From positions 1-64,000 of the forward strand of contig DUSN01000076.1 of assembly GCA_012842605.1 (NCBI GenBank): DNA of 64,000 bases. The letters are read 5' to 3'. The notes beneath the pieces are model-generated. The model had not been told where the DNA came from. It ran no database searches and saw nothing but the letters and a program-made list of their open reading frames with translations. Position numbers and translations under genes: made by a program. Below are positions 1 to 64,000 of this stretch, one piece after another (the first letter of the stretch is position 1; each line of letters opens with the position of its first letter). This DNA comes from Clostridiales bacterium (GTDB lineage Bacteria; Bacillota; Clostridia; Caldicoprobacterales; DTU083).

Positions 1-40
1 ACTTGGCGGGAGACCGCCCGGGAGAGTAGGTCGCTGCCGG
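1..40 (+). rRNA. rrf: 5S ribosomal RNA, 3' end (partial)
   Basis: The window opens inside a 5S rRNA. The segment GGGAGAGTAGGTCGCTGCC is the conserved 3' part of bacterial 5S rRNA (helix IV/V and the 3' strand of the terminal helix). The 5' part lies outside the window, and the exact 3' end is uncertain by a few bases. A tRNA follows about 10 bases later, as in many Firmicutes rRNA operons. Confidence 0.85.
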
Positions 41-49
41 AACTTATAT

Positions 50-124
50 TCCTCAGTAGCTCAATGGCAGAGCACTCGGCTGTTAACCGAGGGGTTACTG
101 GTTCGAGTCCAGTCTGGGGAGCCA
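50..124 (+). tRNA. tRNA-Asn (anticodon GTT)
   Basis: A complete cloverleaf can be drawn. The acceptor stem TCCTCAG (50-56) pairs with CTGGGGA (114-120), with one T-G wobble. The anticodon stem CTCGG/CCGAG (75-79/87-91) encloses a loop with anticodon GTT at 82-84. The T loop is GTTCGAGTC. The CCA end is encoded (122-124). It lies directly behind the 5S rRNA and is probably cotranscribed with it. Confidence 0.97.
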
Positions 125-128
125 TAAT

Positions 129-167
129 AGCCTGATAGTCGCAAGATTATCAGGTTAATTTTTTATT
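129..167 (+). terminator. Rho-independent terminator of the rRNA/tRNA operon
   Basis: The stem CCTGATA (131-137) pairs with TATCAGG (148-154) around a 10-base loop, and is followed by TTAATTTTTTATTT. It closely resembles the terminator at 13718-13760: same stem, same loop length and shared loop end AAGAT. Confidence 0.8.
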
Positions 168-418
168 TATAAAGCCAACAATAACAATTTACTCATCTCT
201 TGTCGAAAATCATGTGAATAATTAGCTGTGCTTATCCTGAGTTAGTGGGTCAATCCAACCGCCTTGAACTTCTATTGTATCATTAGATGGATACGAACAA
301 AGCACCCAGTCCGTAAAGTTTAAAAACCTGAGATTTTTGGATTTTCTATGTTTGCAAAAAGTATATCAATTATATAAATTAATATAATTATTTTTATAAT
401 ATATTTACTAATAATATA
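168..418. other. Intergenic region without a recognisable gene
   Basis: This stretch between the tRNA terminator and the promoter of the first catabolic operon becomes very AT-rich towards its right end. The only coding-like signal is an open stretch of about 47 codons on the minus strand, from about 366 to a stop at 222-224. It has no start codon with a ribosome binding site and no family I recognise. It may be the tail of a lost gene or chance. Confidence 0.4.
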
Positions 419-447
419 TTGATATTAATAGAGATAAATTATATAAT
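419..447 (+). promoter_or_regulatory. Sigma-A-type promoter of the first sugar operon
   Basis: TTGATA (419-424) and TATAAT (442-447) are separated by exactly 17 bases, which is close to consensus. The 13-bp palindrome at 453-465 lies at the expected transcription start, so a repressor bound there would block transcription. The first gene starts at 489. Confidence 0.65.
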
Positions 448-452
448 AATAC

Positions 453-465
453 TTAATTAAATTAA
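453..465. promoter_or_regulatory. Candidate operator, 13-bp palindrome TTAATT-A-AATTAA
   Basis: This is a perfect palindrome around a central A, placed a few bases downstream of the -10 box. An identical 13-mer occurs at 10877-10889 in front of the Gfo/Idh/MocA gene of the same locus. The ROK repressor encoded at 9652-10773 is the natural candidate to bind it. The site is AT-only in an AT-rich region, so chance remains possible. Confidence 0.45.
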
Positions 466-488
466 TTAAAAAACAAGGGGGTTTTAAA

Positions 489-2252
489 ATGTTAACCGCA
501 AAAAGGGCAGCATCACTTCTGTTAGTAATGCTATTGATCTTCTCCTTGGTTTCGTGCGGGGGTAATCCTCACGGCACGACAGACAAAAATCAGCAAAACG
601 GAAAAGATGAAAACAAATACACTGGACCCATGACTTTGGAAGAAGTACCCGAACCTCTGAAGGATCCTTATGAAAAATATGATCCTGCGATTGATGTTAC
701 TACTATACACGGAGGAGCAGACGGTGCTTTCTGGTTCCCGGAAGGTGATTCCATTGACAACAACATTTATACCAGAACATGGAGTGAAAGATTAGGCATA
801 AACTATAGCTTTCTATGGACATGTCCCGGATCGCAATACTCCGAAAAAATGAACATTATGCTGACATCCGGTGAAATTCCCGATGTAATGTCTGTTGACA
901 GGACAACATTTGAAAAACTTTATAAAGCCGGTATGCTTGAGGACTTAACTGTACCGCTTATTGAATACGCCAGTACATATACGAGAAAATATCTGACCGG
1001 TGATTATAAACCATTGCTTGATGCGGTTACAAAAGACGGTAAATATTATGGTATTCCCAACGGCTTTACATACCATGATATGGGAGACATGATATGGCTT
1101 CGCAAAGACTGGCTTGATAAGCTGAACCTGGAAATACCCGAAACCATTGAAGAGCTTGAAAAAATCATGGAAGCATTTGTAACACAGGATCCTGACGGAA
1201 ACGGCCAAGATGATACATATGCTATTGCACTGAACGCTGCAAGCATGCAGCCTTATGAATGGGGTTTGAATAATTCATTCTTCCACATGTTTAACTCATA
1301 TCCCAATATATGGTATAAAAACCAGAAGGGAAATATCGAGCACGGCATGTTTGGCGAGGAGAGCAGGGAAAGAACCCGCCAAGCGCTTGCAAAAGCAAGA
1401 GAATACTATAACAAAGGGTATATCTTCAAGGATTTTGCAACTATGGACTTCAATATGAGAAATGAAGATATATTCAATGGTAAGTCAGGTATTGTGTTTG
1501 GTGACCTTTGGGGTGCATATTGGCCCTTAATCCTGCATAAGGATGTAGATCCTAATGCTGACTGGATTCCTATTCCGACAGCAGCAGGTTTGGACGAGCC
1601 AGCAAAAATGGGCACAAATGCTGCTTCAATCAACAATATATTGGTTGTAAGAAAAGGGTTTGAGCATCCGGAGGCATTGGTTAAGATGAGCAACCTGTAC
1701 CATGACTTGAATAACAACCCTGAAACAATGGAATTTGCAGAATACAATACCTGGCCGTCTGACAGCAATCAGATTTTCCTGGCCTATCCGCTGCTGATAT
1801 ACAACCCTTCCTTTAACTATGAAGGGTATCAGCTGATAACAGAAGCTAAAAAGAAAGGCAGTGCTGAAGGCTTATGTGAAGCATATAAAATGTTCTATGA
1901 TCAGGCTGTAGATTACGAGGCAAATGGCACACCGGGCGGATGGCCTCCCTACAGATCATATTTCAGCGAACAGTCTTCATTGGCAATCGTTGATACCTAT
2001 ATACGTGAAAAGAGACTGGTCTTCAACGAGTATACAGCAGAGCCTACCGATTTTATGATCGAGAATGAGCCTACAGTTAAAAAGCTATATGACCAGATGC
2101 TGGTTAATGTAATAATGGGCATACAGGATATTTCAGCCTATGATGAATTTATAAAGCAATGGGATGAAATATTCGGGAATACTGCAACTAAAGAGGTAAA
2201 TGACTGGTTTAAAGCCAATGGCTCGAAGAGCGTCCAGGACAACTTCAAGTAA
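489..2252 (+). CDS. Extracellular sugar-binding lipoprotein of an LplABC-type ABC importer
   Basis: This 587-residue solute-binding protein of the family-1/LplA type would be anchored to the outer face of the membrane and deliver an oligosaccharide to the two permeases encoded next. The N-terminus has a lysine/arginine start, a hydrophobic core and a lipobox ending in LVSC with Cys23 as the lipidated residue; a Gly/Asn/Asp-rich linker follows. A GGG(G) ribosome binding site (AAGGGGG) precedes the ATG. Its length is usual for the Paenibacillus/Clostridium branch of these proteins, which exceed 500 residues. The promoter and palindromic operator lie just upstream, and a strong stem-loop just downstream. 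The substrate cannot be read from sequence; neighbours (GH4 glycosidase, PfkB kinase) suggest a glycoside or oligosaccharide. Confidence 0.9.
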   Translation: MLTAKRAASLLLVMLLIFSLVSCGGNPHGTTDKNQQNGKDENKYTGPMTLEEVPEPLKDPYEKYDPAIDVTTIHGGADGAFWFPEGDSIDNNIYTRTWSERLGINYSFLWTCPGSQYSEKMNIMLTSGEIPDVMSVDRTTFEKLYKAGMLEDLTVPLIEYASTYTRKYLTGDYKPLLDAVTKDGKYYGIPNGFTYHDMGDMIWLRKDWLDKLNLEIPETIEELEKIMEAFVTQDPDGNGQDDTYAIALNAASMQPYEWGLNNSFFHMFNSYPNIWYKNQKGNIEHGMFGEESRERTRQALAKAREYYNKGYIFKDFATMDFNMRNEDIFNGKSGIVFGDLWGAYWPLILHKDVDPNADWIPIPTAAGLDEPAKMGTNAASINNILVVRKGFEHPEALVKMSNLYHDLNNNPETMEFAEYNTWPSDSNQIFLAYPLLIYNPSFNYEGYQLITEAKKKGSAEGLCEAYKMFYDQAVDYEANGTPGGWPPYRSYFSEQSSLAIVDTYIREKRLVFNEYTAEPTDFMIENEPTVKKLYDQMLVNVIMGIQDISAYDEFIKQWDEIFGNTATKEVNDWFKANGSKSVQDNFK

Positions 2253-2265
2253 TAAAGATAAAAAA

Positions 2266-2290
2266 GCGGGAGCGTTTTATCCGCTCCCGC
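2266..2290 (+). other. Stem-loop between binding-protein and permease genes
   Basis: GCGGGAGCG (2266-2274) pairs perfectly with CGCTCCCGC (2282-2290) over 9 bp with a 7-base loop. No long T-run follows, so it looks more like an mRNA-stabilising or partially terminating element than a full terminator. This arrangement usually lets the binding protein be made in excess over the permeases. A similar stem-loop follows the second binding-protein gene (51689-51724). Confidence 0.65.
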
Positions 2291-2383
2291 AATAATATAA
2301 ACAACTTATACTGCTTAAGTTTACTTTGGCTTGATGCCTCTGGTTTTTATAGGTATTAAGTGAATAATAGGAGGTTGTACGAT

Positions 2384-3292
2384 TTGAACAGTATAAAAAC
2401 ATCAAGCCGATTCAAAAGGGAATGGCCGCTTTATGCTATGATTTCCGTACCAGCATTGTTGGTTCTTATATATTATTACGGGCCGATGTTTGGAGTTGTT
2501 ATGGCCTTTCAAAAGTTTGAGCCGGCGCTTGGATTTCTAAGATCAAAGTTTGTTGGTCTAGGTAATTTTGAAAGACTTTTTAAATTGCCGGATATTTGGG
2601 AAGTCGTAAGAAATACCCTGTTCATAGCCTCGATGAAAATAATAGTTGAGACCATTGCTGCAATACTGGTTGCAATATTGCTTAATGAAATTCAACGGAA
2701 AAAATTTAAAAGGACCGTACAAACAATAATATATGCACCTTATTTTCTATCATGGGTTATTTTAGGCGGAATATTCAGAGATATTTTAGCTGCAGACGGA
2801 CTTGTAAACAATTTGCTGACAGCTGTTGGAATGGAATCATATAATTTTCTTGGTCAGCCAAAAACATTTCCCTGGGTTTTGATTCTGACTGAAACCTGGC
2901 AGCTTACCGGTTTTAATGCTATAGTATATCTTGCGGCTATAGCAAATATAGATCCAAATCTTTATGAAGCAGCCGCCATAGACGGAGCAGGAAGACTAAA
3001 ACAGACATGGTATGTAACCATACCTGGTATGAGTTCCTATATAGTAGTAATGCTGATCTTGAATCTTGGCTATATTCTAAACGCAGGTCTTGATCAGATA
3101 TTAATGCTCTACAGCTCGGTAGTCTATTCAACAGGTGATGTTATTGATACCTGGGTTTACAGAGCGGGGCTTCAAAATGCACAGTATTCCCTGGCCAGTG
3201 CAGTCGGATTGCTAAGATCTATAGTAAGCTTAATAATGGTTGCGGGATCGTATTATATAGCATATAAGAAATTCGACTACAGGGTCTTTTAG
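2384..3292 (+). CDS. Sugar ABC transporter permease, LplB type
   Basis: This 302-residue inner-membrane permease has about six hydrophobic segments and the cytoplasmic coupling (EAA) motif near EAAAIDGAGRLKQTWYVTIPG, where the ATPase docks. The longer in-frame start at 2360 is unlikely because the ribosome binding site AGGAGG (2369-2374) lies inside it. That site is 9 bases upstream of a TTG at 2384, so I take TTG as the start. The first segment, with the MFGVVMAFQKFEP-type sequence, is typical of LplB/YtcP-type partners. It pairs with the next gene, 17 bases downstream. No ATPase gene is nearby, so a shared MsmX-like ATPase is likely. Confidence 0.9.
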   Translation: MNSIKTSSRFKREWPLYAMISVPALLVLIYYYGPMFGVVMAFQKFEPALGFLRSKFVGLGNFERLFKLPDIWEVVRNTLFIASMKIIVETIAAILVAILLNEIQRKKFKRTVQTIIYAPYFLSWVILGGIFRDILAADGLVNNLLTAVGMESYNFLGQPKTFPWVLILTETWQLTGFNAIVYLAAIANIDPNLYEAAAIDGAGRLKQTWYVTIPGMSSYIVVMLILNLGYILNAGLDQILMLYSSVVYSTGDVIDTWVYRAGLQNAQYSLASAVGLLRSIVSLIMVAGSYYIAYKKFDYRVF

Positions 3293-3308
3293 AAAGGGGG
3301 CTTATATT

Positions 3309-4190
3309 GTGATAGACAATACGCTATCCAGACGGGTGTTCAATGTAATAAACATAGTATTTTTTCTGCTTTACTGCCTTATATGTCTGGTACCGATTAT
3401 TCATATATTTTCTGTTTCATTAAGCTCCAGCGCTTCTGTCAGTGCCGGAAGAGTATCATTGCTGCCAGTGGATTTTACATTAAAGTCTTATGACTATGTT
3501 CTGAAGAAGGACGAATTCTGGAAAGCGCTTAGCATATCGGTTATAAGAGTTATAATCGGTGTAGTTGTCAATATGCTGATGACTATTTTAGCAGCTTTTC
3601 CGCTTTCTAAAACAACCAAGGAATTTAAAGCAAAGAATTTCTTTGTCTGGTTTTTTGTGTTTACTTTGCTGTTCAGCGGAGGTATGATACCCACCTACAT
3701 GATAGTCCGCTATACGGGACTGCTGGACAGCATATGGGCTCTGGTTCTTCCGGGAGCAGTACCTGTTTTCAATGTTATATTGCTGATGAACTTTTTCAGA
3801 GCCGTACCCAAGGAGTTGGAAGAATCTGCGTTTATTGACGGAGCAGGTTACTTCAGAATTATGTGGCAGATATTCCTGCCTGTGTCATTGCCTGCATTAG
3901 CTACTTTAACTGTATTTACCATGGTAAGTCACTGGAATTCATGGTTTGACGGCATGATCTATATGAACGATGCAAGAAATTATCCTTTGCAAACTTACCT
4001 GCAGGCTATTTTGGTTTCTCCGAATACAAAGCTTATGACAAAAGCTCAGGCTGAGCTCTTAAGGCTGATATCTGACAGGACCTTGAAAGCAGCTCAGGTC
4101 TTTATTGCAGCTATACCAATATTGCTTGTTTATCCATTCCTGCAAAGATATTTTGTATCAGGATTGACATTAGGTAGTGTAAAAGGATAA
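3309..4190 (+). CDS. Sugar ABC transporter permease, LplC type
   Basis: This 293-residue second permease subunit has about six membrane segments. It carries the LplC-family signatures SGGMIPTYMIVRYTGLLDS, an EAA-loop variant EESAFIDGAGYFRIMWQIFLP, and the C-terminal ending GLTLGSVKG. It starts with GTG at 3309, 8 bases after AAAGGGGG. It would form a heterodimer with the product of 2384-3292. About 105 bases of AT-rich sequence separate it from the MttB-like gene, so cotranscription with the downstream genes is likely but not proven. Confidence 0.9.
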   Translation: MIDNTLSRRVFNVINIVFFLLYCLICLVPIIHIFSVSLSSSASVSAGRVSLLPVDFTLKSYDYVLKKDEFWKALSISVIRVIIGVVVNMLMTILAAFPLSKTTKEFKAKNFFVWFFVFTLLFSGGMIPTYMIVRYTGLLDSIWALVLPGAVPVFNVILLMNFFRAVPKELEESAFIDGAGYFRIMWQIFLPVSLPALATLTVFTMVSHWNSWFDGMIYMNDARNYPLQTYLQAILVSPNTKLMTKAQAELLRLISDRTLKAAQVFIAAIPILLVYPFLQRYFVSGLTLGSVKG

Positions 4191-4295
4191 TATATGATAT
4201 TATTTAAATTATTTTAATTAAAAAATTAGCTATACTTGCAGTAAATTTTTAGCTGTTTTAATATTAGCGGCCAACAATTGAGGAGGTATATTCAA

Positions 4296-5696
4296 ATGAA
4301 GGGACTTCGAGCCAAAATTGAAGTGCTGACGCAGGAAGAAATAATGATGATCCATAAAGCCGCACTGCGGATTCTTGAGCAAACCGGCATGAGCATGCCC
4401 AACAGGGAATGTTTAAGAAGGTGTGAAAAGGTTGGAGCGGTTGTAGATTATGAAAAAGAAATTATGAGAATTCCGGCTTCAGTCATGGAAGCTCTGCTTT
4501 CAGATTTTAAGAAGAATAATCCAATGGATTCTGATCCATTACAGAGAGAACCAGTTAAAGGACATATATCAACACAGGTATTCATAGTAGACTATAAAAC
4601 CAAACAGCGTAGATACGGATTGGCTGATGACTTGCTGAAAGGCATTGCGCTGGTCCAGCACCTTGACAATATTGCAAGCTGCAATGCCGTTTGCGTTCCG
4701 TCAGATGTTGACAGCAGGGTTACAGATCTTTATACCTATCTGCAGTTGTACAAGTACTCGAAAAAAGCCGGAGGCACATATATACTGACACCTGAAACTG
4801 CTCAGTATATTCTTGACATGGCAGACTGCATGGGCAGGAAGGAATATTACCTTTTTGAAAGCGTAAGCCCGCTTCGTTTTAGAAAAGAAGCGCTGGAAAT
4901 GGGCCTTATATTTGCTGACAGGGGGCATGGCTTGTCTATAGCTCCGATGGTAATGGGCGGCAGTACCGGGCCTGTGACCATAGCAGGAGTTATGACTTTG
5001 CTGACAGCGGAGATATTGGGGAGCTTGTTCTCCTGCTATGCATTGACAGGTAGCTTCCCTGGATTTTACGGTCATGGAAGCCACTCAACAGATCCCAGTA
5101 CACTATTGTGCTCCTTTGGTTCGCCCAACCAGGCATTGATTGGTATAGCCTCAGCTCAGATTGGTGAATTTTACGGCATGTATGCAGGCTCAAATTCAGC
5201 ATTGTCTGATGCTTTGCAATTGGACTTCCAATGTGGCTTTGAAAAAGCTTCAAGCATGATATTCTCATGTCTGGCCGGCACCGTAAGCATAGGCTGCCAG
5301 GGAATTGCAGGCGCGGATCAGGGTTTCTCCTTTGAACAGCTGGTAATCGATAATGAATGGCTGGATGCATACAGACATATTGTAAGCGGGTTTGAGGTTA
5401 ATGAGGATACCATTGCTGAAGAACTGATAAATACTGTCGGTATTGGCGGAAACTTTATAGCAGAAGAGCATACTGTCAGATATCTGCGCCAGAGCTGGTG
5501 GAATTCAAAGCTGTTTGCACGCAACGATTGGGATGCATGGAAGACAGGCGGCTTTGTAGATTTGGATGCCAGGGCGCATGAAAAGGTGGAAGCTTTGACA
5601 GCCGGTTACAAGAAAATGGAACCTGTTATTCCTCCTGAAAAGGTTGAGGAACTGGAGAAAATCGCTGAAAAAGGTATTATGAAGATAACTAAATAA
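4296..5696 (+). CDS. MttB-family methyltransferase homologue (non-pyrrolysine)
   Basis: This 466-residue protein belongs to the trimethylamine methyltransferase (MttB) superfamily, whose members transfer methyl groups from quaternary amines or related substrates to a corrinoid protein. The N-terminal region (LTQEEIMMIHKAALRILEQTG) and central glycine-rich stretches (GGSTGPVTIAGVMTLLTAEI) are typical. The reading frame is continuous with no in-frame TAG, so it belongs to the branch without pyrrolysine, to which glycine betaine and carnitine demethylases belong. The start is ATG 4296, 9 bases after AGGAGG (4281-4286). The longer frame from TTG 4278 would contain that site. No corrinoid protein, RamA-type activator or methylcobamide:folate methyltransferase gene is near. 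It sits between a sugar importer and sugar-metabolism genes, so its substrate is open. Confidence 0.85.
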   Translation: MKGLRAKIEVLTQEEIMMIHKAALRILEQTGMSMPNRECLRRCEKVGAVVDYEKEIMRIPASVMEALLSDFKKNNPMDSDPLQREPVKGHISTQVFIVDYKTKQRRYGLADDLLKGIALVQHLDNIASCNAVCVPSDVDSRVTDLYTYLQLYKYSKKAGGTYILTPETAQYILDMADCMGRKEYYLFESVSPLRFRKEALEMGLIFADRGHGLSIAPMVMGGSTGPVTIAGVMTLLTAEILGSLFSCYALTGSFPGFYGHGSHSTDPSTLLCSFGSPNQALIGIASAQIGEFYGMYAGSNSALSDALQLDFQCGFEKASSMIFSCLAGTVSIGCQGIAGADQGFSFEQLVIDNEWLDAYRHIVSGFEVNEDTIAEELINTVGIGGNFIAEEHTVRYLRQSWWNSKLFARNDWDAWKTGGFVDLDARAHEKVEALTAGYKKMEPVIPPEKVEELEKIAEKGIMKITK

Positions 5697-5797
5697 ATTT
5701 TTAGTGCTATATGAACTGTTATTTTACTGCTGCCTTACCTCTACATCAGTGAATTAAGCCTGGTTTTAGAAAAATTCGACAATCATATGGGGGTAAC

Positions 5798-6904
5798 ATG
5801 GACAAGAATAAGGTTGAACAACTAATTGGCAAATTAGAAAACATACAGGGCATGAAAGCAAGTATATCAGCTGTGGCAGGGTTCGACGGCTTTATAGATA
5901 TAATTACAAGACCTATAGCATCGGGATGCAGTGCAACAGTCAAAAGCTATTATAACGATATTTCCGAGTTTGCTTCCTTTATATCCCAAAGGGCCGGCAG
6001 CAGTTCTTCCATTGAGTTGGTTGAGCTCAGCCGCAAAATAGGCGGCAATGCTCCCATTTTTGCCAATGCGCTGGGCAGGCTTGGAGTTTTCACAACTTGT
6101 ATCGGTGCTTTTGGTTACCCTGAACAGGAACTGATCTTTGAGGATATTTCTGAAAACTGCAATATTATATCAGTTGCAAAGCCAGGAACCTGCACTGCTT
6201 TGGAATTTAATGACGGCAAAATAATGCTGGCTTCCAATGGCGAAATCAATACAATGAATTGGGAGATGATCGTACAACGTGCGGGACTGGACAGGATCAG
6301 AACAGTTTTTGGAAAATCCCAGTTGATTGGTTTGTTTAACTGGAGCGAGACACCAATGGCTGATGACATTTGGAACGGTATACTAACCGACATATTGCCC
6401 TTCGTCGGAAAGGATAAGCGCATACTCTTTGATTTTTCAGACTGTGCCAGGAGAAATAAAAATGAGATTTTTAATATGCTCAATATTGTCTCGCGCTTTG
6501 GTCAAAAAGTTTCAACAACTGTCAGCATGAATGAGAATGAGGCTATAGCTGCTCTCGAAGCCCTGGGTATTTTGGGAAGCGGACAACTTGAGGAGAGCGG
6601 AGAAATCTTAAGGCAAAGATTATCTGCAGAGCATATTATATGGCATTTTTCTGATTCTACAATTGCATTTTCAAAGGATGGCATGCACAGGTTTGGTATT
6701 TACAAGATAAAGTATCCGCTTTTAACAACCGGTGCCGGGGACAATTTCAATGCAGGGCTTGGTTTTGGTTTGCTGTCTGGCCTTAGCCTGGATGACGCTG
6801 TAATTACAGCCTCCATGACAGCAAGCTATTATGTAGCCAACGGAAGCAGTCCGGTTATCAGCGAATTAATTGCATTTATGGGGAATTGCATTCCTTTTAT
6901 ATAA
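5798..6904 (+). CDS. PfkB-family carbohydrate kinase
   Basis: This 368-residue kinase of the ribokinase/PfkB fold would phosphorylate a sugar or sugar derivative with ATP in the cytoplasm. The C-terminal signature GAGDNFNAG begins at residue 312, with Asp315 as the catalytic base. The N-terminal part has the glycine-rich segment [18 protein letters not shown] of the substrate-binding lid and GFDGFID at the beginning of the fold. A GGGGGT ribosome binding site precedes ATG 5798. Its stop codon lies 30 bases before the start of the GH4 gene, so it may phosphorylate the sugar that GH4 releases. The substrate is not predictable from sequence alone. Confidence 0.85.
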
Positions 6905-6933
6905 TTAGAATGAAATTAGAAAGGATGAGACAA

Positions 6934-8208
6934 ATGAGGAAACCTAAAATAGTTTTTATCGGTGCAGGCAGCATGTCCTTCGGCAGTTCAATGTTCAGGG
7001 ATGTATTTACTTGCCCGGATCTGGCTGGAGCAACCTTTTCCCTGGTAGATATCGACGAAGAGAATCTTGAGAGAATGTACAACCTGGCCTTGAAACTAAA
7101 CGAAGTAACGAGACTGGGCTTAAAAATCGATGCAACCAGAAACCGCCGTGATGTAATGGCCGGAGCAGATTTTGTAATAACCAGCATAGCAATTGAACGC
7201 TGCGACCTGTGGAAACAGGATTTTAACGTGCCGAAGAAATACGGCATAAGGCATTGCCTGGGAGAAAACGGCGGTCCCGGAGCGTTGTTCTTTACATTGA
7301 GGACAATTCCCCAAATTATGGATATAGTCCGTGATATTGAAGAATTGTGCCCCAATGCTTATTATCTGAACTTCTCCAACCCGGAAACCAGGATAGTACT
7401 TGCAGTAAGCAAATATTCAAAAGTCAAGACAATGGGTCTCTGCCACGGTATTTTCATGGGCCGGGGAGCTGTTGCGGAAATACTGGGCCGCGAATATGAT
7501 TCCATTGAAGTATTTGGCGCAGGCATGAATCATTTCCAATGGCTGCTGTCTATCAGAGACAAGGAAACCGGCGAGGACCTTTATCCTGAGTTCAGGGAAA
7601 AGGAAAAGAGTTTCAGGCCTGATTTTATGCCATACTCAAGAAAAATGTACAGGGCTTTTGGATTATGGCCTACATGCTCTGATGATCACCTTGGCGAGTA
7701 TCAGGCATATGGCTGGGAAGCCGGAGAGCATGGTTATGACTTTGAGTGGGATGCCAGGGACAGGATAAGGCTGAAGGAAGAAATTGCCGGGCTTATCAGC
7801 GGTGAGTTGGATGCAAAGGCTTGGCTCACCCCTTCAGGTGAACAGGCTGTAAACGTTATGACAAGCATATTCTTCAACAAGAGAAGGTTTATAGAATCAG
7901 GTATTGTGTATAATGACGGAGTTATCACAAACCTGCCAAATGACATTGCAGTTGAAGTGCCTGTAATCACTGACGCAAACGGCATTCATAAGGTGCATAT
8001 CGGAGACATGCCCCTTGCAATTAAAAACTTAATGAACATGCAGGTAGGTCCCCAGCAGCTTTCAGTGGAAGCCGCAATGCGGGGTTCAAAGGAAATAGCT
8101 CTCCAGGCATTGCTGTGTGATCCGGTTATTAACAGCTATGAAGCAGCCGTTAAACTGCTTGATGAGCTTTGGGAGATAAATAAACCCTATATTAGACCTG
8201 TTTTATAG
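6934..8208 (+). CDS. Glycoside hydrolase family 4 (NAD-dependent alpha-glycosidase type)
   Basis: This 424-residue GH4 enzyme would cleave a glycoside by transient oxidation at C3, using NAD and a divalent metal. The dinucleotide-binding loop GAGS starts at residue 10. The NFSNPE segment (from residue 146), Cys170 of GLCHG and His200 of GMNHF match the conserved substrate and metal-binding positions of GH4. [17 protein letters not shown] is another family block. The start is ATG 6934, 8 bases after AGAAAGGA; the upstream TTG 6886 would overlap the kinase gene. GH4 includes alpha-galactosidases, alpha-glucosidases, alpha-glucuronidases and 6-phosphoglycosidases. No phosphotransferase importer is present, so an unphosphorylated substrate fits better. 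A strong terminator follows. Confidence 0.9.
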
Positions 8209-8231
8209 GAGCAAACCTGGGGGTTAGCATG

Positions 8232-8280
8232 AAAAACTAAAAGCGGCAGGTTCTGTCTCTTTTAGTTTTTCTTTTTATTA
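8232..8280 (+). terminator. Rho-independent terminator after the GH4 gene
   Basis: AAAAACTAAAAG (8232-8243) and CTTTTAGTTTTT (8259-8270) form a perfect 12-bp stem, followed by CTTTTTATTATTTT. The stem is AT-rich. It separates the importer-MttB-PfkB-GH4 unit from the URO-D gene. Confidence 0.75.
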
Positions 8281-8353
8281 TTTTGCTGACAAATTTTTAT
8301 AAGCACTATTACTATTGTCGTTTGCTTTAAACCAGCAACAGGAGGCAAAAAGA

Positions 8354-9505
8354 ATGATAAAGGATTTTACATTGCATAATCAAATGGTCGAAAAACTGTG
8401 GGATGACTTTTACAAAGGCAATCCTGAAAGAGTACCGGTTATTGTCGGCGTTTCCAGCCGTTATATATTGCGTGACGAATTTGCAAGATCACGGGGCATA
8501 ACATTTGAAGAGTATCACAACAATCCGGAAGCAATGCTTACAGTCCAGCTTGAGCTTGAGCGTTTCAGAAAATTCGAGATAGATGATGATACAAGAAAGG
8601 GAGTACCGGAAGAAGGCTGGTCTGTCTTTGTGGATTTTCAAAACGTTTATGAGGCCGCATGGTTTGGAGCCGAGGTTGTTTTTCCAAAGGATAATGTTCC
8701 GGATACCGTACCCTTTTTAGATGACAGCAGTAAATATAAATTTGTAGAACAGCCTATTCCCGATCCTTTTTCAGGCATAATGGGTCATGCCAGAAAATGT
8801 ATTGAATATTTCAAAAAACAGGCTGAGAAAATGGATTTTATGGGAGCGCCCGTTACAAGATTCGAAGGCTGCCCTCTTTGGACCGACGGACCGTTTACGA
8901 TAGCCTGTGAGTTGCGCGGTGCTGAAAATTTCTGTATTGATTTGGCAGTTGAGCCGGACTATGCTGAACGATTGCTTGATTATATTACTGACGCTACAAT
9001 AACCCGCATAAAGGCATGGAGGAAGTATTTAGGCCTCCCTGCCAAAATACCGGGTTCAGGATTTGCTGATGATATGATTCAGCTGTTGTCGGTTGATATG
9101 GTACGGAAATATTTGCTGCCCAGATATAAAAGATTAGTTAATGAGCTGTCCACGCCAGGCACACCGATAGGCATACATCTTTGCGGAGATGCTACAAGGT
9201 TTATGCCCATGCTTAGAGATGAACTGAACGCAATGCATTTCGATACGGGATTCCCCGTTGACTTTGCTGCATTTTCCAAAGAAATCGGTCCGGATGTAGT
9301 TTGGCAGGGCGGGCCTCATGTTGGGCTTTTATTGGGCGGGAAGCCGGAAGATATCAGAAAGGAAACTAAGCGTATATTGGAAGCTGTCATGCCGAATACT
9401 AAAAAATTCATTCTGCGTGACGGTAATGACATAGCACCTCATACACCACTTGAAAATATTCAGGCAATGGTTGATGCAGGCCGTGAATTTGGCGTATTTA
9501 AATAA
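8354..9505 (+). CDS. URO-D superfamily protein (methyltransferase-like), HxCG type
   Basis: This 383-residue protein belongs to the uroporphyrinogen decarboxylase/MtaA-like superfamily, with a predicted TIM-barrel fold. It is the first of seven intact superfamily members in the window. Features are ERVPVIVG in the N-terminal strand, H275-L-C277-G278 at the position of the zinc His-x-Cys of methylcobamide:thiol methyltransferases, and a C-terminal block RDGNDIAPHTPLENI. The third zinc ligand (Cys in the PGCG segment of MtaA-type enzymes) is replaced by RDGN. The start is ATG 8354, 8 bases after AGGAGG. It lies between the GH4 terminator and the ROK gene. It is unlikely to be haem-pathway HemE, because the context is sugar catabolism and the HemE N-terminal RQAGR motif is absent. 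Substrate unknown. Confidence 0.85.
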   Translation: MIKDFTLHNQMVEKLWDDFYKGNPERVPVIVGVSSRYILRDEFARSRGITFEEYHNNPEAMLTVQLELERFRKFEIDDDTRKGVPEEGWSVFVDFQNVYEAAWFGAEVVFPKDNVPDTVPFLDDSSKYKFVEQPIPDPFSGIMGHARKCIEYFKKQAEKMDFMGAPVTRFEGCPLWTDGPFTIACELRGAENFCIDLAVEPDYAERLLDYITDATITRIKAWRKYLGLPAKIPGSGFADDMIQLLSVDMVRKYLLPRYKRLVNELSTPGTPIGIHLCGDATRFMPMLRDELNAMHFDTGFPVDFAAFSKEIGPDVVWQGGPHVGLLLGGKPEDIRKETKRILEAVMPNTKKFILRDGNDIAPHTPLENIQAMVDAGREFGVFK

Positions 9506-9586
9506 GAGGTTTATCATATGCTGCCATGTTTTATCCATTGTTGAATAAAAAAGGATTTTGATATTTCATATCGAATTTATTAGCTG

Positions 9587-9603
9587 TGGATAAATATAAT
9601 CCA
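9587..9603. promoter_or_regulatory. Possible operator upstream of the ROK gene
   Basis: TGGAT (9587-9591) and ATCCA (9599-9603) form an inverted repeat with 7 bases (AAATATA) between them, about 50 bases before the ROK start. Its position suggests autoregulation. The arms are short, so it could be chance. Confidence 0.3.
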
Positions 9604-9651
9604 TAACCGCATATATATTTGAAATTTTTATAGCGAATGGAGAGTGTATCT

Positions 9652-10773
9652 GTGAATCGTTCATATTCTGCCTCGGATATACGTGCCCGAAACTTTCGCC
9701 TGGTTTTTGACTTAGCGCGTAAAAACGGTGAAGTGTTAAGGCCGGATATATCAACCCTTACCGGCATGACGCCGCCTACAGTTATGAAGGTAGTTCAATC
9801 ATTCTTAGGCAGGAATATATTGCAAAATGCCGGAGAGGCAGATACTTCACTGGGCAGGAAACCCACCAGGCTTGTCTTTAACCCCAATGCTGCATATGCC
9901 ATTGGTATTCTTTTTGAGGGAGATGAACTCAGGGCAGGCCTGGTTAACTTGGCAGGTGAAATAATTAAAAAAACAAAGTTGTCAATGGTTTATACCTTTT
10001 CCAACGATTCACTCAGTATTATCACAGATATAATCAAAAACCTAACTAACAGCTGCAAAACACCCATACTGGGCATTGGGCTGGGGGTGCCCGGTGTTGT
10101 CAACACGAAATTGAAGACTATATCCTTTGCACCGCTCATTGGGATTACCTGTCCTATGGACTGTACGGAGCTTTGCAAAAGCATAGAGGAAGTCAGCGGT
10201 CTTCCTGTAATAATGGAAAATGACGTTAATCTTGCAGCTGTGGGTGAGTTCTCCATTCGCAAGCTTAGTGAGAATGATGATTTATTATATATATCCATTG
10301 GCACAGGTGTCGGCGCAGGTATTATTCTAAACGGGCGATTGCGCAGGGGAGCAAGATATTTGGCGGGTGAACTGGGCTATGCCATAATAAATGCAAGCTA
10401 CAGAGTTGATAGGAGCAGCCCGGGATGGCTTGAGAGCCAAATAGGACAGGTAGCTCTGAAAAAGAAGTTTAACTGGCAGGGCTATGGCAAAGATAAAAAG
10501 ATCCCTGAGGGACTGGTCAGCTATCTGGCAGAGAATTTAGCACCACCGGTAGCAAATCTTGCTACACAACTGGATATTATGAGTATAGTAATCGGAGGTA
10601 TGGCTGCGGATACCTTAGGTGAGGGACTGCGCAGGGAAATGCAGGAAAGAATAGATAAACTGTCCCTTGATTCTGCAAGCGTCAGCCTGCCGGCATGCTC
10701 AGATCCAGGTGTCACCGGAGCTGCCATGGTTGCAATAGAGAGCAATATTGATGAATGGTTGTGTTCCAGGTAA
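9652..10773 (+). CDS. ROK-family transcriptional repressor lacking the zinc motif
   Basis: This 373-residue protein has an N-terminal winged helix (residues about 15-65, including ISTLTGMTPPTVMKVVQSF) and a ROK sugar-binding domain with GIGLGVPGVV, MENDVNLAAVGE and SIGTGVGAGIILNGRLRRG. Most ROK proteins carry a His and a CxCGxxGCxE zinc cluster after the glycine loop. Here that stretch reads ELGYAIINASYRVDRSSPGW, with neither the His nor the cysteines. It is therefore likely to bind a ligand without kinase activity. I favour GTG 9652, 7 bases after GGAGAG, over ATG 9637. It probably controls this locus through the TTAATT-A-AATTAA sites at 453 and 10877 (inference). Confidence 0.85.
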   Translation: MNRSYSASDIRARNFRLVFDLARKNGEVLRPDISTLTGMTPPTVMKVVQSFLGRNILQNAGEADTSLGRKPTRLVFNPNAAYAIGILFEGDELRAGLVNLAGEIIKKTKLSMVYTFSNDSLSIITDIIKNLTNSCKTPILGIGLGVPGVVNTKLKTISFAPLIGITCPMDCTELCKSIEEVSGLPVIMENDVNLAAVGEFSIRKLSENDDLLYISIGTGVGAGIILNGRLRRGARYLAGELGYAIINASYRVDRSSPGWLESQIGQVALKKKFNWQGYGKDKKIPEGLVSYLAENLAPPVANLATQLDIMSIVIGGMAADTLGEGLRREMQERIDKLSLDSASVSLPACSDPGVTGAAMVAIESNIDEWLCSR

Positions 10774-10876
10774 GAGTTCCGACGCTATATTCTGCTTTTA
10801 TGAAGGAAAATGAAACATAAATAATTCGCAGGTGCCTGCAAATGATTGACTTCAGCAAATGGGAAGATGCATATAT

Positions 10877-10889
10877 TTAATTAAATTAA
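10877..10889. promoter_or_regulatory. Candidate operator, second copy of TTAATT-A-AATTAA
   Basis: This is identical to the palindrome at 453-465. It lies in the 320-base gap between the ROK gene and the Gfo/Idh/MocA gene, about 25 bases after a TTGACT (10846-10851) that could be a -35 box; the -10 region there is weak (CATATA or TATATT). The rest of the gap holds only a 12-codon reading frame at 10941-10979. Confidence 0.4.
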
Positions 10890-10940
10890 GTAATTATATA
10901 AGATTGTCTTAATTAGATTTGCAATATAGGAGTATAGACA

Positions 10941-10979
10941 ATGGATTATCAAATAGATGCAGTATGCGTATTCTGGTAA
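10941..10979 (+). CDS. Possible 12-residue leader peptide
   Basis: A short frame encodes MDYQIDAVCVFW and then stops. TAGGAG lies 8 bases before its ATG, which is a good ribosome binding site. It sits in the leader of the Gfo/Idh/MocA gene, 115 bases before that start. No run of identical codons or attenuator hairpin was seen, so it may be fortuitous. Confidence 0.2.
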   Translation: MDYQIDAVCVFW

Positions 10980-11094
10980 AATAAGTGATAAAGCTAAAAA
11001 TCTTAATATCTTTCTAAATTCTTCTAATTATGATAAAGTATAATATAGGGGACAAACCCAATGTATAAAATACATACTTGAAAGGGGTATTTAT

Positions 11095-12249
11095 ATGGCA
11101 GATGATATTCTTAACAGATTTAAAGAAGATCAGACAGGGCAAAAAGAAATTGACACCAGCAAAAAATTAAGAGTTGGGATTATTGGAACAGGTTGGATTG
11201 CAGAAGCTCATATTATTAACTACATGAAAATGCCTGATGTTGAAATTGTGGCAGGTGCTGATCTGATTCCGGGCAAAGCAGAAGCATTTTTCAAAAGATT
11301 TGGCCTGCAAGACGTTAAATGCTTTGAAAGCCATACTGATATGCTGAATTCAGTTGAACTGGATGCAGTAAGCGTTTGCACTTATAATGCCACCCATGCA
11401 GAATGCACTATTGATGCATTGAATAAGGGAGTCAATGTACTGCTGGAAAAACCAATGTGCGTTACTTTGGAGGAAGCAGTCGAAATAATTCGAGCAGAAA
11501 AGAAAAGCGGCAAGGTATTGTCCATCGGATTCCAGCCGAGATTTGATCCCAATATGAAAAAAATAAAAGAAATCGTAGAATCCGGAGTACTGGGCCAGGT
11601 TTATTATATCCAGACAGGCGGTGGCAGAAGAAGAGGAATTCCTACGCCTTATGGAACATCCTTTATTGAAAAGGATAAGGGAGCTATAGGAGCGGTTGGT
11701 GACATTGGATGCTATTCTCTTGATATGGTTTTAAATGCTATTGGTTATCCCAAGCCTCTGACAGTAACAGGGTACACCTCTGACTTTTTTGGAAAGAGGC
11801 CGGATTACTATAAAAATCATCCTGAATATGCCGAAGTATTTGGTGTAGACGACTTTGCAGCTGCATTTGTACGTCTTGAAGGCGGAATTATTTTAGATTT
11901 CCGCATTGCCTGGGCAATGAACATTGATACTCCCGGAGACACCATTATACTTGGAACAAAGGGAGGACTGCGCATACCCTCCACCGAATGCTGGAACGGA
12001 ACAGTAGGCGGTGCAATGAAGATTTACCATGAGGTAGCAGGCAGCCAGGTAGAAACTGAAATTCCGATCATTGAAAGCGATATTGATTTGTTTGAAGCCA
12101 AAATTCGTTCCTTCCTGGATGCTATAAAGGAAGGCACACCGGCACCCGTACCTTCCAGCCAGATTTTATACAACCAGGCTATTATAGATGGTATAGTCAA
12201 ATCTGCAAAAGCAGGCAGGGAGATAGAGATAAATATTCCTGAAATATGA
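11095..12249 (+). CDS. Gfo/Idh/MocA-family oxidoreductase
   Basis: This 384-residue NAD(P)-dependent sugar dehydrogenase-like protein has a Rossmann domain with GIIGTGWIAEAHI (residues about 25-37) and the signature EKPMCVTLEEAVE around residue 120, whose Lys takes part in catalysis. The C-terminal alpha/beta domain includes GAIGAVGDIGCYSLDMVL, where the active-site Asp/His region lies. An N-terminal extension of about 20 charged residues precedes the fold. AAAGGGG lies before ATG 11095. It is the last gene of the first sugar locus and ends before a strong terminator. It may oxidise the sugar or an inositol-like product of the GH4/PfkB steps. Confidence 0.88.
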   Translation: MADDILNRFKEDQTGQKEIDTSKKLRVGIIGTGWIAEAHIINYMKMPDVEIVAGADLIPGKAEAFFKRFGLQDVKCFESHTDMLNSVELDAVSVCTYNATHAECTIDALNKGVNVLLEKPMCVTLEEAVEIIRAEKKSGKVLSIGFQPRFDPNMKKIKEIVESGVLGQVYYIQTGGGRRRGIPTPYGTSFIEKDKGAIGAVGDIGCYSLDMVLNAIGYPKPLTVTGYTSDFFGKRPDYYKNHPEYAEVFGVDDFAAAFVRLEGGIILDFRIAWAMNIDTPGDTIILGTKGGLRIPSTECWNGTVGGAMKIYHEVAGSQVETEIPIIESDIDLFEAKIRSFLDAIKEGTPAPVPSSQILYNQAIIDGIVKSAKAGREIEINIPEI

Positions 12250-12294
12250 TTGTAAAAGCTTATTGCTGATTGAGTATTTATACCGGAAAAATTT

Positions 12295-12338
12295 AAAACT
12301 GCAGGCAGCGTTTATGAATGCCTGCAGTTTTTTGTTTT
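12295..12338 (+). terminator. Rho-independent terminator of the first sugar locus
   Basis: AAAACTGCAGGC (12295-12306) pairs perfectly with GCCTGCAGTTTT (12320-12331), followed by TTGTTTT. It marks the end of the catabolic locus. Confidence 0.85.
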
Positions 12339-12438
12339 AATTACTGCTTAAACATGTGAACAATGATAAAATTAACCAATTCAGCATACAATATGAGAAG
12401 TTTGTGATATAATATTTGCTGAGCTCATGGAGGGACAT

Positions 12439-13200
12439 ATGAGACGCCGTTCAGTTGGTACAGCCCGGATTCTGATGCTAAAACGCAGGAGTTTTAAGCA
12501 AAGACGCAGGTCAGAGATTGTCTTTTTCCTGCTTTTAGTTATCTTTATAACTGTACTTTTAAATCTTGATTATAACCCAAAGGAAAAAGGGATTGATGAT
12601 ATTCCCAGGGGAAGGAATGAAAGCGTGAAAAAAAACCACGGCTGGAATTTGGTACTGGTTAACAGCAAGAATCCTTTGCCCAGCAATTATTCAGTAAATT
12701 TGGAAACAGTTCAAAACAATCACCAGGTCGACTCAAGAATAGCTGAATATGTAAGGAATATGATTAACGATGCCGAACACGACGGTGTTCAGCTGCTGAT
12801 TTGTTCCTCCTACCGGTCAGTTGCCAGGCAGCAGGAGTTGTTTGATCAGCAGGTTGATAAATACATAAGTGCAGGCAAATCCTACGATGAAGCATTGGCC
12901 GAGACTGTATTCGGTTTAGCTATGCCAGGGCATAGTGAGCATAACACAGGTTTAGCTTTGGATATTGTTACACCGGATTATCAGATTCTTGACTCAGGTT
13001 TTGAAAATACGAAAGCCTTCGAATGGCTGGATAAAAATGCCCATAAATATGGTTTTATACTCCGCTATCCGAAGGATAAGACTGATATAACAGGAATAAA
13101 ATATGAGCCATGGCATTACAGGTATGTCGGTTCAGAGCATGCAGCAGCAATAAAAGAAAAAGGATTTTGTCTGGAAGAATACCTGGAACAATTACAATAA
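12439..13200 (+). CDS. D-alanyl-D-alanine carboxypeptidase, VanY/M15B family
   Basis: This 253-residue membrane-anchored peptidase would trim the terminal D-Ala from peptidoglycan stem peptides outside the cell. A basic N-terminus is followed by one membrane segment at about residues 26-42. The M15B catalytic domain has SSYRS, GHSEHNTGLALDI with zinc ligands His168 and Asp175, and EPWHYRYVG with catalytic Glu223 and zinc ligand His226. All key residues are present. ATG 12439 is chosen because GGAGG lies 5 bases upstream; ATG 12427 would include that site in the gene. A TATAAT occurs shortly before the gene, and it stands alone between two terminator-bounded units. Confidence 0.9.
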   Translation: MRRRSVGTARILMLKRRSFKQRRRSEIVFFLLLVIFITVLLNLDYNPKEKGIDDIPRGRNESVKKNHGWNLVLVNSKNPLPSNYSVNLETVQNNHQVDSRIAEYVRNMINDAEHDGVQLLICSSYRSVARQQELFDQQVDKYISAGKSYDEALAETVFGLAMPGHSEHNTGLALDIVTPDYQILDSGFENTKAFEWLDKNAHKYGFILRYPKDKTDITGIKYEPWHYRYVGSEHAAAIKEKGFCLEEYLEQLQ

Positions 13201-13289
13201 ATCAATGTTTTAATTTTGCTATCTGAATTCCGGGGGATTGATAGTGCTGCAAAAGCACTGAAAAAATACATAGAAAGCAGGTGTATCAA

Positions 13290-13673
13290 GTGAGTGTAAA
13301 CAATGTTAAGGGAGCATATGTGTGGCTTGTCCCCGACTGTTATTATCCTTCCATCAGCAGTCCGGGTCATTATGTCAGTCATGAGTCAATCTGTGTTTTA
13401 AATGTTGGCAAGCAGGATGCAAACATCCAGTTGACCTTGTATTTTGAGGACAGGGAACCGATGCGAAACTTCAAGGCAGTATGCAAGGCAGAAAGAACTA
13501 ATCACATTAGGCTGGACAAAATAAAAGGGGAAGATGGCAGGACAATTCCTCAGGATGTTCCGTATGCTATTATGTTAGAGAGCGATCAACCTGTTGTAGT
13601 GCAATACAGCAGGCTTGATACCACGCAGGCCGAAATGAGTTTGATGACAACCATGGCTCATCCGCTAACCTGA
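13290..13673 (+). CDS. Sensory-rhodopsin-transducer (ASRT) family protein
   Basis: This protein of about 127 residues matches the Anabaena sensory rhodopsin transducer family (formerly DUF1362) along its whole length: SSPGHYVSHESICVLNVG, LYFEDREPM, RTNHIRLDKI, VPYAIMLESDQPVVVQYSRLDTTQAE and MTTMA are family blocks. The family forms small beta-sandwich tetramers. In Anabaena it partners a photoreceptor, but most homologues occur in non-phototrophs near sugar genes, where carbohydrate binding has been suggested. No rhodopsin gene is in the window. The start is GTG 13290 (after AGGTG) or GTG 13281. A small hairpin (13243-13259) precedes it and a terminator follows. Confidence 0.85.
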   Translation: MSVNNVKGAYVWLVPDCYYPSISSPGHYVSHESICVLNVGKQDANIQLTLYFEDREPMRNFKAVCKAERTNHIRLDKIKGEDGRTIPQDVPYAIMLESDQPVVVQYSRLDTTQAEMSLMTTMAHPLT

Positions 13674-13717
13674 AATATAACATATATCTGAATAAATAAA
13701 TATTAATAGCATTACAT

Positions 13718-13760
13718 AAGCCTGATAGTTAAAAGATTATCAGGCTTGTTTATTTTTTTT
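13718..13760 (+). terminator. Rho-independent terminator after the ASRT gene
   Basis: AAGCCTGATA (13718-13727) pairs perfectly with TATCAGGCTT (13738-13747) around a 10-base loop, and is followed by GTTTATTTTTTTTA. It is nearly a copy of the rRNA-operon terminator at 129-167. Confidence 0.92.
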
Positions 13761-13842
13761 ATGTTATAAATGAAAATTGAAGTGCATATATTCATCCTAG
13801 ACCTGTACACATTGTGAAATGTATGGGTCAGGAGGAATGTGT

Positions 13843-15189
13843 ATGGATCAAGCAAAAGCATATATCGAGTATAAAGACTTTATAAAGATACTAAGAAAGA
13901 GAATATTAGTTATCATTTTGATTGTGATAGCTATCCTTGCAATAGCTGTCATATACCGGACACAATTGTCAAAGCCGTCTTATGAAGCACGTGTCAGTTT
14001 GATTATTGGAAGTGTAATAAATAATGAAAAAACGCAGTTCCAGATAGATAATGTCAAAGAAACGAAGGAATACATGCAGACATATATTATGATCTTAAAA
14101 ACTAATGTTGTTGCAGAACGGACTATAGAACGCCTGGGTTTAAATATGTCTGTTAAGGAATTTAAGAAACATATTCAGGCTGAGCATACATCCGGCACTC
14201 AATTTATGGAGATTAAGGTCAGGTGGGACAGCCCTGATATGGCGTTTTCCGTTCTTGAGAACATTACTGAGATTTTTTCTGAGGAAGCAATTCGGATTTA
14301 TCCCTCCTATTCAATTAAAACCCTGGAAATGGTTGGCCCATATCAATATGAAGTACTCAGCGACAGCTTTTTTTACACTGTAAGCATAATCTGTGGTGCT
14401 ATTACAGCTTTATTCGTTGTGCTTGTAATTGAATTGTTTGACAGCACCATTAAAAACGAAGAGGATATAGAAAATCAGCTGAATGTCCCGGTTATAGGCA
14501 CTATACCGAAGTTCAGGAAATCAGACTTTAATATAGACAATATCATTAGAGACAATAAATATTGTTCATTGGATTCATTTCGCACTATCAGAACCTACTT
14601 GCTTTATATTTCAAAAAAATCCGGAATTAAGGCAATTGTTATTACCAGTGCCAGAGCGCAGGAGGGAAAATCTTCGACTGCGGCAATGCTGGCAATTGTC
14701 CTGGCACAAAGCGGTAAAAAGACCTTGCTGATGGACTGTGACCTTCGAAGCCCTAGCCTTCACAGCATCTTTGCTACACCACAGGTAGGTTTGTCCAATT
14801 ATCTATCAGGAGAAGAAAGTGCCCTTGAGGATATTGTTTATGAAAGCATAACAGCTAATTTATTTGTGCTGCCTGCCGGCACCAACGCAATAAACCCGGT
14901 CGAATTAATATCGTCTGATGCAATGAAAAACTTGATAAACAGCCTGAAAGAGGAATTTGATTATATTATTCTGGATACTCCGCCTGTAGGGATGTTTACC
15001 GAAGCGCAGGTTCTGTCGCAATTCACTGATGGATACCTGATAGTTGTTTCATCAAATGAGTCAGAAAAAGCACTTGCCAGGAAGGCAGTCAAGCTGCTTA
15101 GATATGCTGAAGCTAATATCATCGGAGCATTGCTCAATAAGGTACCGGACTCAAAACTATACAGGAAATACGGCTACTACTATGGATAA
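13843..15189 (+). CDS. Exopolysaccharide chain-length/BY-tyrosine kinase fusion (Wzz-CpsD type)
   Basis: This 448-residue protein joins a Wzz-like domain and a bacterial tyrosine kinase, parts that are separate genes in many Firmicutes. Membrane segments lie at about residues 22-38 and 180-198, flanking the extracellular Wzz region. The kinase domain has the Walker A segment AQEGKSS with Lys276, Walker A' LLMDCDLRSP and Walker B IILDTPPVG. The C-terminus ends in a tyrosine cluster (YRKYGYYYG), the usual autophosphorylation site. ATG 13843 lies 7 bases after AGGAGG; upstream ATGs at 13819 and 13837 are less well placed. It opens the polysaccharide operon and would control polymer length and export. 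Confidence 0.9.
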   Translation: MDQAKAYIEYKDFIKILRKRILVIILIVIAILAIAVIYRTQLSKPSYEARVSLIIGSVINNEKTQFQIDNVKETKEYMQTYIMILKTNVVAERTIERLGLNMSVKEFKKHIQAEHTSGTQFMEIKVRWDSPDMAFSVLENITEIFSEEAIRIYPSYSIKTLEMVGPYQYEVLSDSFFYTVSIICGAITALFVVLVIELFDSTIKNEEDIENQLNVPVIGTIPKFRKSDFNIDNIIRDNKYCSLDSFRTIRTYLLYISKKSGIKAIVITSARAQEGKSSTAAMLAIVLAQSGKKTLLMDCDLRSPSLHSIFATPQVGLSNYLSGEESALEDIVYESITANLFVLPAGTNAINPVELISSDAMKNLINSLKEEFDYIILDTPPVGMFTEAQVLSQFTDGYLIVVSSNESEKALARKAVKLLRYAEANIIGALLNKVPDSKLYRKYGYYYG

Positions 15190-15266
15190 CATGACTTTCA
15201 TGCTTTTCACAGAGTTACTTGTTCTATCGAAAAAATATACAAATTACAGGAAAGGGCATGTTATAT

Positions 15267-15884
15267 ATGAAAACTTATCTTTTTGTAAAAAGAGCCATGG
15301 ATATATTTTTCGCATTGTTTCTATTGCTGGTTGCTTCACCAATCATGCTTGCAGTCGCTGTTGCCATCAAATTGGAATCTGACGGGCCTGTTATTTTTAC
15401 TCAGCCGCGATGCGGAAAGAACGGGGCAATATTTAATGTATACAAATTCAGGACAATGATTTGTGAAACTGAAAGGAATGGAGTGCCTCTGAGGGATTCT
15501 GAAAGAGTGACACGGGTAGGCAGATTCTTGAGAAAAACAAGCATAGATGAATTACCCCAGCTTTTTAACATATTGCGCGGTGAAATGAGTTTTATAGGGC
15601 CCAGGCCGCTGCTGACCAATTACCTGCCTTATTACACTGATGTGGAAATGAAGAGGCACAGCGTACTGCCTGGAATTACCGGATGGGCTCAGGTTAACGG
15701 GCGGAACTCCATCAGCTGGGAAGCGAAATTTAAGTATGACCTGGAATATGTCGACAAAGTATCCTTCAAACTTGACTTGCTTATAGGAATGTTAACTATT
15801 TATAAGATTTTAACCATGGCAGATATAGAGAGAGTCCACATTATAGATTTTGATATCGAGAGAAGAAGTGCGGGCAATATTTAA
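15267..15884 (+). CDS. Initiating phosphoglycosyltransferase (bacterial sugar transferase)
   Basis: This 205-residue monotopic phosphoglycosyltransferase of the PglC/WbaP catalytic-core type would transfer a sugar-1-phosphate to undecaprenyl phosphate and start repeat-unit synthesis. A hydrophobic re-entrant helix (residues about 3-32) precedes FKFRTM-like VYKFRTM, the catalytic segment SIDELPQLFNIL, GEMSFIGPRPLL and PGITGWAQVNGRN. All family blocks are intact and the length is that of the minimal enzyme. I take ATG 15267; the longer ORF from 15219 lacks a ribosome binding site. It lies 77 bases after the kinase gene. Confidence 0.92.
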   Translation: MKTYLFVKRAMDIFFALFLLLVASPIMLAVAVAIKLESDGPVIFTQPRCGKNGAIFNVYKFRTMICETERNGVPLRDSERVTRVGRFLRKTSIDELPQLFNILRGEMSFIGPRPLLTNYLPYYTDVEMKRHSVLPGITGWAQVNGRNSISWEAKFKYDLEYVDKVSFKLDLLIGMLTIYKILTMADIERVHIIDFDIERRSAGNI

Positions 15885-15909
15885 TTTGTGAGGATAGCAG
15901 GTGATTTTT

Positions 15910-17115
15910 GTGAAGGTATTATATGCAACAACAATATCCAATGCCATAAATGACTTTTTAATCCCTCATATAGAGCAGCTGGTCCGCATGGGTCATAAGG
16001 TGGATGTTGCTTGCAATATAGTGCGAAAGATTAATCCAAAATTGCAAGAGCTGGGAGTACGGGTATATAATTTTCCATTCCGAAGAACACCGTTTCATAA
16101 GGACAATTTTATTGCTGCCCAAAATATCAAAAAGCTTATACATACTGAATGCTACGACATTATTCATACGCATACTCCTGTAGCCTCTTTTTTTATAAGG
16201 GCAGCCTGCAGAAATATGCCTGATTTATCTGTATTGTATACTGCTCACGGGTTTCACTTCTACAAGGGAGCACCTATTATTAACCAAGTGTTACTCTATG
16301 GAATGGAAAGGCTGGCTGCAAGGTGGACTGATGGTTTGATCACTGTTAATAATGAGGACTATATATCAGCCTCAAAAATGAGGCTCCGCAGGAACAGCGC
16401 CGTCTATCTGATACATGGCATAGGCGTGGATTTGTCGAAGTTTACTCTGCAAAATGAAGAAGATAAATTGAAGATACGAAAGGAATTTGGTTTCAGTGAA
16501 AAAGACTTTATATTGTTCTTTGCAGCAGAGCTAAACTATAACAAGCATCAGGACCTGCTCATCCGCGTGGTGAAAAGACTGAAAGAGCGCGGCATTAATG
16601 TTATTCTTCTTCTGGCTGGAGAAGGAAACAAAAGCGAGGATTATAAAAGGCTGGTACTGGAATTGAATCTTGAAGAAAATATTATTTTTCTGGGGTATAG
16701 GCATGATGTGCCCAGGCTGATAAGGATGGCTGATATAGCTGTATCATCCTCCAGACGGGAGGGACTGCCTGTAAATGTAATGGAAGCAATGGCTACCGGG
16801 CTGCCTTTAGTCGTAACAAATTGCAGGGGAAACCGGGACCTTGTGGAGAATGGAAAGAACGGTTATGTGGTGGGAATCAATGATGTAGAAGGCTTTGCAA
16901 AGGCTGTAGAGGAGCTGTATAAACCAGGAGAGTTAAGAAAGGAGCTGGGAATGAAGGGATATTTATTTATACAAGAGTTTGCCCTTGAGAAAGTGCTTTG
17001 CGAAATGAGGGAAATCTATGCAAGGTATTGGAATGAAGCTGATTTAGACAGCAGCAAGAGCTGCTGTTATAATAGTGATTTGCAGCCTGAAGCCTGTAAG
17101 GCGCAAGAAATATAA
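15910..17115 (+). CDS. Glycosyltransferase family 4
   Basis: This 401-residue cytoplasmic GT-B enzyme would extend the lipid-linked repeat unit. The N-terminal MKVLYATTISNAINDFLIPHI and HTHTPVASFFIR are typical of EpsD/CapM-like GT4 enzymes, and the C-terminal nucleotide-sugar site has SSSRREGLPVNVMEAMATG with the E-x7-E pattern. GTG 15910 fits the family N-terminus (MKVLYATT), with GTG 15901 as an alternative. The C-terminal 25 residues are Ser/Cys-rich and unlike the fold. The donor sugar is unknown. Confidence 0.9.
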   Translation: MKVLYATTISNAINDFLIPHIEQLVRMGHKVDVACNIVRKINPKLQELGVRVYNFPFRRTPFHKDNFIAAQNIKKLIHTECYDIIHTHTPVASFFIRAACRNMPDLSVLYTAHGFHFYKGAPIINQVLLYGMERLAARWTDGLITVNNEDYISASKMRLRRNSAVYLIHGIGVDLSKFTLQNEEDKLKIRKEFGFSEKDFILFFAAELNYNKHQDLLIRVVKRLKERGINVILLLAGEGNKSEDYKRLVLELNLEENIIFLGYRHDVPRLIRMADIAVSSSRREGLPVNVMEAMATGLPLVVTNCRGNRDLVENGKNGYVVGINDVEGFAKAVEELYKPGELRKELGMKGYLFIQEFALEKVLCEMREIYARYWNEADLDSSKSCCYNSDLQPEACKAQEI

Positions 17116-17139
17116 CGAGTATTAATTAAGGTGATAGCT

Positions 17140-18159
17140 ATGCAGCAGGAAAAAGGCGTTTTCGTGTTAAGCCTGGATACAGAGCTTGCATGGGGCAGTT
17201 TTGATTTGGAGCTTTATGAGAAGCTGAAGAATGATTTTGAAAATACTCGTTATTGCATAGCACGGCTCATTGAATTATTGTGTAAATATAAAATTAAAGC
17301 GACTTTTGCGTTGGTAGGGCATTTAATGCTGGATAGATGCAGTGAAAAAAACGGTATTAGGCATAAGGAAATTATAAGGCCAAAATTTTCATGGTACAAT
17401 AAGGATTGGTTTTCAGAAGACCCCTCATCAAGCATCCAGGAAGCTCCTCACTGGTACGGCACGGACATACTTATGCAGATCAGAGAAGCCCAGCCTAAGC
17501 ATGAAATTGCATGCCACAGTTTCTGTCATATTATATACGGTGACCCCGGATGTTCTGAAGAATGTGCAGAATCTGACATAGCGGCGGCTGTGGAAACAGC
17601 AAAAATTCATGGTATAAATTTAACAACATTTATTTTTCCAAGAAACTCAGAAGGGCACAAGGCTTTACTGAAAAAATACGGTTTTATTGCTTATCGCGGG
17701 AATGGGAATGAATGGTACAGCACCTTTAAAAATAATAAGCTTAAGAAAATATGCCACTTTGTAGATGAAATGTTAAGCATCAGCCCGAAAACATCAAAAC
17801 TTCAGGCAGATGAATATGGTTTATACAATACTACCGGCAATATGCTTTATCTTTCACGGCAAGGCATTCGTAAAATTATACCAATATCAAGCCGCATACG
17901 CAAGGCAAAAAAGGGTATAAGACGTGCTATTGAGAGAGGCGAAGTATTTCATATGTGGTTTCATCCGTTCAACCTTGCCTCAGACCCTGAGGGACTGTTA
18001 AAAGGATTGGAAAAGATATTTGCATATGTACGTATGAAGATAGACAGCGGACAGTTAATAAATTATACGATAAATGAGCTGTGTGAAAAACAAAGCGGGG
18101 CGGTGGCTGTAAATGTCGGAATACTCAATGAAAACCGGGGAGTCACATCCCAAGCCTGA
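17140..18159 (+). CDS. Polysaccharide-deacetylase-fold protein
   Basis: This 339-residue protein has the NodB/polysaccharide deacetylase fold. Motif 1 appears as LSLDTELAWGS, with the metal/catalytic Asp followed by a Glu, and motif 2 as CHSFCH, supplying two histidines. IFPRNSEG and YRGNGNEWY correspond to the arginine-containing later motifs. No signal peptide is visible, so it may act in the cytoplasm or on a lipid-linked intermediate. ATG 17140 follows AAGGTGA. Its 3' end overlaps the next gene by 47 bases. It would remove an acyl group from a sugar of the exopolysaccharide. Confidence 0.8.
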   Translation: MQQEKGVFVLSLDTELAWGSFDLELYEKLKNDFENTRYCIARLIELLCKYKIKATFALVGHLMLDRCSEKNGIRHKEIIRPKFSWYNKDWFSEDPSSSIQEAPHWYGTDILMQIREAQPKHEIACHSFCHIIYGDPGCSEECAESDIAAAVETAKIHGINLTTFIFPRNSEGHKALLKKYGFIAYRGNGNEWYSTFKNNKLKKICHFVDEMLSISPKTSKLQADEYGLYNTTGNMLYLSRQGIRKIIPISSRIRKAKKGIRRAIERGEVFHMWFHPFNLASDPEGLLKGLEKIFAYVRMKIDSGQLINYTINELCEKQSGAVAVNVGILNENRGVTSQA

Positions 18160-19402
18160 TAAATTTATATATTTTTCTTCCGTGCTGTTGGCTGCCTTCC
18201 TCAATCAGGCAAATTCCCTGGCAGGAATCAATTTTTCATTATCTGATATAGTATGTTTGTTTTTATCAGCCTATTTAATAATCAAAAAACAGCTTAAGCT
18301 TCTGTGGATGCCCACTTTGTTTTTTCTCCTTGTAGTAATTTTTACACTGTTTACTTCTCTTTTTTATGTTCCTGTAAAATACTTGTACCAGCCGGATATT
18401 TGCGAGGTGCTTATCAACTCTTTCAAGCTGATTGTGGTATTTTTTTATTTTTTCCTGGGCAGCAGCCTGTCATTCCATAATGTGGACTATGCTGTTGCTA
18501 AATGGTATTCCGTTGTTTCATTCTTAATTGGCCTGACCGGTGTTGCTTTTATTATGTTTAGAATAAATCTGTTTTCAGACACGCTATTGTATGCAGGTTC
18601 ACGTCTGAGAGGAATGATGAATGACCCTAATTACTTTGCTGTAATTCAAGTTACCGCTTTAGCTTATTTTACAAGAGACACCCGACTTAAGAAAGCAATC
18701 AGGGCTGGAATTTCCATTGTTCTTATTTTATCTGTATTGGCATCTGGTTCAAAGACAGGCCTGATTACTTTACTATGCTACCTTTTATTCAGAACAACAG
18801 AAATATTGTTTAAGAGAAAAATAGAAGTAGGAACGTTAATTGCAGCGCTGCTGATAATGCTGTTTTGTTTTGTGCTGTTATTCAGCATAAACGGTATAAT
18901 TGAAAAATCCATGTTGTATCTTTCTTCAAAAATACCCTCATTAGATAGAATCTATATGATTTTTAAAGACTTCAGAAGTGCAGTTTCAGACATGGGTTCC
19001 GATCGAGACGAAACGTGGAAAACAGCCTTTTATATAATACAGCAGTCACCTGTCCTGGGAATTGGTGTAGGAATATATTCCGGCTTAGCAGAAATGATGT
19101 ATGGCACAAGTGCAATCGCACACAATACCTACCTGCAGCTGATGAGTGAATGGGGAGTCGTGCTGGCCATGATGGCCTTTACTTACATATTCCATATAAT
19201 AGGCAAGGCTTTAATCAAAAAAAATGAATACTCCCGTACTATGATAATTATAAGGGATATTTTAATTATTTTTTTAATAGGGTCATTAGCCATATCATTC
19301 AACAATGCCAGAATGTTCTGGATGTTTTTAGGCCTGCTGTCTTCCGGCACAAGGCGGGCTGTTTCCTCTGCTATGGAGTCAGAAGACCTAACTACTATGT
19401 AA
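18113..19402 (+). CDS. O-antigen ligase/Wzy-like polysaccharide polymerase
   Basis: This 429-residue integral membrane protein has about ten hydrophobic segments and a large loop with RLRGMMNDPNYFAVIQ, a block shared by O-antigen ligase/Wzy_C proteins. GSKTG and the C-terminal GIGVGIYSGLAEMMYG...AHNTYLQL segment, with the conserved His, are also family features. It would polymerise repeat units on the outer face of the membrane. It starts at ATG 18113 inside the deacetylase gene, which suggests translational coupling. ATG 18128 is an alternative start. No flippase (Wzx) gene is in this short cluster. Confidence 0.85.
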   Translation: MSEYSMKTGESHPKPDKFIYFSSVLLAAFLNQANSLAGINFSLSDIVCLFLSAYLIIKKQLKLLWMPTLFFLLVVIFTLFTSLFYVPVKYLYQPDICEVLINSFKLIVVFFYFFLGSSLSFHNVDYAVAKWYSVVSFLIGLTGVAFIMFRINLFSDTLLYAGSRLRGMMNDPNYFAVIQVTALAYFTRDTRLKKAIRAGISIVLILSVLASGSKTGLITLLCYLLFRTTEILFKRKIEVGTLIAALLIMLFCFVLLFSINGIIEKSMLYLSSKIPSLDRIYMIFKDFRSAVSDMGSDRDETWKTAFYIIQQSPVLGIGVGIYSGLAEMMYGTSAIAHNTYLQLMSEWGVVLAMMAFTYIFHIIGKALIKKNEYSRTMIIIRDILIIFLIGSLAISFNNARMFWMFLGLLSSGTRRAVSSAMESEDLTTM

Positions 19403-19462
19403 AACAGCCGGATATAAATGAACTGACTAGTCAGCCGCTGCACAATAAATATTAAAATCATC

Positions 19463-19491
19463 TTGACAAAACTCGCATATTACTTTAGACT
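19463..19491 (+). promoter_or_regulatory. Promoter of the pyrimidine operon
   Basis: TTGACA (19463-19468) and TAGACT (19486-19491) are 17 bases apart. Transcription would start just before the PyrR-binding leader at 19508. Confidence 0.7.
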
Positions 19492-19507
19492 AAATACAAA
19501 TTAATAT

Positions 19508-19636
19508 AGTCCTTTAACACAGTCCCGTGAGGCTGAGAAGGAAGCGAAACCTGCTGAAATGAGCTGCGGTTCATTTTTATCAGGTTATTCAAGTGTACTC
19601 GTGTACCCTCTTGCCTAACGGCAGGAGGGTTTTTTG
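19508..19636 (+). promoter_or_regulatory. PyrR-dependent transcription attenuator (pyr leader)
   Basis: TCCTT (19510-19514) pairs with AAGGA (19538-19542) around AGTCCCGTGAGGCT (19521-19534), the conserved PyrR-binding loop of the Bacillus pyr leaders. An intrinsic terminator follows: ACCCTCTTGCC (19605-19615) pairs with GGCAGGAGGGT (19620-19630) with one T-G pair, then TTTTTT. By analogy, UMP-bound PyrR stabilises the anti-antiterminator so that the terminator forms when pyrimidines are plentiful. Only one attenuator is present, before pyrB. pyrR itself is not in this window. Confidence 0.93.
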
Positions 19637-19724
19637 ATGCCTGAATTAAGTTAAGTGCTTCCTGTTGTTATCAAAAAGCTTTCATCTTGCCTCGGGAAAT
19701 CATAAGAAAGGGAGGATGAGCGCA

Positions 19725-20663
19725 ATGAAACACTTATTAACAACTTCAGATTTGTCCATCATGGAAATCAAACGCATCCTTATAGAAGCTCAGCTGTTTG
19801 CCGAAGGAATGGATTGGCGGCCGGCAAAACCCGTTATGGTTTCCAACTTGTTTTTTGAACCAAGCACCAGAACAAGAAGCAGTTTTGAAATGGCACAAAG
19901 AAAAATGGGCCTTCAGGTTATTCCGTTTGAAGCAGAAAAATCCAGCATCCTGAAGGGTGAAACACTCTATGATACGGTTCGCACCATGGAAGCAATCGGA
20001 CTTGATGCGGTGGTTATCCGCCATCCTAAGGACCGCTATTTTGAAGATTTAATAGGCAGAGTGCGCATATCCATTATTAATGCAGGAGACGGATGCGGGC
20101 ACCATCCTACACAATCCTTGCTGGATCTAATGACAATACACCAGGAGTTTGGTGATTTTCGAGGTTTGAAAGTTGCAATAATCGGAGACATAAGGCACAG
20201 CCGTGTTGCCAGATCAAATGCAGATGCGTTGACCCGCTTAGGTGCAAAGGTGGTCTTTTCAGGCCCTGAAAAATGGTTCGACAATGAAACGGCGGCTGCC
20301 GGAAATGTAGAACCAATTGACCATGCTGTATCTACAGCCGATGTTGTTATGCTGCTTCGAATACAGCATGAGCGCCATGGCCTTGGTGATGAGGAAAACA
20401 TAGCAGATTACCATGAAAAATACGGTTTAACGGAAAAAAGGGAATCGATGATGAAAAAGCACAGCATTATCATGCATCCGGCACCGGTTAACCGTGGAGT
20501 GGAAATTGCCGATTCCCTTGTAGAATGCAAGCGGTCGAGAATTTTCAAGCAAATGGAAAACGGCGTGTATGTACGGATGGCAGTCATGAAACATGTGCTG
20601 GAGGCTTCAGTGGGAGGTATGGATTATGTCGTTCGTCATCAAAGATGGTCGGTTGCTAACTGA
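19725..20663 (+). CDS. pyrB: Aspartate carbamoyltransferase catalytic subunit
   Basis: This 312-residue enzyme condenses carbamoyl phosphate and aspartate in pyrimidine synthesis. The carbamoyl-phosphate loop S47-T-R-T-R51 lies in [33 protein letters not shown] and [11 protein letters not shown] are further active-site blocks. ATG 19725 is preferred because GGGAGG sits about 10 bases upstream; the ORF is open back to 19665 but lacks a ribosome binding site there. No pyrI regulatory subunit is adjacent, as expected for Firmicutes. Its end overlaps pyrC by 38 bases. Confidence 0.97.
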
Positions 20664-21930
20664 CAACGGCTCTGTCATCATGGCTGACTTGTTTATTGAA
20701 AATGGGATAATAGAAGTTATTGCTGAAAATATAGAGATAGATGCGGAGAAAGTAATAGATGCATCAGGCTTACTGGTCTCTCCCGGATTCATAGATCTTC
20801 ATGTCCATCTCAGGGAGCCCGGCGGTGAAGAGAAGGAGACCATCGCCACCGGAACCATGGCAGCTGCCAGGGGTGGATTTACAACAATAGCTGCCATGCC
20901 AAATACAAAACCGGTAATTGATTCTGTTGAGCATTTGGAATGGTTAAGAAACCGTATAAAAGAAACCGCTGCCGTGCGTGTGTTTCCTTATGCTGCTATT
21001 ACTGAAGAGGAATCAGGACAGCAGCTGACAGATTTTCAGGAACTGAGTAAAGCAGGTGCTATTGCATTTACTGATGACGGGCATGGTGTTCAAAGTGCTG
21101 ATGTAATGTTAAAAGCCATGAAAAAGGCGGCGAAGTTGAATAAAATAATTGCAGCTCATTGCGAAGACAATACTTTGATTAACAATGGCTGTGTTCATGA
21201 AGGAAAATTTGCGCAGTCTCATTCATTAAAAGGCATCCCGTCTGCCTGCGAATCGGTGCATGTTGCCCGTGACGCATTACTGGCAGAAGCTGCAGGATGC
21301 CATTATCATGTATGCCATATAAGCACAAAGGAATCAGTAAGGGTGGTTAGGGAAGCAAAGAAAGCGGGCATCAAAATTACGTCAGAGGTTACCCCACACC
21401 ACCTTATTCTTTGTGATGATGATATTCCGGGTAATGATGCCAATTATAAAATGAACCCGCCCCTAAGGAGCAAAGCAGACCGTGAAGCTTTACTGGAAGG
21501 TCTGCTGGATGGAACAATTGACGTTATTGCCACTGATCATGCTCCCCATACGCCGGAGGAGAAAAGCAAGGGAATGGTATCGGCACCATTCGGAATTATA
21601 GGTCTTGAAACGGCATTTTCTCTGTTATATACGCAGTTTGTTGAAACCGGAACAATAACGCTTAAAAAATTAATTGATTTGATGTCAGTAAAACCTGCCG
21701 AGATATTTGGACTTCCATTTGGAAAACTTAAGTCGGGGTCAGCTGCCGACCTAATTTTGATTGATTTGCAGCATGAAAAGACCATTGATCCGGACAGCTT
21801 TTTATCAAAGGGAAGGAATACACCCTTTGCAGGCTGGAAGTGCAAAGGCTGGCCGGTCATGACAATGGTTAATGGAAAAATAGTTTGGATGGAACAGCAT
21901 ATGCAAGGGAGAGTGGGATTTTATGCCTAA
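20626..21930 (+). CDS. pyrC: Dihydroorotase
   Basis: This 434-residue class I dihydroorotase cyclises carbamoyl aspartate. The metal-binding [10 protein letters not shown] has His59 and His61; [14 protein letters not shown] and ATDHAPHT supply the remaining metal ligands and catalytic Asp. The start is ATG 20626, 8 bases after GGGAGG and inside the end of pyrB, which implies translational coupling. It overlaps carB by 8 bases. Confidence 0.97.
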
Positions 21931-24900
21931 ACGGAATGATTTAAAAAACATCCTGGTAATTGGATCAGGTCCTATTGTAATTGGACAGGCTGCAGAATTC
22001 GATTATGCAGGAACACAAGCTTGCATGGCTCTGAAAGAAGAGGGATACCGGGTTATACTGGTCAATTCAAACCCTGCAACAATAATGACTGATACTGGAA
22101 TAGCTGATACCGTATATATTGAACCATTGACAGCAGAATTCGTTTCCCATATCATTCGCAAGGAACGTCCCCATGCGCTGCTTCCCACACTGGGAGGGCA
22201 GACCGGTTTGAACCTGGCGGTTGAACTGTCTGAAACCGGGATATTGGCGGAGCTTGGCGTAGAACTGCTGGGCACAAGACTGTCCGCAATTCAAAAGGCT
22301 GAAGACCGCGAGTTGTTCCGGAACCTAATGAATGAGCTCAATGAGCCTGTACCGGAAAGCACTATTGTGCGCAGCCTGGATGAGGCTTATCAATTTGTTG
22401 AAAAAGTTGGCTATCCGATTATAGTCCGACCTGCTTATACCCTGGGAGGTACGGGGGGCGGAACCTGCTTCAATGAAAATGACCTTGTGGAAATAGTATC
22501 CGGTGGTCTTAAAATAAGTCCGGTATCACAGTGCTTGCTGGAAAAAAGCATTGCCGGCTTGAAAGAAATTGAATTTGAAGTTATTCGTGATGCCAATGAT
22601 GGTGCAATAATTGTATGTGATATGGAAAATGTTGATCCTGTAGGAATTCATACTGGTGATTCAATAGTTGTAGCCCCAAGTCAGACCTTAACTGAAAAGG
22701 AGCTGCAAATGCTGCGTAATGTAGCGCTGAAAATTGTAAAGGCATTGGAAATTGAAGGTGCCTGCAATGTACAGATAGCACTGGATTCATGCAGCGGTGA
22801 TTACTATGTAATCGAGGTAAACCCACGGGTCAGCCGTTCATCTGCATTGGCATCAAAAGCAACTGGCTGCCCGATAGCAAAGCTGGCATCCAAGATTGCT
22901 GTTGGTTTGACTCTTGATGAAATAATAAACCCGGCAACAGGGAAGAGCTACCTTAGTTATAAGCCCAATACGGATTATATTGTAACTAAAATGCCCCGAT
23001 GGCCCTTTGATAAATTTGAGTCGGCAAACCGTCTGCTTGGCACACAAATGAAATCAACCGGCGAAACAATGGCAATAGGCCGTACCTTTGAAGAATCTTT
23101 GCTTAAGGCCATTCGCTCACTGGAAGCAAAAATTTATCATTTGGAGCTAAAGGATGGTGAACAGCTTACAGATCAACTAATAGAAAAGCGTATCCGCAAA
23201 GCAGGAGATGAACGTATCTTTTATATAGCAGAAGCATTAAGACGGGGTATTTCAGCAGAGTCCATCCATAATTGGTCGCGTATTGATCCATTCTTTATTA
23301 GTAAATTGAAAGATATCGTCCAATATACAGACATTGTAAAGACAAAGCCATTTGACTGTGAGGCTGGGAAAAAAGCCAAGGAAATGGGTTTTTCCGACAA
23401 AGCATTGGCTGCCTGCTGGAATACTTCGGAATTGCAAATATATAACTGGAGAAAGCAGAATGGCATAATGCCTGTATTTAAAACAGTAAATGGCGGTACC
23501 GATGGAGTCAATACGGCAACCCCGTACTATTACAGCACCTATGCTGAAGGAGAAAATCAATCCCTTGCAACAAAGCGGAAGAGTGTAATTGTATTAGGGT
23601 CAGGTCCTATTAGAATAGGTCAGGGTATAGAATTTGACTATGCAACTGTCCATTGCGTGCGGGCAATTCAGGAAAGGGGCTATGAAGCAATTATCATAAA
23701 TAATAATCCTGAAACTGTTTCCACTGACTACAGCATATCGGACAAGCTGTATTTTGAACCTCTGACCATTGAAGATGTTATGCACATTGTCGATTTGGAA
23801 AAGCCGGAGGGTGTCATAGTCCAATTCGGCGGGCAGACTGCAATCAACCTTGCCGGGCAGCTGGTGGAAAGAGGAGTCAGGATACTGGGCACGTCCCTGG
23901 AGCACCTGGACCAGACTGAGGATCGTGATCTGTTTGAACAAGCCCTGCGCACCTTAGGCATACCTCAGCCGGAGGGAAGAACTGCATTGACGGTAGAGGA
24001 GGCAGTAGAGGTTGCAAAAGACATTGGCTACCCGGTTCTGGTGCGTCCCTCCTATGTCCTTGGCGGCAGGGCCATGGAAATTGTCCATAATGAACCGGAA
24101 TTAATCCATTATATGAAAAGTGCTGTTAAAGTCAACACAGACCCGGTATTAATCGACCGGTACATTACCGGCAAAGAATTGGAGGTAGATGCTGTTACTG
24201 ATGGGAAGGATGTATTGATTCCGGGCATCATGGAACACATTGAACGGGCAGGTATACATTCGGGAGATTCCATCGCAGTATACCCGCCCCATGGAATCTC
24301 AGATACCGTAAGAGAAAGAATAACGGAGTATACCGAAAAACTGGCGAAGGGTTTGGGTATCATAGGCCTTCTAAATATTCAGTTTGTCGCTGCAGGCGAT
24401 GATGTATATGTTATAGAAGTAAACCCGCGTTCCAGCAGGACAGTACCATTTCTGAGCAAAATTACAAATATTCCCATGGCCAATATTGCAACAAAGGTAA
24501 TATTGGGACAAACTCTAAAAGAACTCGGGTATAGTTCCCGTCTTATCCCTGAGAGCAGATGGGTTTATGTTAAGGTGCCTGTTTTCTCCTTTGAGAAACT
24601 GCGTAAAGTGGATGTCACCCTGGGACCTGAAATGAAATCCACCGGTGAGGTTATGGGAAGGGATAAAACATTTGATAAGGCTTTGTATAAGGGCTTTACA
24701 GCAGCCGGGATGAAAATTCACAGCCATGGGACAGTCTTGCTGACAATTGCAGACAAGGATAAAGCAGAAGCCTTGCAATTGGCAAAGCGCTTTTATGCAA
24801 TCGGATATAAACTGCTGGCAACCAGTGGGACTGCTGATTTCTTAAGTTCCAAGGGTGTGCCGGTCAGAGTTGTCAACAAGATTGACAGCAATGGGTCCAA

Positions 24901-25131
24901 TATTCTTGATGTAATTCATAAAGGCGAAGTTCAGCTGGTCATAAATACCTTTACCAGAGGAAAACAGCCGGAACGAGACGGTTTCAAAATACGCCGGGCG
25001 GCAGTAGAGAACAGAGTCCCATGCTTAACCTCACTGGATACTGCTGAGGCAATCTTAAGAGTAATAGAATCAATGGCTTTCTCAATGGAAGCTATGGAAT
25101 CCGCTGCGGATACAGCGAAGGTGGTGTTAAC

Positions 25132-25135
<4 letters not shown>
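21923..25135 (+). CDS. carB: Carbamoyl-phosphate synthase large subunit
   Basis: This 1070-residue protein has the full duplicated architecture: two ATP-grasp halves (about residues 1-400 and 550-935), the oligomerisation domain between them, and a C-terminal MGS-like allosteric domain (about 935-1070, including [14 protein letters not shown]). [19 protein letters not shown] and [19 protein letters not shown] mark the two halves. It needs the glutaminase subunit CarA for ammonia from glutamine. carA normally precedes it but is absent from this operon and window. It overlaps pyrK by 4 bases (ATGA). Confidence 0.97.
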
Positions 25136-27537
<2,402 letters not shown>

Positions 27538-27541
<4 letters not shown>

Positions 27542-28161
27542 AAAAAAATATAGCTGAAAGACTGCTGGAAATTGGTGCGGTAACGCTAAGACCTGACAAA
27601 CCGTTTATATGGGCATCTGGTTTGCGGTCGCCTATTTATTGTGACAACAGGCAGACATTATCCTATCCTGACCTGAGGAGGGAAATTGCGCAAGGACTGA
27701 AAGAGCTGATTATTATGCACTACCCCAGTGTGGAGCTTATTGCGGGTACAGCTACTGCCGGCATTCCTCATGCAGCATGGGTAAGCGATATAATGAACCT
27801 GCCTATGTGCTATGTCCGGTCTAAGCCTAAGGATCACGGCACAGGAAATCAAATTGAGGGCAAGGTTTCTACGGGACAAAAGGTTGTGGTGGTAGAGGAC
27901 CTGATTTCAACAGGAGGCAGCGTCATTGCGACAGTTGAGGCTTTGAGGGAAGCAGGCTGCAAGGTGCTGGGTGTTGTGTCCATTTTCACATATCAGCTTC
28001 CCAAGGGAGCGGAGATGTTAAATAAAGCTTGTATCACTGCATACTCACTGACTGATTTTTCAACTCTGGCTGAGGTCGCAAAACAAAAAGGCATAATAAA
28101 GGAAGAAGATGAAGCCGTACTGGCCGCCTGGAGGAGAAATCCTGAGGAATGGGGAAAATAA
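27538..28161 (+). CDS. pyrE: Orotate phosphoribosyltransferase
   Basis: This 207-residue enzyme adds ribose 5-phosphate from PRPP to orotate. The PRPP loop is [32 protein letters not shown] is the orotate-binding N-terminal block. It is the last gene of the operon. No clear terminator is seen behind it. Confidence 0.96.
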
Positions 28162-28452
28162 CTGGGCCTGTTATTGATGCATTCTCTTTTACCCCTTTAT
28201 TTGCTTTAACTGGTGCAGCGGGTGCAGCAGAGCTGTCACATTTTTTATATAAATAAATAAGAAATTCGAAAGAATTCAAAAAGAGACTGTCTCAGTCAAT
28301 AAACAATTATTATAATTTCTACTATGCCGGTTTTCAGCGGGCTTTGTTATTTTGATTCATGCAGAAGTAAATTCCCCAGGGATGCTGTATGTTATATTTC
28401 CAGACAATGCAGGAACCACTTCAAAACCTCAGGAACAGGCGGTTAAATTGTC
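28162..28452. other. Intergenic region after pyrE
   Basis: About 290 bases without a recognised gene. It contains a short tandem GGTGCAGC repeat near 28213, an inverted repeat GAAATTC/GAATTC near 28261, and GAGACTGTCTC near 28285. None forms a convincing terminator. Confidence 0.4.
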
Positions 28453-28481
28453 TGTACAATTGCATAATTATGTAGTATAAT
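28453..28481 (+). promoter_or_regulatory. Promoter candidate of the putP-like gene
   Basis: TGTACA (28453-28458) and a perfect TATAAT (28476-28481) are separated by 17 bases, 48 bases before the chosen start. The -35 box matches consensus at 4 of 6 positions. Confidence 0.5.
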
Positions 28482-28528
28482 ATGCATATTTATAGGATTC
28501 GTAGAATATGCGGATGAGGAGGATAATG

Positions 28529-30100
28529 ATGGGAGTTGAAATGGGAAGGCTGCAGACTGTTGTTGCCATGACACTGTATATTTCTGCAGTAATTGTTATT
28601 GGATTATATTATGCAAAACGTGCAAATGAAAGCAGTGCCAACTATCTTATAGGCGGCAGATCATTAGGCCCATGGGTAACTGCAATGGCAGCAGAGGCAT
28701 CTGATATGAGCGGATGGCTCTTAATGGGCCTGCCGGGTGTTGCATACTGGTTCGGATTGAGTGATGCAATTTGGACTGCTATCGGCCTGTTAATAGGTAC
28801 ATATTTAAACTGGCTGTTTGTTGCAAAAAGGCTGCGAGTTTATTCACATGCAAATAATTCAATAACAATTCCTGATTTTATCAGTAACAGATTCAGAGAA
28901 AAGAATAAAATAATTCTTACAATTGCAGCTTTGTTTATTCTGGTATTTTTCAGTGTATATGCTGCAAGCTGTTTTGTAACAGTCGGGAAGCTCTTCAGCA
29001 CTCTTTTCAATGTTAAATATGTTTATATGATGATTGCCGGTGCTCTGTTTGTAGTATTGTATACTTTTATAGGCGGATTTCTTGCAGAAAGCGCATCGGA
29101 CTTCATGCAGGGAATTATCATGATATTTGCTTTGACGATTGTAGCAGTTATTGGCACGGCTTCTGCAGGAGGGATATCTGCTGTAATAAAAAATGCTCAG
29201 AGCATACCTGGGTTTTTAGAGTTCTTCGGCATCGCACAGCCTGTTGTAGCAGATGGTGTTCAGCAAATAGGGGAAAACGGCAGGCCTTTATTTGGTGAAG
29301 CAGGCAGATATGGACTTCTGACTGTAATTTCTACACTTTCCTGGGGATTGGGTTACTTTGGAATGCCCCATATTTTGATTAAATTCATGGCTATTAAAGA
29401 TCCGGAAGAACTGAGCAGGTCCAGAAAGATTGGTACCATTTGGTGTGCCATATCCCTATTTGCAGCGGTAGCCATTGGTATAACAGGAAGAATATTATAT
29501 CCGAGTGCCTTCCTTACCCGAAGCGATTCAGAAAAGATTTTCATACTGCTGTCAACCAATTTCCTGGTTCCTTTTATAGCAGGCATTGTTTTGGCAGGTA
29601 TTTTAGCTGCAACAATCAGCTCTTCTGATTCCTATCTGTTATTGGCAGCATCCTCGTTTTCCAAGAACATCTATCAAGGGATTTTAAAAAAGGAAGCTTC
29701 GGACAAAGAGATATTACTTACATCAAGAATTACACTGATCATTATATCTGTTATTGCCATGCTTATAGCGCTGGACGAAAACAGCGTAATTTTTAAGGTT
29801 GTGTCTTTTGCATGGGCCGGATTTGGTGCTACCTTTGGCCCGGTTATTCTGTTTTCACTCTTCTGGAAAAGGGTAACAAGACCCGGTGCAATTGCCGGTA
29901 TGATCACAGGGGGCAGTATGGTTTTTATCTGGAATTTACTGCTAAGCCGCCTGGGAGGCATCTTTGCAATATATGAGCTGCTGCCGGCTTTTGCAGCATC
30001 ATGTATTGCAATCGTCGTTGTTTCATTGTTATCGAAAGAACCGTCAATGGAGATTCAGAATGAATTTGAATCTGTAATAGCACTGACAGAACAGAAATGA
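28529..30100 (+). CDS. putP: Sodium/proline symporter (SSF family, PutP type)
   Basis: This 523-residue sodium:solute symporter has about 13 membrane segments. GGRSLGPWVTAMAAEASDMSGWLLMG near the N-terminus is the PutP-type sodium/proline block, GFLAESASDFMQG follows, and TISSSDSYLLLAASSFSKNIY is the conserved segment of helix 8 that binds sodium. ATG 28529 (or 28526) follows AGGAGG (28517-28522); the upstream ATG 28508 lacks a site. It is transcribed alone, converging with the serine hydrolase gene. Proline is the most likely substrate, but related symporters carry other solutes. Confidence 0.87.
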   Translation: MGVEMGRLQTVVAMTLYISAVIVIGLYYAKRANESSANYLIGGRSLGPWVTAMAAEASDMSGWLLMGLPGVAYWFGLSDAIWTAIGLLIGTYLNWLFVAKRLRVYSHANNSITIPDFISNRFREKNKIILTIAALFILVFFSVYAASCFVTVGKLFSTLFNVKYVYMMIAGALFVVLYTFIGGFLAESASDFMQGIIMIFALTIVAVIGTASAGGISAVIKNAQSIPGFLEFFGIAQPVVADGVQQIGENGRPLFGEAGRYGLLTVISTLSWGLGYFGMPHILIKFMAIKDPEELSRSRKIGTIWCAISLFAAVAIGITGRILYPSAFLTRSDSEKIFILLSTNFLVPFIAGIVLAGILAATISSSDSYLLLAASSFSKNIYQGILKKEASDKEILLTSRITLIIISVIAMLIALDENSVIFKVVSFAWAGFGATFGPVILFSLFWKRVTRPGAIAGMITGGSMVFIWNLLLSRLGGIFAIYELLPAFAASCIAIVVVSLLSKEPSMEIQNEFESVIALTEQK

Positions 30101-30191
30101 TATATTCTTCTTGGCTTTTTGATTAAAGGAAGCAGCTGGACACTTTTCTCTTGTTGAAGCAGGAGTAGTGGTGCGCTTCTTTTTTATAAAT

Positions 30192-30237
30192 AAAGCATTC
30201 CATCAGGATGCCGTAAGACGTCCGGATGAAATGCTTT
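30192..30237. terminator. Bidirectional terminator between putP and the serine hydrolase gene
   Basis: AAAGCATT-C-CATC-A-GGA (from 30192) pairs with TCC-G-GATG-A-AATGCTTT (to 30237) with two mismatches. On the plus strand TTTTAAAATTATT follows; on the minus strand TTTATAAAAAA follows. It can serve the two convergent genes. Confidence 0.7.
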
Positions 30238-30259
30238 TAAAATTATTCATTAAGTTGGT

Positions 30260-31762
30260 TTATAACTTCAATGACTCGTTCGCTATAATTCGTCCGCCGG
30301 CAAAGCCTTCATATTCGTCAAGGAACCACTCAGCAGTTTTAGTCATGCAGACTCCGATTTCGTCTCCCTTATAACTTAAGGTGACTGTCAAATTTCCTAA
30401 GTAGCAATCAATAATATAACAGCGGATAACAAGCTTGTTTTCCTCAGTCCAGCGCGCTGCTGCCATGCATTTGTACATCCTGCCGCCGGGAGTTCCGATT
30501 GTATCACCATAGTAATTGGTTTGGGGGAATAAACCTTGTACATAATTCTCCAGGCCAAAGCTGATATGCTTTTCTCCTTCTTTTGTTACATATACCAGCT
30601 GGCCTGTATTATCGTTTAAAATTATACCGATCTTCTCTAATCCCATCGGGTTAGAATTTAAGGCATAAAGGCGTCTGTTGATTTTCTCTGCAAAGGGAGA
30701 GCTGCTCTGGCCGATAATTGGATTCACAACCTTAAGGCTGCAGAGCAGTTCCTCCAGCTGCCTGGCTGAAGTTTCGTCTTCTGGCAGAGAACCGGGCTGG
30801 AGATGTTCTATTATTTCACTCCATAAAAGCTCAAAAATACCTGCATAAACCTGTGCAGATCCTTGTGTATCACCGGTACATATAAAAATGAAATCTTCCC
30901 TGGGCACACAAATAACAAGCTGCATTCCCATGCCAACGAAGGCATAGGCACCGTCCTTTAACATCCATATCTGATATCCATAGCCATTGCCATGCAGATA
31001 ATCTCTGTGACCGGTGGGGGCATTGTCAATTTGCCTGGAGGTGGCTGCCTTAACATACTCCTCAGAGATATACTGCCTGCCGCCTATATTGCCATTGTTC
31101 ATATATAGAACTGCCAGTATTGCCAGGTCTCTTGTGGTACACATCACCCCGCTGCCGCCCCATGAATGACCTTCAGGTGCTTTAATGCACCAGGCATTTT
31201 CGCTGAAACCAAGTTCTCTGAGCACTTTGTCCTTCAGGTATTCCAAAAAGGGCTTTCCTGTTACACGCTCAATCAGCACATCAAGCACATAAGTACCGGA
31301 TGTATCATAGCTGAATATTGTACCAGGCGGATGACTTGGCTCGGTATTGAAAAAAGTCCATGCCCAATCTTTATCATCAGGCTTGTAGGTTGGGACAGTA
31401 TGAGGTGTTGCCATTATGAGCAGATCGCGTATTCGCATATCCAGTATATAAGGATGCGGTGTTTCAGGAAGCTTATCCTGAAAATAATCACATACATGAT
31501 CATCCAGTGAAATTCTACCTTCATCCGCAAGCAATCCAATGGCGGTACTTGTAAAGGTTTTGCTTACAGAGTACACGCGGTGCAGTTCATTTTGAGTAAA
31601 GGGTGCATAGTAGCCTTCTGCAACTATATTTCCTCTTCGCATCATTAGTATACTGTGCAGCATTACACCGTTAGCCTCTGCTTTTTTAAGAAACCGGATT
31701 ATGTGCTTCGATGAGATGCCCATGTGTTCCGGCTGTGCTTTAGTGAAAAGATTTACTTTCAT
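30260..31762 (-). CDS. Serine hydrolase, beta-lactamase/CubicO family
   Basis: This 500-residue protein has a class-C beta-lactamase-like fold. The nucleophile motif SVSK (SxxK) is in HRVYSVSKTFTSTAIG (residues about 87-100), the second catalytic Tyr in FSYDTSGTYVLDVLIERV, and the HGNGYGYQIW block forms the third edge of the site. The last 170 residues are an extra beta-rich domain. No signal peptide is visible, so it may be a cytoplasmic esterase rather than a penicillin-binding protein. ATG 31762 follows AAAGGGGTC. An inverted repeat lies in its promoter region (31798-31824). Confidence 0.85.
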   Translation of the reverse strand: MKVNLFTKAQPEHMGISSKHIIRFLKKAEANGVMLHSILMMRRGNIVAEGYYAPFTQNELHRVYSVSKTFTSTAIGLLADEGRISLDDHVCDYFQDKLPETPHPYILDMRIRDLLIMATPHTVPTYKPDDKDWAWTFFNTEPSHPPGTIFSYDTSGTYVLDVLIERVTGKPFLEYLKDKVLRELGFSENAWCIKAPEGHSWGGSGVMCTTRDLAILAVLYMNNGNIGGRQYISEEYVKAATSRQIDNAPTGHRDYLHGNGYGYQIWMLKDGAYAFVGMGMQLVICVPREDFIFICTGDTQGSAQVYAGIFELLWSEIIEHLQPGSLPEDETSARQLEELLCSLKVVNPIIGQSSSPFAEKINRRLYALNSNPMGLEKIGIILNDNTGQLVYVTKEGEKHISFGLENYVQGLFPQTNYYGDTIGTPGGRMYKCMAAARWTEENKLVIRCYIIDCYLGNLTVTLSYKGDEIGVCMTKTAEWFLDEYEGFAGGRIIANESLKL

Positions 31763-31797
31763 ATATATGACCCCTTTGGATTTTATTACCTTGTATT

Positions 31798-31824
31798 ATA
31801 TCATAAAATATTTTATTATGATAT
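31798..31824. promoter_or_regulatory. Inverted repeat in the divergent promoter region
   Basis: ATATCATAA (31798-31806) and TTATGATAT (31816-31824) are perfect 9-bp arms with a 9-base spacer. The repeat lies 36 bases upstream of the serine hydrolase start and overlaps a minus-strand TATAAT-like box, so it could be an operator. The regulator is not identified. Confidence 0.4.
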
Positions 31825-31922
31825 TTGGGGTTAAGCACTTATAGTCATAGGTATACAACAATAATCCTTTGATCCAGGTGATGCTTCCAAGGATTATAGT
31901 AAATTAAGCAGAGGTAATTGTT

Positions 31923-32862
31923 ATGAGAAAGATAGGTATTGGTATTTATGGATCTAACGGTCATCAGATATCACCAGACATGCTGGATGGAGACAAGGCT
32001 GTTTTAGTAGGGGTATGTGACTATTCCACAGAAAACTAAGCCCGGATGTAATTGTCTATAACAGTTTTGAGGAAATGCTTGAAAACGATGATATACATCT
32101 GGTTTCTATCTGCTCAGGGATGAGATGCAGGCAGGGTGATGATATCATAAAGGCATTGAAAGCTCATAAGCATGTATATGCGGAAAAGCCCTGCGTAATG
32201 GATGTAGAGCAGCTGGATGCCATACTGAAAAACTGACTGATGAAAAAGGCCTGATTTTTTGTGAGATGGCAAACACCATCTATGACAGACCATATAACAA
32301 GGCCAGGGAGATAGTGGAGAGCAGCATGCTGGGTGAGATTATCCAGGTGTTTGCACAAAAATCCTATCCTTATCATGATGGAAGACCCCAGAGTGAAGAT
32401 GTGGACGGTGGCCTCATCATGCAATGTGCGATTTACGGCATACGGTTTACAGAGCATATAGCAGGGCAAAGGGTTATAAGTGTGGAAGCAATTGAGACAT
32501 CACTTGGAAACCCCAAAAAGGATGGCTCATTAAGAATGGCGGCTGCAATAAACATGAAATTGGAATCCGGCGGAATCGCCATTGTTATTGCAAATTATCT
32601 AAATCAGCCAAGCACCAGGGTATGGGGTAACGAAGAGCTTAGGATATTTGGGACGAATGGATTCTTGAAAACTAATATTTACGATAATACAATGGAAGTA
32701 TATACAAAAAATACTAAAGAAGTATATGAAAGCAAACAGCAGCGCAGCTTGTTTGAGATATTGATTGATTGTATTGCATCCGGAAAACCTCTTCCAATAC
32801 ATCCCTATGAACTGACTCATCCCACCAGGATGGCAATACTCGCGAAAAAGTCAGCAATATAA
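31923..32862 (+). pseudogene. Degraded Gfo/Idh/MocA oxidoreductase
   Basis: An ATG at 31923 with AGAGGTAA before it begins MRKIGIGIYGSNGHQI but stops at TAA after 38 codons. Another frame continues with SPDVIVYNSFEEMLENDD and HVYAEKPCVMDVEQLDAIL, which includes the family EKP signature, then stops at a TGA near 32236 in an A-run, consistent with loss of one A. The rest (LTDEKGLIFCEM to the end at 32862) is in a third frame and is intact. The join around 32030 also seems to lack about 20 residues. At least two frameshifts make it nonfunctional. Confidence 0.85.
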
Positions 32863-32869
32863 CAACTAT

Positions 32870-33520
32870 TTATTGTTTTCCAAAAAATTCTTCTTCGACC
32901 ATCGCACATAAAGCATGGTATACGGGCAAATGGTATTCTTGTACTCTATATGTCTCTGTAGATGGAACATCTATAAGGACATCACATATCTCTTTCAGCT
33001 TTCCTCCGTTTTGTCCGGTAAAGCCTATGACTTTCATGCCGAGTGTCTTTGCAATTTTTGCAGCATTGACTACATTTTTGGAATTGCCTGATGTAGACAT
33101 AGCTATAAGCACATCTCCGCTCTTTCCATACCCCAAAACTTGCTGAGCAAAAATCATATCAGGATCAACGTCGTTTACGAATGCTGTCAGCAGGGCAGTA
33201 TGACTCACTAAGGAAATGGCAGGAAGGGCTCCTTGCAGGCCTTGATAAAAATAATCTCCTTCCCCGTGATAAAGGGATTCTATCTTTTCATAATACTCAT
33301 TTGTAATTGGGCGGCTGAGTTTAAATCCCTTCATCAGCTCTCCTACAATATGTTCACAATCGGCAGCACTGCCCCCGTTGCCGCAAGCTAGAACCTTTCC
33401 ATCATTTTTGTAGCACTCTTTTAGAACTGTAAATGCTTTTATTATTTTATCTTCATATGGTTTTAAATCGGGATAATTAACAAATAAGTTGTCAACTATA
33501 CTCATTATACTTTCTCTCAT
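32870..33520 (-). CDS. SIS-domain phosphosugar isomerase, GmhA-like
   Basis: This 216-residue SIS-domain protein resembles sedoheptulose-7-phosphate isomerase (GmhA). ACGNGGSAADCEHIVGELMKGF (from about residue 45) is the phosphate-binding GmhA block, and AMSTSGNSKNVVNAA the second. The middle LYHGEGDYFYQGLQGALPAI differs from canonical GmhA, so another phosphosugar is possible. ATG 33520 follows AAAGAGGT. Its end nearly touches the convergent Gfo/Idh/MocA pseudogene. Upstream lies a dead ROK kinase on the same strand, and an HldE-like kinase begins at 63248, 30 kb away. Confidence 0.82.
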   Translation of the reverse strand: MRESIMSIVDNLFVNYPDLKPYEDKIIKAFTVLKECYKNDGKVLACGNGGSAADCEHIVGELMKGFKLSRPITNEYYEKIESLYHGEGDYFYQGLQGALPAISLVSHTALLTAFVNDVDPDMIFAQQVLGYGKSGDVLIAMSTSGNSKNVVNAAKIAKTLGMKVIGFTGQNGGKLKEICDVLIDVPSTETYRVQEYHLPVYHALCAMVEEEFFGKQ

Positions 33521-33544
33521 GATACCAATACCTCTTTCTAGTGC

Positions 33545-34058
33545 GATCTCAAAGTATCAATAGACTTTATGCAGCTTATTTTGTATATCTAAAATATGGG
33601 TTAATAATACCTTTATCCTTGCAAACTGAGCTATACCACCTCCGCTTCAAAAGCCTTCAAAGGAACCTGACTTATACCATATCCTACAGGACCAAAGCTA
33701 TATATTCTCATATGCCAACTTCTCCTACCATATCATTTATTCCTGTTTACAGCCTGCTGTCAAGCTTCATACTTGTTTCGAATGTGAGGAATATTACGTT
33801 ACTATAGCCCCTGTCCGCTCCAAATCTCCATTCAGCAAGTGCACATGCATTGACTGCATTTTGAAGCCTTGTTTTTATTCCAACTCTATTTTCAAAATAC
33901 TTATTCATATAGATCAGGTTTAGCATTTAGTCATGTCCATTTACAGTTTGAGTAAACATACTTTTATATCATATATATATTTTATTGCCTTCACCTGGTT
34001 TGCCTATAATGGCAGCACATTTTGTTCCTCCGATACCTATGTCTATTAAATATTTCAC
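33545..34058 (-). pseudogene. Heavily degraded ROK-family sugar kinase
   Basis: Reading the minus strand from GTG 34058 gives VKYLIDIGIGGTKCAAIIG, the ROK kinase ATP-site N-terminus. After a deletion, other frames show NACALAEWRFGADRGYSNVIF, then NDMVGEVG, GSFEGF and GGGIAQFARI near the 3' end. These are consecutive ROK glucokinase-type blocks, but with stops and frame changes between them. The catalytic middle is missing, so it cannot be functional. It lay upstream of the SIS gene on the same strand and may once have fed it phosphosugar. Confidence 0.75.
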
Positions 34059-34176
34059 ATCTTATCTTCTATTATTTCTATCGTATGATTATATGCTGCA
34101 TTACTCTCTTAGGTTTACCTGAGTAATAAGCTTTGTGCAATCTGTTATTTGGATTTTAATCTGTTATAAAGCAATA

Positions 34177-35397
34177 TTATTCGAATATACCATAATTACC
34201 TGAATCAATAAAGGATTGTAAAACAAGCATTGCACCACCAATCAATGAACCATGCTCTAGATCGGATAAAAGCAAATCTGTTTTATGTATATCCTTGGTA
34301 ACTGTACGATCATGCAAGTATTCTTTAATTGGCTCAAGTAAATGTTTGCCAGCGCTGGCAATATCACTTCCAATAAAAATAGCTTCCGGCTCCAGAACAT
34401 TGATTAGTGAAACAAATACATTACCTAGATATACCGCTATTTTACGAATTATATTCATGCAAACAGGATCCTCTATTTTCAAGCCATTTAGAATATCATC
34501 CCAGCGAAGTAGACGGCGGCTTCGAATGATATTCAGATAGGAAGATAGAACCCCTAGTTCTGTATAGTTATTTACATGACGCATTATCTGTGGTATTGTT
34601 GCATATATTTCTATACAGCCATTATTTCCGCACTCACACTTTGGCCCGTCCATATTGATAGAAATATGCCCGATTTCACTTCCGAAACCGCCTTTCCCCC
34701 TGTACAGATCATCTTCTATTATTATTCCTGCACCAATTCCTTCGTCCACTACTACATAAATAAAATTATGATATTGTCTTCCTTTACCATAGTTCTTTTC
34801 TGCCAGGGCATAAGCGTTGGCATTATTATCTACAAATACAGGAAGCTTGAATTCATTCTCTAGAATCTGTTTGATGGGAATATTCAGCCACCCCCAAAAG
34901 TTTGGAGGTGATAGAATTACACCTTTGTAAATGTCAAGAGGTCCAGGAGCAACCACACCTATACCAGCTATTCTTTTTGCCTTTGACTGACATAATATGT
35001 TGTTTATAGATTCCTTTAACCGCTTTAAAATGTGATCCAACGTGTCATTATCTGTAAACCAATATTGTTCCCTTGTTATAATACGGCCAGTGAAGTCCAC
35101 AAGTGCTGCTGTATATTTTTTTCTGGTCCAGTCTACTGCAATGGCATGACAACCATCAGCATTCAACTCTAGAATAATAGGCCGTCTTCCACTGTCAGTT
35201 ACAGAAACTCCAGTTTCAACAATGAGTTCCATGCTCAGCAGTTCATTGACAATAGGTGTAATACCACCTCTGCTGAGTCCTGTTCTTTTAGATAGCTCTG
35301 CCCGGGAAATGCCACCTTCATCTTTTATTATGTTAAGTATCAAAGCTCGGTTTTTTTGCTTCATAACGTTTGAATTATTGCCTAAGTATTTTTGCAT
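34177..35397 (-). CDS. ROK-family transcriptional regulator (NagC/XylR type)
   Basis: This 406-residue repressor has an N-terminal winged helix (residues about 10-70, including GISRAELSKRTGLSRGGITPIVNEL) and a ROK domain with GVVAPGPLDIYKG, DNNANAYALAEKNYG and the complete zinc motif GHISINMDGPKCECGNNGCIE. It probably senses a sugar and represses the divergent glycan-degradation genes. ATG 35397 is preferred, with AGGTG six bases upstream; TTG 35439 has no site. Candidate operators TCAAATT-ACA-AATTTGA lie at 35579 and 35733 in the divergent region. Confidence 0.9.
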   Translation of the reverse strand: MQKYLGNNSNVMKQKNRALILNIIKDEGGISRAELSKRTGLSRGGITPIVNELLSMELIVETGVSVTDSGRRPIILELNADGCHAIAVDWTRKKYTAALVDFTGRIITREQYWFTDNDTLDHILKRLKESINNILCQSKAKRIAGIGVVAPGPLDIYKGVILSPPNFWGWLNIPIKQILENEFKLPVFVDNNANAYALAEKNYGKGRQYHNFIYVVVDEGIGAGIIIEDDLYRGKGGFGSEIGHISINMDGPKCECGNNGCIEIYATIPQIMRHVNNYTELGVLSSYLNIIRSRRLLRWDDILNGLKIEDPVCMNIIRKIAVYLGNVFVSLINVLEPEAIFIGSDIASAGKHLLEPIKEYLHDRTVTKDIHKTDLLLSDLEHGSLIGGAMLVLQSFIDSGNYGIFE

Positions 35398-35578
35398 GTT
35401 AGACACCTGCGATTTTCCATAATATTCTTTATGACACAATCTTAAACGATTTACACATTTTTTTAAAGAAGTAAATAAATATATTTTTGAAAATTAACTA
35501 TATATGTTCTTTTCTAAATAGGATTGGAAAAAGATGGAATTAATTTAGACATTACTTATCTCAGAATATATAATTTAT

Positions 35579-35595
35579 TCAAATTACAAATTTGA
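35579..35595. promoter_or_regulatory. Candidate operator TCAAATT-ACA-AATTTGA
   Basis: Perfect 7-bp inverted arms flank ACA. It lies about 180 bases upstream of the ROK gene. A second copy sharing its first 14 bases is at 35733-35746, over the start site of the divergent promoter. Two related palindromes between a repressor and its likely targets point to an operator pair. Confidence 0.5.
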
Positions 35596-35700
35596 TATTT
35601 TTTTCACTTAATTGACAAAAATTATTTTTGATTGATGATGGCTAATAATCCTACAAAAGGACGGAAAATCAGTTTTTTATATTAATTAACAAGTTATATC

Positions 35701-35749
35701 TTGACAAATACAGCGCAAGGTATATAATTAAATCAAATTACAAATTCGT
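35701..35749 (+). promoter_or_regulatory. Promoter with overlapping operator, facing the glycan genes
   Basis: TTGACA (35701-35706) and TATAAT (35723-35728) are both perfect, with a 16-base spacer. TCAAATTACAAATT (35733-35746) starts five bases later, at the expected transcription start, and has 5 of 7 arm pairs of the operator at 35579. A bound repressor would block initiation. The first thing downstream is a decayed permease, then the GH2 gene at 36335. Confidence 0.6.
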
Positions 35750-35789
35750 GAATTATAAATGTAGATCTTGTTAAATATTGTAGTATGAA

Positions 35790-36296
35790 ACCACATTTGA
35801 AATAGGTTTGACTATAACAGGGATTTAATATTACTTTATATTTCATTATATTCAGATATATGGGATCCTTATAGCTTTTTGCAAAGAAAAGTATTACTTT
35901 TTCCAAAAGGTATTGCTTTGAAGGATTCAAAGACATTCTTATTGATGGGTAATTCTGCTCGCGTTTGCAATACAATTTGGTAACACAGTGGAAGGTAATT
36001 TTGTAAATATCTTAATGACACGAAGACTGCAGCCTACCTGTGTCATGAAAAAATTTCTCAATAAGAAGACGATAATGCTATATATTGCGTTTACCATGTT
36101 TTTTCGGGTGGTATGGTTCCCAGTTATATTCTTATAATTTAACTTGGTATGGTTAACACAAGAAGGGTTATGATTATACCAGGTGCTGTTAGTATATGGA
36201 ATCTTGTTGTTATGGAAAGGGTATATCTGCAGACTAATATCCATTTTTCAGTAATATTTTACTAAGGGAATAATGGTAGGAGCACTCAAAAAGTAG
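35790..36296 (+). pseudogene. Degraded LplC-type ABC permease
   Basis: Fragments in changing frames match LplC permeases in the right order: ISLYSDIWDPYSFLQRKVL and LFPKGIALK, then TVEGNFVNILMT, KKFLNKKTIMLYIAFTMFF, then IIPGAVSIWNLVVM-like residues, and the C-terminal IMVGALKK followed by TAG at 36294. Several frameshifts occur, the N-terminal membrane segment is missing, and there is a deletion before the last fragment. The binding-protein and LplB genes that should accompany it are absent here. An intact importer lies at 48018-51661. Confidence 0.8.
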
Positions 36297-36334
36297 TTTT
36301 CAATTACTATATTTAATATTAGGGGGTTAATATA

Positions 36335-38491
36335 GTGGCAAGAGAAGTAAAACTACTAAATAAAAATTGGCTGTTTCATATAGGAGAGATTGAAGAACGG
36401 TTACTTCCCAATTATGGTGGATATGAATGGGATCCTGTTACTGTTCCTCATACATGGAACGATATAGATACATTTGTTCCTACCAGAGGATACTACAGAG
36501 GTATTGGGTGGTATAAAAGGTATCTTGAAATTGATGAAAGTATGATGGGTAAAGCCCTGCTGCTTGAGTTTGAAGGCGTTTACGGCAGTGCTGAAATATG
36601 GATTAATGGTGTATATAAAGGCCGTTTCCTGGCTGGTTATACAGGATGTCTTGTAGATATAACCAAAGATATTAGAGTAGGTTTTGATAATTTACTTGCA
36701 GTAAGAGTTGATAATAGGCATAGTGAGGAAATATTACCGGCAAGGGTTGAACCGGATTACTATTTGTATGGCGGTATCTACAGAGAAGTCAAGCTAATTG
36801 TAGCAAATAAAACTCATATTGCATGGAGAGGTGTCAGAATAAAAACAGATGAAATAAATGGTAATATGGCAGTAATCAGCGCTGAAGCAGATTTTGTTAA
36901 AGAAAGAAAAGTAAAATGCAAGCTGGACATGGTTATTTACGACATGAATGATGCTGTAATTGCAGCACAGGAATGTACACTAAAGGATAATACTACCTTT
37001 GTGTCTCAATGTATTATAAATGATGTGAATCTATGGAGCCCGGATAACCCATATCTTTATAGAGCCGAATTCAGACTAACTGATAAATTGGGACAGATAC
37101 TAGATTTTATTGATGTAAATTTTGGTGTTAGAGAATTTGAGTTTCATCCAGAAAAGGGTTTTTATCTTAATGGCAAACCTCTGAAGTTAAATGGACTTAA
37201 CAGACATCAATGCTTTCCGGGACTGGGTAATGCATTACCAATTTCTCTTCAATATGAAGACGCAAGATTAATTAAAGAAATGGGAGCTAATATAGTAAGA
37301 AATTCCCACTACCCACATCACCCTTCATTTTTGGATGCATGTGACAGATTGGGATTGCTGGTGTATACCGAAATAGCTACCTGGCAGACTATTGGGGAAG
37401 AAAAATTCTTTAACAGTGCAAAGCAAATGATGAAAGAAATGATACAAAGAGATTACAATCATCCATCAATTATTATATGGGGCATGATGAACGAAGGTCG
37501 ATCCAGAGAACTGTTTTTACAGTTGCATGAAATAGCCCATAATATGGATCCGGATAGAATGACTTCCTATTGCGAAAATAAGCTTGATGAAGGTAAAGAG
37601 ATAGGGACTGTAACAATTCCGGATGTATTAAGTGTTAATTATCAGCTGGAAATTCTGGATGAATTCCATAAAAAGCATCCGAATTACTGTTTGTTTATTG
37701 GTGAGTATACCAACAGTACAATACCCAGAAAAGATCCGGATAAGCTTAAAGAACAAGTATATAGAATTGCTAATGATTATGAGTTTATAGAAGAAAGAGA
37801 TTATATATCCGGGGGGACTCTCTGGTCAATGCATGATTTTGGTACAGATTATGAGTGGTCCTGGCCCGTTCAGACTTCTGGTGTAATGGATATGTATAGA
37901 ATACCCAAGTACTCATATTATTACATGAAAAGTTGCTGGAGAAAAGACCCAATTGTTTTTATAGCCGGACACTGGACAATGCATGGTAAGGAAGGCAAGG
38001 ATGTCGAAGTATTAGTTATTAGTAATTGTGATGAGGTAGAATTATTCATAAATGGAGTATCTCAAGGTAAAAAGACTGCAAAGAGAATATTTAAATTCAA
38101 TGTAAAATATGAGCCAGGAACAATAAAGGCAGTTGCTAGTAAAGATGGACAAAATGTTGAGGCGGTATTACAGACTGCTGGTAAACCGGAGTATATAAAA
38201 ATCGAAGCTAATAAAAAGGAAATTCCGGCAGATGGAAATGAAGTATCAATAATAACAGCTACAGTTACTGATAAATCAGGTGTATTAGTACCTGATGCAG
38301 ATTGGAAAATTTATCTGAATTGTGAAGGTGATAGTGGTAAATTATGCGGTCTTGGTGGAGAGAACATTATACATACAAAGATGGGGATAGGACGAATCGC
38401 ATTTAAGGCCGGCACAAAGAAAGGTATTGTAGAGATAAAAGGAGAAGCTAATGGGATAACAAGCAACATATGTAAAATTAATATGATTTAA
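36335..38491 (+). CDS. Glycoside hydrolase family 2 (beta-galactosidase type)
   Basis: This 718-residue GH2 enzyme has a sugar-binding jelly roll (about 1-165), an Ig-like domain (170-275), a TIM barrel (280-560), and DUF4982 plus Ig-like C-terminal domains (about 570-718). The acid/base is Glu387 in WGMMNEGR and the nucleophile Glu457 in FIGEYTNS. NRHQCFPGLGNA and NIVRNSHYPHHPSFLD are further GH2 blocks. The GTG start follows TTAGGGGG. No signal peptide is present, so it acts in the cytoplasm on an imported oligosaccharide. GH2 includes beta-galactosidases, glucuronidases and mannosidases; the architecture fits galactosidase best. Confidence 0.9.
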   Translation: MAREVKLLNKNWLFHIGEIEERLLPNYGGYEWDPVTVPHTWNDIDTFVPTRGYYRGIGWYKRYLEIDESMMGKALLLEFEGVYGSAEIWINGVYKGRFLAGYTGCLVDITKDIRVGFDNLLAVRVDNRHSEEILPARVEPDYYLYGGIYREVKLIVANKTHIAWRGVRIKTDEINGNMAVISAEADFVKERKVKCKLDMVIYDMNDAVIAAQECTLKDNTTFVSQCIINDVNLWSPDNPYLYRAEFRLTDKLGQILDFIDVNFGVREFEFHPEKGFYLNGKPLKLNGLNRHQCFPGLGNALPISLQYEDARLIKEMGANIVRNSHYPHHPSFLDACDRLGLLVYTEIATWQTIGEEKFFNSAKQMMKEMIQRDYNHPSIIIWGMMNEGRSRELFLQLHEIAHNMDPDRMTSYCENKLDEGKEIGTVTIPDVLSVNYQLEILDEFHKKHPNYCLFIGEYTNSTIPRKDPDKLKEQVYRIANDYEFIEERDYISGGTLWSMHDFGTDYEWSWPVQTSGVMDMYRIPKYSYYYMKSCWRKDPIVFIAGHWTMHGKEGKDVEVLVISNCDEVELFINGVSQGKKTAKRIFKFNVKYEPGTIKAVASKDGQNVEAVLQTAGKPEYIKIEANKKEIPADGNEVSIITATVTDKSGVLVPDADWKIYLNCEGDSGKLCGLGGENIIHTKMGIGRIAFKAGTKKGIVEIKGEANGITSNICKINMI

Positions 38492-38646
38492 CATATTTTA
38501 ATGCATTATTGAGATTGCTTCTCTTCTCACTTAATATTCCCGACTGCTTTATGCAGGCCAGTGATACGAGGAGTATTACATCTATACTCAAACTATGCAA
38601 ATTCCAATTACTATACATTGACAATAAAGCAAAGAGGAGATTTACT

Positions 38647-39870
38647 ATGGATAGCAATGAGACTTCAAGGAATATAAGAACAAGATGGTTTTCAGAAGCC
38701 AAGATAGGCTTGTTTGTTCATTGGGGATTGTATTCAATACTTGGCCGTGGCGAATGGGCAATGAATAATGAAAGAATACCAAAAGATGAGTATAACAAGT
38801 TGGCAGATATATTCAATCCTGATAGTTTTAATGTCAATACCTGGGTTAGTCTGGCAAAGGAAGCAGGAGCCAAATATATGGTAATGACTGCTAAGCATCA
38901 TGATGGGTTTGCATTATTCAACAGCAAATTCGATGATTTCAATAGTTATAAAACTGCAGCTAGACGGGATTTTATAGGTGAATATGTGGATGCCTGCAGA
39001 AAAGCAGGTTTGAAAATTGGAATATACTATTCGTGGATGGATTGGCAATTTTTGGGTTATTTTGCCAGAGAAAAATATAAGGATAGTTTAAAGGAAATGA
39101 CAGAAAAAGCAAAATGTCAAATAGAAGAATTGATGACTAATTATGGGGATATAGACATTTTATGGTATGACGGTATAGGATTCAGGGATCCTCTTGATAA
39201 GGATACTCTTGAAAAAATATGGAATACCAGGGAGATAAACAAAAATGTTAGAAAGCTTCAACCTAATATACTCATAAACGATCGTTCTACGACAAAAGAA
39301 GATTTTGACACACCGGAAGGATATATAATCCCGTCAGCACCTGGCCGACTTTGGGAATCATGTATGACAATAGGAGGAGCATGGGGCTATGCAGCTAACA
39401 GTATTGATATGAAGCCGGTAGCTCTGCTCATTCAGAACCTGATAACTGTAGCGGCATATGAAGGGAATCTGCTATTAAATATTGGTCCTAAAGGTGATGG
39501 TAGTGTTGATGAAGAGGAAGCAAGAAAACTTAAGGAGATAGGAAAGTGGTTAAGCATTAATGGAGAAGCTATCTATGGGTGCAAAAGAGCGCCATTTACT
39601 TCGAGCCATTTAGGCTTAGTTACAGTAAAGGATAATTATGCTTATATCCATGTATCGAGCTGGCCTGGTAAGCAAGCATGCCTTGCTGGTGTAGGTACTG
39701 AAGCTGTATCAGCCAGAATTCTGGGAACAGATATAGAAGTTGGTGTTGCTAATAAACCCAATGGCAGACTTATTATAACAGGATTGCCAGAGAAAGCTCC
39801 TTTTAAATATCATACCGTAATAAAAGTCGAGTTTATAGACAATCCTACAGGCCATACAGAAATATTTTAA
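38647..39870 (+). CDS. Alpha-L-fucosidase, GH29
   Basis: This 407-residue enzyme has the GH29 barrel, starting with KIGLFVHWGLYSI, then TAKHHDGFALF and DILWYDGIGF, whose Asp175 is the nucleophile. GNLLLNIGPKGDGSV closes the barrel. It lacks a signal peptide, so it probably acts on imported oligosaccharide. ATG 38647 follows AGAGGAG; the reading frame is open upstream to 38509, but without a site. It stands between GH2 and an SGNH esterase in the same direction, so these three probably act on one fucosylated glycan. Confidence 0.93.
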   Translation: MDSNETSRNIRTRWFSEAKIGLFVHWGLYSILGRGEWAMNNERIPKDEYNKLADIFNPDSFNVNTWVSLAKEAGAKYMVMTAKHHDGFALFNSKFDDFNSYKTAARRDFIGEYVDACRKAGLKIGIYYSWMDWQFLGYFAREKYKDSLKEMTEKAKCQIEELMTNYGDIDILWYDGIGFRDPLDKDTLEKIWNTREINKNVRKLQPNILINDRSTTKEDFDTPEGYIIPSAPGRLWESCMTIGGAWGYAANSIDMKPVALLIQNLITVAAYEGNLLLNIGPKGDGSVDEEEARKLKEIGKWLSINGEAIYGCKRAPFTSSHLGLVTVKDNYAYIHVSSWPGKQACLAGVGTEAVSARILGTDIEVGVANKPNGRLIITGLPEKAPFKYHTVIKVEFIDNPTGHTEIF

Positions 39871-39937
39871 ACTTCTATAGAGAATCCGGCAGATTAATGT
39901 AAAAACTTTAAAATATTAAAATACAGAGGGGATTAAG

Positions 39938-41041
39938 ATGGACAAAGTAAATGTTATAAATTATCGAGCTCCTTTAAGAAATACGTATAATGCTATAAAA
40001 AATGGAAAGTTGACAATAGGATTTATAGGAGGTTCTATAACAGATCCAAGAAATGGGTATAATTGGCCGGAGTTTATTATTAGATGGTTTGTAGATAAAT
40101 ATCCCAATGTTAGAATAGTAGAAGAAAATGCTGCAATTGGAGCTACCGGCAGTGAACTTGCTGTTTTTAGGGCTGAGAAGGACCTAATAGATAGGCATTG
40201 TGATCTGGTATTTATAGAGTTTGCTGTTAATGATGCAGGTGTTCCAAAAGAGAAAAGGATGAGGGCAAGAGAAGGTCTTATAAGGAAACTATTAAAAGAC
40301 AAAGATAGGGATTTAGTATTTGTATACACGTTCTGGCAGGGTATGTATGAAGAAATGCTTGCAGGGCAAGTACCCGAGTCTATTAAGGATTTTGAAGAAC
40401 TGGCAAGGTATTACGATATTGGATCTGTATGGGTAGGTCAGTATGCTTTAAATGAAGTTAAAGCAGGGAGAGTCAGATGGGAAGAGTGGCTTCCTGATGG
40501 ATTGCATCCACAGCTGTATGGGAGCAGTATATATGCCAGCCCTGTTATAAACTACCTGGAAAATGAGTTGATAAACAAAGTATATGATTTTACGGTGACT
40601 GACGAAAAAAGAATAAATAAGAAACCACTTAATATCAAAAACTGGGAAAATACAGAGTTTATACTATTTGACGATGTTATTTTGTCGGGGCCATGGTACA
40701 TTAGACGATGGCCAAACCTAAAATGGATTGACCAGGTATTAGAGACATTTTCAATTGATGCAAAGTTAAAATTTTCTTTCATTGGTAGAGGTCTTGTTCT
40801 GGGATTTGATTTTGGAAGCACATCTGCAGAATTCAAATATTGTCTGGATGGAGGAGAATGGATTGACAGTGAACGGGATAGAGATGCATCTTGGCCCAAA
40901 GAAGGAAATTTTTATGCTATGTGTATTAAGGATGATATGGAAATGGGTATGCATGAGTTTGAACTTAAAGTTGTCCATGGGAATAGACCTGGATGCTGCG
41001 GTGTAAATTTCAGAATAGCTTTTATTGGTGTTATTAAGTAG
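39938..41041 (+). CDS. SGNH/GDSL-type carbohydrate esterase
   Basis: This 367-residue two-domain protein has an SGNH hydrolase domain (about 1-215) with all four blocks: IGFIGGSIT (Ser33), NAAIGATGS (Gly), FIEFAVNDAG (Asn) and DGLHP (Asp187, His190). The C-terminal beta-rich domain (about 235-367) resembles the accessory jelly rolls of carbohydrate esterases. It likely removes acetyl or other acyl groups from a sugar. AGAGGGG precedes ATG 39938. The context is glycan degradation with a fucosidase and a GH2. Confidence 0.85.
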   Translation: MDKVNVINYRAPLRNTYNAIKNGKLTIGFIGGSITDPRNGYNWPEFIIRWFVDKYPNVRIVEENAAIGATGSELAVFRAEKDLIDRHCDLVFIEFAVNDAGVPKEKRMRAREGLIRKLLKDKDRDLVFVYTFWQGMYEEMLAGQVPESIKDFEELARYYDIGSVWVGQYALNEVKAGRVRWEEWLPDGLHPQLYGSSIYASPVINYLENELINKVYDFTVTDEKRINKKPLNIKNWENTEFILFDDVILSGPWYIRRWPNLKWIDQVLETFSIDAKLKFSFIGRGLVLGFDFGSTSAEFKYCLDGGEWIDSERDRDASWPKEGNFYAMCIKDDMEMGMHEFELKVVHGNRPGCCGVNFRIAFIGVIK

Positions 41042-41080
41042 TGTAATAATCAATTAACTAATATATAAGGGGTTGTGGAA

Positions 41081-41702
41081 ATGACAAAAAGAGAAATTGT
41101 TATAGCAACCATTAAGCATAGGAAAACAGGTAAGGTTCCTTATGGAAAAAATACATTATATAAAAGAAAACACAGACTGTTATATTTTAGTTTTAATATA
41201 TGGATCCCATTTTGAAAAGGCATGTTTTGCCAGGGGGATGGAGAACTCTCTGGTTGATCATGTTTTCAATAAAAAGTTTGTCAGGAAACTGATAGATAAT
41301 ATTATAAGGAAAAAATGATTGCCCCAGGCGAAATGTTGGAATATGATTTGATAAAGAAGACAGGTAAGGATATATGGATACATTCTTGTGGAAATATTCA
41401 AGAAATTATACCTGATTTAATTCAGATGGGAGTAGATGTTCTTAATCCAGTTCAGCCTGAAAGTAATGAACATTAAAACTGAAAAAAATTATGGAAATAA
41501 CATTACTTTTTGGGGCGGTATTAGTACACAGTTGACTTTGCCTTACGGAACACCTCAACAGGTTAAAGATGAGGTGAAATCAGTTATTGAAGCAATGAGT
41601 GCAGGTGGTGGATATATATCATCGCCTGCTCAGGATATTCAGGGGGATGTTCCTGCTGAGAATATTCTAGCCCTATTGGAAGAGATCATGAAATACGGAT
41701 GA
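41081..41702 (+). pseudogene. Degraded URO-D superfamily protein
   Basis: ATG 41081, after AAGGGG, gives MTKREIVIATIKHRKTGKVP, the typical N-terminus, but the frame soon stops. Pieces in other frames read GSHFEKACFARGMENSLVDH and NKKFVRKLIDNI, then WIHSCGNIQEIIPDLIQMG with the HxCG motif, and WGGISTQLTLPYGTPQQVK to the end at 41702. Roughly the middle third is missing. It would have been of the HSCG type, like the gene at 44290. It heads the tandem array of four intact paralogues. Confidence 0.82.
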
Positions 41703-41781
41703 AATTAACTTTACTGCTTCTGCTAACTACTTTGATGAATATACAGCTCAGCTTAATTATAAAGGAAGGATGAGTAGAATT

Positions 41782-42840
41782 ATGTCGTTTCAGGATGGAA
41801 TGTCTGCGATTAATCTGGAAATGCCTGCACGGGTACCCAGAACGGAGTATTCTGCAGATTGGCATTGGGATCTTGTTAAGAGGGTAACTGGGATAGAGGT
41901 TAATGTGTTTAGCACCCCCAAGGTACAGGATCAGGCACGAAAGGCTTTTATGAAGGAATGGAATTATGACTTCATATGGTGCACATCTATAGGAGGTACT
42001 ATTTTCGGTGATCTAAGAACCAATATGGGACATGCGATATATGCTTCAGAAGGGGTTGACTACAACAGCAACATATATTGCCCATTCAAAGATCCTGAGG
42101 AGGTTCTGCGTTTTGACCCATGGGAGGCATATGGCAAAAGAGACCATCAACAGCTGGTAAGGGATTTTGAGAACTACTATCGTACCAATGTTGAGTTCTA
42201 TCCTGATGCTGTGAATATGACTGGTGTATATGTTACCTGTATATCAGGCCTTATTGATATTTTCGGCTGGGAGATGCTGCTATTGGCTGCTGGCAGTGAT
42301 CCGGAAGCCTTCGGTAAGCTGACAGAGCGATATGTTTCATGGGTTCAGCAATATTATGATGCACTGGGTGATGCTGATGTCCCTGTAGTTATGGTTCATG
42401 ATGATATTGTATGGACATCAGGACCGATTTTTCATCCAGACTGGTATCGGAAATATGTATTCCCTAATTATAAAAAGCTGTTTGTTCCACTGTTAGACAG
42501 TGGTAAAAAAATTATATTTACCTCAGACGGCACTTATACCATGTTTATTGATGATATAGCTGACTGCGGAGTTCATGGGTTTGTTATGGAGCCTACAACA
42601 GACATGGCCTATATAGCAGAAAAATATGGTAAAACCCATGTGTTTATTGGGAATGCCGATACCCGTATTCTATTAAACGGTACAAGGGAGGATATATATC
42701 AAGAAGTATTACGCTGTATGCAAATAGGTAAAAATTGCCCTGGATATTTCATGGCTGTAGGTAATCATATACCCCCAAATACTCCTGTGGAAAATGCACT
42801 TTATTACAATGAGGTTTACGAAAAATTAAGTAGGCGATAA
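41782..42840 (+). CDS. URO-D superfamily protein, S-D-G variant
   Basis: This 352-residue member of the URO-D/MtaA-like superfamily has a predicted TIM barrel. Where related proteins have His-x-Cys-Gly, it has T247-S248-D249-G250 (KKIIFTSDGTYT), so both zinc ligands are lost and an Asp takes the Cys position. VFIGNADTRILLNGTRE and AVGNHIPPNTPVENA are the C-terminal barrel blocks; the third zinc Cys is also absent. ATG 41782 is preferred (GGAAGGA 11 bases upstream), with ATG 41770 possible. It is the first of four intact tandem copies. Substrate unknown; not HemE. Confidence 0.82.
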   Translation: MSFQDGMSAINLEMPARVPRTEYSADWHWDLVKRVTGIEVNVFSTPKVQDQARKAFMKEWNYDFIWCTSIGGTIFGDLRTNMGHAIYASEGVDYNSNIYCPFKDPEEVLRFDPWEAYGKRDHQQLVRDFENYYRTNVEFYPDAVNMTGVYVTCISGLIDIFGWEMLLLAAGSDPEAFGKLTERYVSWVQQYYDALGDADVPVVMVHDDIVWTSGPIFHPDWYRKYVFPNYKKLFVPLLDSGKKIIFTSDGTYTMFIDDIADCGVHGFVMEPTTDMAYIAEKYGKTHVFIGNADTRILLNGTREDIYQEVLRCMQIGKNCPGYFMAVGNHIPPNTPVENALYYNEVYEKLSRR

Positions 42841-43003
42841 CTTGCACTATAACAAGGTGCACACTCTGGTACTGCAAGCAATTCTATAAATAAGCTGAAG
42901 TAATTTCCACGGATTAAACATGACAGTAGAAGCCCTGTAAAGTAAAATTTGGACATTGAAAACCTTAAAAAACTATTATCGAAATATACAGGAAGTGGTA
43001 TTA

Positions 43004-44242
43004 GTGAAAATAAGTTCTAAAGACAGGGAGATCATCAGAAACCTGGCAATGAAGTATCGTGATGTGGCACTTATGGATATTCATAGAGATACAATTGAAG
43101 ATTGGAAAAAGCTTAACTCTCTGAAACCGACAAGGCCAATGATAATGATTGATCAGATTCCCTGGCATGAGATGAATGTAAATGACGAGCTGACTCTTTT
43201 ATGTGAGAATGAATTTTTAAGAAGTTTCGAATTTGGAATACGAACGACTCTGTATAAGTGGAAGTATTTTCCTTGTGATATGGTCATTAGTCCATTTTTT
43301 CAGATTCCAAAGGTATACACAGAAACTGGTATTGGAATATCAACAAGAATAAGTCAAAATGATATATTGCATAGTGAAGCAATGACACATACCTACGAAG
43401 ATCAGATTAAGGATGAGGAAGATCTAGAGAAATTACATTTTTCTGAAATAAAATATGATGCACAAGCCACAGCCAGGAGAAAAGCTTTTATGGAGGATTT
43501 GATCGGTGATATTTTACCTGTAAAACTGTCAGGTATAAGTATTTGGGCTGCTGTATGGGATAGAATTGTATTCTGGCGTGGAGTAACACCGGTCCTTTAT
43601 GATTTGATAGACAGGCCGGATTTCATTCATAAAATGATGGAGAAAATTATTAGTATTGAAATGAACTCTCTTGATCAGTATGAGGAGCAAAACCTGTTGG
43701 ATTATGAGCAAGGCACAATACATTGCTCAGGAGCGTACACATATGAGCTTCCTGCAAGCGGTTTTAATGAAAACAAAATCAGGGCACGAGACTGCTGGGT
43801 TGCAGGAGCTGCTCAGATCTTTTCTGAGGTATCTCCAGCCATGCATGATGAGTTTGAAATACAATATATGAAACCCTATTATGAGCGGTTTGGTTTGGTA
43901 TATTATGGCTGCTGCGAGCCTCTGCATAATAAAATTGATATCATTCGAAAGATAAACAATGTACGTCTGATATCTATCAGCCCTTGGGCTGATGTGAATA
44001 TTGCAGCTGAGAACATGGGAAGAGATTATGTGATGGTCCGCAAATCTAATCCCTCGTACCTTGCAATGAACTCCTTTGATGCACGTCTTGTAGCCGACGA
44101 AACAGAAGAAACTTTGAAGGCTTGCATCTCTAATGGAACACCTTGTGAGTTTGTACTAAAGGACATTACAACTGTACGAAATGAGCCTGATCGCTTAGCA
44201 AAATGGTATGAAGTAGTAAAAGCGACCATAGAGAATTTTTGA
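43004..44242 (+). CDS. Divergent URO-D superfamily protein, Y-G-C-C-E variant
   Basis: This 412-residue protein is the most divergent paralogue of the tandem set. It is longer, has a distinct N-terminal region (KPTRPMIMIDQIPWHEM), and carries YYGCCEPLHNKIDII where others have HxCG. Its final barrel region (NGTPCEFVLKDITTV) also differs. GTG 43004 follows GGAAGTGG; the ORF from 42956 has no site. Similar proteins in Clostridia are annotated only as URO-D-like or hypothetical. A methyltransferase or other corrinoid-linked role is possible, but the sequence does not establish it. Confidence 0.72.
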   Translation: MKISSKDREIIRNLAMKYRDVALMDIHRDTIEDWKKLNSLKPTRPMIMIDQIPWHEMNVNDELTLLCENEFLRSFEFGIRTTLYKWKYFPCDMVISPFFQIPKVYTETGIGISTRISQNDILHSEAMTHTYEDQIKDEEDLEKLHFSEIKYDAQATARRKAFMEDLIGDILPVKLSGISIWAAVWDRIVFWRGVTPVLYDLIDRPDFIHKMMEKIISIEMNSLDQYEEQNLLDYEQGTIHCSGAYTYELPASGFNENKIRARDCWVAGAAQIFSEVSPAMHDEFEIQYMKPYYERFGLVYYGCCEPLHNKIDIIRKINNVRLISISPWADVNIAAENMGRDYVMVRKSNPSYLAMNSFDARLVADETEETLKACISNGTPCEFVLKDITTVRNEPDRLAKWYEVVKATIENF

Positions 44243-44289
44243 TATTCAAATAAAGCAACTATAAAATAAATAGGAGATGGGATGCTGCG

Positions 44290-45285
44290 ATGAAATCTAA
44301 AGAGCGTGTTATAAGGGCAATTCAATACAAAGAAGTGGATAGGGTTCCGGTTGGGCTCTTTGGGACCTATACAAGTTATGAAGAACGTATGGCTAGATAT
44401 ATTGGTACCAATAGCATTGAGCAGATGTATAGAATCTTGGGCATTGATGTCTGGCATGCTAAGACTAGCATGAGATATACCGGTGAAATGGATCTGCACA
44501 AAATGTTAGAAATGAATCCGCATCCCTTTGCTGAAGTTTCAAGTATAGACGAGGTTGAAGAGTGGCAGTTTCCCAGTATAGAATTTTATGATGCGACAGA
44601 ACTTAAAAAGGAACTTGAAGAGCATCAGGAATTTGCTGTATGTGGAGGTATAAACTCTGCAATATTTCACTACTACCTTGATATGTGTGGCCAAGAAAAT
44701 GCCCTGATTTTATTAAAAACACAGCCAGATATAGCAAAGGCAATAATTAGAAAAATTACTGATTTCTGGGTTGACTACTTAAAGAAAGTATTGGATGCAT
44801 GCAGCGGGCTCATAGACATCATAGAGAATTGCAATGATTTTGGAACTCAACGGAGTATGTTTATCAGCCCGGATGATTTTCGGGAATTCTTCAAGCCTGA
44901 GTTAGGCAGGCTGTATAAAACTGCAAAGGAGTATGGCGTGTTTTATATGCAGCACTCATGTGGCGCAATAGGACCAATTATACAAGATTTTATTGAAATG
45001 GGCGCTGATATTTTAAATCCCATACAGGTGTTAGCAAATGGCATGGAAATAGAAGGACTCGTTCAGAAGTATAAGGGAAAGATAACCTTTTATGGTGGTA
45101 TAGATACCCAAAATTTACTTCCTAAAGGTCCGGAAAGTCGTATTAGAGCTGAAGTGCGCAGGCTGACGGGATACTTTGGCTTTAACGGAGGACTAATTTT
45201 ATCAAGTTCACAGGGATTGATGGAGGATATTCCAATTCCTCATGCTATTGCCATGCTACAAGAAAATTTGCAAATAGCGCAGTGA
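44290..45285 (+). CDS. URO-D superfamily protein, HSCG type
   Basis: This 331-residue compact member has the classic MtaA-like layout. KSKERVIRAIQYKEVDRVPVG starts the barrel, H222-S-C224-G225 (FYMQHSCGAIG) supplies two of three zinc ligands, and TFYGGIDTQNLLPKG follows. The third zinc position reads LILSSSQG, without Cys. GGAGATGGG lies before ATG 44290. It is the paralogue closest to methylcobamide methyltransferases in length and motifs. It is 48 bases from the previous gene, which suggests one operon. Confidence 0.87.
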   Translation: MKSKERVIRAIQYKEVDRVPVGLFGTYTSYEERMARYIGTNSIEQMYRILGIDVWHAKTSMRYTGEMDLHKMLEMNPHPFAEVSSIDEVEEWQFPSIEFYDATELKKELEEHQEFAVCGGINSAIFHYYLDMCGQENALILLKTQPDIAKAIIRKITDFWVDYLKKVLDACSGLIDIIENCNDFGTQRSMFISPDDFREFFKPELGRLYKTAKEYGVFYMQHSCGAIGPIIQDFIEMGADILNPIQVLANGMEIEGLVQKYKGKITFYGGIDTQNLLPKGPESRIRAEVRRLTGYFGFNGGLILSSSQGLMEDIPIPHAIAMLQENLQIAQ

Positions 45286-45498
45286 CTGAGGTGTAGAATG
45301 ATGAGACCATAGTTCTGGCGGTCGAACAAAAATGGTTCTTAAGCTCAGAAAAAAGGATTACCATATATACAAAGCAGTTGCTGCTCTATTACTTAGAATA
45401 ATTTCTTATTATACATCTGCTAAGTTTATATTAGATGCAGGTGCTATTGCTTTTAAGTGAAAAGGCATTACAAATATTATTGTATGAGAGGGATCAAA

Positions 45499-46515
45499 AT
45501 GAATCTAATACACAGAGTGCCTGACTTTGATAATATACTTGCTGTTTTGAATTGTGAAGTGCCAAAGCGGCATACTTTGTTTGAGTTTTTTATGAATGAT
45601 AACTTGTATCGTGAGGTGACTGGTAGAACACCTTCTTATAATGATAATCTGGATGTACTGAAGTATCATATAGATGCTTTTGCTGCTTGTGGTTATGACT
45701 ATGCACCGGTGTGGGGTAAAATGTCTTTTAAGCAAGCAGCACGCAAAAAAAAGGAAACTATATCCCTGAATGAAGGAAGTGTCATTTACGATAGAGAAAC
45801 CTTTGAAAATTATGAATGGCCGGACCCTTCATTAGATGACTATTCTTATCTTGAGCAAATCCGGAGTTATCTTCCTGGTAATATGAAATTGATGATTGTA
45901 GGTCCTAACGGTTTGCTGGAAAATGCAATTAGTTTGGTAGGTTATGAAAGGTTATGTATCATGATTTATGAGGATGAGAATCTGGTAATAGATATATTTA
46001 ACAAAATAGGCTCTATACTGCTTAAATATTATGATATAACTGCTCAGTATGACAGTGTGGGCATTGTTATGTCAAATGATGATTGGGGATTTAAAACACA
46101 AACAATGCTATCACCGCAGCAATTAAGGAAATATGTATTTCCTTGGCATAAGAAAATAGTACAGACAGCTCATAAATACGGAAAACCCGCGGTACTGCAT
46201 TCCTGTGGATATGCTGATGAAATTATGAACGATATTATATATGATATGGGATATGATGGGAAACACTCATTTGAGGACAGTATACGAAGCATAGAGGATA
46301 GTTATGAGAAATGGGGCGGAAAAATCGCTCTTCTGGGAGGTGTAGATGTAGATTTTCTTATTCGTTCATCGGTTGAGGATATAACACGCAGATCCAGAAA
46401 TTTACTGGAAATGGCAAAGTATGCTGGAGGTTATGCTTTAGGATCAGGGAACAGTATACCCGATTATGTTCCTATGGAAAAATACTTTGCTATGACTGCA
46501 GCTGTCCTGGACTGA
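45499..46515 (+). CDS. URO-D superfamily protein, HSCG type
   Basis: This 338-residue member has H234-S-C236-G (VLHSCGYAD) and IALLGGVDVDFLIRSSVED, and ends with YALGSGNSIPDYVPMEKYF, where the third zinc Cys would be. Its N-terminus (KRHTLFEFFMNDNL) lacks the RVP segment. ATG 45499 follows GAGAGGG; the frame is open from 45457. The 213-base gap before it is longer than those between the other array genes and holds no recognisable gene. Confidence 0.85.
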   Translation: MNLIHRVPDFDNILAVLNCEVPKRHTLFEFFMNDNLYREVTGRTPSYNDNLDVLKYHIDAFAACGYDYAPVWGKMSFKQAARKKKETISLNEGSVIYDRETFENYEWPDPSLDDYSYLEQIRSYLPGNMKLMIVGPNGLLENAISLVGYERLCIMIYEDENLVIDIFNKIGSILLKYYDITAQYDSVGIVMSNDDWGFKTQTMLSPQQLRKYVFPWHKKIVQTAHKYGKPAVLHSCGYADEIMNDIIYDMGYDGKHSFEDSIRSIEDSYEKWGGKIALLGGVDVDFLIRSSVEDITRRSRNLLEMAKYAGGYALGSGNSIPDYVPMEKYFAMTAAVLD

Positions 46516-46605
46516 CTTTAATTGTGTTGGAAAGCTGATCTCGGGATTGATATAGGCCGTGTATTATTTGCAGCAATTATTTTGTTATGTGAAGGAGAGA
46601 GAAAA

Positions 46606-46771
46606 ATGGCAAAAATTACAGCGAAAACCATACATACCAGTGGAATTCCTCTTGGAGGACTCGGCACAGGATTTAAGCTTACAACATAGGATTGATAAGG
46701 AACTTGTGCTGAAGGCAGATAACCTGATTAGAGTTGAAAAAGGTCAAACCTTAATAGTTGAGTGTGAGTAA
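46606..46771 (+). pseudogene. Collapsed GH116-like glycosidase (N- and C-termini joined)
   Basis: AAGGAGAG and ATG 46606 begin MAKITAKTIHTSGIPLGGLG, the N-terminus of GH116/bile-acid beta-glucosidase-like enzymes. The frame stops after 27 codons. In another frame, LQHRIDKELVLKADNLIRVE and GQTLIVE up to 46771 look like the C-terminus of such a protein. The joint, near 46665-46690, implies one deletion removed nearly the whole gene. The family call rests on about 15 residues. Confidence 0.55.
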
Positions 46772-46795
46772 TGAACAATCAACTATAAATTTATA

Positions 46796-47608
46796 TTAGT
46801 CTTTCTGTTTCTCTCCTTTTCGATACAAAATTGGAGGACATCCATAGTATTTTATGAACTCCCGGGTAAAATGAAATGGGCTTGAATAGCCTAGATTGCT
46901 GCTGATTTCATTGATGGTCATATTTGTATTCCTAAGCAAAGCCTCAGCAGCTTGCATTTTAAGCTGTATATAATACCTCTTTGGAGTAGTATTATAAATA
47001 GATTTAAAGAGTTTGCAGAAGTACTTGCTGCAAAAACCAGATTTCTTTGCTAATTGCTCTATACTAATATTGCTATTTAGATGATTTTGTAAATATTGTG
47101 CTGCCTCACGAATCTCCTTTTCATAAGGCATATTATTAAACGAGGAATATCCTGAGTTTTTCAACCATTGATACAATAAAACAGACATTTTGGCACAAGC
47201 AAGATGCTGTGATATAAGGTCGTCATCCCTGAGAAGAGCCATGCACTCATGTACCTGATCCTCTTCGTCTTCTAGTATAGGTGTTTGTATTAGCATATTG
47301 TATGGTAAATTCGGAGTAGCTGTTGTATAGAATTCAAACCACCAAAAATCCCAGGAGTTATTGCTGCAAAAATACCTTCTAATACGTTTTCTTTCAAGAA
47401 GAAGGAGTGTGCACGACTCGGCCTTCAGTACATTATTGTCGTATTGAATGGTACCTTGTCCTTTTATCGTTCGTATCAAAATACTTTCCTGAGTAATGGC
47501 AGATCCTTTATAAATATCATATGAGGAGTCTGCTTTAACTACCCATATTGCTTTTAATGAGATAGAGGATACTGTAGATGTTTTTGCGATTGAAAATTCG
47601 TTAACCAT
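46796..47608 (-). CDS. AraC-family transcriptional regulator
   Basis: This 270-residue regulator has an N-terminal cupin-like sensor domain (about 1-140) and two C-terminal helix-turn-helix motifs (about 170-268): NISIEQLAKKSGFCSKYFCKLFK and TINEISSNLGYSSPFHFTREF. It is divergent from the importer genes at 48018-51661 and probably activates them in response to a sugar. The start is uncertain: ATG 47608 and TTG 47626 are in frame, and neither has a clear ribosome binding site. Confidence 0.88.
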   Translation of the reverse strand: MVNEFSIAKTSTVSSISLKAIWVVKADSSYDIYKGSAITQESILIRTIKGQGTIQYDNNVLKAESCTLLLLERKRIRRYFCSNNSWDFWWFEFYTTATPNLPYNMLIQTPILEDEEDQVHECMALLRDDDLISQHLACAKMSVLLYQWLKNSGYSSFNNMPYEKEIREAAQYLQNHLNSNISIEQLAKKSGFCSKYFCKLFKSIYNTTPKRYYIQLKMQAAEALLRNTNMTINEISSNLGYSSPFHFTREFIKYYGCPPILYRKGEKQKD

Positions 47609-47782
47609 ACTTTTATTATAATCCAATATATCAAGAATGTATATGACTAATTGTTAAAAAATGTTTGCTGTTGCGTGTGTCAGTTAGGTAATCCGCGCAA
47701 CCTTATTCATCGAATTGCTTTGCAAATTACATAAAATTACTTTAACTTTTAAATGAAATAGTTAGATTGATTAACATATATA

Positions 47783-47811
47783 TTTACAAAATAATCATTA
47801 TATTGTATAAT
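47783..47811 (+). promoter_or_regulatory. Promoter of the second LplABC importer
   Basis: TTTACA (47783-47788) and TATAAT (47806-47811) are 17 bases apart. The leader of about 200 bases before 48018 holds a 13-bp palindrome CCATTT-G-AAATGG (47969-47981) and no gene. The rest of the 47627-48017 gap is AT-rich, with no other feature seen. Confidence 0.65.
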
Positions 47812-48017
47812 TAATTTGATGATATAACATATATAAAGGAAACACAAATATAGCATTATGTACTGTAATAAAACGCTTCTTATGGAAAAATGACATAAAT
47901 ACCAATACTGCATAGTGTTCATACCAAAGAATAGATGTAGAGTAATGTTACAGAGCTGAATTTAAACCCCATTTGAAATGGTGGCCAATGACTTAAGGAT
48001 TTGAGAGGGGAATAGAT

Positions 48018-48971
48018 GTGGCGATATCAGACAATAAGTATGATAACAGTTTCAAAAGGAGATCTAAAAAATTAAAATGGAGATTGATAGCAGAAAACTA
48101 TGAGTTATATCTGTTTTTAGTGCCTGCTTTATTATACATAATAATTTTCCATTACATTCCCATATATGGAATTCAATTAGCATTTAAAAAATATATGCCC
48201 CTGCATGGTATATGGGGAAGTCCATGGGTAGGATTTCAACAGTTTGAAATGTTATTTAACAGTCCTTCTTTCTGGCGTCTTATACGTAATACTGTTTGGC
48301 TTAGTTTATACAGTTTAATCGCCGGGTTCCCCTTACCAATTATACTTGCTTTATTACTGCAACATTTACCCAATGCTTTATTCAAAAAGATTGTACAAAT
48401 GATATCATATGCACCTCACTTTATTTCAGTAGTTGTGATTGTGGGAATGATTAATGTGCTTTTGGCACCAAATAGTGGTGTAATAAACCATCTACTAGCA
48501 ATATTGGGATTTGAAAGAATATATTTTATGGCTAAACCTGAGTTTTTTCCATCAATTTATGTTTGGTCAGGAATATGGCAGAGATTAGGCTTTGGAAGCA
48601 TTATATATATGGCAGCACTGAGTGGAATAAGCCAACAAGTGCATGAAGCTGCAATAGTAGACGGAGCAAATAAACTTCAGAGGATCTGGTATATTGACAT
48701 ACCTGGAATCATTCCTACAGCAATAATTCTTCTGATATTAAATGCAGGAAATATTATGTCTGTGGGTTTCGAGAAGGTATTATTGATGCAAAACCCTTTA
48801 AATATGAGTACAGCAGAGGTAATTTCCACCTATGTATACAAGGTAGGGCTGCAAGGCGGGCGTTTTGAATTTGGAACAGCTGTTGGTCTTTTCAATTCAC
48901 TAGTAAATGCTTTCTTGTTAGTTCTGGTTAATCAAATTGCCCGCAGTTATAGTGAAAATACATTATTATAA
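48018..48971 (+). CDS. Sugar ABC transporter permease, LplB type
   Basis: This 317-residue permease has six predicted membrane segments and the coupling loop HEAAIVDGANKLQRIWYIDIP. IFHYIPIYGIQLAFKKYMP in the first segment is typical of LplB. It is a homologue of 2384-3292 but clearly diverged. GTG 48018 lies 7 bases after AGAGGGG. It pairs with the next permease and the binding protein at 49967. Divergent AraC control is likely. Confidence 0.92.
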   Translation: MAISDNKYDNSFKRRSKKLKWRLIAENYELYLFLVPALLYIIIFHYIPIYGIQLAFKKYMPLHGIWGSPWVGFQQFEMLFNSPSFWRLIRNTVWLSLYSLIAGFPLPIILALLLQHLPNALFKKIVQMISYAPHFISVVVIVGMINVLLAPNSGVINHLLAILGFERIYFMAKPEFFPSIYVWSGIWQRLGFGSIIYMAALSGISQQVHEAAIVDGANKLQRIWYIDIPGIIPTAIILLILNAGNIMSVGFEKVLLMQNPLNMSTAEVISTYVYKVGLQGGRFEFGTAVGLFNSLVNAFLLVLVNQIARSYSENTLL

Positions 48972-48997
48972 CATTTTTATAAAAGAGGGTTGATATA

Positions 48998-49888
48998 GTG
49001 AGAGCGATAGGCAAAACCAAGGGAGATGTAATTTTTGATATTATAAACTATGTTATTCTTTCAATTTTACTATTAGTACTTGTATATCCTATATATTTTA
49101 TTGTTATTGCATCTTTAAGTGACCCTCATGCCATTTATCGCGGTGAAGTCATATATAAAATAGCTGGTTTTAACATTGATGGGTATACAAGAATATTACA
49201 CACACCTCAGATATGGATAGGATATAGGAATTCTTTATTATACATGACAGTCGGTACATTAGTTAACTTGTTCATTACTATACCAGCAGCTTATTCTCTG
49301 TCTAGAAAAGATCTGATAGGGAAAAATATCATAATGGGTATTTTTGTTTTTACTATGTTTTTTGGAGGAGGACTAATTCCAACCTTTATTTTAATTAGGG
49401 ATTTAAACCTTTATAATACGCCGTGGATTATGATTATTATGGGAGGCCTCAATGTTTACAATATGATTGTCTCTCGAACGTTTTTTCAGGTAAACATACC
49501 AAATGAGCTTCTTGAAGCGGCAAAAATAGACGGCTCAACAAATACATACTTCTTCCTGAGGATTGTAATACCCCTCTCAAAAGCAATTATTGCAGTTATG
49601 GCACTTTACTATGGCGTAGGACACTGGAATAACTTTTTCACTGGTCTTATTTACTTGAAAGATAAAGAGCTTTATCCTTTACAAGTGGTTTTGAGGGATA
49701 TATTAACGCAAAATCAGGTATTGGCAGATATGATGAGTGGTGATGAATCATTTATAGAACAGCAGAAAATAGCTGATTCGATTAAGTATGGTGTGATTAT
49801 TGTGGCTTGTATACCTATGCTGATTCTTTATCCATTTGTGCAGCGATATTTTGTAAAAGGTGTAATGATAGGAGCAATTAAGGGATGA
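48998..49888 (+). CDS. Sugar ABC transporter permease, LplC type
   Basis: This 296-residue second permease subunit has GGGLIPTFILIRDLNLYNT, the coupling loop LLEAAKIDGSTNTYFFLRIVIP, and the C-terminus GVMIGAIKG typical of LplC. GTG 48998 follows GAGGGTTGA. It is an intact relative of the pseudogene at 35790-36296. Together with its neighbours it forms the only complete importer of the glycan region, except for the missing ATPase. Confidence 0.92.
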   Translation: MRAIGKTKGDVIFDIINYVILSILLLVLVYPIYFIVIASLSDPHAIYRGEVIYKIAGFNIDGYTRILHTPQIWIGYRNSLLYMTVGTLVNLFITIPAAYSLSRKDLIGKNIIMGIFVFTMFFGGGLIPTFILIRDLNLYNTPWIMIIMGGLNVYNMIVSRTFFQVNIPNELLEAAKIDGSTNTYFFLRIVIPLSKAIIAVMALYYGVGHWNNFFTGLIYLKDKELYPLQVVLRDILTQNQVLADMMSGDESFIEQQKIADSIKYGVIIVACIPMLILYPFVQRYFVKGVMIGAIKG

Positions 49889-49966
49889 TGATAGTATATA
49901 AGTAATATTTGTTATACAAAAGGCTATGCCTTTGTATATAAAAAATACTAAAGGGGTTGAACAATT

Positions 49967-51661
49967 ATGAAAAAGCTCGTCAGTTTGCTACTAGTGTTGA
50001 TGCTTGTATTGTCTCTGTTTTTAGTTGGATGTAGCGGAAGTAAAGTGGATAACTCCCAGGGAAGCGATGAAACTAAAGAACCAGGAACTGCCACAACATC
50101 TCCAGACCAGTCTGCTGATGAAGAGCCAGATCAAACTACAGAAAGAGAAATGCTTGGTAATATGTATCTTGAAGGTTTTCCAATTGTTAAAGAAAAAGTA
50201 ACAATCAGAATTGCAGCAGTCGATCACTGGTCATCACCTGATTACAACACAAAAAAAGTTATTCAGGATTATGAAGAGAAAACCAATATCCATGTTGAAT
50301 GGGACCAGATTCCGGGTAGTGAAGCTGATATTAAGGTAAACCTTATGTTTGCAACCAGGGATTTGCCAGATGCTATATTTGCTTTGCCTGTTTCAGATTT
50401 GGCTGAAAAGATCGATCAAGGCTTTATTATACCTTTGGATGAACTGATAGAAAAATATGCACCTAATATCAAAAAAGCATATGAACAGCATCCTAAGGCA
50501 AAGCAATTAGTAACTTACAGTGATGGACGTATGTACCGATTGGCAGCGATTGACTACACACAAGACCCATCAATTGAGGAAAACTTCCAAATCAACAAAA
50601 AGTGGTTAGAAACCTTAAATTTGGAGGTTCCTACTACCACGGAAGAATTATATACTGTCTTAAAGGCTTTTAAGGATAATGCTCATGTGTTGCATCCACA
50701 AGGCAATATTATACCATTGACTGTTGTATGGGGACACAATGTTGAGGGTGCTCGGTCTATGTTTGGTGCTTGGGGAACTGCTACAGCTCATGATTTGTTC
50801 TTTGTAAAGGACGGTAAAAATATAATAGTTTCAACAATGGAACCAGGCTATAAAGATGCAGTTAAGTTCTTTCATCGACTGTATAGTGAAGGATTGCTTG
50901 ATGAAGAATGTTTTACCCATGATGTTAATGTTCACAGAGCAAAAACAAACGAAGAACCATTCAGAGTCGGTGCTTGGACATCGTGGGGAGGCTGGAATGC
51001 AGTGGGTAGTGTAGAAAAAGCTAAAGAGCATTATACACAGATACCTGTATTAAAAGGTCCTGAAGGCAAACAGGGATGGTTTATTAATAATTATGCAGCA
51101 TTTGCTCAACAAAATAACTTTATAACATCTGGTTCGAAAAATCCGGAGATAGTTATTCGCTGGATTGACGGACTCTATGATCCTGAAGAAGCTATCTTAT
51201 GGGATCGCGGGCCTATGGGAATTAACCTAGATAGAAATGCAGAAGGTAAGATTCAATTATTACCTACACCTGAAGATATGGGATATGGACAGTTTAGAAT
51301 AAAAGAAACGTTTGTGTTCCCACCAAAAGCATTAACTAAGGATTGGATTGAGAAAAATTATGTACGTTCAGAAAATGATGCATATAAAGCACAGTTAAAT
51401 GATATGTATAGGCCTTATGCCAACATGGAGAGATTGGGATTTTTCCCATATACTTTAGAACAGCAAGAAGCACTTTCAAATTATTCCACATATATAACTG
51501 AGTTGCACCAATTTTCTATAAGCAAAGAGGCAGAATGGATCATTAATGGAAATATAGATGATGAGTATGATTGGTATTTGGAGGAAATTAGAAAAATGTA
51601 TGTAGAGGAGATAAAATCTATCCATCAGGAAGCACTTGATGCATTTAATTCACGGCAATAA
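49967..51661 (+). CDS. Extracellular sugar-binding lipoprotein of the second LplABC importer
   Basis: This 564-residue binding protein has a signal peptide with lipobox LVGC (Cys22), then an acidic, Ser/Thr-rich linker up to about residue 60. The mature domain is of the long family-1 type, with IRIAAVDHWSSPDYNTKK near the start. AAGGGG precedes ATG 49967. It follows the permeases, whereas in the first importer it precedes them. A 13-bp stem-loop follows (51689-51724), then the sulfatase gene, which hints at a sulfated oligosaccharide as cargo (inference). Confidence 0.9.
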   Translation: MKKLVSLLLVLMLVLSLFLVGCSGSKVDNSQGSDETKEPGTATTSPDQSADEEPDQTTEREMLGNMYLEGFPIVKEKVTIRIAAVDHWSSPDYNTKKVIQDYEEKTNIHVEWDQIPGSEADIKVNLMFATRDLPDAIFALPVSDLAEKIDQGFIIPLDELIEKYAPNIKKAYEQHPKAKQLVTYSDGRMYRLAAIDYTQDPSIEENFQINKKWLETLNLEVPTTTEELYTVLKAFKDNAHVLHPQGNIIPLTVVWGHNVEGARSMFGAWGTATAHDLFFVKDGKNIIVSTMEPGYKDAVKFFHRLYSEGLLDEECFTHDVNVHRAKTNEEPFRVGAWTSWGGWNAVGSVEKAKEHYTQIPVLKGPEGKQGWFINNYAAFAQQNNFITSGSKNPEIVIRWIDGLYDPEEAILWDRGPMGINLDRNAEGKIQLLPTPEDMGYGQFRIKETFVFPPKALTKDWIEKNYVRSENDAYKAQLNDMYRPYANMERLGFFPYTLEQQEALSNYSTYITELHQFSISKEAEWIINGNIDDEYDWYLEEIRKMYVEEIKSIHQEALDAFNSRQ

Positions 51662-51688
51662 GGCTATAATCTCTACATATATCAGATT

Positions 51689-51724
51689 GCAGATGGCAGT
51701 AGTATGATGCATACTGCCATCTGC
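51689..51724 (+). other. Stem-loop after the second binding-protein gene
   Basis: GCAGATGGCAGTA (51689-51701) pairs perfectly with TACTGCCATCTGC (51712-51724) around a 10-base loop. Only GCTAGTATTATTTG follows, so termination would be weak. It could protect the 3' end of the importer mRNA or attenuate sulfatase expression. Confidence 0.65.
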
Positions 51725-51794
51725 GCTAGTATTATTTGTTTATAGGGAATGTAGGTTAACATTCTTTGCATAGAATAGAAAGAGGTTATGGCTT

Positions 51795-53252
51795 ATGGCA
51801 AATAAACCCAATGTACTCTTGATCACTGCAGATCAAATGCAACGAAAAGCACTTAGTGTATATGGAAATCGGGTTATTAAAACTCCAAATCTCCATAATT
51901 TAGCAATTGATGGTGTCGTAATGGATCATCATATTATACAAAACCCTGTTTGTTCCCCATCAAGAGCTACAATTTTAACAGGGCGATATCCCAGAAACCA
52001 TGGACTTAGGGAAAATGGATGCAATATGCGGCCTGGAGAACATACTTTAGCATCAATTTTAAAGAAAGAAGGGTATCACACAGGTGCCATAGGAAAAATG
52101 CATTTAACACCACAGTTACCTGTATATTATGATGATGAGAATTGGCCGGAGGATGACTTTGGTTTTATGACAAAACACCTAACCTGTGACAATAAAAGTG
52201 GAGAGTATTTGGAGTGGTTGAAGGAAAATGATATCCGATGGTATGAATATGTAAGAAAACAGGGTGAGGATAAAATTGCAGAGGACATAGCGGAGTTTAA
52301 TGAACGTTCTAATGAACTGCCTCCGCAGGTTAAAGAGAACCTGATTCCTGTTGAACTTCATCAAACAACATGGATTGCTGATCATACTATTGAACTGATT
52401 AAAAAATGTGAAGGAAATCCCTTCTTTATATGGTGTTCTTTTGTTGATCCTCATCATCCTTTTGATCCACCTGAGCCGTATGCGTCTATGTATGATATAG
52501 ATAAAATACCTATACCCCCAAGAAAAGACGGGGAGATGGGGGATAAACCGCCTCACTTTAATGAGATGTTAACAGGTAAAAGCGTTGGCAATGAAAAATA
52601 TGACTTGGCTAATTTGACAGATGAGGCATATAAAACCATTATCGCTAAGTACTATGGAATGATAACGTTCATTGACGATCAGATTGGACGTATATTGAAT
52701 TACCTGAAAAAGTGTGGTGAATATGATAATACAATAATTATTTTTACAGCCGATCATGGTGAACTAATGGGAGATCATCGTTTGCTCTTCAAGGGACCTT
52801 TCCATTATGATTCACTAATTCGTGTTCCTATGATTATGAAGTATGGAACCCGCATAGGTGGTGGAAGTCGTGTAAATGGTATTACTCAGCATACAGATAT
52901 TCTGCCTACTATTTTGCAGTTAACAGGAATCCCCGTTCCGGAGGGTGTGCAGGGTAGGTCAATGCTGAATGTGATAAATGGTGAGCCTGGATATGACTTT
53001 GCTCTTATTGAACATAATAGTGGAGATTGGGGATTGAATATTAAAACAATACGTTCTAAGGAATGGAGACTTACATATTATGCCAACCAGGATTTTGGAG
53101 AGCTATATGATCTAAGAAAAGATGCTGATGAATTTATAAACTTGTGGGATAATCCTGACTATACTGACATCAAAAACGCTTTAATAAGAAAGCTTCTTGA
53201 TAAAGTATTATCAACAGAAGATACCCTTCCGATAAGAAGTGCAAGATATTAG
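51795..53252 (+). CDS. Sulfatase (formylglycine-dependent, Cys type)
   Basis: This 485-residue sulfatase would remove sulfate esters from a glycan. The core motif CSPSRATILTGRYP has Cys53, which must be converted to formylglycine; in anaerobes a radical-SAM maturase does this. LLITADQMQRKALS supplies the N-terminal metal ligands, IGKMHL the Lys region, and FTADHGELMGDH the Asp-His pair. No signal peptide is present, so it is cytoplasmic and acts on imported sugars. AGAGGTTATGGCTT precedes the ATG. No maturase gene is in the window. Confidence 0.92.
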   Translation: MANKPNVLLITADQMQRKALSVYGNRVIKTPNLHNLAIDGVVMDHHIIQNPVCSPSRATILTGRYPRNHGLRENGCNMRPGEHTLASILKKEGYHTGAIGKMHLTPQLPVYYDDENWPEDDFGFMTKHLTCDNKSGEYLEWLKENDIRWYEYVRKQGEDKIAEDIAEFNERSNELPPQVKENLIPVELHQTTWIADHTIELIKKCEGNPFFIWCSFVDPHHPFDPPEPYASMYDIDKIPIPPRKDGEMGDKPPHFNEMLTGKSVGNEKYDLANLTDEAYKTIIAKYYGMITFIDDQIGRILNYLKKCGEYDNTIIIFTADHGELMGDHRLLFKGPFHYDSLIRVPMIMKYGTRIGGGSRVNGITQHTDILPTILQLTGIPVPEGVQGRSMLNVINGEPGYDFALIEHNSGDWGLNIKTIRSKEWRLTYYANQDFGELYDLRKDADEFINLWDNPDYTDIKNALIRKLLDKVLSTEDTLPIRSARY

Positions 53253-53273
53253 GAAAGAGGAGAAAAAAGCAAA

Positions 53274-54368
53274 ATGATGACAAGCAAGGAAAGAATAGAA
53301 GCCACACTCTTTCAGAAAGAAAAGGACAGAATGCCCTTTTGGCCTAAGTTTGGGGCAGATTATATATTATGCTTGAAAGGTAAATTTAAAGGGATGAGCA
53401 TAATGGATTTACACAGGTATGTCGGGTCAGACCCTATGATCCATATTAATGTATACCATGCTGCTGAAGAAAATCCCAGGGTTCGGGTAAAGCATAATTG
53501 CACAAATAACACTCGTGAAACAGTATATGAGACACCGGATGGTACTTTGATAAGACGGGACGTGTTCAGTAAAGATACACAAACTTGGCATCCTGATGTA
53601 TATCCAATTCATGACCTGGAAAGTCTAAAAGCTGCTCGTTATCTGTATGAAGGTATAGAATATCATATAGATAAATTTCAAATAGCGAATATAAATTTGA
53701 TGGAGCAGAATTTGTCAGAAAAGGAATGGTTCTATACTACACTGGGTAGAACCCCTGTAATGGACTTGGTGGAGTATATGATGGGTATAGAGAATTTTTC
53801 GTATATCATGTATGACCATCCAATTGAGCTGAATGAGTTAATTGAGATAATGCAGGACAGCTATCTGAAAAGATGGAAAATAAACCTTGAGAATACAAGA
53901 ATTGAAAATATTGTGGCAGGAGAAGATACATCAACAACACTTATTAGCCCAACTATATTTGAAAAATACTGTCTTCCCCACTTAAGACAATATGGAGAAA
54001 TGATATCCGGACAATTCGGTAAGAATTTTATTGTTCATATGTGCGGAAAAATAAAGGCATTAATGCCTTTAATTGATAAAATACCGGCAATTGCTATCGA
54101 AGCTGTTTCAACACCTCCAGTAGGGGATGTAACTATAAAGGAAGCGTTAGAGGGTATGCCATCAAAAACGGTGTGCGGAGGGAGTAATGCAAGTATTTGG
54201 AATAAGCCATATTATGAAGCTGCAAGAATTATCCTTGAAGATATTCAAGCTGCGGGCGATGTAAGTAGATTATATTTAAGCTCTGGAGGGACTATGCCTA
54301 TTGAAGCGGATCCGGAAAATGTAAAAATGGTTTGGGAAACTGTTTTGAAGGAAATGCATAAGGCATAA
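53274..54368 (+). CDS. URO-D superfamily protein, HMCG type
   Basis: This 364-residue member has MTSKERIEATLFQKEKDRMPF at the N-terminus, H255-M-C257-G (FIVHMCGKIKAL) and a C-terminal LYLSSGGTMPIEADPENV, without the third zinc Cys. GGAGAAAAAAG precedes ATG 53274; the neighbouring ATG 53277 is possible. It lies 21 bases after the sulfatase and 25 bases before a GH2 gene, so it is embedded in a glycosidase operon. Substrate unknown. Confidence 0.85.
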   Translation: MMTSKERIEATLFQKEKDRMPFWPKFGADYILCLKGKFKGMSIMDLHRYVGSDPMIHINVYHAAEENPRVRVKHNCTNNTRETVYETPDGTLIRRDVFSKDTQTWHPDVYPIHDLESLKAARYLYEGIEYHIDKFQIANINLMEQNLSEKEWFYTTLGRTPVMDLVEYMMGIENFSYIMYDHPIELNELIEIMQDSYLKRWKINLENTRIENIVAGEDTSTTLISPTIFEKYCLPHLRQYGEMISGQFGKNFIVHMCGKIKALMPLIDKIPAIAIEAVSTPPVGDVTIKEALEGMPSKTVCGGSNASIWNKPYYEAARIILEDIQAAGDVSRLYLSSGGTMPIEADPENVKMVWETVLKEMHKA

Positions 54369-54393
54369 ATATCTTAATTTAGGGGAGATTTCT

Positions 54394-57300
54394 ATGGATT
54401 ATGCAAGTAAAATAATTAATAGAATAAATTGGATACCAATTCCAAATGAAGGATGGAATATTGAAGCTGCTACGGAAGGAAATGAAGATGTACTTTTTCT
54501 AAATGGTACTTGGGAATTTACTATTCGAGATAGGGATAAAAAAGCTGGATGGTACAGTATTGATGAACAGATTCGTTATGCATGGGATGAGAATGAAAAA
54601 AAGCTGTTACCGTTACTTGATTATCAACAGGATAGTTTTGAGAGTGATTTTTATCTATTTCAACCTGCATATAAAGAATGGAATTATATTATTGTTCCAT
54701 CTAACTGGGAACGGGAAGCGTTTTCTAAACATGTATTTGCTCATTGCAGTTTAATCCATGATGATGTGGTAGGATACTATCGGCGCTTTTTTGAGGTGCC
54801 GGAAAGTTGGGATAGCGGAAGAATAATACTTCAGGCTGAAGGGATTTCTGTTTCAGCTGAAGTGTATATCAATGAAAAAAGAGTGGGATATCACGATGGT
54901 GGATTTGTGCCATTCCAAATGGATGTTACAGAATTCATTGAAAAAGGAAAAATTAACCTTATTGCTATTCGTGTAGTAAAAGGTGATATTTCTACAGTGC
55001 ATGACAGTTCAGGTCAGTGGATGATGGGAGGGATATATAAGGATATTTTTCTTTTCCATGTGCCGGAAACACATATTTGTGATTTTGAGGTTAAAACAGA
55101 TTATGATTTTTTAACAGGCATTGGAGTGGCGGATATTTCTATTAAAATAAATCAGCAAGTAGAGAATGATAATTGGCAAATACAGACTATCCTTTATGCT
55201 TATGATACAGATGAGATTCTTTATGAATATGAATCATCTTTAATAGCAGGAGCTAATAGCCATAAATGCCATCATGTGTTTAAAGATATTCTTCCATGGA
55301 GTATGGAAGAACCTAATCTTTACAGGCTGGAATGTGTTTTATTAAGGGAAGGGACAGTAATCGAGCGTGTTAGAGAGGAAATTGGCTTTCGACGATTTTC
55401 AGCTGATGGTGCTGTTTTCCTTTTAAATGGAAAGCATATTACTATCCGTGGTGTTACAAGACATGATAATCTTGAGGTTAGGGGATATGCCCTAACAGTA
55501 GGTGATATGATTAAAGATATAATGTTAATGAAAGAGGCTAATATTGATGGCGTGCGTTCTCATCCCTATCCTTTTGATAGCAGATTTGTAAAACTTTGTG
55601 CTCGCTATGGCTTGCTGGTTGCAGTAGAATACTGCCTGTGTGGCTATAACTCATGGGGTAATCAATGGACATTATCAGAAGAAGAAACATATCCATTACC
55701 TGAAGAAAGCTTTGATCAAAACTACCGCAAGTTATTTAATGAACGTTATCATTATTTTGCTCCTCGGATATATGGGAGATATAAGAATATGACAGCTATA
55801 TTTGCATGGGGACTGGCTAATGAGAGTGGTTTTTGCGAAATATTTATCCCGGTTGCCCGGTTTTTATATGAAACAGATAAAACGCGCTTTATTTACGCAG
55901 CAGGTGAAAGAGATTGCGCGGACTTTCATTATCATAAAGAACCATGGTATAGTACAATTATGAATAATTACATTACAGCTGATTCACAACATTATCCGGA
56001 ATCCATTCCCCCTGACCAGATAAGTAATACTTTGCCTAGATGGTCTTCAAAGCCTAGACCTATGTTCTATACTGAAGCAGGGCATCCGTTTAGTAACCGT
56101 GAGAACTTTGTTATAGATCCAGGTTTTATAGGAGAACCATATGGACGATGTATAAAAAAAGCAGTAGAAGCATTTTTTAGCTGCGATAATGTGGGCGGAT
56201 ACTTTATATTTGAATGGTGTGATCAAGGAGCTATGCAAAAGGGAGATCCTGCATCCTCAGTTAGTTTCCTGAATGAATGGCGTGGTTATATATCATATAA
56301 TCAAAATGTTAAAGGGATAGTGGGGCCGAACCGTGAGCTGAAGCCAGCATACTATCATATAAAGAAGGCATTTGCACGTATAGATATAGAATGTCTTGAT
56401 GTTGTTAATGAAAAACTCATTTTAGATGTTAAAAACAATTATACATGGCTCAATTTAAGCAATTTTCGTATTGATGTGACTGCTACGAATGGGATTGTCC
56501 CTGCATGCCTGCCTATATCCATAAAAGCAGATATTAAACCAGGGTCAAGTAAAAGAATAGAGGTTGCAGTTCCAGTATCAAAAGAAATACGCTGCTATAA
56601 GATTGAAGTTATAGATGAACGATATGGGATTTGCATACAGGAACGCCATTTCTGGTTGCAACCAAAGCCATGGAGGGGAGAGATAGTTCAGTTTAACCCT
56701 GCACGACCCATATCAAATCAAGAAGGTATTTTAAGAGGTTTTAAAATTAATAATAATTCGCTGGATTTTATTCAATCATTGGATTTAACTTTAGGTGCAA
56801 AACCTGGATCAGATAAAAATCTATATCTGGGGATGGGGCATTTAGACAACTTACCAGGTGATGTGGAAAAATTTTATCATGATTTTTCCATTCAAAGCTG
56901 CAAACTAGTTGATTTTTCCATCCAAAATGAAATTATCTGTGCTAAAAAAGAATACTACCTTGAAAGCGGTATAATCGCTTGTGATTTTCACATTTATCCA
57001 GATAACAAAGGTACGATTCGAATTGAGCAAAATATAAGCTATAATGGAGAACCAGTCCCTGTAATACAGCTTGGTATGAAATTCTCTGTTTCTTCATACT
57101 ATCGGAAAGTGGCATGGTTACGTAATGGCTTATGGAATGAGTATCCGGATAAGCACCCAGATCGTCTGTTTGGAGAGATAGATTTGGAAATGGACGAATT
57201 TCCCACAGTAAATCCTTTCCGTTACCCTTCTTTTTCTGAAGCCTTTTCAATCAGAAATGTAAGGGAAGTTATTATAAGTGGACAGCTTGTTCCATCATTA

Positions 57301-57546
57301 TATGCAAAAGCACTTAATGATGGGCAAAAGCTGTTAGTCATAAGCATGCCTAGTCATAGAAGAGATATTTATCTGGTATTGGAGTCATATGGAACATTAC
57401 CATATTCTGAATTCTCTTTTAATACTCGTGCACGCGAAGATTGTGGTGCTACTAAGTTTACTATCAGAGAAGCATATCAGGGTATAAAAAGAATAGAACC
57501 AGGGACAAAAGTGAAAAACAATTGGGAAATAGGAATATTACTATAG
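54394..57546 (+). CDS. Glycoside hydrolase family 2, LacZ-type beta-galactosidase
   Basis: This 1050-residue enzyme has the long LacZ layout: jelly roll (about 40-225), Ig-like domain (230-330), TIM barrel (335-640), second Ig-like domain (about 650-730) and a beta-gal small-chain-like domain (about 750-1050). The acid/base is Glu477 in AWGLANESGF and the nucleophile Glu561 in FYTEAGHPF. GVTRHDNLEVRG and DGVRSHPYPFDSRF are family blocks, the second differing from the usual RCSHYP. It is cytoplasmic. Substrate may be a modified galactoside, given the sulfatase and URO-D neighbours. Confidence 0.9.
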   Translation: MDYASKIINRINWIPIPNEGWNIEAATEGNEDVLFLNGTWEFTIRDRDKKAGWYSIDEQIRYAWDENEKKLLPLLDYQQDSFESDFYLFQPAYKEWNYIIVPSNWEREAFSKHVFAHCSLIHDDVVGYYRRFFEVPESWDSGRIILQAEGISVSAEVYINEKRVGYHDGGFVPFQMDVTEFIEKGKINLIAIRVVKGDISTVHDSSGQWMMGGIYKDIFLFHVPETHICDFEVKTDYDFLTGIGVADISIKINQQVENDNWQIQTILYAYDTDEILYEYESSLIAGANSHKCHHVFKDILPWSMEEPNLYRLECVLLREGTVIERVREEIGFRRFSADGAVFLLNGKHITIRGVTRHDNLEVRGYALTVGDMIKDIMLMKEANIDGVRSHPYPFDSRFVKLCARYGLLVAVEYCLCGYNSWGNQWTLSEEETYPLPEESFDQNYRKLFNERYHYFAPRIYGRYKNMTAIFAWGLANESGFCEIFIPVARFLYETDKTRFIYAAGERDCADFHYHKEPWYSTIMNNYITADSQHYPESIPPDQISNTLPRWSSKPRPMFYTEAGHPFSNRENFVIDPGFIGEPYGRCIKKAVEAFFSCDNVGGYFIFEWCDQGAMQKGDPASSVSFLNEWRGYISYNQNVKGIVGPNRELKPAYYHIKKAFARIDIECLDVVNEKLILDVKNNYTWLNLSNFRIDVTATNGIVPACLPISIKADIKPGSSKRIEVAVPVSKEIRCYKIEVIDERYGICIQERHFWLQPKPWRGEIVQFNPARPISNQEGILRGFKINNNSLDFIQSLDLTLGAKPGSDKNLYLGMGHLDNLPGDVEKFYHDFSIQSCKLVDFSIQNEIICAKKEYYLESGIIACDFHIYPDNKGTIRIEQNISYNGEPVPVIQLGMKFSVSSYYRKVAWLRNGLWNEYPDKHPDRLFGEIDLEMDEFPTVNPFRYPSFSEAFSIRNVREVIISGQLVPSLYAKALNDGQKLLVISMPSHRRDIYLVLESYGTLPYSEFSFNTRAREDCGATKFTIREAYQGIKRIEPGTKVKNNWEIGILL

Positions 57547-57762
57547 TATATTATAAAATGGATTTCATTTGCATGTATATGGAGTTGACATCAGCCTTAT
57601 TATAATGTGTATTGATGAGAAGGGTTTAGCATTGCAAGTATCTTTGACAGTGAGAAGATTGGATAAAGTAGGGAGGTTATATAATTATCAGATGAAATTG
57701 TACAAGGTGTTTACAACTGAACTGATGAAAGAATTATGTTAAACCCTCTTATCCATTAGTTC

Positions 57763-58070
57763 TAGAAAAGCTGTTACGGTTTAAAGATTTCAAACTTGGC
57801 TCAATGCTGAAATGGAGCCCCATATCGCCAGATAGGGATTGTGGAATCTTGGGCTTTATCTGGCGAAGATAGTGATTGACCCAGACATCAAACATTGAGA
57901 TTCCCATTAGCTTGAATGTAAAATCTGCTACACTCATAGGCTCTGAACTGCCTATCAAATTTACCAGAGCAAACAATATAATCAAGCTTTCTTTGCCTGC
58001 CAGGGAGGGTAGAGCTCCGGGTTGTGATGTATTTGTACTGAGTTATCTTGAGCTGACCAGATGCCATTAA
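57763..58070 (+). pseudogene. Possible GH29-like fucosidase remnant
   Basis: A plus-strand frame reads LLRFKDFKLGSMLKWSPIS, which resembles the LGxMxHWGxYS start of GH29-like enzymes. After two stops (near 57870) it continues SLNVKSATLIGSELPIKFT and GRAPGCDVFVLSYLE to a stop at 58070, like the C-terminal beta domain of such enzymes. It would be an N-terminal fragment joined to a C-terminal one by a large deletion. The match is short, so the family is tentative. The rest of 57547-58137 holds no gene. Confidence 0.4.
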
Positions 58071-58137
58071 ATGGACGATTTATTTTTACTAGATGTAAAA
58101 ATCATCATATAATAGTTATTTAAAGTAATACTATTGT

Positions 58138-59286
58138 TCAAAACTCCAGCATTCTTTTACGATAATGCATGTAATTTTCAAAGCTGGTTTCCTCTGGTAC
58201 GCCATGATCACAACAAGGAATATACCCTCCGCGCTTTTTCATAAAGGGCATGATCCGATCAACTTCACGGTCAATAGCTTCCTTGCTTGAAGCGAGTATA
58301 CGTTTGTCAATTCCTCCCCTGATTAGCAGTTCTGGATAATCCTTTGCGATCTGTACAACATCGCAGCCTGAGGCAACCTCAAAAGGGCTCATATAGTCCA
58401 TCCCAATCTCTTTATATAGGTCTATTACAGGCACTGCATTACCATCTGTATCTATTTGAATATGGAGCTTGCGGCTTTTATCTTTTTGGCGTTTTTTCAC
58501 ATTGCTTATGAGCTGCTGGTAATAAGGAAATAAGAATTCCCGTATCATATTAGGAGCAATTAACGGACCATGATTGTAGCAAATATCCTCTGCTAAGAAT
58601 ATTTCATCAAAGGTAACATATTGCTGATGTCTCTTAGTCACCTCATCAGCCAGCTCAAACCATGTTCTCATGCATTCATGGATAAGCTTCGGATCGTCAT
58701 AAAACATATACAGGAGTTCGACTGGCCCGATTAAGCTGCGAAGATACATGTAACCACCAATAATATGCTGTACAATAAACATGCCTGATTCAGCACATTC
58801 TACAGCAACCTTCATACGTTCATTGAGATCTGAATATCTTCTTGAATCACTTGGATCAAGTCTCCATTTGCAGTTTTCTTCCCAGGTCTTCATGTCTTTT
58901 ACGGGGTGTTCCAGGTATTCCGGCATAAAGCCATTACGCCGCCCTTTAAAGTATAAGACATGCCGGCCGGCAATATCGCGGACTAGTTCATAATCTCCCT
59001 TATCCTCTAATATCTCGACGTCGAACGAGGGTGAAAAGGGTGCCTCACACCATCCAAGCTGTCCAAGCGAGTGGGTCCCTGGTTCATCATAACCGAATAA
59101 ATCATAAAAATCAGTTGAGTCGTTAATATGACCTTCTCTCTTCCACCTATCTAAGATGGGCAGGCCAAATTCCATCTGAAAAATCGGTGCGTCAGGCTTC
59201 ATCTGATAAAAGTCTCTCATCTTGGCAATTCCAATATTTCTTTTTTGTTTTAACCTGTCTATGCTTGAATTATTAGCTTTATTCAT
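58138..59286 (-). CDS. URO-D superfamily protein, D-T-D-G variant
   Basis: This 382-residue member is the only one on the minus strand. HIQIDTDGNAVPVIDLY holds Asp-x-Asp-Gly where others have His-x-Cys-Gly. LIRGGIDKRILASSKEAID and GGYIPCCDHGVPEETSFENY follow; it is the only paralogue with cysteines in the last block, near the third zinc position. ATG 59286 follows AAGGGGAAT; the frame opens at 59322, but without a site. Substrate unknown. Confidence 0.82.
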   Translation of the reverse strand: MNKANNSSIDRLKQKRNIGIAKMRDFYQMKPDAPIFQMEFGLPILDRWKREGHINDSTDFYDLFGYDEPGTHSLGQLGWCEAPFSPSFDVEILEDKGDYELVRDIAGRHVLYFKGRRNGFMPEYLEHPVKDMKTWEENCKWRLDPSDSRRYSDLNERMKVAVECAESGMFIVQHIIGGYMYLRSLIGPVELLYMFYDDPKLIHECMRTWFELADEVTKRHQQYVTFDEIFLAEDICYNHGPLIAPNMIREFLFPYYQQLISNVKKRQKDKSRKLHIQIDTDGNAVPVIDLYKEIGMDYMSPFEVASGCDVVQIAKDYPELLIRGGIDKRILASSKEAIDREVDRIMPFMKKRGGYIPCCDHGVPEETSFENYMHYRKRMLEF

Positions 59287-59500
59287 GAAGATTCCCCTTA
59301 TCAGTATATATTTTAAATGCATTTGGTATGTGATAACTCTAATTACTGCAGATTTAATTATCGACTATTATATAGCAGTTGTGCAGACAAAACATATAAA
59401 CAATTTGGAACTAAACATATACATTATGGACATCCTTAATTGTTGATTCTGATTAGAATGTAAGATTCTACATTTCATAATACTATAAAATATTTTTCTA

Positions 59501-59529
59501 TTGACAATATTAAGATTTATGCATATAAT
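59501..59529 (+). promoter_or_regulatory. Perfect consensus sigma-A promoter
   Basis: TTGACA (59501-59506), a 17-base spacer, then TATAAT (59524-59529) match the consensus at all 12 positions. It reads towards a 29-codon frame at 59589, then the GH38 gene 430 bases further. Confidence 0.75.
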
Positions 59530-59588
59530 AAGATAGTCTAACAAATATAATTCAACAAGCAGGCCCATTCTTAGAAAAGAGGTTTATA

Positions 59589-59678
59589 ATGTATATTATG
59601 AATGTGTTTAATTCAGAGCCGGCCTTAGTACTAAAAGACTTAAAAAAGCACAAGTATAAGGGTATTAATACTGAATGA
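59589..59678 (+). CDS. Possible small protein, 29 residues
   Basis: The frame encodes MYIMNVFNSEPALVLKDLKK followed by nine mostly polar residues (a basic stretch, ending in GINTE). AAGAGG lies about 8 bases before the ATG, and a perfect promoter 60 bases upstream. I recognise no family. It may be a real small protein, a leader peptide or the start of a lost gene. The 280 bases between it and the GH38 gene hold only a promoter candidate. Confidence 0.3.
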   Translation: MYIMNVFNSEPALVLKDLKKHKYKGINTE

Positions 59679-59878
59679 AAAGAGTTAATACTACGCGAAT
59701 CTTGCACGAGCGTTTTCTCTGAATGTATCATTCTCTGAGCAAATGCAAACATAAAAACTGATTAATATAAAATGGTATGTACCAGCATAATTATAAATAA
59801 ACATATGTTCGTATCAGCAAAGCCAAGAATTTGCCATATATAAAGGAATAAACATTATAAAAACGGTTTATTACAGAG

Positions 59879-59907
59879 TTGTCATGATATTTTTTGCCTT
59901 AAATAAT
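59879..59907 (+). promoter_or_regulatory. Promoter candidate of the GH38 gene
   Basis: TTGTCA (59879-59884) and AATAAT (59902-59907) are 17 bases apart, 54 bases before the start codon. Each box has one mismatch to consensus. Confidence 0.5.
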
Positions 59908-59961
59908 TAGAGAAAATAACAAACTTGAATAACTGTTTAATGGATAGGAAGGAGGTATAAC

Positions 59962-62900
59962 ATGGAGTTCACTTCTGAAAGAGTATTTGAGCGTAAGCTA
60001 AAAGCAGTGGAGAATGCAATTTATAGTGATGTGCTGATTCTTTCCAAATGGCAGAAAAAGCAGGGTTATTATACATCACCAGGTGAATATACAGACTGTG
60101 GGCAATGGGAGGAGTTTACTTTAGGTGATCGATGGTCTTGCAAGGACGGAACAACTTGTTGGTTCAAAACAACTATTGAAATACCAGAAGCTTATAACGG
60201 TAAATATGTTGTACTGGAGTTGGAGTTTGGAGGTGAAGCTCTTGTCCGAATCAACGGTGCTATTCAGTCAGCTCTCACATCCTACCTGGCAGAAAATGAA
60301 GCAGCCAGGACACGGGTAGTGCTTCCGCATATTCCATCGGCAGGAGAACGCTTTGATATTGAAGTGGAAGCCGGTATGAACTATATGGAGTTCGCAAGAT
60401 ATCGCCTTGAAGGCCGAACATCTGTTGAGTATCAGTTTCGCCGCGCTTTGCTTGCTGTGGTGGATCAAAATGTGGAGCAATATTATTTTGATATAAAAAC
60501 TGCATATGATGCCATGATGGCTTTAAAGAGCCCGATTGAAAAGCTGACTGCTGCCAATGTCAGATTGCCTTTTGAGATGACAAGAATACTGGAAAGCTTC
60601 ACAAAGGATTCCTATATTTATCAGAAGATCCGTGATGCTGTTCTTCACTCTCTAACCAGAATTGATGCAGATATGGGGCTGGAAGCTTTGGTAAAATCCA
60701 TTCCCGCTGCAGCAGAAACTCTACGGGAAAAGCTGGCTCAAATACCTCACTCTCCTCATGCCCTAATCAAATTTGTAGGACAGGCTCATATAGACACAGC
60801 CTGGCTTTGGCCGATAAAGGAAACGATTCGTAAATGTGGAAAGACAATTGCAAATGTCCTTGATCTAATGGAAAGATATGAGGATTTTATATTTGCCTTC
60901 AGTCAGCCCCAGTTGTTTGAATACACAAAGGATTATTATCCGGAGCTATATGAAAGAGTTAAGCAGAAGGTGAAAAGCGGTCAGTTCGAATTGGTTGGCA
61001 ATACGTGGGTGGAAATGGATACCAATATTCCATCTGGCGAAAGTCTGGTTCGCCAACTGCTTTATGGAAGAGCCTTTTTCCAAAAAGAGTTCGGAAAGGT
61101 TTCCAGGGTGTTTTGGATGCCTGATGTTTTTGGATACAGCTGGGCATTGCCTCAGATTATCAAGCGTTCCGGTATGGAGTATTTTTTCACATCCAAGCTG
61201 ATCAACAATGATACCAATAACTTTCCCTACTCATTGTTTATGTGGCAGGGGATAGACGGAACACGGATATTATCATATGTACAACGTCTGAATTATAATG
61301 GCAGATATAACCCGGAAACCGTTGAGACAATCTACAACCGGTTTGATCAGAAGAACCTGACTGATAATCTGCTGATGACTTTCGGCTATGGGGACGGAGG
61401 CGGCGGACCAACCTACCAGATGCTTGAAACAGGACGCAGGCTCAAATCATTCCCGGGGCTGCAGAAAACGGAGATGAACACCTCTGTTTCCTTCTTTGAT
61501 GCAGTTGACCCTATAAAGGATCAGCTTCCTGTCTGGAACAATGAGATGTATTATGAATTCCACAGGGGTACATATACATCCCAGGCACGCATAAAAAAGA
61601 ACAACAGGAAGGCAGAACTGGGTATGAGGCATGCGGAAATGCTTGCGGCTGTTGCAAAAGACATGTATGGTGCGGATTATCCTTATGAGGATATTTTAAA
61701 AGCATACAAGTTGATTTTGACAAACCAGTTCCATGATATTATTCCGGGCTCATCCATACATGATGTATATATAGACAGTGAAAAGGACTATAAGTATGTA
61801 TTTGATATCATCAAGAAAATCGAGGAAGATGCTGTGGAGCATCTGACAACACCAGCTCAATGGGACAAAGTAGTTGTATTTAACAGCTTGTCCTGGGACA
61901 GAACCGGTTATGTAAGAGTTCCTCTGCCTGCAGGTTTGCCGGATGCGGCAGTTGTCAATGCTCAAGGGAATCCGGTTCCTTCAGTATGCAGAGATGGCTG
62001 GCTGGAATTTGAAGCATGGGCTCCTGCTCTGGGTGCAGCCTCTTATTGCATTGCAAAAAGAGGCGTACATGCTGAATCAAATATATTCGTTGGGAAAGAC
62101 AGAATGGAAAATGACTTCTATATTATTCATCTGGATGATAACGGGAACCTGACAAGCATATATGATAAGAGGAACAACTGCGAGGTTTTGGAGCAGGGTC
62201 GTGCATCCAATCTATTGCAGATTTTCGAAGACAAGCCTTATTGTGAAACTGCCTGGAATATTGATTTGGAGTATCAGAATAAATGCTGGAACTTAGCGGA
62301 AGGGACAGTAGAAGTACTCGAGCAATCATCATTAAAGGGCATTATCAGGGTAACAAGGAAGTTCAATCTTTCTACCATAATTCAGGATATTACGATTTAT
62401 CGTTCCATACCCAGGATTGATTTTTGCACAAGGGTAGACTGGAATGAAACCGAAAAGATGCTGAAAGCAGCATTCCATGTAAATGTATTATCCAGTAAAG
62501 CTGTTTATGAAATACAATTTGGTTCCATTGAACGTCCTACCCATTGGAATACCTCATATGACAAGGCAAAATTCGAGGTATGCGGGCATAAGTGGGCGGA
62601 TCTCTCCGAAGGCGGGTATGGTGTAAGCCTTTTGAATGATTGCAAATATGGATACGATATTAAGGATAATTGTATGCGCATTACGCTGCTTCGTTCACCT
62701 GTTGATCCCGATCCGGAAGCAGACAAAGGCATTCATGAAATGTGCTATTCTTTACTGCCTCATGCCGGAGATCACCGGCAGGGCAGAACGGTAAAAGCCG
62801 GTTATGAGCTGAATGTCCCATTAAAGGCAGTTATGGGGCGCTGTGTTGCAAGAGATGGTTCTTATGCTGAAATTTCACGGGACAATGTCATTATAGATAC

Positions 62901-63126
62901 CATTAAATGCGCAGAGGACGGCAGGGGAATGATCATGCGTGTGTATGAATCTGAAGGTATCAGGGGAAAAACCGCTATAAAGCTTTCATTCACGGCAGCG
63001 GAAGTTTTTGAATGCAATCTCATGGAAGAGGACGAAAAGCTGATTTGCCGGAATACCAGCTCATTTGAGTTTTTCATTAAACCTTATGAAATAAAAACCT
63101 TCAGGATTTTCAGGGTGCAAGATTGA
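59962..63126 (+). CDS. Alpha-mannosidase, GH38
   Basis: This 1054-residue enzyme has the bacterial GH38 layout: N-terminal beta domain (1-250), catalytic barrel (about 265-530), helical bundle (530-640) and C-terminal beta domains. Zinc ligands are His276 and Asp278 in GQAHIDTAWLWP, the nucleophile is Asp388 in WMPDVFGYS, and the last zinc ligand is His591 in FHDIIPGSS. All are present. ATG 59962 follows GGAAGGAGG. It has no signal peptide and acts on imported mannosides such as N-glycan fragments or mannan pieces. It is followed by an HldE-like kinase gene. Confidence 0.95.
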   Translation: MEFTSERVFERKLKAVENAIYSDVLILSKWQKKQGYYTSPGEYTDCGQWEEFTLGDRWSCKDGTTCWFKTTIEIPEAYNGKYVVLELEFGGEALVRINGAIQSALTSYLAENEAARTRVVLPHIPSAGERFDIEVEAGMNYMEFARYRLEGRTSVEYQFRRALLAVVDQNVEQYYFDIKTAYDAMMALKSPIEKLTAANVRLPFEMTRILESFTKDSYIYQKIRDAVLHSLTRIDADMGLEALVKSIPAAAETLREKLAQIPHSPHALIKFVGQAHIDTAWLWPIKETIRKCGKTIANVLDLMERYEDFIFAFSQPQLFEYTKDYYPELYERVKQKVKSGQFELVGNTWVEMDTNIPSGESLVRQLLYGRAFFQKEFGKVSRVFWMPDVFGYSWALPQIIKRSGMEYFFTSKLINNDTNNFPYSLFMWQGIDGTRILSYVQRLNYNGRYNPETVETIYNRFDQKNLTDNLLMTFGYGDGGGGPTYQMLETGRRLKSFPGLQKTEMNTSVSFFDAVDPIKDQLPVWNNEMYYEFHRGTYTSQARIKKNNRKAELGMRHAEMLAAVAKDMYGADYPYEDILKAYKLILTNQFHDIIPGSSIHDVYIDSEKDYKYVFDIIKKIEEDAVEHLTTPAQWDKVVVFNSLSWDRTGYVRVPLPAGLPDAAVVNAQGNPVPSVCRDGWLEFEAWAPALGAASYCIAKRGVHAESNIFVGKDRMENDFYIIHLDDNGNLTSIYDKRNNCEVLEQGRASNLLQIFEDKPYCETAWNIDLEYQNKCWNLAEGTVEVLEQSSLKGIIRVTRKFNLSTIIQDITIYRSIPRIDFCTRVDWNETEKMLKAAFHVNVLSSKAVYEIQFGSIERPTHWNTSYDKAKFEVCGHKWADLSEGGYGVSLLNDCKYGYDIKDNCMRITLLRSPVDPDPEADKGIHEMCYSLLPHAGDHRQGRTVKAGYELNVPLKAVMGRCVARDGSYAEISRDNVIIDTIKCAEDGRGMIMRVYESEGIRGKTAIKLSFTAAEVFECNLMEEDEKLICRNTSSFEFFIKPYEIKTFRIFRVQD

Positions 63127-63247
63127 TGCAGAAAAATCTTTTATTTTTACAAATGTTATATAATCCGTATATGGACTATAATATGGTTATTTCCTATACT
63201 AAGGCTCGAAGAATTGTCGCTATATTTAACTTAATGCGGAGGTCTAT

Positions 63248-64000
63248 ATGCAGCAAAGAGACATAGTTCAGATAAATATAAGCAAGAAATTACTGCTGGA
63301 AATATTAGATAAAATTAAAACCACCCGTATAGGTATTGTAGGGGATGGATGCCTGGACATTTACTGGGATGCTGATATGCGCTTAAGTGAGTTGTCCAGG
63401 GAAACTCCGCATTTTCCTCTGCCGGTGGTGTCGGAGCGTATTTATCCCGGCGCCGGAGGTAATGTTGCAGCTAATGTTAAAAGCCTGCAGGCTGGCAGCA
63501 CATATTTTCTTTCATATATTGGAAAGGATTGGCGCGGAGAAAAGCTGTATACAATCCTGGATGAACTGGGGATATGTTCAGAATTTGTGCTGGCAGACGA
63601 TAATTGGATAACACCTGCTTACTGCAAACCTGTAAGAAAGGGATATTCAGATATCAGGTATGAAGATCCCAGAATAGATTTTGAAAACCGTGCAGCGCTC
63701 AGCATTGAACAGGAGACATATTTTATCCGAAACCTGATTGCCTTGTCTGAAGAGGTGGATGTATTAATTGTTTGTGACCAGTTCAGTTACGGTGTTGTCG
63801 GAGATAGAGTGCGTACTGTATTGGAGGAGTTGGCTGACCAGGGCAAGATTATTGTAGCTGACAGCCGGTCAAGAATCGGTTTGTTCCGAAATGTAATTAT
63901 CAAGCCCAATGAGCTTGAAGCCCATATGGCTGTATACAATGAACAGGTTTCGGATGATATGAGCCCTGACAGTCTCGCTAATACTGCGGTCAGGCTGTAT
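63248..64000 (+). CDS. PfkB-family sugar kinase, HldE/RfaE-like (partial, runs off the right end)
   Basis: An open frame of 251 codons from ATG 63248 continues past the window. GGAGG lies just upstream. RIGIVGDGCLDIYWDADMRL and ERIYPGAGGNVAANVKSLQA resemble the heptose-7-phosphate kinase domain of HldE/RfaE. VLIVCDQFSYGVV and IIVADSRSR lead to VIIKPNELEAHM, the kinase's nucleotide-binding block. The catalytic GAGD is outside the window. It might phosphorylate a heptose or another sugar. A GmhA-like isomerase gene lies at 32870-33520. Confidence 0.8.
   Translation, partial: MQQRDIVQINISKKLLLEILDKIKTTRIGIVGDGCLDIYWDADMRLSELSRETPHFPLPVVSERIYPGAGGNVAANVKSLQAGSTYFLSYIGKDWRGEKLYTILDELGICSEFVLADDNWITPAYCKPVRKGYSDIRYEDPRIDFENRAALSIEQETYFIRNLIALSEEVDVLIVCDQFSYGVVGDRVRTVLEELADQGKIIVADSRSRIGLFRNVIIKPNELEAHMAVYNEQVSDDMSPDSLANTAVRLY

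Follow-up and report, generated by a model that had tools for sequence, protein, structure and literature searches.

The window, by which we mean the entire 64,000-nucleotide stretch that was analysed, is contig C89 of a MAG (3.28 Mb, 84% complete) of an anaerobe. Its relevant features are listed in Table 1, and its URO-D genes are named here by the first coordinate of their open reading frames. The region 41081-46515 carries a row of four intact URO-D genes plus one dead copy, as an earlier sequence-only reading had reported, and the three further intact members that it counted are present at 8315, 53274 and 58138. Immediately 5' of the row, on the same strand, are the genes for a GH2 glycosidase, a GH29 alpha-L-fucosidase and a GDSL esterase. 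Upstream of 8315 are a sugar ABC transporter, the MTTB-family gene, a PfkB-type kinase and a GH4 glycosidase. An ABC transporter also precedes the run of sulfatase, 53274 and GH2 (51795-57546), and 58138 and the GH38 gene point away from each other. The glycosidase, esterase and sulfatase surroundings described in that reading are thus seen beside the members. The starts that it gave for the row (41782, 43004, 44290 and 45499) are in frame within the ORFs that begin at 41770, 42956, 44290 and 45457, respectively; orthologues of 41770 begin with MSY or MSF, which favours the start at 41782.

Table 1. Features of the window discussed in the text
Feature	Coordinates	Strand	Remark
MTTB-family (non-pyrrolysine) corrinoid methyltransferase homologue	4278..5696	+	
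URO-D protein, HLCG type	8315..9505	+	operon-like run
GH2 glycosidase	36335..38491	+	opens the gene run that contains the array
alpha-L-fucosidase, GH29, PF01120	38509..39870	+	profile match 8e-88
GDSL-type esterase/lipase	39938..41041	+	match just at family cut-off
dead URO-D copy	41081..41702	+	two internal gaps, frame shifts
URO-D protein, TSDG type	41770..42840	+	start probably 41782
divergent URO-D superfamily protein (assigned by profile and predicted fold), YGCCEP type	42956..44242	+	start possibly 43004; without Pfam match
URO-D protein, HSCG type without third Cys	44290..45285	+	Pfam URO-D
URO-D protein, HSCG type without third Cys	45457..46515	+	start possibly 45499; Pfam URO-D
sulfatase	51795..53252	+	
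URO-D protein, HMCG type	53274..54368	+	between sulfatase and GH2
GH2 glycosidase	54394..57546	+	
URO-D protein, DTDG type	58138..59322	-	Pfam URO-D
GH38 alpha-mannosidase	59962..63126	+	

Superfamily membership, metal site and origin of the row

Six of the seven intact members (8315, 41770, 44290, 45457, 53274 and 58138) match the Pfam URO-D family (PF01208) above the gathering score (1e-14 to 1e-34). Profile searches gave neither a Pfam nor an NCBIfam match for 42956. A single-sequence PDB search with 42956 matched papain and nothing else; we regard these matches as chance and the search as uninformative, and therefore used a held-out profile and the predicted fold to judge its membership. 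A profile built without its own subgroup recovers 42956 at 4.7e-8 (best reversed decoy, 0.014), and all 19 of the best rows listed for its AlphaFold2 model are HemE or MtaA structures. On these two grounds, 42956 is assigned to the URO-D superfamily. MtaA and HemE are also the closest folds to the 41770 model (pLDDT 94.8), with HemE scoring slightly higher (Z 24.7) than MtaA (Z 21.6) in VIA-align. When the family profile is compared with the PDB, MtaA (4ay7) is the best match (2e-35); HemE and CdmB (9rui) match too, the latter at the superfamily level only.

The members share a fold with HemE, but their sequences set them apart from it, as had been supposed. They score at most 33 bits against the HemE model TIGR01464, whose equivalog cut-off is 303 bits, and at most 62 bits against the MtaA/CmuA models TIGR01463 and NF040654 (cut-offs 235 and 400 bits); all seven are far below the cut-offs for HemE, MtaA, MtbA and MtaA/CmuA, and in the phylogeny that had been suggested as a check they group with neither HemE nor MtaA. 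The His-x-Cys pair of the methylcobamide:CoM methyltransferases MtaA/MtbA is retained in 8315, 44290, 45457 and 53274 and lost in 41770 (TSDG), 58138 (DTDG) and 42956 (neither His nor Cys). Unlike in MtaA/MtbA, the third ligand, a Cys, is missing in all seven, where the position is Q, N, N, N, G or H. Of the members whose residues were read in this genome, contig C22 encodes the only one with the complete His, Cys, Cys set. We reject a HemE or MtaA identity on the basis of these cut-offs, metal-site residues and tree positions.

According to a preprint devoted to the superfamily, His-Cys-Cys marks S-methyltransferases, and O-methyl enzymes have carboxylates or non-ligands in place of Cys (PMC10418091). 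The partial or complete replacement of the zinc-site Cys in the window members resembles what that study reports for O-methyl-specific members. In CdmB and the Moorella O-demethylase zinc is wholly absent (PMC13222342), and loss of the zinc site is therefore no argument against methyl transfer. Nevertheless, 41770, 42956 and 58138, which lack the His-x-Cys pair, may carry out other chemistry.

The genes at 41081-46515 had been described as a tandem array of paralogues. They do stand in a row, but tandem duplication is ruled out: the seven members are only 12-21% identical to one another and form separate deep branches in the tree, and several have far closer relatives elsewhere, on another contig or in another phylum. 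Thus, 58138 is 69% identical to a gene on contig C52, 45457 is 53% identical to one on C48, and 41770 is up to 74% identical to genes of other genomes. The genome as a whole contains 32 PF01208 matches plus about four divergent members, and about 34 of these look intact; HemE, MtaA and CmuA are not among them. Outside the window, their neighbours include GH38, sulfatase, DUF2961, LacI-type regulators and sugar transport genes. The earlier suggestion of several related reactions on one glycan is only one option, because deeply separated lineages located all over the genome could with equal probability act on different methylated compounds.

The dead copy consists of at least four pieces in two frames. 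Compared with an intact relative in another Clostridia MAG (L116:6129-7130), to which its main pieces are 54-75% identical, about 78 and 36 residues are missing. That relative is the first URO-D gene of a corrinoid cluster, and in genome G025 a gene of the same type as the dead copy adjoins a corrinoid protein and RACo.

Corrinoid machinery and its linkage to URO-D genes

Neither a corrinoid protein nor RACo is encoded in the window; the only ones found in the genome are on contig C113. The single small corrinoid protein (C113:1619-2251), whose nearest models are MtgC/MtbC, follows a PocR/AraC-type regulator, and the single RACo is at C113:5774-7585. No methyltransferase gene adjoins either of them on that contig. 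Contig C69 carries a downstream branch for the methyl group, a methyl-THF:corrinoid methyltransferase (PRK07535, above cut-off) in the run fhs-focA-MeTr-etfA, in which fhs is formate-THF ligase. The genome therefore holds the set of partners expected of a UroD-type MT1: corrinoid protein, RACo and methyl-THF:corrinoid methyltransferase. The CdhC/ACS domain (PF03598), sought as a sign of an acetogenic end, has no match in this 84% complete MAG, and CODH/ACS was undetected.

The number of URO-D genes in a genome and the presence of RACo are strongly associated. Among 299 genomes of the phylum, RACo is found in 28 of 136 (21%) without a URO-D gene, 19 of 41 (46%) with one, 39 of 45 (87%) with two or three and all 77 with at least four, where the counts are based on the best six matches scored, so that the top value means six or more. 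RACo is also found in 46 of 50 genomes that carry an orthologue of 41770; its absence from the other four may reflect MAG incompleteness. Within Planctomycetota, it is present in 8/8 genomes with the orthologue and in 27/97 others (p ~8e-5), a value that serves as a guide only because genomes are not independent samples. Part of the RACo co-occurrence reflects phylogeny and which genomes have ordinary methylotrophic systems.

Direct linkage was surveyed in the RACo neighbourhoods of genomes bearing a 41770 orthologue. In Pontiella sulfatireligans (L103), 15 kb of sequence contain RACo, a corrinoid protein, the orthologue of 41770 and three additional URO-D genes, together with CobW, DUF1638 and a symporter. 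The Clostridia MAG L116 has a corrinoid protein, a PocR regulator, a URO-D gene, RACo and two further URO-D genes together, and in L118 and L121 a URO-D gene adjoins RACo. None of the window's own URO-D genes lies beside a corrinoid protein or RACo, but in the tree these RACo-linked relatives are interspersed with the lineages of the window; for example, the sister clade of 58138 contains the L121 gene directly beside RACo. The corrinoid carrier postulated in the sequence-only reading is thus backed by both co-occurrence and gene neighbourhoods in other genomes, and the genomic evidence makes corrinoid dependence of the URO-D set likely.

The 41770 family and alpha-L-fucosidase

Orthologues of 41770 were found at 78 loci in many phyla, mostly at 50-74% identity; Marvinbryantia formatexigens, Robinsoniella peoriensis and Pontiella sulfatireligans are among the carriers. 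Among the 134 immediate neighbours of these orthologues, the commonest glycosidase is PF01120 alpha-L-fucosidase, which occurs 11 times where 0.2 would be expected from the 1.56 fucosidases per Mb in these genomes; related loci lower the effective number, yet several phyla are represented. The adjacent fucosidases are 4-237 bp from the orthologue and mostly on the same strand. This adjacency supports the proposed link of the members to glycan breakdown and, for 41770, ties it to alpha-L-fucosidase. 41770 belongs to a family of orthologues that has been transferred widely and is linked both to GH29 and to RACo. A search of the regions flanking the orthologues for corrinoid protein or RACo gave one distant corrinoid-domain match only. 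Homologues of FucI, FucK or FucO are near the orthologues in a few loci; a complete E. coli-type fucose pathway beside 41770 was rejected as a general rule, with fucI at only two loci and fucK at three. An L-fucose or fucoside bearing an O-methyl group is the leading candidate substrate of 41770. In porphyran loci, GH29 enzymes of the PF01120 type act as alpha-L-galactosidases (PMC12316285), and L-galactose or methyl-galactose is therefore also possible.

Proposed function and comparison with known systems

The best explanation, to which we attach moderate confidence, is that the members are diversified corrinoid-dependent methyltransferases (MT1) of the UroD superfamily that demethylate O-methyl sugars derived from glycans. 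O-methyl sugars are, on balance, the probable substrates of most members. This explanation assumes that the neighbouring glycans are methylated, and it has to accommodate the fact that an alkyl ether is harder for Co(I) to attack than an aryl ether. Corrinoid MT1 enzymes might instead act on other methylated compounds of plants or algae (methoxylated aromatics, methyl thiols or quaternary amines), with the glycosidase context reflecting co-regulated plant feeding. Such activities would agree with the known substrates of UroD-type methyltransferases, namely aryl ethers, haloalkanes, thiols and methylated corrinoid (PMC13222342, PMC10418091), and the window also contains an MTTB homologue. We nevertheless consider this alternative rather unlikely, given how closely one orthologue family adjoins GH29 genes in different phyla, the location of several members inside runs of sugar ABC transporter, sulfatase and glycosidase genes, and the lack of aromatic-degradation genes seen beside members.

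Two further alternatives discard the proposed chemistry altogether. The proteins could be (beta/alpha)8 lyases, isomerases or decarboxylases of sugars or sugar acids that have kept the URO-D fold, which would fit the loss of the MtaA zinc ligands in several members and the slightly higher HemE score of the 41770 model; this is improbable, as it leaves unexplained both the presence of RACo in every genome with at least four URO-D genes and the gene clusters in which URO-D genes lie with corrinoid protein and RACo. Weak profile matches to HemE and to MtaA/MtbA could point to HemE-like decarboxylases or methylcobamide:thiol methyltransferases, but we give that reading almost no credence: it is refuted at the sequence level by scores far under every equivalog cut-off, the retention of His-Cys-Cys in none of the seven, and the absence of any grouping with HemE or MtaA.

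If the members are indeed demethylases of O-methyl sugars, the glycosidases, esterases and sulfatases would free methylated sugars or oligosaccharides, and each URO-D protein would bind one methylated compound and transfer the methyl to cob(I)alamin on the small corrinoid protein that all would share, which RACo would hold in the reduced state. The methyltransferase on C69 would then move the methyl group to tetrahydrofolate. As no CdhC/ACS was found, oxidation of the methyl group to formate, with a gain of ATP, is its likely end. More tentatively, we picture about 30 UroD-type methyltransferases, each specific for one O-methyl sugar and all served by one corrinoid protein, as a glycosidase-coupled anaerobic counterpart of P450 sugar demethylation that is present in many phyla, with 41770 as the O-methyl-L-fucose demethylase.

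Neither the superfamily nor the principle of three cooperating components is new. The UroD-type MT1 proteins of O-demethylases and of the Cdm system (MtvB, OdmB, VdmB, MtoB; CdmB, PDB 9rui) have superfamily and fold in common with the window members, and the partners with which they work (PMC13222342), namely small corrinoid protein, activase and methyl-THF methyltransferase, have counterparts in this genome. The known enzymes act on methoxylated aromatics or haloalkanes, and the cdm genes form one cdmBCA set, whereas here the paralogues lie in a glycosidase context, number in the dozens and have a single corrinoid protein, encoded on a different contig. On the best account, the set would work like these systems and is a candidate member of that group. 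Literature searches combining URO-D with glycoside hydrolases or fucosidase gave no relevant paper; as far as the literature was searched, the new elements are the coupling to glycans, the size of the expansion and the sugar substrates proposed here.

Polysaccharides of plants and algae commonly contain methylated sugars, which aerobes demethylate by P450. Marine aerobes use a P450 to demethylate 6-O-methyl-D-galactose (PMC10033563). That reaction matches the role proposed here, removal of methyl from a glycan-derived sugar, but it needs oxygen, yields formaldehyde and uses enzymes unrelated to URO-D. The anaerobic mechanism was described in 2025 as not elucidated (PMC12316285), and the present genes are named, testable candidates for it in culturable relatives. 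If the proposal is true, a sugar-derived methyl source joins anaerobic C1 metabolism, and the dozens of "uroporphyrinogen decarboxylase" annotations in many anaerobes would be explained. Several URO-D paralogues per genome, with a corrinoid protein and a Ram/RACE activase, likewise occur in Type I mlp clusters (PMC10418091); Mlps, unlike the window members, nearly always have His-Cys-Cys and are tied to sulfur metabolism.

Two corrinoid-methyltransferase superfamilies in one operon

A single gene run at the start of the window (Table) encodes a sugar ABC transporter, an MTTB-family methyltransferase of the non-pyrrolysine type, a PfkB kinase, a GH4 glycosidase, a URO-D protein and a ROK protein. 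One sugar operon thus combines two distinct corrinoid-methyltransferase superfamilies, MTTB-family and URO-D. The second MTTB-family copy, beyond the window, matches poorly over its N-terminal part. The polysaccharide synthesis genes are of Wzz, sugar transferase and O-antigen ligase types.

Table. Gene runs and clusters
Location	Features
Window 489-10773	Sugar operon
Window 13819-27541	Polysaccharide synthesis genes, then pyrimidine biosynthesis run
L102:4536-9258 (C89:68536-73258)	URO-D, GH3 beta-glucosidase, second MTTB-family copy
L103:354-16085 (Pontiella sulfatireligans)	Four URO-D genes, RACo, corrinoid protein
L107:4130-5491; L103:5631-7034	MtaA-like URO-D proteins
L128:7317-11370 (C69)	fhs-focA-MeTr-etfA
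L083:2383-5798 (C113)	Genes between those for corrinoid protein and RACo

Orthologues and clusters in other genomes

Orthologues of the URO-D gene 41770 (A3, 78 loci) occur in Bacillota, Chloroflexota, Planctomycetota, Spirochaetota and other groups and are still more than 50% identical, which points strongly to horizontal transfer. In P. sulfatireligans, CobW, DUF1638 and a sodium symporter are interleaved with the cluster, as are two genes of the fatty-acid desaturase family. The two MtaA-like proteins, nearest to MtaA, carry a fused C-terminal thioredoxin-like domain, and their clusters contain CobW, a corrinoid protein and RACo.

Methyl-branch genes

Since fhs-focA-MeTr-etfA is present and no CODH/ACS is detectable in the genome, the methyl group is probably oxidised to formate. 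On C113, the corrinoid protein and RACo genes are separated by one for a membrane protein of 752 aa and one resembling glycosyltransferase genes.
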